A stretch of DNA of 30,820 nucleotides. Origin: Bacteroidales bacterium UBA4284 (GTDB lineage: Bacteria; Bacteroidota; Bacteroidia; Bacteroidales; UBA932). A program made the translations under genes and the position numbers. The stretch lies in contig DGVM01000179.1 in the NCBI GenBank assembly GCA_002395925.1, forward strand, positions 1 through 30,820, given 5' to 3'. Numbering within the stretch: position 1 is the stretch's first letter; each line of letters starts with the position of its first letter. This document shows, in pieces, positions 1-30,820 of this stretch. The notes beneath the pieces are model-generated. The model worked only from the letters and a program-made list of their open reading frames with translations, did no database searches and was not told the DNA's origin.

Positions 1-140
1 ACCCCGCCCGTTCCATCGGTCCCGCAATCTTTGCCGGCGGACAGGCCCTCAAGGACCTCTGGGTATTCATCTGCGCACCCCTTGTAGGCGCCGCCCTGAG
101 CGCCTGCGTATGGGCTCCGCTCGCAGGAGCAAAGAAGTAG
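1..140 (+). CDS. Aquaporin (MIP family), C-terminal fragment
   Basis: This is the 3' end of a gene that begins before the window; the frame is set by the TAG at 138-140. The visible residues begin with (N)PARSIGPA, the second NPA box of the aquaporin fold, including the arginine that forms part of the selectivity filter. A hydrophobic stretch follows (LWVFICAPLVGAALSA), matching the last transmembrane helix, and the protein ends in a short basic tail, AGAKK. Aquaporins are inner-membrane channels for water or small neutral solutes. AqpZ-type water channel is likely, but the first NPA box and the rest of the filter are outside the window, so water versus glycerol specificity cannot be decided. 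A terminator follows directly. Confidence 0.85.
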   Translation, partial: PARSIGPAIFAGGQALKDLWVFICAPLVGAALSACVWAPLAGAKK

Positions 141-164
141 CTTTTCTGCGCAATCTTACACAAA

Positions 165-200
165 TGTCTCCCTGGACAACGCCGGGAGGCATTTTTTATT
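165..200 (+). terminator. Rho-independent terminator after the aquaporin gene
   Basis: An 8-bp stem (165-172 with 184-191, one G-U pair) with an 11-base loop is followed by six T residues at 192-197. It lies 24 bases after the aquaporin stop codon. The T-run overlaps the stop codon of guaA, which is transcribed toward it, so the structure could also affect the end of the guaA message. Confidence 0.75.
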
Positions 201-1773
201 CCCATTCTATGGTTGCCGGGGGTTTGGATGAGATGTCGTACACCACCCGGTTAACGCCACGTACCTTGCGGATTATTTCGTTGGAGACGTCACGCAGGAA
301 ATCATACGGCAACGGGAACCAGTCGGCCGTCATGGCGTCGGTAGAAATCACAGCCCGGAGCGCCACCGGATTCTCATAGGTCCGTTCGTCCCCCATCACG
401 CCAACGCTCTTTACGGGCAACAGAATCACGCCGGCCTGCCAGATGGCATCGTAAAGATTGCATGCCATGACACGGGGGTCGGAAGCGGAGCGGAACCCCA
501 TTCCGGTACAATCGTAGGCACGCAGGGCCCTGATGAAGATATCGTCCGCCTCGCGCAGGACCTCGAGCTTTTCCTGCGTCACCTCGCCGATGATGCGGAT
601 ACCCAGAGACGGCCCCGGGAAAGGATGACGGTTGATGAGTTCTTCCTTGATTCCAAGGGCCCTGCCGACACGCCGCACCTCATCTTTGAAAAGCATGCGC
701 AAGGGCTCCACAATACGGAGATCCATCTCTTCCGGCAGACCGCCGACGTTGTGGTGGCTCTTGATTTTCGAGGCTATCCCGGGAATGCCGGCGCTCTCTA
801 TTACGTCAGGATAAATGGTCCCCTGGGCCAGCCAGCGGGCGTTTTCTATTTTCTTCGCATAGGAATCGAAAGTCTGAACGAACAGGCGTCCTATGATTTT
901 GCGTTTGGCTTCCGGTTCTTCCACCCCCCGGAGGGCATGCAGGAACTCGGCGGATGCATCGGCCCCTATCACGTTGAGACCCATATCTTTATAGGATGCC
1001 AGCACACTGCCGAATTCGTCTTTCCGGAGAAGACCGTTGTTTACGAATATGCAGGTGAGCTGACTGCCGACCGCTTTGTGAAGAAGGACACCGGCCACCG
1101 TAGAATCCACCCCGCCGGATAAGCCAAGGATAACCTTGTCGCTGCCGATACTGCGGCGCAACTCTTCTATGGTGTTTTCTATAAAGGAGCCGGGGGTCCA
1201 ATCTCCCTTGCAGCCGCAGATACGGAGCGCGAAATTCTCCAGCATCTTTGAGCCCTCGGCGGTATGGAAGACCTCGGGATGGAACTGCACGGCATAAGTA
1301 GGCTCGTGGACGAACTGGAACGCTGCATTTACGACATCCGGCGTAGAGGCGGTGAGTTCGGCCCCTCTCGGAAGGACCGATATGCTGTCTCCGTGCGACA
1401 TCCACACCTGGCTTTCGCGTGAAATGCCGTCGAACAGAGGAGAAGGCGCTACCACCCTCAGCATGGCACGACCGTATTCGCGGGTCTCGGAGGCTTCTAC
1501 CCTGCCGCCGCCGATGCTTGCAAGGTATTGGGCGCCGTAGCAGATACCGAGCAACGGAAGACGGCCCCGGAAAGCGCTCAAATCGGCCTGTGGGGCATTG
1601 GAATCGCGAACCGAGCACGGACTGCCCGAAAGGATGACTCCCTTAACGCTGTCGTCCGGTTCAGGGAATTTATTGTAAGGATATATCTCGCAGAAGACCC
1701 CGAGTTCCCGCAGACGGCGGCCAATGAGCTGCGTAACCTGCGAGCCGAAATCGAGAATAAGAATTTTATCCAT
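196..1773 (-). CDS. guaA: GMP synthase (glutamine-hydrolysing)
   Basis: Converts XMP to GMP using ATP and glutamine, the last step of guanine nucleotide synthesis, in the cytoplasm. The 525-residue protein has both expected halves. The N-terminal class I amidotransferase has the nucleophile Cys78 in GICYGAQ, and His165 and Glu167 in FHPE. The ATP-pyrophosphatase domain has the PP-loop SGGVDST at 219-225. The C-terminal dimerisation domain ends with KPPATIEWE, the usual GuaA terminus. Length is normal for the family. The ATG lies 21 bases downstream of a good Bacteroidetes promoter. The gene diverges from the queuosine-salvage operon, so two genes of 7-(deaza)guanine metabolism share one intergenic region. 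Confidence 0.97.
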
Positions 1774-1794
1774 CTAATGGTTGTTTCGTCCGTT

Positions 1795-1826
1795 CAAAAT
1801 TACATTTTTTTTGGGTTTTACACAAA
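1795..1826 (-). promoter_or_regulatory. Promoter for guaA
   Basis: On the minus strand TTTG (1823-1826) is followed after exactly 20 bases by TAATTTTG (1795-1802), a full match to the Bacteroidetes -33/-7 consensus TTTG-N19-21-TAnnTTTG. The predicted leader is about 18-20 nt. Confidence 0.7.
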
Positions 1827-1842
1827 CTTTTGCCTACCTTTG
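1811..1842 (+). promoter_or_regulatory. Promoter for the queuosine-salvage operon
   Basis: TTGG (1811-1814), a 20-base spacer, and TACCTTTG (1835-1842) fit the Bacteroidetes promoter consensus. The element overlaps the oppositely directed guaA promoter. The start point would be near 1845, giving a leader of about 55-60 nt that contains a GC hairpin (arms GCGGA and TCCGC around 1853-1865) and then the riboswitch candidate. Confidence 0.6.
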
Positions 1843-1870
1843 CCGCGCGCCGGCGGAAGGTCCGCGGGCA

Positions 1871-1898
1871 AGTGTAACAGGTACCACTATAAAAACTG
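1871..1898 (+). promoter_or_regulatory. Candidate preQ1-I riboswitch
   Basis: The sequence folds as the small H-type pseudoknot of the preQ1 class I aptamer. P1 is AGTG (1871-1874) with CACT (1885-1888). The 10-base loop TAACAGGTAC ends in the C expected to pair with the ligand. An A-rich tail (1889-1895) is followed by CTG (1896-1898), which pairs with CAG in the loop (1878-1880). Loop length and the CAG placement resemble the Thermoanaerobacter aptamer as I recall it; the ATAAAAA-CT tail resembles the Bacillus one. The pseudoknot ends 5 bases before the start codon, so ligand binding would block ribosome access. The genes behind it are a queuosine-precursor transporter and queF, the expected regulon. 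P1 has only 4 pairs, a weak point. Confidence 0.7.
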
Positions 1899-1903
1899 CA
1901 AAA

Positions 1904-2581
1904 ATGAAAGAAAAATTCTCTCCTGCATTTCTGCTCATGGCAGTGTTCTTCACTGTCTGTCTTATCGCATCCAATCTTTTCGCCACAAAGGTCATTTCCC
2001 TCTGGGGAATCAACCTGCCCGGCGCCGTTATCATCTTCCCCGTATCCTATATCCTGAACGACTGCATTGCAGAGGTCTGGGGGTATAGAAAGGCGCGCCT
2101 TGTCATCTGGATCGCATTCACCATGAACCTCTTCGTCGTGCTGGCCGGCCAGCTTGTAACCTTGCTTCCGGCGGCATCGTTCTGGGAAGGGGCGGAGCAT
2201 TTCAACTATATGTTCCGCATGGCTCCCAGGGTGGCATTTGCCTCCTTGCTTGCGTTCCTTGCCGGTTCCAACCTCAATGCATTCGTACTCAGCAAGATGA
2301 AGATTGCAAGCGGAGGTTCGATGTTCTGGCTGCGTGCCGTATTGTCTTCGCTCGCCGGAGAACTGGCCGACTCTCTGATCTTCATGCCGATTGCCTTCTG
2401 GGGCACTCCGGTGGCGGTTCTCGCAGGCATGATGCTCTCGCAGGTGACGTTCAAGGTAGTGTACGAGATCATCGTCCTGCCGCTTACCAGCAAAATCGTG
2501 CGCGTCATCAAGAAGTCCGAAGGAGTAGATACCTTCGACAATGGCATATCCTACAATCCTTTCAAAATCGCAGACATCTAA
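1904..2581 (+). CDS. yhhQ: Queuosine precursor transporter (YhhQ/VUT family)
   Basis: A 225-residue integral membrane protein of the vitamin-uptake-like (VUT, COG1738) family, which imports 7-deazaguanine precursors of queuosine such as preQ0/preQ1. About six hydrophobic helices are visible, with the family-typical N-terminal region SNLFATKVI, then FPVSYILNDCIAEVWGY, and a later RAVLSSLAGELADSLIF segment. The ATG at 1904 is chosen because it starts just before the first helix and sits right after the riboswitch; longer readings of the frame would run through the aptamer. queF follows 6 bases downstream. Transporter plus queF suggests that preQ0 is taken up and reduced to preQ1, which then represses the operon. 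No de novo queC/D/E genes are in the window. Confidence 0.88.
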   Translation: MKEKFSPAFLLMAVFFTVCLIASNLFATKVISLWGINLPGAVIIFPVSYILNDCIAEVWGYRKARLVIWIAFTMNLFVVLAGQLVTLLPAASFWEGAEHFNYMFRMAPRVAFASLLAFLAGSNLNAFVLSKMKIASGGSMFWLRAVLSSLAGELADSLIFMPIAFWGTPVAVLAGMMLSQVTFKVVYEIIVLPLTSKIVRVIKKSEGVDTFDNGISYNPFKIADI

Positions 2582-2587
2582 CATATC

Positions 2588-3046
2588 ATGGAATCACGCA
2601 AAGAAGAAGGCCTCCGGCAGCTTGGACGGCCCACCGAGTATCACAAGACTTACGACCCTTCGGTGCTCGAAGCATTCGAAAACCGCCATCAGGACCACGA
2701 CTACTGGGTCCGCTTCAACTGCCCTGAGTTCACGAGCCTCTGCCCCATCACCGGGCAGCCCGATTTTGCTGAAATCCGGATCAGCTACATCCCCGACGTG
2801 CGCATGGTGGAAAGCAAGAGCCTCAAGCTCTATCTTTTCAGCTTCCGCGACGAGGGCGCCTTCCACGAAGACTGCGTCAACATCATCCTCAAGGATCTCG
2901 TAAAACTTATGGATCCCAAATACATAGAGGTTACCGGATTCTTTACGCCCCGCGGCGGCATAAGCATCTATCCATATTCCAATTACGGCCGTCCGGGCAC
3001 CAGGTACGAAGAACTTGCGCTCCGCCGGCTCGAAAACAGAGAATAG
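2588..3046 (+). CDS. queF: NADPH-dependent 7-cyano-7-deazaguanine reductase QueF
   Basis: Reduces the nitrile of preQ0 to the aminomethyl group of preQ1, the precursor inserted into tRNA by Tgt. The 152-residue length fits the short, unimodular QueF class. The active-site cysteine is Cys52 in [12 protein letters not shown], with Asp59 as the acid. The NADPH-binding QueF motif [10 protein letters not shown] starts at residue 75, and the substrate-binding His93-Glu94 pair lies in GAFHE. The gene is 6 bases behind the transporter and 7 bases ahead of the CBM9-like gene, so it is part of the riboswitch-controlled transcript. Confidence 0.96.
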
Positions 3047-3053
3047 CACAGTC

Positions 3054-3710
3054 ATGAAATCCCTTCGCATCCCTCTGCTCCGGAATCTTGAGGAGCAAGA
3101 TTTGGACACCGCCCTCGAGCTTTGCTCGGAGACTTTCCGCATCGACCAGGTCAACTGGCCCGCCGAGTACCCCTACGCCCCCTTGTGCGCCGGACGCATA
3201 GCCCGAACAGATGATTCGCTGGTGGTAGATTTCCGCGTAAGCGGACTCGACCTGCGCGTTCAGAACCTATCCGACAGGGGCCGTATCTGGGAAGACAGCG
3301 CCTGCGAGATATTCATACAGTCTCCCGGCAGCGAGGATTACTTCAACTTTGAGGTAAACGCCGCAGGCAGGCTCATAGCGGCACGCGGATCCGGACGCGG
3401 CGACAGGACTCCCCTGTCCGACGAAGCGTTCGGCCGTATTGTGCGCATCACCTCCGTTGACGGGCTTCCTGCCGTCAACGAACCTCTTGACCTGCTCGGG
3501 CTGTGGAACTGGAGGGCAATGCTCGTCATCCCCTTTGAACTGATAGGGCTCGATGCGGAGAATCTGCCGGAGAAACTGCGCGGCAACATATACAAGTGCG
3601 GCGACCTGACCGCACACCCACACTACGTCAGCTGGGCCCCCATAGACACAGCCTCACCGGACTTCCATCGTCCGGAGTTCTTCGGAGAATTCCTGCTTAA
3701 GGAAAACTAA
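3054..3710 (+). CDS. Carbohydrate-binding family 9-like protein
   Basis: A 218-residue protein resembling the stand-alone CBM9-like (DOMON-type beta-sandwich) proteins common in Bacteroidetes. Recognisable parts are RIWEDSACEIFIQ, NFEVNAAGRLIAARG, the late WNWRAMLVIPFELIG, and the C-terminal NIYKCGDLTAHPHYVSWAPI...PDFHRPEFFGEFLL. No signal peptide is seen, so it is probably cytoplasmic or not exported by Sec. The ATG at 3054 is chosen because it is 7 bases after the queF stop and starts the recognisable protein. True ligand and role are unknown; its place behind queF may be simple co-transcription. Its 3' end overlaps the convergent thioesterase gene by 4 bases, leaving no room for a terminator. 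Confidence 0.8.
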   Translation: MKSLRIPLLRNLEEQDLDTALELCSETFRIDQVNWPAEYPYAPLCAGRIARTDDSLVVDFRVSGLDLRVQNLSDRGRIWEDSACEIFIQSPGSEDYFNFEVNAAGRLIAARGSGRGDRTPLSDEAFGRIVRITSVDGLPAVNEPLDLLGLWNWRAMLVIPFELIGLDAENLPEKLRGNIYKCGDLTAHPHYVSWAPIDTASPDFHRPEFFGEFLLKEN

Positions 3711-4117
3711 GCTTCTGCTTGAATCTGGCCGAGAATGGCCTCGTAGAGCTGAGGGAAACGGTCGGCAAGCACTATCGGGCAACCGTTTTCCAGAAAGCAG
3801 TGGGTGCTCGTAGCCGTGCATACGACCTTGCCGTCCACGCGCATGGTATAGGCGAAGCTGATCTTGAGTTCGCTCATGTCGGCGACCTTGAGCTCCACTT
3901 CTATTACGTCCTTGAAGGTTGTCGTGCGTTTGTAGTTGAGCGATACGGCGACGACGGGAGATACTATACCCTCGGCCTCCATGCGCTCGAAACCGTAGCC
4001 CAGGCGGTCCATCCAGTCGATGCGGGTCTCTTCCATGATGCGCACGTAGTTGGAATGATGCGTGACGCCCATACGGTCGCATTCGTAATAACGGACCTCG
4101 TGACGATAGGGTGTCAT
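3707..4117 (-). CDS. Acyl-CoA thioesterase, 4HBT/YbgC-like hotdog protein
   Basis: A 136-residue single hotdog-fold protein. The motif YYECDRMGVTHHSNYVRIMEETR contains Asp14, matching the catalytic aspartate of 4-hydroxybenzoyl-CoA thioesterase/YbgC proteins. It probably hydrolyses acyl-CoA or acyl-ACP in the cytoplasm; the substrate cannot be told from sequence. The ATG at 4115-4117 overlaps the TGA of the upstream DUF3575 gene (shared ATGA at 4114-4117), a sign of translational coupling. It is the last gene of a three-gene minus-strand operon. Confidence 0.88.
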   Translation of the reverse strand: MTPYRHEVRYYECDRMGVTHHSNYVRIMEETRIDWMDRLGYGFERMEAEGIVSPVVAVSLNYKRTTTFKDVIEVELKVADMSELKISFAYTMRVDGKVVCTATSTHCFLENGCPIVLADRFPQLYEAILGQIQAEA

Positions 4118-5331
4118 TTCTTGACGGGAGTATGAATCAGATAGACCAGGGTGACGCGGAGCGACGTAGGATCGGGCAGACGCGATATACCTGAAGTCTG
4201 ATAGATAAGAGCCGAGTCGCTGCCGGTGTTCCTGACCTGATAACGCTTGTAGTCGGAAATCATCATACCCATTGCGGCAGACAGATCGAGACGCCACCAG
4301 GGGCCGAGCGAGAAAGAATAACCGCCGCCGATGCTGCCGAGTATCTCCCTGCCCTGCACGCCCGAGTTCTTCCACTCGAGGTCATAGTAACCGGCTCCCA
4401 GATCTGCGCTGACGAACCAGCCGCGCATGACGTCGGAGCTGCGATAGGTCCAGGGCTTGATGTAGAACCTGGCGCCGAGATCGAGGTGCTGGATCTGAAG
4501 GGCGAATGAATTGTCGGCAGAAACCCACCAGGGGAAGGTGTATCCGGCATGGACGCTCCAACGGTTGCCGACGGGAACTTCGGCTCCGATATTGAGAGCG
4601 GTCGCGACATCGAAAAGCAGATTGGTAGAGAGGCCGAACAAAGCCCTGCCGCCAGAAGCGGCCGCAGCATTTCGCGCAGCCTCGCGTTGGGCCCGCCTTT
4701 GCTCTTCTTCCATCTTTTTCTGCTGCTGCTCCAAACGTTTCTGTTCCAATTTGAAAGCCCTTTCGAGGCTGTCTTTTCTGGCCTGCAGAGCCTTCTCGTC
4801 ATCGCGGCGCTGCTGAATGAGGCGCTGGTCCTCAAGGCGCTGCTGCTCTTCGAGACGCTGCTGTTCCTCCTGGCGCTTCTGCTCTTCGAGCCTCTGCTGT
4901 TCCTGCTGGCGCTTTTGCTCTTCGAGACACTGCTGTTCTTCGAGCCGCTTTTGCTCCTCGAGACGCTGCTGCTCCTGCTGGCGCTTCTGCTCTTCGAGCC
5001 GCTGCTGTTCAGAAGGCTGCCTCTGGCCGGACGAGTCCTCCTGACCGGAGACTACAGGCGGTGTAACAGTCTGATGCTGACGGGCTGACGGAGGAAGAAC
5101 CACCGCATCCTGAACGTCGTAGCGGGGTACCTCGACAGGTTTGTCGGGTGTGAACGGGATAAGGAGACCATCCTGCACGGGTGCTCCCTTCTTGTTGGAA
5201 TCGTTAACGGTCTGCTCCGTGGGAGGAGGTGTCTTGACAGTTTTCTTCTGCACGCTGCCCTGGGCAGAACCCGGCAGAGTGAAAAAAATGGCGGACAATG
5301 CCGCCACTACCTGTATGACTCCTCGCTTCAT
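4114..5331 (-). CDS. DUF3575 outer-membrane protein with Gln/Glu-rich coiled coil
   Basis: A 405-residue secreted protein with three parts. Residues 1-24 are a signal peptide ending around GSAQ. Residues 25-108 are a Pro/Gln/Val-rich low-complexity linker. Residues 109-220 are strongly charged and rich in Gln, Glu and Arg, and include five 12-residue repeats (111-170) predicted to form a coiled coil. From about 231 to the end comes a beta-barrel-like domain resembling DUF3575 (FGLSTNLLFDVATALNIGAEVPVGNRWSVHAGYTFPWW). DUF3575 proteins are Bacteroidetes outer-membrane proteins, often near fimbrial or OmpA-type genes; the molecular function is unknown. The coiled coil could span periplasm or bind peptidoglycan-linked partners, but that is inference. 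It lies 9 bases behind the small secreted-protein gene and overlaps the thioesterase start. Confidence 0.8.
   Translation of the reverse strand: MKRGVIQVVAALSAIFFTLPGSAQGSVQKKTVKTPPPTEQTVNDSNKKGAPVQDGLLIPFTPDKPVEVPRYDVQDAVVLPPSARQHQTVTPPVVSGQEDSSGQRQPSEQQRLEEQKRQQEQQRLEEQKRLEEQQCLEEQKRQQEQQRLEEQKRQEEQQRLEEQQRLEDQRLIQQRRDDEKALQARKDSLERAFKLEQKRLEQQQKKMEEEQRRAQREAARNAAAASGGRALFGLSTNLLFDVATALNIGAEVPVGNRWSVHAGYTFPWWVSADNSFALQIQHLDLGARFYIKPWTYRSSDVMRGWFVSADLGAGYYDLEWKNSGVQGREILGSIGGGYSFSLGPWWRLDLSAAMGMMISDYKRYQVRNTGSDSALIYQTSGISRLPDPTSLRVTLVYLIHTPVKK
4822..5001 (-). repeat. Tandem repeat, 5 x 36 bp, inside the DUF3575 gene
   Basis: Five in-frame 36-base units code for 12-residue blocks of the pattern [RC]LEEQ[KQ]R.[QE][ED]Q[QR], starting at protein residues 111, 123, 135, 147 and 159. 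The units are close but not identical. The 36-base period keeps the frame, so copy number could change without breaking the gene. Confidence 0.88.
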
Positions 5332-5340
5332 AGGGGCAGA

Positions 5341-5817
5341 CTATCTGAAGCTTACGTTGTTGAGTTCAAAACACGCTCCGGTGCTCTTTACCTCCAGCTG
5401 AGGGCAGAGGACGCAGAGTTTGACCTTTGCCAGTGCAGTAGCCTCCTTGGCCACTCCCTTGACGAGGATATGGCATTTCACAGGAACCGACGGCGGGAAG
5501 GTGTAAGCGCTGTACTGGTCTGTAAGGTTCTTGTTCGCGACAGAGACCTGAATGCGCTGAAGCTCATACACGTTTCCGTCGTTGTCGTATGCGACGGAAC
5601 CGCCCATGCCGGTCTGATAAATACCGCCGACAAGGTTGATGAGGACCTCTCCCTGCGAAAGATTCGTAAGCAGAACGGTAAGCTCCACATCGCTGCCGAG
5701 AAGCTGGACATCGCGAAGCTGAAGCCGCATGTCCTTGCTGGGCGTGGTGATAGTCGTCTGGGCGAACGCTGCTACGCCAAGGAGCAACGCTACGATTATG
5801 GTTGTGATTTTCTTCAT
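5341..5817 (-). CDS. Small secreted protein of unknown function
   Basis: A 158-residue protein with a clear signal peptide (MKKITTIIVALLLGVAAFAQ). The mature part is mostly beta-like (MRLQLRDVQLLGSDVELTVLLTNLS) and resembles a small immunoglobulin-like or periplasmic beta-sandwich domain, but I cannot assign a family. Two cysteines near the end (LCVLCPQL) and one more (GACFEL) could form a disulphide. The ATG at 5815-5817 is chosen over an upstream one because it opens the signal peptide and lies 27 bases after a promoter. It is the first gene of an operon with the DUF3575 protein and the thioesterase; likely location is periplasm or outer membrane. Confidence 0.7.
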   Translation of the reverse strand: MKKITTIIVALLLGVAAFAQTTITTPSKDMRLQLRDVQLLGSDVELTVLLTNLSQGEVLINLVGGIYQTGMGGSVAYDNDGNVYELQRIQVSVANKNLTDQYSAYTFPPSVPVKCHILVKGVAKEATALAKVKLCVLCPQLEVKSTGACFELNNVSFR

Positions 5818-5844
5818 AATCTGAACATAATTCACAAATATCTG

Positions 5845-5875
5845 CAAATGTAAGGAAAGTGTTTCATAAAAACAA
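5845..5875 (-). promoter_or_regulatory. Promoter for the DUF3575 operon
   Basis: On the minus strand TTGT (5872-5875), a 19-base spacer and TACATTTG (5845-5852) match the Bacteroidetes promoter pattern. The expected leader is about 24 nt. Confidence 0.55.
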
Positions 5876-5903
5876 TTAAATCTTTCACAACTTATGAACA
5901 GAC

Positions 5904-7700
5904 TTACGAAGCAGTTATTTCCAGGGTAACTGTACGCTTGCCACCGGACTTAAGAGTGACGACCGCTTCTACGGTATGGCTGCCGGCGCTTAGTACTACA
6001 TGCGGGCCGTCAACCGGTTCATCATCAAAGGACCACGAGGTTGACTCTACCGTAAGAGACTCCGGGCAAATAAGTTTGAGTGCAAAACGCTCTCCGGCCC
6101 GATACATTCCTCCTCCGGGATTTGCAATCACCGGATAGTCCAGTTCATCGCTGGGAATGCTGACGTTGAAAGACACTTTGGAAGCCGAATAGCTGATGCC
6201 GGAAAGGCTCACATCGGACTTGATGCCATTCCAACTACATGCAGTATAAGATGTTACAGTACTCTTTCCAGGGAAAGGTATCCGGGGCTCTACTGAAGAA
6301 TCGAAGTAATAATCACCGTCCGACTCCTGTGTATAACCATACATGAGGTTGTCTTGTTCGGCAGCGGGAACGACGTAGCAGCAGGGATGAGAGCCGTTTG
6401 CGTTTATGGAATTGGAGTTGCTCCAATCGCTCCAGAGTGTTGCCGCCGCAATCGAAGAATAGCCCACGGTAACCTTGCGGGACGATTTGTCGATATGCGT
6501 AACGATAAGGCCGTGAGCAGGAAGATGCTTGTCCCATCCATTGGAATTACGGCACTCGTAAACGAAGTACTCACCGTCCTGGTCGGTGGGAGTTTTGTAC
6601 GCGACATTGTCATCGACGGAGCCGAGCGTCACGGTCCCTGACTGCGTAAACTCCTTGATGGAGTCCTCGCCTATCCAGCCCAGCATTATCCTTTCTTCCA
6701 CCGTAAAATATGGAGGCGTACGGCCGTCGTTGTTGTAGGGCCCGCTGTCCATGGTGGAGAAAGAAAACATGCCGGCGCTGTAGCCGTTCTCGGAGTAGTC
6801 CGTATCATAAAAATCGGGAAGGCCCATGGCGTGTCCGAACTCGTGGCAGGCGGTACCGATTCCGCACATCTTTCCCTCGTTGGTTCCATAGCCGTCCAAT
6901 TCATTGGTACAGGCGTACTTATCTACAGTCTTCCCGTCGAGTGTAAAGGATTTTCCGGCGGCAGAGAGTTCCCATTGATGAGGCCAGATGGAATCATCGT
7001 CATCGGAATCGGCTTCTCCGTAACCTGCATAGTACATGAACACGAGGTCCACCGCACCGTCACCGTCATTGTCGTACTGGCTGAAATCGATTTGGGAATC
7101 AAGTGACTTGCAACCGTCCACCACAGCCTGCTCGGGCCTCACGTCATTGCCGTCGCTGTCATTCCCGCCATAGTAAGACTTTGTTTTGGAAAGGGTTACA
7201 GGGCCAAACACATCGAATATCGGTTCAAAGTAGCCATGCGAATTATCATAATAGAAATCTCTTGCGGAACCGGTCCCACCGTTGGCACTGTATCCGGGCT
7301 GGTTGAGCAGGGCGGTAAAATCGGCATTCGCATCGGAGCTGTTGAATGACTGGTCGGAGAACTGTACGAGGATCACCAGGAAGCGCTTCTGGCCAACGGC
7401 TACGTGTCCGCCGGCCTTGCGAACGTATGCACGCGCCTGGCGTTTTGCCTTGGCGGCGGATCTGATGGTCTTGAGACGGCTGCTCCCGGAAACGGGCTTC
7501 AAGAAACCGTCCGAATCTCTCTCTACTACCTGCCCCGCGGCGTTGGTAAGCCAGTGGCCGAACTCGTCGCCATGTTTGTACACGGTAACGACGGTGCCGT
7601 CGGGCTGCTTATATTGGAATGCTCCCCGGCGGGCAGGAACGGCAAATGCCGAAACGCCCAGGACGATGGAGAGAAGTATTGCTGACGCTAATTTTTTCAT
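5904..7700 (-). CDS. M6 family secreted metalloprotease
   Basis: A 598-residue exported protease. Residues 1-20 form a signal peptide. A propeptide-like region (about 21-100) precedes the M6 domain, which begins near KRFLVILVQFSD. The zinc site is HEFGHAMGLPD: His286, Glu287, His290 and Asp296. A calcium-loop-like YDNDGDGAVDLVFMYYAG lies at 209-226, usual for the M6 (immune inhibitor A) family. After the catalytic domain comes a C-terminal immunoglobulin-like domain (about 515-598). It probably degrades host or environmental protein outside the cell or at the surface. It sits 9 bases behind the lipoprotein gene and is surely co-transcribed with it. There is no clear type IX secretion tail, so the export route past the outer membrane is open. 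Confidence 0.92.
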   Translation of the reverse strand: MKKLASAILLSIVLGVSAFAVPARRGAFQYKQPDGTVVTVYKHGDEFGHWLTNAAGQVVERDSDGFLKPVSGSSRLKTIRSAAKAKRQARAYVRKAGGHVAVGQKRFLVILVQFSDQSFNSSDANADFTALLNQPGYSANGGTGSARDFYYDNSHGYFEPIFDVFGPVTLSKTKSYYGGNDSDGNDVRPEQAVVDGCKSLDSQIDFSQYDNDGDGAVDLVFMYYAGYGEADSDDDDSIWPHQWELSAAGKSFTLDGKTVDKYACTNELDGYGTNEGKMCGIGTACHEFGHAMGLPDFYDTDYSENGYSAGMFSFSTMDSGPYNNDGRTPPYFTVEERIMLGWIGEDSIKEFTQSGTVTLGSVDDNVAYKTPTDQDGEYFVYECRNSNGWDKHLPAHGLIVTHIDKSSRKVTVGYSSIAAATLWSDWSNSNSINANGSHPCCYVVPAAEQDNLMYGYTQESDGDYYFDSSVEPRIPFPGKSTVTSYTACSWNGIKSDVSLSGISYSASKVSFNVSIPSDELDYPVIANPGGGMYRAGERFALKLICPESLTVESTSWSFDDEPVDGPHVVLSAGSHTVEAVVTLKSGGKRTVTLEITAS

Positions 7701-7709
7701 GACAGCTCC

Positions 7710-9413
7710 TTACTTTTTGATAATGAAACCCTTGCCGCTGCCGTCGCCAAGCCAGACGCGGGGGCCTTCTTCTTTTACGACCTTGACGGAATACGTGGTT
7801 CCGGACAGCACGCTGCTGCGTCCCTTGCGCCAATTGACGGTAATCGTCAGTTTGTCACCCTTGACGAGGGTATTACGGTAACCGGTGATTTCCACCTGCT
7901 CCTTGGACTCGGGCTCGAGAATGGTGAAAGTCAACACTCCAGAGTCGGAATACTGACGGCAGTACTGGTCGGTACCGGGGACATAAATCCTTGTGTTGTT
8001 GCCTTGATAGATGCCGTATCCGAAGTTGGACTCCATCGGATCCTCGGCGGCAGGAGCCCCCGACGATCCCTTCCTGTAAACCGTAACGGGGTCTTTGAGG
8101 TTGGAACCCGTCCCATAGGCACTGAACCTGGGGCTTCCAGAATTCTCCCTTATTATGTTCGAAAGTCCGCTGCCGGCAGTTATGGTCGCTTCTCCGGTGG
8201 AAGTTATGTCAAACGTCCAGCTGCTGAAAGAGTCAATACCGTCCTTCTCAGTGAGGTTGTTTCCGGAGGAACGGGTGCTGAGATACTTGCCGTTTTCCGC
8301 CTGCAAGGCCCAGGTTCCGCCTTCGACTCCTGCGACAAGCGTAAACACGGTGGCGGAACCGATGTCCGTCATGGTTTCGGACTCCGTCTTGACCTGGACT
8401 CTCTGCCGGTATTTGTCGCTGTACTGCTCGCCCATGGCATAGTTGCCGGACTTGTTCGCAATGATTATCTGGTCGCCGGCACACAGCTGGGAGGCGTCTT
8501 TTACCAGTACGAACGAATCGCTTCCGGAAAGGGGCTCTATGCCATTCATATCGACCTTTATGACTGCGATGCGGCCCGAGGTAAAGCGGCGCCCTGCAGG
8601 GAACTCGATCTCCTTGACGAAGGAGCCCTGGTCGGTATAGACCGTAACGACCGCAATCTGTCCGGACATATCGACCGGAGCGCATGCGAACCAGATGTCG
8701 GAAGTCTTGGATGTATTGATGGTGAGCGTCGAAGACGCGCCGTTGTCGGTGAACTCATGGCCGCTCGAGCAATTCCAGTACCAGTCGCCCACGAATGGCG
8801 CAGTGGCGGTAATCTCAATTTTGCTGACAGTAGCGCCGCCGAGCTCGAGATTTTCGAAAGACAGCCTGCCATAGGCGGTCAGGTGACTGAAATGCATGTT
8901 CACCTTCTCGGGAGCGCTGTCGTACTCGCTGCTGCTTGCCGCAATTATCATCGCCGCTTCGTCCACGGAGGAGTCGAGCGGAGTCTGTACCGCAGGAATG
9001 CTTATGCTCCATGCTTTGCGGCTCTCGCTGAGGGTCTTGGCGGCAGAAGCGGGACTGACGGCATAAAACACGTATGGAGCCGCATCGGCGGCAAAGTCGA
9101 AGTCGGCTGCAAAGCTGGCATGTCGGAAATCTTCGCTCGCAATCACGGAGGCTTCCTTGACGGAGGAATACCCCAGCGCAAGCTTTACATAGGTGTCGTT
9201 TTCTGTCCAGAAAGTGGGATATACGCCGCCTTCTCCCTGACCGAAAGCGGCTTTAGTATCTGCCTGGGAGGCTTCGAAAAGCACTGTCCTGCCGGTTGCA
9301 GGGCCGGAATACTTCATTTCTTCCGTTCCTTCATTGTGGCAGGAGGCCAGGAGCAGCAGAGCGGCCACCAGCAAAGATGCTGTATGTCTGAATGTCGCAA
9401 ATGATTTATTCAT
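7710..9413 (-). CDS. Large surface lipoprotein, fimbrillin-like N-terminal half
   Basis: A 567-residue SpII lipoprotein: LLLLASC with acylated Cys25, followed by HNEGTEE, an acidic start compatible with surface export. Residues about 40-290 look like the fimbrillin/Mfa-like beta-sandwich of Bacteroidetes (TKAAFG...YPTFWTENDTYVKLA, then FSHLTAYGRLSFENLELGGATVSKIEI, and FPAGRRFTSGRIAVIKVDM). Residues about 300-450 form a second domain (DQIIIANKSGNYAMG...GTWALQAENGKYLSTRSSGNNL...SPRFSAY) similar to ligand-binding beta modules found in phylum surface proteins. A third beta domain ends the protein. The role is probably adhesion or capture of a substrate for the M6 protease encoded next; the precise function is unknown. 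It follows a 47-residue small ORF by 11 bases. Confidence 0.75.
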   Translation of the reverse strand: MNKSFATFRHTASLLVAALLLLASCHNEGTEEMKYSGPATGRTVLFEASQADTKAAFGQGEGGVYPTFWTENDTYVKLALGYSSVKEASVIASEDFRHASFAADFDFAADAAPYVFYAVSPASAAKTLSESRKAWSISIPAVQTPLDSSVDEAAMIIAASSSEYDSAPEKVNMHFSHLTAYGRLSFENLELGGATVSKIEITATAPFVGDWYWNCSSGHEFTDNGASSTLTINTSKTSDIWFACAPVDMSGQIAVVTVYTDQGSFVKEIEFPAGRRFTSGRIAVIKVDMNGIEPLSGSDSFVLVKDASQLCAGDQIIIANKSGNYAMGEQYSDKYRQRVQVKTESETMTDIGSATVFTLVAGVEGGTWALQAENGKYLSTRSSGNNLTEKDGIDSFSSWTFDITSTGEATITAGSGLSNIIRENSGSPRFSAYGTGSNLKDPVTVYRKGSSGAPAAEDPMESNFGYGIYQGNNTRIYVPGTDQYCRQYSDSGVLTFTILEPESKEQVEITGYRNTLVKGDKLTITVNWRKGRSSVLSGTTYSVKVVKEEGPRVWLGDGSGKGFIIKK

Positions 9414-9424
9414 GGTGGAACGGA

Positions 9425-9568
9425 TTAAAAGACTCCCCAGTCATCTTCGACTCCGGAGTCTATTCCGGAATCTTCGAGGAGATTGTACTGCAAACAATTA
9501 TCTGTCCGGAAGAGTTCCGGAGCATAATAAGGGCGTTTGGAAAATGTGGTTGATATATCGGATTTCAT
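9425..9568 (-). CDS. Small protein (47 residues), unknown
   Basis: A short frame between a well-formed promoter and the lipoprotein gene, with ATG at 9566-9568 and TAA at 9425-9427. The product starts MKSDISTTFSKRPYYAPELF, has one cysteine (TDNCLQYNLLEDSG) and ends in an acidic tail GIDSGVEDDWGVF. The pattern (about 40-50 residues, Tyr/Pro-rich start, central Cys/Leu stretch, acidic Gly/Asp/Trp end) is one I associate with short ORFs often found in front of lipoprotein and surface-protein genes in Bacteroidetes. No signal peptide or membrane segment is visible. It could be a leader peptide or a small structural or regulatory protein. Position between promoter and gene, and clean spacing, support real translation. 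Confidence 0.62.
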   Translation of the reverse strand: MKSDISTTFSKRPYYAPELFRTDNCLQYNLLEDSGIDSGVEDDWGVF

Positions 9569-9583
9569 AAATATTTTAGCCTA

Positions 9584-9615
9584 CAAAGATACAAATAAAA
9601 CCCGGCATAAACCAA
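9584..9615 (-). promoter_or_regulatory. Promoter for the small ORF-lipoprotein-M6 operon
   Basis: On the minus strand TTGG (9612-9615), a 20-base spacer and TATCTTTG (9584-9591) give a strong Bacteroidetes promoter. The small ORF begins 15 bases after the -7 box. Confidence 0.7.
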
Positions 9616-9622
9616 CGTGAGC

Positions 9623-11431
9623 CTAAGAAATACTTCCGCCGGTATAAAGCTCCCAGTATTTGCCGCGCTTGTCGAGGAGTTCGAAATGCTTGCCGGCCTC
9701 GATGATGCGTCCCTTCTCGAGCACGATGATGTAGTCGGCGTCACGTACCGTGGAGAGTCGGTGCGCGATTACAAAACTCGTGCGCCCCTTCATTATTCCG
9801 TCCATACCCTTCTGGATGAACTTTTCCGTGCGGGTATCGATAGATGAAGTAGCCTCGTCGAGTATGAGTACGGGAGGATCGGCGACGGCCGTCCTCGCAA
9901 TGCTGAGCAGCTGTCTCTCGCCTGCGCTGAGCGAACCTCCGTCGGAATCTATGACGGTGGCATAGCCGTCGGGCAGACGCCTGATGAAGCTGTCGGCATG
10001 CACCAGCCTGGCAGCCGCGATGCACTCCTCGTCGGTAGCGTCCAGACGGCCGAAACGTATATTTTCCATTACGGTGCCGCTGAACAGGTTCGTCTCCTGC
10101 AGCACTATTCCGAGCGAGCGCCGCAGCGAATCTTTGCGGATGCGGCGTACGTCGAATCCGTCAACGGTAATAATTCCGTCGGAAGTGTCGTAGAAACGGT
10201 TTATCAGGTTGGTAATCGTGGTCTTACCGGCTCCCGTACCACCCACGAAAGCAATCTTCTGGCCGGGATAAGCCGTCAGCGTAATGTCGTAAAGCACCTG
10301 GACACCGGGGACATAGCCAAAATCAACATCCTTGAGGCTCACCAGTCCCTCCTGAGGCACATACCTGTCGCCGTCTTTCCACTGCCAGATCCTGGTATCC
10401 TGCCCCGAGTCTGTCTTTCCCGGACGGCAGACCAGCTCCACGCTGCCCTCATCGCCCTCGGAGGCTTCGTCGAGCAGGGCGTAAACCCGGTCGGCGCCGG
10501 CCGACGCCATAGCTATATTGTTGACTTCCTGGCTGATTTGCGCGATGGGACGCGAAAAGTTCTTATGCAGCGTAAGGAAGGACACAAGCGTACCGAGACT
10601 AAGTACCGCGGAGCCGTAGTGCAGGGCGATAACCGCTCCGAAAATGGCAATCAGCACGTAGCCCAGATTGGCGATGCCGGCATTGATGGGCATGACCGTA
10701 TTGGCGACCCGGTTGGCCTTGAAAACGCTCTGGAACAGCTCTTCGTTGATACCGTCAAATCCCTCCATGGCCTGTTTTTCGTGGCTGAAGACCTTTACGA
10801 CCTTCTGTCCGGACACCATTTCCTCTATGTATCCGTTGACGCGCGCCATATTCTCCTGCCGGCCGCGGAAGTACTTCCGGGAATACTTTGACATGACCAC
10901 CGCTACCACAAGGGCGCTGCCGGCGCACAGCAGCGACAGGGCGGTAAGCGGCACGCTCAGCACCAGCATGCTCACGAAGGTGGAGAGCAGCGTGATGACT
11001 GCGCTGAACAGGTGCGGAATCGTGCGTCCGACCATCTGCCGGAACGTGTCCATATCGTTGGTGAACACCGACATGATCTCGCCGTGCGGGCGGGAGTCAA
11101 AAAAGCGCAGGGGCAGGCTCATCAGGTGCTCGAAGGCGTCTGTGCGCAGCTGCCGAATAATCCCCTGCTCCACTTTTATCATAAGGAAGTTGAACAGGAA
11201 CGAGGCCAGCACGCCGACAAGCAGCACGGCAGCCAGACGCAGGAGCGCCCCGGCCAGGGGCGAGAAATCGGGAACCGCAGCCTCTGTGAGCGGAAGGATG
11301 TACCCGTCGATGAGCGTACGGGTAAACAGCGTCATGGCAAGGGTGCAGAGCGTCGAAAGCACGATGAGCAGCGCTACTGCAAGCAGCGTCCATTTCCAGT
11401 CCCGCAACATATGTTGTATGAGGCGTTTCAC
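9623..11431 (-). CDS. ABC exporter half-transporter, catalytic subunit
   Basis: A 602-residue type IV ABC exporter: about six transmembrane helices in residues 15-310 and a nucleotide-binding domain from about 365. Walker A is GGTGAGKTT (397-405), the Q-loop is VLQETNLFSGT, the signature is a changed LSAGE (501-505), Walker B is VLILDE with intact catalytic Glu526, and the switch histidine is His557 (IAHRLS). An insertion of roughly 25 residues rich in charged amino acids (about 325-355) lies before the ATPase domain. Its ATG overlaps the stop codon of the partner gene (ATGA at 11428-11431). The pair resembles the LmrCD/TM287-288 heterodimers that export drugs, lipids or peptides; the substrate is not predictable. 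Confidence 0.92.
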   Translation of the reverse strand: MKRLIQHMLRDWKWTLLAVALLIVLSTLCTLAMTLFTRTLIDGYILPLTEAAVPDFSPLAGALLRLAAVLLVGVLASFLFNFLMIKVEQGIIRQLRTDAFEHLMSLPLRFFDSRPHGEIMSVFTNDMDTFRQMVGRTIPHLFSAVITLLSTFVSMLVLSVPLTALSLLCAGSALVVAVVMSKYSRKYFRGRQENMARVNGYIEEMVSGQKVVKVFSHEKQAMEGFDGINEELFQSVFKANRVANTVMPINAGIANLGYVLIAIFGAVIALHYGSAVLSLGTLVSFLTLHKNFSRPIAQISQEVNNIAMASAGADRVYALLDEASEGDEGSVELVCRPGKTDSGQDTRIWQWKDGDRYVPQEGLVSLKDVDFGYVPGVQVLYDITLTAYPGQKIAFVGGTGAGKTTITNLINRFYDTSDGIITVDGFDVRRIRKDSLRRSLGIVLQETNLFSGTVMENIRFGRLDATDEECIAAARLVHADSFIRRLPDGYATVIDSDGGSLSAGERQLLSIARTAVADPPVLILDEATSSIDTRTEKFIQKGMDGIMKGRTSFVIAHRLSTVRDADYIIVLEKGRIIEAGKHFELLDKRGKYWELYTGGSIS

Positions 11432-13164
11432 GGCTGGTCGAAGTCGGCCTCCCCTCCGGATGTCTGCATGTCGTATATGTCTTTGTAGATGCCCCCCTCG
11501 GCCAGCAGCTCCTCATGCGTACCGACCCCGCAGATGCGTCCGTCGTCCATGACTACAATGCGGTCGGTGTCGCGTATGCTCAGGATGCGCTGCGAAATGA
11601 TTATCAGCGTAACGTCGGGTATGCGGGTGGCAAAGGTTTCGCGTATGCGTGCGTCGGTGGCCGTATCGACGGCGCTGGTGGAATCGTCGAGCACCAGCAC
11701 CTTGGGACGGCCCAGCAGGGCACGCGCTATGCAAAGGCGCTGCCTCTGGCCTCCGGAGAAATTGGTTCCGCCCTGATCGACCTTGGTATCAAGCCCTTGG
11801 GGCAGATCGGCGACAAAATCGGCGGCGGCAAGGCGGCAGGCCTCCATACATTCCTGGGGGCTCGCATCGGGATTGCCCCAGCGAAGGTTTTCCAGCAGGG
11901 TGCCGGAGAAGAGCGTATTCTTCTGAAGCACTACCGCGACCGCGCTGCGTATTGCGGAGAACGAATATCTGCGTACGTCGGTACCGCCGACTTTGACAGT
12001 TCCCCGGGAAGGGTCGTACAGACGGCTCACGAGGCTTACGAGAGTGGTTTTGCCGCATCCCGTACCGCCGATGATGCCTATCTTCTCACCGCTGCGTATA
12101 TGCAGATTGACGTCGCTGAGGGCAGGATTGCCTCCGGCGGAGTAAGAGAAGTTCACGCCGTCCATGTCGATGCTGCCGTCGGGTACGTCCATGACAGGGT
12201 CGGGATCTTCCTTCATCGAGGGATCCCTGTCAAGGACCTCCGCGATGCGTTTGCCGCTGGCGGCGCTCTGGGTAAGCATGACGAATATCATTGACAGCAT
12301 CATCAGCGAACTCAGAATCTGCATCTGGTACGTGAACAGTGAGGTCAGTTCTCCGGTGGTAAGCCCGCCTCCTACTATAAACTTGGCTCCGAACCACGAA
12401 AGCGCTATCATGGAACCGTAGGTCACGATGTTCATGACGGGCTGGTTGAAGGCCACTATGACTTCCGCCGCTACGTTGAGCCGGTAGATGACATCGACGG
12501 CGGCACGGAACCTCAGGCTCTCGTGCTTCTCGCGCACGAAGGACTTGATGACGCGTATGCCTCCCACGCCCTCGCGCACAACCGCGTTGAGGTCGTCGTA
12601 CTTGCGCATGAGCTCTGTGAAGACCTTCATGGCACGCGAGACGATGAAATACATGGAGACGGAAAGGACCACCATCGCCGCAAGGAACACCAGGCTAAGG
12701 GAGGCGTTGATGAAGAAACTCATGAACATGCCGGCAAGCACGTTGAGCGGAGCACGGACGCTGATGCGAAGGAGCATCTGGAAGGCGCCCTGCAGATTTG
12801 CGACGTCGGTGGTCATACGGGTCACCAGGCCGGCGGTGCTGAAAGCATCGATGTCGGCAAAGGAGAATGTCTGTATGCGGGCGAACATGGCTCTGCGAAG
12901 ATTCATCGCAAAGCCGGCGCTGCTCCGGGCGCCCTCGCGGCCCGACATGATTCCGAAAAAGAGGCTGACGGCGGCTATAACCACCATAAGCACGCCGTAC
13001 TTCCATACGGCGGCCATGTCCGAGGCCATGATGCCCTTGTCGATGAGGGAAGCGGTGACGTAAGGGATAAGCACGCCCATCACGACTTCCAGCGCCGTCC
13101 ACACCGGAGTCATTATCGCGGACAAACGAAATTGCCCGACATGTTTAAGGAGCGTCCTCAACAT
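11428..13164 (-). CDS. ABC exporter half-transporter, degenerate-site subunit
   Basis: A 578-residue ABC exporter subunit with six transmembrane helices (about 15-300) and a nucleotide-binding domain. Walker A is GGTGCGKTT (366-374) and the signature is a good FSGGQ (469-473), but Walker B reads VLVLDD, so the catalytic Glu is Asp494, and the switch histidine is replaced by Gln525 (IISQRI). These changes are typical of the non-hydrolysing site in heterodimeric exporters. The start is the ATG at 13162-13164: a TTG three codons upstream lies inside the -7 promoter box. This makes the message nearly leaderless. It is the first gene of a two-gene operon. Confidence 0.92.
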   Translation of the reverse strand: MLRTLLKHVGQFRLSAIMTPVWTALEVVMGVLIPYVTASLIDKGIMASDMAAVWKYGVLMVVIAAVSLFFGIMSGREGARSSAGFAMNLRRAMFARIQTFSFADIDAFSTAGLVTRMTTDVANLQGAFQMLLRISVRAPLNVLAGMFMSFFINASLSLVFLAAMVVLSVSMYFIVSRAMKVFTELMRKYDDLNAVVREGVGGIRVIKSFVREKHESLRFRAAVDVIYRLNVAAEVIVAFNQPVMNIVTYGSMIALSWFGAKFIVGGGLTTGELTSLFTYQMQILSSLMMLSMIFVMLTQSAASGKRIAEVLDRDPSMKEDPDPVMDVPDGSIDMDGVNFSYSAGGNPALSDVNLHIRSGEKIGIIGGTGCGKTTLVSLVSRLYDPSRGTVKVGGTDVRRYSFSAIRSAVAVVLQKNTLFSGTLLENLRWGNPDASPQECMEACRLAAADFVADLPQGLDTKVDQGGTNFSGGQRQRLCIARALLGRPKVLVLDDSTSAVDTATDARIRETFATRIPDVTLIIISQRILSIRDTDRIVVMDDGRICGVGTHEELLAEGGIYKDIYDMQTSGGEADFDQP

Positions 13165-13170
13165 AACGGG

Positions 13171-13178
13171 CAAAGTTA
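13171..13178 (-). promoter_or_regulatory. -7 element of the ABC exporter promoter
   Basis: TAACTTTG on the minus strand matches TAnnTTTG. Only 6 bases separate it from the start codon, so transcription should begin about 4 bases before, or at, the ATG. No convincing -33 box is seen at 19-21 bases. Confidence 0.5.
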
Positions 13179-13205
13179 ATAAATATTTGAATTATGGAAT
13201 GGTTG

Positions 13206-15116
13206 TCAAGCGTAAGAATGCATGCCGCCAAGTATCAGATTAACGCCGAAATAGGTAATAAGCACGCACAGGAAAGCTCCGATCGTAAACCAGTGGAAGA
13301 AACGGGAGTTCCTGAATGGCCGCAGCGCATCTGCGTGAAGGGTGAAGGAATACACGAGCATGGTGATGAGGGCCCAGGTCTCCTTGGGATCCCATGCCCA
13401 GTAACTTCCCCAGGAAATGTTCGCCCACACGGCGCCCAGGAAGGTTCCGAACGTCAGCAGGAACACTGCCGGGTAAAGGAACACGAGGCTCAGGTCCTTG
13501 AGAGTGGCGCTCACCTCGCGCGACGATACCGACACTCCCATTATACCGTTGAAGGCTACCAGTCCGAACAAAGTATAGGACAACATCATGCTCAGTACGT
13601 GTATCGACAGCAGCGGCGAGCGCAGCACAGGCATCAGGGGCATGATCTGGGGGCTGACTCCGGCCTTGCTGGCGAGCAGCATAGTAAAGCCCGCCACAAG
13701 GAATCCGAGCGGCTGGACCAGAGGGAAGCGCTTGGACAGCAAGACCATAGCAATTGTCGCAAACCAGGCCATCAGCATCATGACGTTGTACCGCCCCACG
13801 TAAGGACCCGTCCCGGACACCCACCAGCGCAGCCCGATGACCACGGACAGATACATCCACAGAAGCAGAGCTACGACAGTCGCTGCAAGCACAATCCACT
13901 GCGGCATGCGCCTGCGTTTGCTCAGATACACGCAATTGAGGACGAAAAGCAGGATGCCGAGGGTAAGGCTCAGGATGAACTGCACACATGGACGGGCGAT
14001 ACGGATGTATGCCCGCTCCGCCTTGACCTTGGCCTCGGAAGGGATAACTCCGGCGGCTGTCTTCTGCTGATAGGCCTTGATGCCGCCGATGACTTTGAGG
14101 GCGTCGGCCTCGTTGCCTTCCGCAAGACAGTTGTTTATGACTTCGGGAGACTTTCGTACGAATGTCCACAGATCGTCGCTGTCGTAGATGCCGGCAGGCA
14201 GGTCTCCGTTTGCGGAATACCAGCTGACGGTGCCAAGCGAATCGGCTATAGGGAATATCTTGAGTTTGGAAAGCTCTTCGAGCGTAGCGTCGAGGCCTTT
14301 TTCCTGAAGGTAGGTATCGAACGGGCACACGCGGTGACCATAATAGATGTACATGCTCCCGAGAGCCTCCTTGACTTCCCTGCTGCCGGCGGCCGCTCCT
14401 GCATTTGACGGAATCAGTACGAGAAGCAGCATTGCGGCAGAGGCCTCAAGCACCCTGCGAAGCGCAGCCCTGAATGCTGAGTCTTTCTGGAAGAAGAAAC
14501 CTATCATGCTTATAAGCAACAAGATATAACCGGTATAGCTGATGCCGACGCCCCACGGGTCATGGCTCACGGCAAGGATGCTGCCGTTGCCGTCTTCATC
14601 GTAGTCTGCCTGATAGAAGCGATAGCCCTTGTACTTCAGGATGTTGTTCATGGAAATGACATAGGGTTCACCGTCCACGGTAACGTCGCTGCGGAATCCG
14701 GAAGGCATCTTGGAGCCATGATGGTATTCCACCGTAAAGCCGTCAAGCTTCACGCTGAAAGGAAGCTTGACCTCAGTATCGTCCTCCAGCTCGAAGGCGT
14801 CAAGAGTTTCGCCCTCCCGCAGATGCATGCTTCCGCTCTTGGAGAAGAGGTGCGTGGTGAGTGCTCCGGCAAGGATTACCATGAAGGCAAGGTGTATTCC
14901 GAAGGTGAAAACCCTTTTGGGAGCCCCCCGCATGATGATATAAGCGAAACCGGAAATGGCGGCTACCGCCCAAAGCACGATGAAAGCGGGGTTATGATAC
15001 ACCAGGCGCATGGCCTCAGGGGTTCCCTGCAGCTTTTCAAGAACCGTGGCAGCCGTCATCGCTGCGATGAGGGCTGCCATAGTTCCGTAAGTCAGATACT
15101 TAAGTATTTTTTGCAT
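13206..15116 (-). CDS. ccsBA: Fused cytochrome c synthetase CcsBA (ResB-CcsA)
   Basis: A 636-residue membrane protein for system II cytochrome c maturation, which exports haem and attaches it to CxxCH motifs in the periplasm. The N-terminal ResB/CcsB-like part has several helices with a conserved histidine in TFGIHLAFM (His75), then a soluble segment (about 240-370). The C-terminal CcsA part holds the haem-handling WWD motif WGSYWAWDPKETW (569-581), flanked by histidines at 506 (SIHVLSMMLSY) and 594 (SFTLHADAL). Both halves in one chain is common in Bacteroidetes. It follows the di-haem oxidoreductase gene by 8 bases, so the synthetase is co-expressed with a protein it must mature. Confidence 0.92.
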   Translation of the reverse strand: MQKILKYLTYGTMAALIAAMTAATVLEKLQGTPEAMRLVYHNPAFIVLWAVAAISGFAYIIMRGAPKRVFTFGIHLAFMVILAGALTTHLFSKSGSMHLREGETLDAFELEDDTEVKLPFSVKLDGFTVEYHHGSKMPSGFRSDVTVDGEPYVISMNNILKYKGYRFYQADYDEDGNGSILAVSHDPWGVGISYTGYILLLISMIGFFFQKDSAFRAALRRVLEASAAMLLLVLIPSNAGAAAGSREVKEALGSMYIYYGHRVCPFDTYLQEKGLDATLEELSKLKIFPIADSLGTVSWYSANGDLPAGIYDSDDLWTFVRKSPEVINNCLAEGNEADALKVIGGIKAYQQKTAAGVIPSEAKVKAERAYIRIARPCVQFILSLTLGILLFVLNCVYLSKRRRMPQWIVLAATVVALLLWMYLSVVIGLRWWVSGTGPYVGRYNVMMLMAWFATIAMVLLSKRFPLVQPLGFLVAGFTMLLASKAGVSPQIMPLMPVLRSPLLSIHVLSMMLSYTLFGLVAFNGIMGVSVSSREVSATLKDLSLVFLYPAVFLLTFGTFLGAVWANISWGSYWAWDPKETWALITMLVYSFTLHADALRPFRNSRFFHWFTIGAFLCVLITYFGVNLILGGMHSYA

Positions 15117-15124
15117 TCGTCAGG

Positions 15125-16891
15125 TCAAATGGATTCGATGAATTGCACGACGGCGTCGCGATCGGCCTTGGAAAGATTGTAGAATTTTTCTGTTGACTGA
15201 TAGGCGTCGCTCTTCTTGGAATAGCCATGCCACATGATGGCCTCCACAACGGTACGCGCACGGCAGTCGTGCAGGCGGTCGGAGGCTCCTGTATTGGTGT
15301 ACGACAGTCCCCTGCCCCAAAGCGGCGTGGTGCGGCACCAGGTACCATGGATGTCGTTCTTCATGTACATGCGGTGCTGGATGAAGTCGGAGTAGGGCCA
15401 GATGGTCTGGTTGGCATACCGCGGCAGAGGTTTGCCTTCGTTCATGGCAGGAGACCAGTAATTGTCGTCTCCTGTCTTCCAGTCAGGTTTGTGGCAGGAG
15501 GCACAGCCCATCTCCATGAACAGCTGCTTGCCCCTCTGGACCCTCTTGTCGTTGAGGTTGCGCGCACGGGGGATGCTGAGTCCGCGGTGCCATACCATGA
15601 AATCGTAAAACTGGTCGGCGCTCATTTCGGGCTCGAAATTGTGATATGCGTTGTCGAACTGGTTCGTAGAAGGGCTCAGAAGGGCCAGGACGGCCTCGGA
15701 AATCTCGGCGTCGGTTACGTTTCCATTGCCGTCAACGTCAACATAATACGGAGAGTTTGCCCCTTCTGTACGGATTGCGTCGAGTACGCTCTGGGTCTTG
15801 CTCATCTTATTGGCCCAGGCCACGGTGGTATAAAGGAAAGGACGGTCGGGCCTTGAGACGTTGGTGATGTTCCAGATAGCATTGGCTCCTGCGCCGTCCT
15901 GCAGGGTTCCGCGGGTCATGGCATAGGTAAAGCGCTTGATGGGCTTATAGGTGCCGCGCGCCACGTAGGTACCGTCGGCAAGGATGCCGTCGCCATACTG
16001 CCCGGGCTGCCAGTTGCCATAGTAAGCGCTTGCAGCAAAGTCATTTGCGCCTTTATCCCAGAAGGCAGGGTTGAGCTCGGTATAAGGTGCCTCCGCCCTG
16101 TACTGTTCGCGTATGGCTTCTTCGGGGATTGCGTCGATGAGGCCTGTGCCTATGACTCCGATGGTGGATTCGAGACGGAATCCGAGGGTCTTGCCCATAG
16201 ACTCGGCGGTGTCGTAGGGATTGGGATCGGTATTGAACGCCTCGCGGGTGATGTTGAGTTCGGGATACTGAAGTTCATACTCTTCGCCGTCCGCGAACTT
16301 CATCGGCAGTCCGCTCTCCATTTCGGAGACGGGAATCCAGTTTATGCTGATGCCCTTTTCGTCGATAGGAGGCAGGAAGGGGTCCATGGACATGGTCTGG
16401 GGCATGCCGGTAACCTCGGACACATAGGGTCCGTCGTTGCTTCCGGGCTCGTTGGCATAATAAACCACCAGCAGATAGCCGTTGCCGAAAGAACGGGAGG
16501 TATTGGCTTCATAGACCACCTGACGTTTGCCATGGCCGTATCCCGGATGGCAGTCCAGACAGGACTTGCGAACGCTTGCCGGGCCGAGTCCCTTGAAGGG
16601 AGCCGTATTGAGCGTTACGTTGCGCTCGAAGAACATCTCCCCGTGGTTGAACTGGGCGGTGAGTCCCTGCTGCGTTACGGCAGGAGTCTCGTCTTCGTAA
16701 CAACCTTCCGTAACGTTCATCGTGGTGCCGAGCATACCGCCCGGATACCATTCTTCGGCTGTAAAATTGCCTACGGCCTTGCCTACGTATTTGGAATCGG
16801 AATGGCGGGAATCTTCATACTGCCAGTCGCCGTAGCAGGCCTGGAGGGCCAGCACGGCGGCTGCAAGAAACAATGAATCTTTGATTTTCAT
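15125..16891 (-). CDS. Di-haem oxidoreductase lipoprotein (DUF1111/thiol oxidoreductase-like)
   Basis: A 588-residue lipoprotein (ALQAC, Cys19) with two c-type haem motifs, CLDCH at 111-115 and CASCH at 463-467. The C-terminal PLWGRGLSYT...DRLHDCRARTVVEAIMWHG matches the LHDGRA-type signature of the DUF1111 di-haem family, related to MauG/cytochrome c peroxidases. An EF-hand-like calcium loop DVDGNGNVTDAE lies at 385-396, apparently an insert between the haem domains. In proteobacteria this family occurs next to imelysins in iron-regulated clusters, where the haem protein may oxidise or reduce the metal. Here it sits 3 bases behind an imelysin gene and 8 bases ahead of ccsBA. Redox partner and true substrate are unknown; hydrogen peroxide or thiol chemistry is an alternative. 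Confidence 0.87.
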   Translation of the reverse strand: MKIKDSLFLAAAVLALQACYGDWQYEDSRHSDSKYVGKAVGNFTAEEWYPGGMLGTTMNVTEGCYEDETPAVTQQGLTAQFNHGEMFFERNVTLNTAPFKGLGPASVRKSCLDCHPGYGHGKRQVVYEANTSRSFGNGYLLVVYYANEPGSNDGPYVSEVTGMPQTMSMDPFLPPIDEKGISINWIPVSEMESGLPMKFADGEEYELQYPELNITREAFNTDPNPYDTAESMGKTLGFRLESTIGVIGTGLIDAIPEEAIREQYRAEAPYTELNPAFWDKGANDFAASAYYGNWQPGQYGDGILADGTYVARGTYKPIKRFTYAMTRGTLQDGAGANAIWNITNVSRPDRPFLYTTVAWANKMSKTQSVLDAIRTEGANSPYYVDVDGNGNVTDAEISEAVLALLSPSTNQFDNAYHNFEPEMSADQFYDFMVWHRGLSIPRARNLNDKRVQRGKQLFMEMGCASCHKPDWKTGDDNYWSPAMNEGKPLPRYANQTIWPYSDFIQHRMYMKNDIHGTWCRTTPLWGRGLSYTNTGASDRLHDCRARTVVEAIMWHGYSKKSDAYQSTEKFYNLSKADRDAVVQFIESI

Positions 16892-16894
16892 AAC

Positions 16895-18115
16895 CTACAG
16901 CATTGCTATCCACTCGGCAGCATCGTTGAGGAGCTCGTCGAGAGCGTTTATCTTTACGATTGCATTCTCCGCTACAGTTGCGGTGGGGTTGTCCACGAAT
17001 GCCACGCCGCTTGCAAGGCACTCGTCAAGGGACTGCAACGCAGCGGCAAGGGCAGCCTCGAGTTCAGCGTACTTTTCGTACTTGGCATTCTTGAGGAAAG
17101 ACGCAATGGATGCGCTCTTGGGAGCCGTGGCACCTGCTTCGCCGTAAAGGCTGTACTGGATGGAAAGGATGTTGTCCTTGAAGTCCTGGTAGGATTTCTT
17201 GGAATACGGGGACTCGATGTAATCGGGATCGTATTCCGAGCTGCTCACATAGTGGGCGGTACCTATCTTGGTGTTGGCCACCTCGTTGCAGATGTTGGAG
17301 CAACCTGCGACGAGAATGCTGCTCACGGCCTCGGGCCAGTTGCGATAGGTGCTTCCGGGCTTTCCGGTACTCAGCAGATTCTCTCCGTAGGTCATGCCGG
17401 AATCCATTACGGTGTTGAGCTCGAGCTCATCTTCTACAAGAGTCTTGCGCTCCGCCGGTGCGGAAGGGTCCCAGGCTACCTGCAGCTCGTAGCAATAGTT
17501 GCGGAGGTCTTCCGCCACTGCTGCGGCGAAGATAATCTCGTCCGAGCCGGTGACGTCATAGGAGGCGAAAGCGGAATCAGTCTCCTTGCCGCCAAGGGAT
17601 GCTACCGTACGGTTCTTGCCGTCGCGGAAGAATATGAATTCCAGTCCGTGGAATCCCAGGGACGAAGCGCCGAGCAGGTCGATCGCATCGGCACCCTGGC
17701 TGTCGAGTTCGGCAATTACGTCCTTATTGGACAGGCTCTTGGCGAGGAAGTCCTTGTTGAGCGGCCAGGAGTCGATATGAGGGTCGATTCCGTATGCGGT
17801 GGCAGCGCCGAAAAGGAAGGCTTCGCTCTGCTCCCAGTATTTGCGGGCGTCGAGGAATAATGAGCATACCTTGTCTATGTCGCCCTGAGTGTAGGAGCCG
17901 GAGCCCTTGATGGCGGCAATTGCGGAGTAAAGCTCTCCGGATTTGTTGGCGAGATTGCCGTAAATATCGTAGATAACGCCGGGGACATACTGCTCGACTG
18001 CGGCCTTGAGTTCTTTTTCCTGGGCCGTCAGGGTTGCGTCGAAGGGATCTTTCTGGCAGCCGGCAATTGTCAGCAGACCTGCCGCCAGGATAATTGAAGT
18101 TTTGATCTTTTTCAT
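16895..18115 (-). CDS. Imelysin-family (M75-like) lipoprotein
   Basis: A 406-residue lipoprotein (TIAGC, Cys20) with the imelysin signature GFHGLE at 154-159 (GxHxxE) and the family segment DPHIDSWPLN at 111-120. Imelysins are helical periplasmic proteins tied to iron uptake, related to EfeO and insulin-cleaving membrane protein ICMP; most seem to bind metal rather than act as peptidases. The gene is 8 bases after the porin gene and 3 before the di-haem oxidoreductase gene, the classic imelysin neighbourhood. It probably captures a metal, most likely iron, entering through the porin. Confidence 0.9.
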   Translation of the reverse strand: MKKIKTSIILAAGLLTIAGCQKDPFDATLTAQEKELKAAVEQYVPGVIYDIYGNLANKSGELYSAIAAIKGSGSYTQGDIDKVCSLFLDARKYWEQSEAFLFGAATAYGIDPHIDSWPLNKDFLAKSLSNKDVIAELDSQGADAIDLLGASSLGFHGLEFIFFRDGKNRTVASLGGKETDSAFASYDVTGSDEIIFAAAVAEDLRNYCYELQVAWDPSAPAERKTLVEDELELNTVMDSGMTYGENLLSTGKPGSTYRNWPEAVSSILVAGCSNICNEVANTKIGTAHYVSSSEYDPDYIESPYSKKSYQDFKDNILSIQYSLYGEAGATAPKSASIASFLKNAKYEKYAELEAALAAALQSLDECLASGVAFVDNPTATVAENAIVKINALDELLNDAAEWIAML

Positions 18116-18123
18116 CGTATTAG

Positions 18124-19407
18124 TTATTTTTTGTTAAAATATGCCATGTAGCATATTCCCACGTTCACTGAAGGTTCCGGATTGTAACCGGGTCTGAGGA
18201 ACCTGTGGGAATACTCCGCCTTGAGGGCGATTTGAGGGATGGGGAAATAGTTGATTCCGACCGCCATGCGGTGCCTTGCAGTCCAGCCTACGCTTTCCTG
18301 CCCTGCGGCAGGGATATAAGAGTCATAATACTCGTAGCGGCCGAACAGGTACAGCTGTCCGCCTCCGGTGGTGAACCATGGGAGGATGTCATAGCCGGCT
18401 TCGCATCCCGCGGCGACGGCGTTCTGCCCCACCGATGACTTCTTGTACGGAGCGTTGTTGGCGCTGCGGTTGCGCTTCATGTAGGAGATGGCGTATGCGT
18501 CGCCAACGTAACCGATGTCGGCGTTGCCGCGGGCGATGAAGCGCTTGCCTTTGTACGAAAAATCGAACGCGCCGATTGCCGTACGGCCTTTGACGCCGTA
18601 AAAACGGGACGATTCGGGTATTTCTTCGTACGGATAGGTGTTGTTGAACGCCCTGCCGTAGAATGCACTGAGCGAAAGGCGCAGGTTCTTCACAGAATAG
18701 TTGTCAACCCTTGCCGCAAACCCAAGCTGGTTGGCACTCTTGAATTCGAATGGGCTGCCTGCGCCGTTCTTTATGAAGTTTTCCGTATTGAACATGTATG
18801 CATCCAGTCCCGCTACGACCATGGCCTCGTAACGCCAGTGCGGTGTGCGGCCCCACAGGCTTATGCCGGTGTCGTGCCAGGTGGACGGAAGGATGGTGTA
18901 CTCGCCCTCGGGACGATAGACGGTAAAGAAGTTGAGCGGCTCATGGGCGTTGTTGAGCCCGCCCACGGGAACCACCATGTGGCCGACGCGGACATTGAAA
19001 GCATCGGCGAAGGACTTCTGGATCCAGAACTGCTCAAGCTCCACTTCTCCGCCCTTTTCGATTTCGCTCTCCCACTCTCCGGCCTCTTCGAACTCCTTCT
19101 CTACCGAGGTTCCGGTGCCGGTATGCTCGAATTCTATTTCCGTCTGCATGCTCCAGCCTTTTCCGAAGTCGTATCCCAGATAGACTACGGCATGGGGTAT
19201 GTCAAAACGATTGTGGGCCTCGCCGGAGTGGGACGTTGCCGAAGAGTAACGGTAAACATTGTCGCTGTAGAAGTTGCGGCTCATTGCGACCTCGCCGTAG
19301 CCGCCGACGGTAAGGCCCCGTGAAGGGGCGTCGGGATTGACCTGCGCCGCCGCCGGGAAACTCATCGCCACAGCGGCTGCGATTGCCATATACTGTTTCA
19401 ATTTCAT
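18124..19407 (-). CDS. Outer-membrane porin, phosphate-selective porin O/P-like
   Basis: A 427-residue protein with a signal peptide (MKLKQYMAIAAAVAMSFPAAAQ). The rest alternates hydrophobic and polar residues in a barrel pattern (GLTVGGYGEVAMSRNFYSDN, HAVVYLGYDFGKGWSMQTEIEFEH, FNVRVGHMVVPVGGLN, LYLFGRYEYYDSY) and ends in a strand with an aromatic residue near the C-terminus (YMAYFNKK). This fits the OprO/OprP-like porin group. A very acidic loop (EKEFEEAGEWESEIEKGGEVELE) may attract cations. The ATG at 19405-19407 is chosen because it begins the signal peptide and lies 20 bases after a promoter. It is the first gene of the four-gene metal/redox operon. The true permeant is unknown. Confidence 0.8.
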   Translation of the reverse strand: MKLKQYMAIAAAVAMSFPAAAQVNPDAPSRGLTVGGYGEVAMSRNFYSDNVYRYSSATSHSGEAHNRFDIPHAVVYLGYDFGKGWSMQTEIEFEHTGTGTSVEKEFEEAGEWESEIEKGGEVELEQFWIQKSFADAFNVRVGHMVVPVGGLNNAHEPLNFFTVYRPEGEYTILPSTWHDTGISLWGRTPHWRYEAMVVAGLDAYMFNTENFIKNGAGSPFEFKSANQLGFAARVDNYSVKNLRLSLSAFYGRAFNNTYPYEEIPESSRFYGVKGRTAIGAFDFSYKGKRFIARGNADIGYVGDAYAISYMKRNRSANNAPYKKSSVGQNAVAAGCEAGYDILPWFTTGGGQLYLFGRYEYYDSYIPAAGQESVGWTARHRMAVGINYFPIPQIALKAEYSHRFLRPGYNPEPSVNVGICYMAYFNKK

Positions 19408-19427
19408 CTTTCTGCCAAATTCGGGTG

Positions 19428-19458
19428 CAAAGATACCTCTCCTCTCAGTTCCGGCCAA
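19428..19458 (-). promoter_or_regulatory. Promoter for the porin-imelysin-dihaem-ccsBA operon
   Basis: On the minus strand TTGG (19455-19458), a 19-base spacer and TATCTTTG (19428-19435) match the consensus. No convincing Fur-like palindrome was recognised by eye between here and the M13 gene. Confidence 0.65.
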
Positions 19459-19517
19459 TCCCCAATAATTGTGATTTTGCCCGGAAATACCTATCTTGCG
19501 ACTTCAATTCATTCAGC

Positions 19518-21539
19518 ATGAAAAGACCTATCCTTCTTTTCGCAGCTGCGGCGATGCTTGCCGCCTGCGAGTCCGGCACGCCAAAGGTCGCCGGCATCCA
19601 GTACTCCTACATGGACACATCCGTCCGCCCGGGAGACGATTTTGTAAAGTATGCAACCGGCCACTGGCTTGATTACAACCCCCAGCCCAAAGAATTCCCC
19701 CGCTGGAGCACCATCGACAAGGTTGCGGACGACAACGTAAAAACCCTTGCCACGCTCATCCAGGACATCGCTTCCCAGCAGAACAAGAAAGGCTCCGTAG
19801 CCCAGAAGATCGGTGACCTTTACAATATGGCGATGGACTCCACACGGCTCAACGCCGAGGGCGCGGCTCCGCTGAAGGCCCATCTGGCAGAACTCGACGC
19901 CATTTCGACCCGCCAGGAGCTGCTCGACTACTGTGCCAAGGAACATGACAACCTGCTCTTCGGCATGTACGTGTCGGCCGACGAAAAAGACGTCGATAAC
20001 AACATAGTCTGCATCAGCCAGGGCGGCCTGAGCCTTCGCAACCGCGATTACTACTTCTCTCAGGAGCCCCGCAACGCCGCCGTCAGGGAGGCCATGCGCG
20101 AGCACATGAAGAACCTGTTCGTGCTTACCGGCTACACCGAGGAAGTGGCATCCGCCAAGATGGAACGCATCTGGGAAATCGAAACCGAGCTCGCCCAGGC
20201 CCACTACTCCATGGAGAAGACCCGCATCCCGGAAGATAACTACCACAAGGTGAGCGTCGATTCCCTCGTAAGCCTGTGCGGCGGTTTTGACTGGAAGGGC
20301 TACCTGAAAGCCTACCGCTACGACAAGACCACCGAGGTCGACCTTGGCCAGCCCGAGCCTGTCGCCGAAGGGTGCCGCATGCTCATGGAACTCCCTCTCG
20401 AAGACCTCAAGACCATTTACGAATGGAACATCATCCAGGGAGCATCTTCCCTGCTGGGCGACGACTTCGTAGCCGAGAACTTCGAATACAGCCGCAAGGT
20501 CACCGGCGTGCAGGACCTTCCTCCCCGCTGGAAACGCGCAGAGAGCCTGGTTGACGGCCTGATGTCCGATGCAGTCGGACAGATGTTCGTCGAGCGCTAC
20601 TTCTCCAGGGCAGCGAAGCAGGAGATGCTGGAGCTCATCGGCAACCTGCAGAAGGCCCTCGGCGAGCGCATCAAGGCTCAGGAGTGGATGTGCGAGCAGA
20701 CCAAGGCCGTCGCCCTCGAAAAGCTTGCCGCATACAAGGTAAAGGTAGGTTATCCCGACAAATGGGACGACCTGAGCGGTCTGGTGATAGACCCTTCCAA
20801 GAGCCTGTACGAGAATGTCCGTACAGCATCCGAGTTCTACTGGGAGCTGGAATACGGCAAGAGCTACAACAAGCCCGTCGATAAGGACCGCTGGCAGATG
20901 CCCGCCCAGATGGTCAACGCCTACTATAATCCTACCACCAACGAAATCTGCTTCCCTGCCGGATTCCTGCAGCCGCCCCTCTTCGACCTCCGTTCCGACG
21001 CCGCCGCCAACTACGGTTCCATCGGTGTGGTGATCGGCCACGAGATGACCCACGGCTTCGACGACCAGGGCCGCCTGTATTCAAAGGAGGGCAACCTCGG
21101 AGACTGGTGGACCGAGGCCGACAGCGAAGGCTTCAAGGTCCCCTGCGAAAAGATGTCGGAATACTTCAGCTCGCTGTGGGTGATTCCCGGAGAGCTCAAG
21201 GCCAACGGAGCCCTCTGCCTTGGCGAAAACATCGCCGACCATGGCGGACTCAATGTAGCCTACGACGCCCTGCAGATGTGGCAGGACAAGCATGGCCGTC
21301 TGCCCGACGACAACGGCTTCACTCCCGAGCAGCGCTTCTTCCTGTCGTATGCAAACGTATGGGCAGGCACAGCCTCCGATGAGATTCTCCGTTATTACGT
21401 AATGATGGACGTCCACTCCCCTATGCACCTGAGGGTCAACGGCGCACTGCCGCAGGTCGACAGCTGGTACGAGGCTTTCGACATTCAGAGCGGAGACGCC
21501 CTTTACGTCGCCCCCGAGGATCGCGTAAAAGTGTGGTAA
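19518..21539 (+). CDS. pepO: M13 family metallopeptidase lipoprotein (PepO/neprilysin-like)
   Basis: A 673-residue lipoprotein (MLAAC, Cys17) of the neprilysin family. The substrate-binding NAYYNPTTNEICFPAG precedes the zinc motif HEMTH (508-512) in VIGHEMTHGFDDQGR; the third ligand is in ENIAD (570-574). The length and the late SPMHLRVNG..., ending in RVKVW, are typical of bacterial M13 enzymes, whose last residue is usually Trp. It cuts peptides in the periplasm or at the surface. The ATG at 19518 is chosen because it opens the lipoprotein signal; upstream codons in this frame overlap the divergent porin gene. A weak -7-like TATCTTGC lies about 28 bases upstream. The gene stands alone and converges with the next lipoprotein gene with a 4-base gap. 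Confidence 0.95.
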   Translation: MKRPILLFAAAAMLAACESGTPKVAGIQYSYMDTSVRPGDDFVKYATGHWLDYNPQPKEFPRWSTIDKVADDNVKTLATLIQDIASQQNKKGSVAQKIGDLYNMAMDSTRLNAEGAAPLKAHLAELDAISTRQELLDYCAKEHDNLLFGMYVSADEKDVDNNIVCISQGGLSLRNRDYYFSQEPRNAAVREAMREHMKNLFVLTGYTEEVASAKMERIWEIETELAQAHYSMEKTRIPEDNYHKVSVDSLVSLCGGFDWKGYLKAYRYDKTTEVDLGQPEPVAEGCRMLMELPLEDLKTIYEWNIIQGASSLLGDDFVAENFEYSRKVTGVQDLPPRWKRAESLVDGLMSDAVGQMFVERYFSRAAKQEMLELIGNLQKALGERIKAQEWMCEQTKAVALEKLAAYKVKVGYPDKWDDLSGLVIDPSKSLYENVRTASEFYWELEYGKSYNKPVDKDRWQMPAQMVNAYYNPTTNEICFPAGFLQPPLFDLRSDAAANYGSIGVVIGHEMTHGFDDQGRLYSKEGNLGDWWTEADSEGFKVPCEKMSEYFSSLWVIPGELKANGALCLGENIADHGGLNVAYDALQMWQDKHGRLPDDNGFTPEQRFFLSYANVWAGTASDEILRYYVMMDVHSPMHLRVNGALPQVDSWYEAFDIQSGDALYVAPEDRVKVW

Positions 21540-21543
21540 TAAA

Positions 21544-22266
21544 TTACTTCAGAGTATCTTCCCAGCTGCTGACGGCGGGCGATGAAAGAAGATAATTTGA
21601 ACAGCCGTGCACGAGTACGATGTCATCGTCATCGAAAACGATAACGGTGGCATCGTAATCTTTATTGCTGGCCCTGGACGTAAGCCAGTGATATATGCGG
21701 CCGAAGAACGGCAATGAATACTCTCCCTGGCCTGCGGACGTCCCGTAGTCGAAACTCAGCGTGTATGGATACTCCGGCTGATAATTGTTGTCCTGGGTGG
21801 CGCCGGCAAGGAAACTGGCGACAAGATACGGCTGCTGGCCTTCCGCAGCCTCATCCTCCCTGTGCTCGGGGAATTTTTGCCTGAGGCTGTTGAGCACGCT
21901 CTTGGCATTTACGCTCACGTTGCACATTTCTATGCATTTCTGGCCTTTGGTCCGGTTGCGGCGGAACATCTCGAAAGCCATCAGATTGAGGGCGAGCGTC
22001 CCGGGCTGGGATGTACCCAGGAGCTGTTCCTGAAGGGTGGTAAACTCGCGGACCGTCGCCGGGAAGTGGGTGAAAGTTACGGTTCCGCGGCCGTCGGCTT
22101 CTTCGAGGGTATAGTGGTGGCTGCCGTATGTGAGGGTATTGCCGTCGAGAAAAGCCACGGTATCGTCATCTTCGGCATAAGGGTCGTCGAAATCAAGTTC
22201 GCATGATGCCAGTGACGCCATGCACGCAAACGCGGCTGCAAGCATTGCAAGGACTCTTGTTTTCAT
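21544..22266 (-). CDS. Lipoprotein of unknown function
   Basis: A 240-residue lipoprotein with signal LASLASC (Cys22) followed by the acidic ELDFDDPYAEDDD. The mature part has mixed charged and beta-like segments (NTLTYGSHHYTLEEADGRGTVTF; EYPYTLSFDYGTS) and a C-terminal ATVIVFDDDDIVLVHGCSNYLL. No family was recognised. Three cysteines in the mature region (KCIEMC and HGCS) might bond. The ATG at 22264-22266 is preferred over a GTG two codons upstream. It looks monocistronic, facing the M13 gene tail to tail and diverging from the NIF3 gene. Confidence 0.75.
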   Translation of the reverse strand: MKTRVLAMLAAAFACMASLASCELDFDDPYAEDDDTVAFLDGNTLTYGSHHYTLEEADGRGTVTFTHFPATVREFTTLQEQLLGTSQPGTLALNLMAFEMFRRNRTKGQKCIEMCNVSVNAKSVLNSLRQKFPEHREDEAAEGQQPYLVASFLAGATQDNNYQPEYPYTLSFDYGTSAGQGEYSLPFFGRIYHWLTSRASNKDYDATVIVFDDDDIVLVHGCSNYLLSSPAVSSWEDTLK

Positions 22267-22378
22267 AAGCACACTCTTTTTAGAATTCGCAAGTTACAAA
22301 TTTTCTTCAAGGGGACAAATTTTTAGGAGGCTGATTATTTTTTAGCCGCGTCGTAATAATTGTTAAACAGTTTCTGAG

Positions 22379-22386
22379 TATCTTTG
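22379..22386 (+). promoter_or_regulatory. -7 element for the nif3-thioesterase operon
   Basis: TATCTTTG lies 6 bases before the ATG at 22393, so the leader is predicted to be about 4 nt or absent. TTGT at 22360-22363 is too close (15 bases) for a normal -33 box. Confidence 0.5.
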
Positions 22387-22392
22387 CAGATT

Positions 22393-23181
22393 ATGAAAGT
22401 ATCCGACGTCATACTCGCCATAGAGAAAGCCGCACCGCTGCGGCTACAGGAAGATTTCGACAATTCCGGGCTTCAGGTGGGTTTTCCGCAGGCAGAAGTC
22501 CACAAAGTCCTCACCTGCCTCGACATTACCGAAGCAGTGCTGGACGAAGCCTCCGCACTCGGTTGCGACATGGTGGTGTCCCATCATCCCCTGCTGTTCC
22601 ATCCTCTCAAGCAGGTCAGCGATTCCACATACCAGCAGCGCTGCGTAGTGCAGGCCCTTCGCTGCGGCATCGCCGTTTATTCTGCACACACCAGCCTCGA
22701 CAACGCTCCCGGCGGGGTTAATTACCGCATAGCTTCCCTGCTTGGACTCAGCGGAATCTCCTGGCTTCAGCCAAGGCCCGACGGAGCCGGCGGCTCGGGA
22801 GTCATAGGGACCCTGCCCGCGCCTATGACCGACGGCGAGTTTCTCGCCATGCTCAAGGATACGTTCAATGTAGAATGCCTCCGGCATACGGCAGTCTGCG
22901 GCAAATCCATCGGACGAGTCGCCCTTTGCGGCGGCTCCGGAGCCTTCCTGCTCGACGACGCCCGCCACTCAGGCGCCGATGCCTTCGTCACCGGCGAATT
23001 CCATTATCACGACTTCTTCGAGTCCGGCGGCATGCTGCTTGCCGAACTCGGTCATTACCAGAGCGAAATCTGCACCGCAGACCTGCTGCGGGACATCATC
23101 GCCGGAGCCCTTCCCTCCCTTGAGGTAATAAAGACATCGCTTTGTACAAACGCAACACGCTATGATTCCTTCCAAATGTGA
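22393..23181 (+). CDS. NIF3-like dinuclear metal-centre protein
   Basis: A 262-residue NIF3/YbgI family protein forming hexameric rings with a two-metal site. Likely ligands are His64-His65 in VVSHHPLLFH, His99 and Asp103 in SAHTSLD, and the late His and Glu in LGHYQSE; GEFHYHD is also conserved. Members are often annotated as GTP cyclohydrolase 1 type 2, but the physiological role is unsettled. The length matches the short form without the PII-like insert found in some Gram-positive homologues. The start is the ATG at 22393, just after the promoter. Its end overlaps the acyl-ACP thioesterase gene by 20 bases, suggesting coupled translation. Confidence 0.92.
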   Translation: MKVSDVILAIEKAAPLRLQEDFDNSGLQVGFPQAEVHKVLTCLDITEAVLDEASALGCDMVVSHHPLLFHPLKQVSDSTYQQRCVVQALRCGIAVYSAHTSLDNAPGGVNYRIASLLGLSGISWLQPRPDGAGGSGVIGTLPAPMTDGEFLAMLKDTFNVECLRHTAVCGKSIGRVALCGGSGAFLLDDARHSGADAFVTGEFHYHDFFESGGMLLAELGHYQSEICTADLLRDIIAGALPSLEVIKTSLCTNATRYDSFQM

Positions 23182-23905
23182 GCAGGAGATCTCGCTTCCC
23201 TGCTACTTTTTCGACGTCAACAAGAAGCTTCGCCCCGCCGCTTTCTTCGACATTGCCCAGGACATCGCCATGAAAGGCGCCGAAATGATAGGAGCGCCCG
23301 ACTGGATCCTGGAAAAACGCGATGTCGCATGGATACTGACCCGCATGCACGTCCATTATGAGTCAATCCCTTCCATATACAGCAAAGTCAGGCTGCAGAC
23401 CTGGCATGCAGGCGTAAGCGGTCCGATGTATATCAGGGAGTACCTCATGTATGACGAACAGGGAAATATTCTGGTACGCGCCACGAGTTCCTGGGTACTG
23501 ATGGAGATAAGCACCCGCAGCATCGCAAGGGCGGAGCGAATAGCAGACATACTGTCGCCCGAGCCGCAGTGCCCGGAAAGGGCTATCGAAGACAACGCCC
23601 CAAAAATAGTTTGGCCGCGTGGTGCCGAGCCCGAGCTTACAGCATCCCATAAGGTGCTGTATTCCGACGTCGATTACAACGCGCACGCCAATAACGCAAG
23701 GTATCCGGTATGGGCCTACGACATCCTGCCCGACGAGTTCACCTGCGGGCGCAGGATAAGCGACTTCTACATCAACTACAATCACGAATTGCACCCGTCA
23801 GAAACGACCGGCATGTATGCCGTCCGGCGGGATCAGTCTTCCTGGATAGTGGAAGGCAAACGCGAAGATGTGCAGAATTTCATCTGCCGCATCGATTTTG
23901 ACTGA
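23162..23905 (+). CDS. Acyl-ACP thioesterase
   Basis: A 247-residue protein with two hotdog domains, as in bacterial FatA/FatB-like acyl-ACP thioesterases. The first half carries LTRMHVHYESIPSIYSKVRLQTWHAG and SWVLMEISTRSIAR; the second has the active-site run DVDYNAHANNARY with Asn173, His175 and Asn177/178, matching the plant-type NxHxxN motif. It releases fatty acids from acyl carrier protein in the cytoplasm. A 20-base overlap with nif3 means both are translated from one message. Confidence 0.92.
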   Translation: MIPSKCEQEISLPCYFFDVNKKLRPAAFFDIAQDIAMKGAEMIGAPDWILEKRDVAWILTRMHVHYESIPSIYSKVRLQTWHAGVSGPMYIREYLMYDEQGNILVRATSSWVLMEISTRSIARAERIADILSPEPQCPERAIEDNAPKIVWPRGAEPELTASHKVLYSDVDYNAHANNARYPVWAYDILPDEFTCGRRISDFYINYNHELHPSETTGMYAVRRDQSSWIVEGKREDVQNFICRIDFD

Positions 23906-23920
23906 TAAGGCGCCTGAGCG

Positions 23921-24157
23921 CTAAAACAATGTAGGGTGGTTTTCTTCCAGCCCTTTGAGGACCCGTTCCATTACGGCCTGGCGTATGAGGGCCGAGCGGG
24001 AGCTTACTTTGAAACGTCGGCAGTACTCCTGGATGGCGGCAAGTTCCTTGTCGTTGAAAAGTACGGCCTTGCGGTGGACTCGGCGCAGCGACTCGCGCTG
24101 TTTGTCGAAGTAGGCAGGATCTACCCCGGCGCCCTTGTTACTTTTCTTTCTGCTCAT
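23921..24157 (-). CDS. Small ribbon-helix-helix-like protein
   Basis: A 78-residue basic protein. After a Lys/Arg-rich start (MSRKKSNKGAGVDPAYFDKQRESLRRV), the segment KAVLFNDKELAAIQEYCRRFKVSSRSALIRQAVMERVL has the layout of a CopG/Arc ribbon-helix-helix fold: a short strand, helix, turn with SSRSALIR, second helix. It may bind DNA as a dimer, perhaps as an autoregulator, but this rests on pattern only. The ATG at 24157 gives a 20-base overlap with the thioredoxin-fold gene upstream, so it belongs to the coaD operon. It faces the thioesterase gene with a 15-base gap. Confidence 0.7.
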   Translation of the reverse strand: MSRKKSNKGAGVDPAYFDKQRESLRRVHRKAVLFNDKELAAIQEYCRRFKVSSRSALIRQAVMERVLKGLEENHPTLF

Positions 24158-24971
24158 AGTACGCGTTGATGTATTGTATGATTTCTGCAAGCGATTCCGC
24201 TTCGAGACGGCGCCCGAGCACCTCCCCGTCGGTATCGGTGACATACATTCGCGGAGTGGACATTACCCCGTACAGACGGAGCATGTCGGTTTCCATGTCC
24301 TTGTCCCAGGCATGGACTATTCCCACATTGCGGTTGCGGACCTTGAAGTCGCGCCGGAACTTGCGCCACTGTGCCTGGTCCTGTCCGCAGAAAACGGCAT
24401 AGAAGCGGGTTGGGAACTCTATCTTTTCGAGGATTCCCGGCAGCACCTTTGCCGTGAGCTGACACTTGGCGCAGCTGGTATCGAAGAAAAAGAACACCCC
24501 GAAGCTCCCCTCCTGCGGTATGCGAACCTTGCGGCCGCAGGGGGTGCGGAGGTCCACCACGGGGGCTTTCATGCCAAGAAGCGTGGAACGGTTGAATGCA
24601 GCGAAGATGTCGGCGTCGAGCTTGTCGAACTCGCTGCGCATGGAAATCCTGCCGTCCTTGAACCAGTTGTCGTAAACATGAATGGCTACGGCCTCGTCGC
24701 CCATCAGCTGCGAATCCTTATAGTGGTCGTACAGCCAGAGCGCTATATGCTGCATTGTAAGCGAGTCCTTCACGCTGCCTATCAAGAAGTCGCATTCGCT
24801 ATTCTTGACGGTGGCGGGCTCGGTGGCGATTGCTCCGGTGTAGTTTGCAAGCATGGTATCCAGTTTTGCAAAGGACAGGCTGTCGGTCACCTGGGCCGAC
24901 GCTTGCAGCATAGGATTGCCGAGCATCAGCACCAGCAGCAGCTGCAGCAGTTTTAAGTTACGATCTTTCAT
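24138..24971 (-). CDS. Secreted thioredoxin-fold protein (TlpA/ResA-like)
   Basis: A 277-residue exported protein with a signal peptide (LLQLLLVLMLGNPMLQASAQ). The N-terminal third is helical and unassigned, resembling the accessory domain (DUF5106-type) found in Bacteroidetes thioredoxins. The thioredoxin domain begins near GMKAPVVDL and has the redox pair CAKC at 167-170 in FFFFDTSCAKCQ; the cis-proline is in MSTPRMYVTD. It likely acts on disulphides in the periplasm. It lies 5 bases behind coaD and overlaps the small RHH-like gene. Confidence 0.85.
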   Translation of the reverse strand: MKDRNLKLLQLLLVLMLGNPMLQASAQVTDSLSFAKLDTMLANYTGAIATEPATVKNSECDFLIGSVKDSLTMQHIALWLYDHYKDSQLMGDEAVAIHVYDNWFKDGRISMRSEFDKLDADIFAAFNRSTLLGMKAPVVDLRTPCGRKVRIPQEGSFGVFFFFDTSCAKCQLTAKVLPGILEKIEFPTRFYAVFCGQDQAQWRKFRRDFKVRNRNVGIVHAWDKDMETDMLRLYGVMSTPRMYVTDTDGEVLGRRLEAESLAEIIQYINAYYEQKEK

Positions 24972-24976
24972 ACTGT

Positions 24977-25447
24977 CTATTCTACCGGAGGAAGTGTAAC
25001 TCCTTCGGGTTCAAAGAGGGAGGTATCTCCCTGATGACGCAGGATATCGCGTACGGCGCTGGAAGAGATGTGGGCGAATTCCTGGGCCGTAGGGATTATT
25101 ATCGTCTCTATTTCCGGAGCCAGGCGGCGGTTTGCATCTGCGATGGCACGCTCGTTTTCGAAATCGAGCATGTTGCGTACGCCACGGACTATATGGCGTA
25201 TTCCAAGGCGGCGGCATATATCGACTGTCAGGCAATCATACTCTATGATTTCTATGTTGTCCATGCCGGAGGTTGCCTGGCGGATGATGTCCTTCTTGGT
25301 TTCGCTGTCGTAGAAACCCCGCTTGTCCTGATTGATGCCGATGGCGATGACCACCTTGTCAAACATCGTGAGGGCCCGCCCTAATATGTTGAGGTGGCCT
25401 GCGGTAAAAGGGTCGAAAGACCCGGGAAACAGTGCTGTTCTTGACAT
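24977..25447 (-). CDS. coaD: Phosphopantetheine adenylyltransferase
   Basis: Transfers AMP from ATP to 4'-phosphopantetheine, giving dephospho-CoA, the next-to-last step of CoA synthesis. The 156-residue protein shows the nucleotidyltransferase signature GSFDPFTAGHLNIL, with the TxGH nucleotide motif at 15-18, the region RGVRNMLDFENERAIADANRRL, and ISSSAVRDI near the C-terminus (the ISSTxVR motif). Length is typical. The ATG lies 7 bases after a full-match promoter, which implies a leader of only about 5 nt. First gene of a three-gene operon. Confidence 0.97.
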   Translation of the reverse strand: MSRTALFPGSFDPFTAGHLNILGRALTMFDKVVIAIGINQDKRGFYDSETKKDIIRQATSGMDNIEIIEYDCLTVDICRRLGIRHIVRGVRNMLDFENERAIADANRRLAPEIETIIIPTAQEFAHISSSAVRDILRHQGDTSLFEPEGVTLPPVE

Positions 25448-25454
25448 TACGGAA

Positions 25455-25486
25455 CAAATATACCTTTATTTCACATTAATTCCAAA
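25455..25486 (-). promoter_or_regulatory. Promoter for coaD
   Basis: On the minus strand TTTG (25483-25486), a 20-base spacer and TATATTTG (25455-25462) give a complete match to the consensus, 7 bases from the start codon. Confidence 0.68.
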
Positions 25487-25491
25487 AATCC

Positions 25492-25499
25492 TATCTTTG
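25492..25499 (+). promoter_or_regulatory. -7 element for ung
   Basis: TATCTTTG lies 7 bases before the ung ATG; no clear -33 box is seen. The coaD -33 box is only 6 bases away on the other strand, so the two promoters are arranged back to back and interlocked in under 60 bases. Confidence 0.5.
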
Positions 25500-25506
25500 C
25501 ATTGTT

Positions 25507-26175
25507 ATGCAGGTCAAGATAGAAGAAAGCTGGCGCGAGGCGCTGGCTCAGGAATTCGAAAAACCTTATTTCGGACGGCTTGTGCAGGAGCTGCATGCCG
25601 AGAAAGCCGCCGGCCGGCAGATTTATCCTCCCGGAAGCCAGATATTCCGGGCCTTCGACCTCTGCCCCCTTCCGGACGTAAAGGTCGTGATCCTTGGTCA
25701 GGATCCGTATCACGGCCCCGGCCAGGCCATGGGGCTGTCGTTCTCGGTGCCCGACGGCGTGCCCGCCCCTCCGTCGCTGCGGAACATATTCAAAGAGATA
25801 GAGGATGACCTTGGCGTCAAAATGTCAGGCCGCCCGAACCTGGAACCGTGGGCACGTCAGGGAGTGCTCCTGCTCAACGCCGTTCTCACAGTAAGGGCAG
25901 GCGAACCCACATCGCACAGCGCCATAGGATGGCAGGAGTTCACCGATGCAGTAATACGCTGCATATCAGAGCGCCGCGAGGGCGTAGTGTTCATGTTCTG
26001 GGGCAACTACGCACGCTCCAAAGCCCCGCTCGTCGACAGTTCCCGCCACACGGTGCTGCAGGCTGCGCACCCTTCCCCGCTGGCCCGCGGCGCCTTCTTT
26101 GGTTGCCGCCATTTCTCCCAGGCCAATGCGATTCTCAAGGCTGAGGGGCTAACACCCATAGACTGGAGATTGTAG
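25507..26175 (+). CDS. ung: Uracil-DNA glycosylase, family 1
   Basis: Removes uracil from DNA as the first step of base-excision repair. The 222-residue protein has the water-activating motif GQDPYHG (64-70) and the DNA-intercalation loop HPSPL (188-192), both diagnostic for family 1. PPSLRNIFKEIE and LLNAVLTVRAGEPTSH are also typical, and the length is normal. The ATG is close to the -7 box. The membrane zinc peptidase gene follows after 26 bases and may share the message. Confidence 0.98.
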   Translation: MQVKIEESWREALAQEFEKPYFGRLVQELHAEKAAGRQIYPPGSQIFRAFDLCPLPDVKVVILGQDPYHGPGQAMGLSFSVPDGVPAPPSLRNIFKEIEDDLGVKMSGRPNLEPWARQGVLLLNAVLTVRAGEPTSHSAIGWQEFTDAVIRCISERREGVVFMFWGNYARSKAPLVDSSRHTVLQAAHPSPLARGAFFGCRHFSQANAILKAEGLTPIDWRL

Positions 26176-26201
26176 GAATAATTCTTGCTATATAGGAAAT
26201 T

Positions 26202-26876
26202 ATGTCTATCTGGATTATACTTATTGCCGTGATGGTGCTGTCGTTCATCATCCAGCGCACGCTTCAAAGCAAGTTTGACAAATACTCAGATGTGCCCTCT
26301 CCAGGCGGTCTGAGCGGCGCCGAGGTTGCCCGCATGATGCTCGAGCGCAACGGCATCCACGATGTCGAAGTCATCTGCATCGACGGCAAACTCACCGACC
26401 ACTACAATCCGCAGGATTCGACGATAAACCTCAGCCGCGACGTTTACTCCGGCAGGAGCGTAGCCGCCTGCGCCGTAGCGGCCCACGAGACTGGCCATGC
26501 CATCCAGCATGCCGTAGGTTACGGTCCGCTCAAGATGCGCACGTCGCTGGTCCCCGTGGTCACATTTGCCAACAACACGGTACAGTGGGTGCTTCTCGCC
26601 GGTGTTCTCCTTATCAACTTCACGCCCGCGCTCCTATGGGCCGGCATCGCCCTGTTCGCCCTGACCACCCTATTCAGCCTCATCACCCTTCCCGTCGAAA
26701 TCGACGCCAGCGTAAGGGCCGTCAACTGGCTGTCCTCTGAAGGAGTGCTCGACGCCAGCACCAAGCCCATGGCCGCAGACGCCCTCAAATGGGCCGCATA
26801 CACCTACGTAATCGCCGCCATCGGCTCACTCGCAACCCTGCTATACTACATCGCCATGGCCAACGGACGCCGGTAA
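26202..26876 (+). CDS. Membrane zinc metallopeptidase (YugP-like)
   Basis: A 224-residue inner-membrane protein of the neutral zinc metallopeptidase family (YugP/Zn_peptidase_2). It has an N-terminal helix (IWIILIAVMVLSFII), the soluble segment with GLSGAEVARMMLERNGIHDVEV, the zinc motif HETGH (95-99), and two or three C-terminal helices, ending with a last one (AYTYVIAAIGSLATLLYYIAM). These proteases are widespread but their substrates are not known; membrane-protein quality control is a guess. It is in the same direction as ung with a 26-base gap. Confidence 0.9.
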   Translation: MSIWIILIAVMVLSFIIQRTLQSKFDKYSDVPSPGGLSGAEVARMMLERNGIHDVEVICIDGKLTDHYNPQDSTINLSRDVYSGRSVAACAVAAHETGHAIQHAVGYGPLKMRTSLVPVVTFANNTVQWVLLAGVLLINFTPALLWAGIALFALTTLFSLITLPVEIDASVRAVNWLSSEGVLDASTKPMAADALKWAAYTYVIAAIGSLATLLYYIAMANGRR

Positions 26877-26981
26877 GATTCCGGGGCTACCGACACCACT
26901 TGAACTCGGCAGCAGCAGGAATGCCGGAAGAAGCGATTGCCGCCAAACGATATAAGAAAAAGGCGTTTCATGGGATTGGGC

Positions 26982-27632
26982 TTACTGCGTTTGTCTTTGG
27001 ACAGCCTCCAGATAAAACTCTTTCCGCTGCTGCTGCGTAACGGGATACCGTGTGAGCCTTGAACTCTCCTTCTGGCCGTCATCGAGATTGCATACAAAGA
27101 GGTCGTCAACATCGGCAAGATAGAGCCTGTTGTAACGTATATCCTGATACTTCTGCAGGGACATGGTGTAGTCCATCGCCTTCTGAGCCTCTGCCTTGCA
27201 AAGGTTCTCACGCGAGAAGACGAAAAGACCCATCTTTTCGTAATGGCCGTAGAATCCGTTCCCGATCTTGGATACCTTGCTTTCGATGATCCTCCGAAGG
27301 GGCAAGGCCATGGACCAATACGGCAACTCCTTCACTCCTATATACTTACCCTCGCTCAGGCCATACCCGTATCCGTATTCAATGATATGGTCTATCTCTT
27401 CGCTCCGTCCGGCGGGAGTGATTCCGGCCACATCTTTCAACAGTTCCAAATGCGCGTTCTTACTCTCCTCCATGGCCCGCGTGACCTCTATGCCGACAGA
27501 GTGCCCGTCCGTGCTCTGCAGATCCGGCCGGTCGCGGTTCACAAGACAGTCATACTCGCTTCCCAGCAGCGCCGAAAGCGATATCTGAGCATACTGCTCG
27601 AAGAAACATGTACCGAATTTACGAGTTGCCAT
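26982..27632 (-). CDS. Unknown protein, possible PD-(D/E)XK-like nuclease
   Basis: A 216-residue cytoplasmic protein I cannot assign to a named family. Residues 33-52 (RDRPDLQ...GIEVTRA) place Asp37 about 12 residues before Glu49-Val-Thr51, the spacing and hydrophobic setting of a PD-(D/E)XK nuclease core with Thr instead of the usual Lys. Helices and a Lys/Glu-rich middle follow, then a beta-rich end (IRYNRLYLADVDDLFVCNLDDG). If real, it would be a DNA- or RNA-cutting enzyme, perhaps for defence. The ATG at 27630-27632 is chosen; it overlaps the DUF3810 gene by 14 bases, so the two are translated from one message. It converges with the zinc peptidase gene over a gap of about 105 bases in which I see no strong terminator. 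Confidence 0.6.
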   Translation of the reverse strand: MATRKFGTCFFEQYAQISLSALLGSEYDCLVNRDRPDLQSTDGHSVGIEVTRAMEESKNAHLELLKDVAGITPAGRSEEIDHIIEYGYGYGLSEGKYIGVKELPYWSMALPLRRIIESKVSKIGNGFYGHYEKMGLFVFSRENLCKAEAQKAMDYTMSLQKYQDIRYNRLYLADVDDLFVCNLDDGQKESSRLTRYPVTQQQRKEFYLEAVQRQTQ

Positions 27633-28737
27633 AGCGTTCTGAATCAAGAGAAACGGAATACGTTGTTTTTGTCCTTGCAGTAATCGGATTCGCCACATGC
27701 TCTGCCTGCATGTGAGCATCCATCGTCATTATCATGCTTACTACGCCGGAGTAGTCCTTCACGCCTTCCGATACTCCGTTGGATTTCAGGTAGAGGTTGT
27801 AGAACCAGTTCTGCACCTTCTCTATCCACACTACCCTCTTGCCGCTCCAATAAGCCCTTGACTCGGTGTAGTCTTTCCCGGCCTTCTCGCAGATGGTCCC
27901 GGTCCAGGCCTGGAATTCGTCCTCGGGAAGCAGTCTCCCGGCATTGGAAAGCACGTATGGAAGGACGGCAAGATAGCCGCTGTACCTTACGGCTGCGATT
28001 TCCGATTCCCGGCAGCAGGCAAAACCCCAGAAGGAGGCTTCGGCCTCGCTTGTCACCCCCGCAAGGTGTCCCATCTCATGTGCAGCTACGTATGGGTACT
28101 CATGAGGAAGAAGGTCGCTGTTCACCTGAGATTCGCAAAAGAACGGGCCCATGTAGCCATGCACCAGCACTGCCGAAAAGAGAGGATTGAGGACAGGCTT
28201 CTTTATGCTCTGCCACTTGTGCAGAGGGGTATATCCATACGGAGTCACTTTCTCCGAATAGAAGCGCCTGATAACATCCTCAAGCTTGCTGTTGTCTATT
28301 TCCACGGTCGCGTATGCCGCCTGGTTAAGTTCTTTAGAATAGTCCTCCAGGAAGGCCTTGAAGGCTTCCCCGTCATAATGCACCTTTTCTATGCCGTTTC
28401 GCGCATAAAGACCGGTCCTGTAGTAGTTATTCCCCCAGCCCATATAAAACCACACATACAGCCACATGGCCACGACAGCGGTCTTTCCCAGCCAGCGGAA
28501 GAAGTTTTCCTTATGCCGGATTGCCTTTACAAGTATATCGACAAAGCTTACTATGAAGGCCAGGACGACTATCTCCTCAAGCGAAAACGGAATCCTTGCG
28601 CCGAGCCACGAGAGGGCCGTACTTATTGCGGGGTAAAGGCGCACGGCATAGAAGTCCGCGGCAGGAGTCCACAGACGGCAGACCACGCAGTATGCCAGCA
28701 GAAGCAGTCCGGCGATATGTGGAATGAACCATTTCAC
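27619..28737 (-). CDS. DUF3810 membrane zinc-protease-like protein
   Basis: A 372-residue protein with three N-terminal membrane segments (about 5-25, 52-72 and 84-102) followed by a soluble domain with HEMGH (220-224) in AAHEMGHLAGVTSEAEASFW and a downstream acidic pair, a gluzincin-type zinc site. It matches DUF3810, a Bacteroidetes family of unknown substrate. The start is taken as GTG at 28735-28737, because the only longer reading begins with a TTG that overlaps the promoter's -7 box; the GTG is 9 bases after that box. It overlaps the putative nuclease gene at its 3' end. Confidence 0.85.
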   Translation of the reverse strand: MKWFIPHIAGLLLLAYCVVCRLWTPAADFYAVRLYPAISTALSWLGARIPFSLEEIVVLAFIVSFVDILVKAIRHKENFFRWLGKTAVVAMWLYVWFYMGWGNNYYRTGLYARNGIEKVHYDGEAFKAFLEDYSKELNQAAYATVEIDNSKLEDVIRRFYSEKVTPYGYTPLHKWQSIKKPVLNPLFSAVLVHGYMGPFFCESQVNSDLLPHEYPYVAAHEMGHLAGVTSEAEASFWGFACCRESEIAAVRYSGYLAVLPYVLSNAGRLLPEDEFQAWTGTICEKAGKDYTESRAYWSGKRVVWIEKVQNWFYNLYLKSNGVSEGVKDYSGVVSMIMTMDAHMQAEHVANPITARTKTTYSVSLDSERYGNS

Positions 28738-28746
28738 ACCAATACA

Positions 28747-28776
28747 CAAAGATAACTCATTTAGTCAAACCACAAA
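28747..28776 (-). promoter_or_regulatory. Promoter for the DUF3810-nuclease pair
   Basis: On the minus strand TTTG (28773-28776), an 18-base spacer and TATCTTTG (28747-28754). The spacer is one or two bases short of the usual 19-21. The leader would be about 6 nt. Confidence 0.5.
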
Positions 28777-28805
28777 TCATTTATTATTTATGAGGGTGGT
28801 TATGC

Positions 28806-29165
28806 ATGGGGTATTGTATGGGAACCTGCTGCCTCTGTCCGGAACTCATTCGCAAGACCTTGCTGCCTGCCATGGTCGACGCTATGGAGATTCAGAAAGA
28901 TAAGCGTCCTATTAAAGGCACCAAAGTCCTCAACGAGCGCCTCTTCAAGGGGAACCTTCTCACGGAACTTCACAACCTGGAACAGTTTGCCGAATTTACC
29001 CTTGAGCGCAAGCGTCCGGAGTTTACGATGGAGGGAATGGCAGGGGAAATGGGCATTAGCCGTACCTCAGTATATCGCCTCATTAAATCAATGAATGGGA
29101 AAGTAAAGTACAACGTTAATCAGTACCACGGTGAGTGGATAGAAATTGAAGGGGAAGGGAAATAA
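28806..29165 (+). CDS. Small helix-turn-helix protein
   Basis: Up to 119 residues. The second half contains a helix-turn-helix: EFTMEGMAGEMGISRTSVYRLIKSMNG (about 72-98), with GISRTSVYRLIK as turn and recognition helix, and then a short beta-like end (VKYNVNQYHGEWIEIEG) that could be a wing. The start is uncertain: ATG at 28806 is the first after an in-frame stop, but ATGs at 28818 and 28872 would drop a Cys-rich beginning that looks unlike a conserved domain. No TAnnTTTG promoter is seen upstream. It lies at the left edge of the accessory block, facing the recombinase gene, and may regulate it or the restriction genes; this is inference. Confidence 0.65.
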   Translation: MGYCMGTCCLCPELIRKTLLPAMVDAMEIQKDKRPIKGTKVLNERLFKGNLLTELHNLEQFAEFTLERKRPEFTMEGMAGEMGISRTSVYRLIKSMNGKVKYNVNQYHGEWIEIEGEGK

Positions 29166-29198
29166 CCTCTCCGACCAATATTCCCTGTTGAGCATTCC

Positions 29199-29230
29199 CA
29201 TCGGCCTCTCACCACCCTGAGGGGCCGATG
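29199..29230. terminator. Strong inverted repeat, probable bidirectional terminator
   Basis: Arms CATCGGCCTCTC (29199-29210) and GAGGGGCCGATG (29219-29230) form a 12-bp stem with one G-T pair and an 8-base loop. It lies between the convergent helix-turn-helix and recombinase genes. There is no T-run directly after it, so termination would not be of the standard type; a recombination or protein-binding site is an alternative. Confidence 0.5.
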
Positions 29231-29271
29231 TTCATAACTATCTATTATTCACCAGTACAAGACATTTAGTT

Positions 29272-30198
29272 TTACTTAAACATCTTTCCCATCATATCAA
29301 TACATTTGCGTTTCTGTTCCATGTTGGGATGCACATATAAATTTAGAGTGGTACTGATGTTCGAATGACCCAAAAGTACGCTGACGGTTTTGTAGTCGCA
29401 TTTGCTTTCTATGCAGCGGGTGGCAAAACTGTGACGAAGGCCATGGAAACGCATCTTGGGAAGGCCCAGTTCTTTTTGGAGTTTGTTGAAATAGCTTCGG
29501 TATGTTCTTGGTTCGGTGGGTTCGGGGGCATTGGTTAGAACGTAGAAGTCTCCACGCACAATCTTCTTCAATGGTCGAATCAGTGTCATAAGTTCACGTG
29601 TCATGGGGATATCCCGGATGGAGTTCTTTGTCTTGGGCTTGTCAATGATTAACTCTGTGTATTTCTCCTGCCCATCCACCAGATAGATACGCTGAATTGT
29701 TTTGCTGACGCGAATGACTCCGGCGGCCACATCTATGTCATCCCACTGCAGGGCGCAAACTTCACCTATGCGAAGACCGGCGTTCAGGCAGATGAAGATG
29801 CCGAGGTTAAGAAAAGTGAAGTGCTCTTTCACGTAGGTCATCAGCTGACGCTGATTGGTGATAGTAAGCACTTCGATATCTTGTCTCTCGCGTTCTGTAG
29901 GAAACACAATATCAATTTGGTGGAGCTCCATCAATCCGTGTTTTGAGCCATAACGCAGAATCATCTTCAGAACGACAAGAATGTCCCGAACGGTCTTCTG
30001 GCTCAACCCGGAGGCCAGTTTCCGGTTTACAAAAGCCTGAACGTCCCCCTCCCCAATATCATTCAGCTCCCCAAAAACCGGAAGCAAATGACTCTGAATA
30101 AGCAGGCAATAGGCTGCATAGGTAGATTTCTTGACATACTGTTTCTTGTCGGCTTTCCAAAGCTCGGCAACGTCGCTGAATGTTGTGTTCTTTTCCAT
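29272..30198 (-). CDS. Tyrosine recombinase (DNA invertase/integrase)
   Basis: A 308-residue site-specific recombinase. The N-terminal SAM-like core-binding domain (about 5-95) is followed by the catalytic domain with the full residue set: Arg143 (NAGLRIGEV), Lys in KPKTKNS (about 189-191), His252-x-x-Arg255 (FHGLRHSFA), His278 (LLGHSN) and nucleophile Tyr288 (NLYVH). The ATG at 30196-30198 is preferred over an upstream one as it begins the conserved domain. It diverges from the hsdS fragment 38 bases away. That position is typical of the invertases that shuffle hsdS cassettes in Bacteroidales, rather than of a mobile-element integrase, though the latter cannot be excluded. The surrounding DNA is more AT-rich than the backbone. 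Confidence 0.93.
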   Translation of the reverse strand: MEKNTTFSDVAELWKADKKQYVKKSTYAAYCLLIQSHLLPVFGELNDIGEGDVQAFVNRKLASGLSQKTVRDILVVLKMILRYGSKHGLMELHQIDIVFPTERERQDIEVLTITNQRQLMTYVKEHFTFLNLGIFICLNAGLRIGEVCALQWDDIDVAAGVIRVSKTIQRIYLVDGQEKYTELIIDKPKTKNSIRDIPMTRELMTLIRPLKKIVRGDFYVLTNAPEPTEPRTYRSYFNKLQKELGLPKMRFHGLRHSFATRCIESKCDYKTVSVLLGHSNISTTLNLYVHPNMEQKRKCIDMMGKMFK

Positions 30199-30236
30199 AA
30201 CAAAATTGATTTTAAAACACAAAGTTCCGAGTATAG

Positions 30237-30820
30237 TCCGACATCATCCTTAATGTCCCGAATTTGTCGGATAAGCGAGAGCAGAAGGAATTGCAGATTC
30301 ATTCTGCCGAGCGGGAGACAAATGTGGGGCGGAACGTCCCACATTTGAGATTCCCGGGGTTTAGTGGGGAGTGGGAATGTAAACAAGTTAGAGATATTGC
30401 TCCGCTGCAAAGAGGTTTTGATTTACCTTCTCAATCTTTGAAAGAAGGAATATACCCCGTTGTGTATAGCAATGGTATAATGAATTATCATAGTGAATAC
30501 AAGTGTGAAGCGCCAGGAATAGTTACTGGCCGTTCTGGAACTATTGGGAAATTGACTTTTATAGAAAGTGGAAAGTATTGGCCCCACAACACATCACTCT
30601 GGGTCACCGATTTCAAGAATAACGATTCTAAGTTCGTTTACTACTTCTACGAACATTTAGACTTGTCTCGATTCTCTTCCGGAAGCGGAGTTCCTACTTT
30701 GAATAGAAACGATGTTCATGCGTATAAGGCTTTCATTCCATCCTTGACTGAACAAAATAAGATTGCATCGTTTTTGTCACTTTTAGATGCACGGATTTCT
30801 ATCCAAAGCAAGGTGATTGA
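30237..30820 (+). CDS. hsdS: Type I restriction specificity subunit (HsdS), partial, no ATG start
   Basis: An open frame from just after a TAG at 30234-30236 to the window edge. The translation includes VPHLRFPGFSGEWE, the usual HsdS opening, then a first target-recognition domain (IAPLQRGFDLPSQSLKEGIYP, APGIVTGRSGTIGKLTF, HNTSLWVTDF, SGSGVPTLNRNDVHAYKAFIPS) and the start of the central conserved helix (EQNKIASFLSLLDARISIQ). HsdS sets the DNA sequence recognised by type I restriction-modification complexes. There is no in-frame ATG before the domain; GTG at 30324 is the best start if it is expressed. The absence of a start fits a silent cassette used for recombination, which the neighbouring recombinase supports. 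The C-terminal half, hsdM and hsdR are not in view. Confidence 0.85.

Follow-up and report, generated by a model that had tools for sequence, protein, structure and literature searches.

A candidate type II-like class I preQ1 riboswitch with a short P1 helix in the yhhQ–queF leader of Bacteroidales

A pseudoknot before the yhhQ–queF operon

Does the short pseudoknot that can be drawn just before a queuosine-precursor transporter gene of Bacteroidales bacterium UBA4284 belong to a preQ1 riboswitch, and if so, how could it control translation from a leader in which no Shine–Dalgarno (SD)-like sequence is seen? The locus lies in a window of 30,820 nt (contig DGVM01000179.1, positions 1 to 30,820), by which we mean the whole stretch of DNA that was analysed. 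On its plus strand, yhhQ (1904–2581), encoding a 225-aa queuosine-precursor (preQ0/preQ1) transporter that matches TIGR00697 and PF02592, is followed by queF (2588–3046), encoding a 152-aa preQ1 synthase of the QueF-II type that matches TIGR03139 and PF14489. The guaA gene (196–1773) is divergent from yhhQ, and the minus strand at 4114–18115 carries genes for a DUF3575 protein with a Q/E-rich repeat, an M6 peptidase-like protein, two ABC transporters, a cytochrome c assembly protein with ResB, a di-haem oxidoreductase-like protein and an imelysin.

The leader reads AGUG UAACAGGUAC CACU AUAAAAA CUG and continues with CAAAA up to the ATG (1904). By reading of this sequence, an H-type pseudoknot of 28 nt can be folded at 1871–1898 on the plus strand. 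P1 pairs AGUG (1871–1874) with CACU (1885–1888), and its closing G1874 corresponds to G5 of the aptamer of Thermoanaerobacter tengcongensis (Tte; sequence from PMC10639078). The 10-nt loop 1, UAACAGGUAC (1875–1884), contains the 5′ strand of P2, CAG (1878–1880); here, U1875 is equivalent to Tte U6, C1878-A1879-G1880 to C9, A10 and G11, and A1883-C1884 to A14 and C15, with C1884 at the position of the specificity base. Loop 3, AUAAAAA (1889–1895), ends with A1895, the equivalent of Tte A29, and its A-run spans −13 to −9 relative to the yhhQ ATG. The 3′ strand of P2, CUG (1896–1898), completes the knot with CAG. In PMC11625349, ligand specificity in such aptamers is assigned to the C, the reading of edges to U6 and the A of loop 3, and the floor of the pocket to the closing G-C pair. 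The sequence-only reading had proposed a 28-base pseudoknot with a 4-bp P1, a CAG/CTG pairing and an A-rich tail, placed 5 bases before a YhhQ-type transporter gene that is followed by queF. Re-reading of the pairings and lengths, the positions of the P2 end and the ATG, and the protein-family matches bear this description out.

Upstream of P1, a GC-rich 5′ hairpin, P0 (1849–1869, plus strand), ends one nucleotide before P1 and has one mismatch in the window; the 34-nt stretch bearing it folds with −15.2 kcal/mol. A perfect stem of at least 5 bp abutting P1 was found in 62.5% of 80 yhhQ leaders, compared with 20.4% of shuffles, and the window scores only 3 in this test because of its mismatch. 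Within the 26 nt 5′ of P1 in relatives, the hairpin recurs though its sequence changes. A promoter-like TAnnTTTG box, TACCTTTG (1835–1842, plus strand), which we take to be a Bacteroidetes −7 box, starts 36 nt upstream of P1, its first base being also that of the stretch marked out in the sequence-only reading, so that the leader probably holds little besides the 5′ hairpin and the pseudoknot. The box occurs at the 36-nt spacing in 18 of 31 leaders (the window and loci L001–L030) and at most 90 nt from P1 in 58 of the 80, the latter being a count without shuffle control.

Conservation, covariation and gene linkage

From the window sequence alone, chance is not beaten: a loose descriptor of the fold and its key bases gives three further matches in the window, and the minimum-free-energy z-score of 1847–1930 is −1.16 in folding without pseudoknots. 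The comparison with relatives is more informative. The yhhQ loci were taken as the best 80 of 407 candidates from a protein search, and the leaders compared were those of the window and 79 of these 80 loci (L052 was omitted as too short). Using a regular expression that was composed after the leaders had been inspected and that does not require P2, we found the motif directly before yhhQ in 80 of 80 leaders, at no other place in 0.9 Mb (both strands counted) and once in 16,000 shuffled leaders. The A-run of loop 3 is present in every one of the 80. The pocket bases, i.e. the closing G-C pair of P1, the U after its 5′ strand and the C before its 3′ strand, are kept in the window and the protein-found leaders, as are the A and C where loop 3 meets P2; the pattern and descriptor searches described below demanded most pocket bases, so that invariance in their sets is by construction. 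P2 is lost in L014, and L210 carries a degenerate element. A contig titled Mailhella (L075), presumably meaning a desulfovibrio relative, carries a Bacteroidales-type yhhQ with its leader and is likely a binning error.

Alignment of orthologous leaders in search of compensatory changes, the check suggested along with the sequence-only reading, revealed covariation in both helices, in counts that are inflated by kinship among the sequences. In alignment A1, P2 alone was counted because MAFFT displaced P1 by two columns in rows with long loops. P2 shows 32 two-sided changes there against 11.7 in shuffles, with none of 500 shuffles as high, and its pairing of 75.7% falls to 15–41% on sliding the partner strand. 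The forms seen are CAG/CUG, CUAG/CUAG, CUUG/CAAG and CAAG/CUUG, and in Bacteroides UCUAG or UCCAG pairs with CAGGA apart from a single A-A step. For P1, the counts come from A2 (29 rows) and A4 (63 rows). All 29 distinct aptamers in A2 have P1 paired, its outer pair swapping between A-U and C-G, and P1 and P2 together show 30 two-sided changes against 9.3 in shuffles (0 of 500 as high). The rows of A4 were selected with a descriptor that itself requires a paired P1; this alignment gives 68 two-sided cells against 20.8 (again 0 of 500), and its third P1 pair varies between U-A and A-U. A script removed from A4 ten aptamers in which loop 1 or loop 3 is long, together with two chance matches; L033 and L037 were left out as well, and the window was substituted for the identical L002. 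Further P1 helices among the descriptor matches (CGAG/CUCG, AGAG/CUCU, AGGGG/CCCCU, GGGAG/CUCCC and CGGGUG/CACCCG) indicate that P1 covaries at inner pairs too. Over 83 distinct rows, the Watson–Crick length of P1 is 4 bp in 70, 5 bp in 11, and 6 bp and 3 bp in one each.

The linkage to queuosine genes was assessed in 393 Bacteroidales genomes, some of which carry loci already in the protein-found yhhQ set, using a hold-out pattern that fixes GUGU, ACCAC and AAAAAC and leaves the outer P1 pair and P2 free. All 64 matches, found in 57 genomes, were inspected. Upstream of queuosine genes lie 54 of them, 45 at yhhQ and 9 at queC (two of the nine queC products were verified as TIGR00364); the outer P1 pair is formed in every one of these and P2 in 53, with at least 3 bp and with G-U and one A-A step accepted. 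Among the remaining 10 matches, the P1 pair forms in four, P2 in one and both in none. A reversed-pattern control in the same genomes also matched, about 48 times as counted by hand from the table. The pattern is thus unspecific by itself, and the argument rests on gene linkage and on pairing at the free positions. Five of the nine queC leaders have 72–172 nt between the aptamer and the start, and some also contain stretches that could pair with the flank of the aptamer. In two queC leaders, L103 and L106, 72–75 nt separate a short-P1 aptamer from queC, and UCUUCCG (L103) or CUUCCG (L106), before and in P1, can pair with a downstream CGGAAGA or CGGAAG; judged by eye, these stretches are a possible switch helix.

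A yhhQ gene was found in 141 of the 393 genomes. Of the 66 yhhQ matches of at least 193 bits (table count), 45 carry the pattern, a further 13 are matched by the general descriptor, four are variants recognised by eye (L204, L207, L208 and L212), one is the degenerate L210, and one contig ends too early; no element was found before the other two of these close orthologues (L167 and L209). In the L204 leader, loop 3 of the pseudoknot carries a large insert. Over 296 Bacteroidota genomes, the pattern gave 21 matches in 20 genomes, three of which are real (G001, G237 and G245) and are shared with the Bacteroidales sample. For the remaining 18, the 2–3 kb fetched contain no queuosine gene, and in none of the 17 scored for pairing (G301, which is L086, was left out) do the outer P1 pair and P2 occur together; the outer pair alone occurs in L200 and L231, and P2 alone in L192, L230 and L234. 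The recurring matches L198–L202 are related sequence from one gene region. The loose descriptor gives about 22 chance matches in 1.6 Mb, and five descriptor matches that had appeared linked to queF were judged to be chance.

The sequence-only reading had also raised the possibility of a divergent variant that standard covariance models fail to pick up, with a search by the class I model RF00522 as its check, and the model was indeed silent. No RF00522 match was found in the window at the gathering score, nor at E ≤ 10 in 1600–2200; no preQ1 family matched at gathering in the loci of 18 relatives; and RF00522 exceeded its 39-bit cut-off in 0 of the 393 Bacteroidales genomes, with 15 candidates per genome scored under stricter filters, while B. 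subtilis (type II) passes. The miss can be understood from the consensus of RF00522, which resembles type I (UUCG...UC), and the 39-bit gathering score that the window element does not reach is a property of the database, not a defining one. Sub-threshold RF00522 matches were obtained in seven whole genomes; in G001, the one checked, they are not at yhhQ. Our own covariance model, R2, was run on 24 sources and recovered the window and 12 of the 23 others at E ≤ 1 (L162 at just 13 bits). It missed L183, L204, L207, L208, L210, L211 and L212, and also the type I-like L151, L152, L221 and L222. Over the 296 Bacteroidota genomes (24 candidates per genome scored), R2 gave six matches: G001, G237 and G245 are real, and the 3 kb fetched for L084, L085 and L086 hold no queuosine gene. 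In summary, comparison with relatives settles the question of chance, confirming at the level of sequence that the pseudoknot in the window is real.

The start-codon region and the proposed mechanism

The third P2 base lies 1–7 nt upstream of the script-chosen start codon in 80 of 80 yhhQ leaders, and 5 nt upstream in the window, which means that a terminator cannot fit. SD-like tetramers (GGAG, GAGG, AGGA and AAGG) are absent from the window leader. They occur at −18 to −4 in 14 of the 80 leaders and in 28 when counted to −1, many of the 28 having the Bacteroides CAGGA tail; for leaders of the window's CUGC type, the corresponding counts are 0 and 1 of 27. These numbers suggest that the SD is dispensable, though not absent everywhere. 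That the P2 strand is free to vary while its pairing is kept is what one would expect from selection acting on the knot and not on an SD. Adenine is found at −12 in 72, at −11 in 75, at −10 in 78 and at −9 in 75 of the 80 leaders, and at −13 in only 45; position −12 falls inside loop 3 in 78. According to PMC9976891, Bacteroidia ribosomes generally fail to recognise the SD, the tail of their 16S rRNA being sequestered, and PMC6847099 describes adenines at −12 and −13 that stimulate initiation in Flavobacterium johnsoniae. Translational control by a tail overlapping the ribosome landing site had been proposed from the sequence at the outset. The position of the tail, which ends 5 nt before the ATG, agrees with this proposal, which should, however, not be taken to mean sequestration of an SD, as the leader has no SD-like tetramer.

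Taking sequence and context together, we consider it highly probable that 1871–1898 is the aptamer of a short-P1, type II-like class I preQ1 riboswitch that represses translation of yhhQ–queF. In this mechanism, preQ1 would pair with C1884 and be held by U1875 and A1895. Binding would lock the pseudoknot, with loop 3 docking in the minor groove of P1 and P2 closing, and would thereby hide from the 30S subunit both the A-tract and the nucleotides that immediately precede the ATG. The platform in the window would thus do without an SD, the A-tract at −13 to −9 being loop 3 itself. Plentiful preQ1 would lower translation of yhhQ and, via the operon, of queF, closing a feedback loop in which YhhQ imports preQ0/preQ1, QueF makes preQ1 and preQ1 shuts the operon. 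To the broader proposal we give about even chances: that this is a widespread Bacteroidales riboswitch, with neither SD nor terminator, whose ligand-holding A-rich loop is at the same time an SD-free initiation enhancer that is hidden on preQ1 binding.

The gene content of relatives bears on what the operon supplies. A queF gene starts at most 700 nt downstream of yhhQ in 60 of 80 loci and is not within 700 nt in 18, the other two being contig ends. A strong tgt match was present in nine of ten relatives' draft genomes. For queC, PF06508 gave weak matches in five of the ten, four of them above the Pfam cut-off, at 20–28 bits over about 120 of 210 model positions; the presence of queC was judged improbable on account of these weak partial matches, one of which, fully read, is argininosuccinate synthase-like (by its best NCBIfam matches, all under their cut-offs). 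With queC apparently absent and tgt in nine of the ten, the yhhQ–queF operon may be the sole source of queuosine precursor, and import plus QueF may be the only route to queuosine in these relatives.

These relatives thus seem to salvage preQ0. This, together with the apparent preference of E. coli YhhQ for preQ0 (PMC5372724) and the fact that the Tte aptamer has been crystallised with either ligand, preQ0 or preQ1 (PMC11625349), would suit a riboswitch of the same fold and control whose natural ligand is preQ0 or another 7-deazaguanine. We regard this as improbable, since every pocket base of the preQ1 mode is kept, among them the floor pair G5-C16, the O6 of which accepts the 7-aminomethyl group, and the element also lies upstream of queC, where the pathway product is the more natural signal. 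No more probable is an action mainly via transcription, by pausing at the pseudoknot and early termination, or via mRNA decay, in place of a block of initiation. The type II aptamer of B. subtilis acts on transcription and pauses polymerase (PMC11625349), and both the long spacers of five queC leaders and the recurrent hairpin abutting P1 could be read in this sense; the gap between the pseudoknot and yhhQ, however, leaves no room for a terminator in the window or in any of the 80 leaders.

An A-tract upstream of the start enhances translation in F. johnsoniae (PMC6847099), and the element could on these grounds be a plain translational enhancer, or a ligand-free protein-binding site, that merely resembles an aptamer. 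Yet an enhancer needs neither the covariation of P1 and P2 nor the constant C before the P1 3′ strand, and the blind pattern matches with both helices lie solely at yhhQ and queC, which makes this reading very unlikely. A chance pseudoknot in one leader only, as the additional loose-descriptor matches in the window might suggest, deserves almost no weight: it is refuted by the occurrence of the motif in all 80 leaders, by the 54 of 64 blind matches at queuosine genes and by the covariation. Repression of yhhQ–queF translation by preQ1 is the reading that we carry forward.

With regard to earlier work, PMC11625349, citing a 2014 survey, reports both type I and type II of class I from Bacteroidota, and leaders such as these may already be among the sequences of that survey (McCown et al. 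2014). A regulon survey of 2013 describes queuosine riboswitches as largely confined to Firmicutes (PMC3766115), and a word search for 'preQ1' in the main text of a B. thetaiotaomicron transcriptome paper (PMC7366714) found no instance. The 2024 review PMC11625349 predicts that translational riboswitches exist in bacteria that make no use of the SD and states that the absence of the SD hampers searches for them. The present element belongs to a phylum of this SD-independent kind, and it comes from an order in whose sampled genomes RF00522 stayed below its cut-off throughout. If the broader proposal is true, the element would be a natural, covariation-backed, SD-independent translational riboswitch as predicted in the preQ1 field. 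It provides a system in common bacteria of the gut that is simple and open to experiment, and a route to annotating the control of queuosine-precursor uptake there.

Relation to known preQ1 riboswitches

The original assignment to the preQ1-I type is supported by the covariation, the pocket bases and the linkage to yhhQ and queC, and by sequence and context we file the element as a type II-like class I preQ1 riboswitch. With preQ1-II (RF01054) and RF02680, which we take to be preQ1-III, it would share the ligand and the target genes, whereas those folds are different and larger; neither family matched in the window at gathering or in 1600–2200 at E ≤ 10. The type III aptamer of E. coli has the same AC specificity motif, but PMC11625349 gives it UU after the P1 5′ strand and a buried AAGG Shine–Dalgarno, and the window has U-A and no SD. 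With type I, the element shares the class, the gene function and an A-rich loop 3. Type I is described in the same review as having UC before the P1 3′ strand, UU after the P1 5′ strand and two bound ligands, whereas the window has AC and U-A at these places. A second preQ1-I form, type I-like, was observed in Bacteroidales, with P1 AGACAG/CUGUCU, the loop UUCG..AACCAUC or close to it, and a long leader. It lies before queC in eight of ten fetched loci with sub-threshold RF00522 matches (L151–L155, L157, L159 and L160) and before two divergent yhhQ genes (L221 and L222); these type I-like forms reach 25–30 bits in RF00522, under its cut-off.

The closest likeness is to type II (Tte and B. subtilis), with which the element has in common the H-type pseudoknot, the AC before the P1 3′ strand, the A-rich loop 3, the queuosine genes downstream and equivalents of U6, G5-C16, C15, G11-C30 and A29. 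Compared with Tte, loop 1 is likewise 10 nt long, and U6, C9, A10, G11, A14, C15, A29 and C30 are identical in the window. The AC before P1 3′, the mark of type II according to PMC11625349, is present in 83 of 84 distinct descriptor rows, the exception (L101) being a chance match; AC was demanded by the hold-out pattern, not by the descriptor. The element differs in that P1 is mostly 4 bp, compared with 5 bp in Tte and B. subtilis (a standard read from these two sequences), in that loop 3 is usually 7 nt, and in that the P2 3′ strand is CUG, CUAG, CAAG, CUUG or CAGGA and need not be a Shine–Dalgarno. Position 7 is A1876, so the C7+-G11-C30 ceiling triple of Tte cannot form as such; in 78 of the 84 descriptor rows, this position is A (40) or G (38). 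The C7+ triple is a Tte feature that the B. subtilis aptamer lacks (PMC11625349), and its absence here may not be type-defining. The label is kept at 'type II-like' because P1 has 4 bp and not about 5, and the element is ranked as a variant because of this shorter P1 and the dispensable SD. One relative, L211, has a 5-bp P1, and its loop 3 and first four tail bases, UUAACAAAACAAG, are those of Tte. Since R2 misses L211, it is the reading of its letters, and not a model score, that suggests this leader as a bridge from the short-P1 form to known type II.
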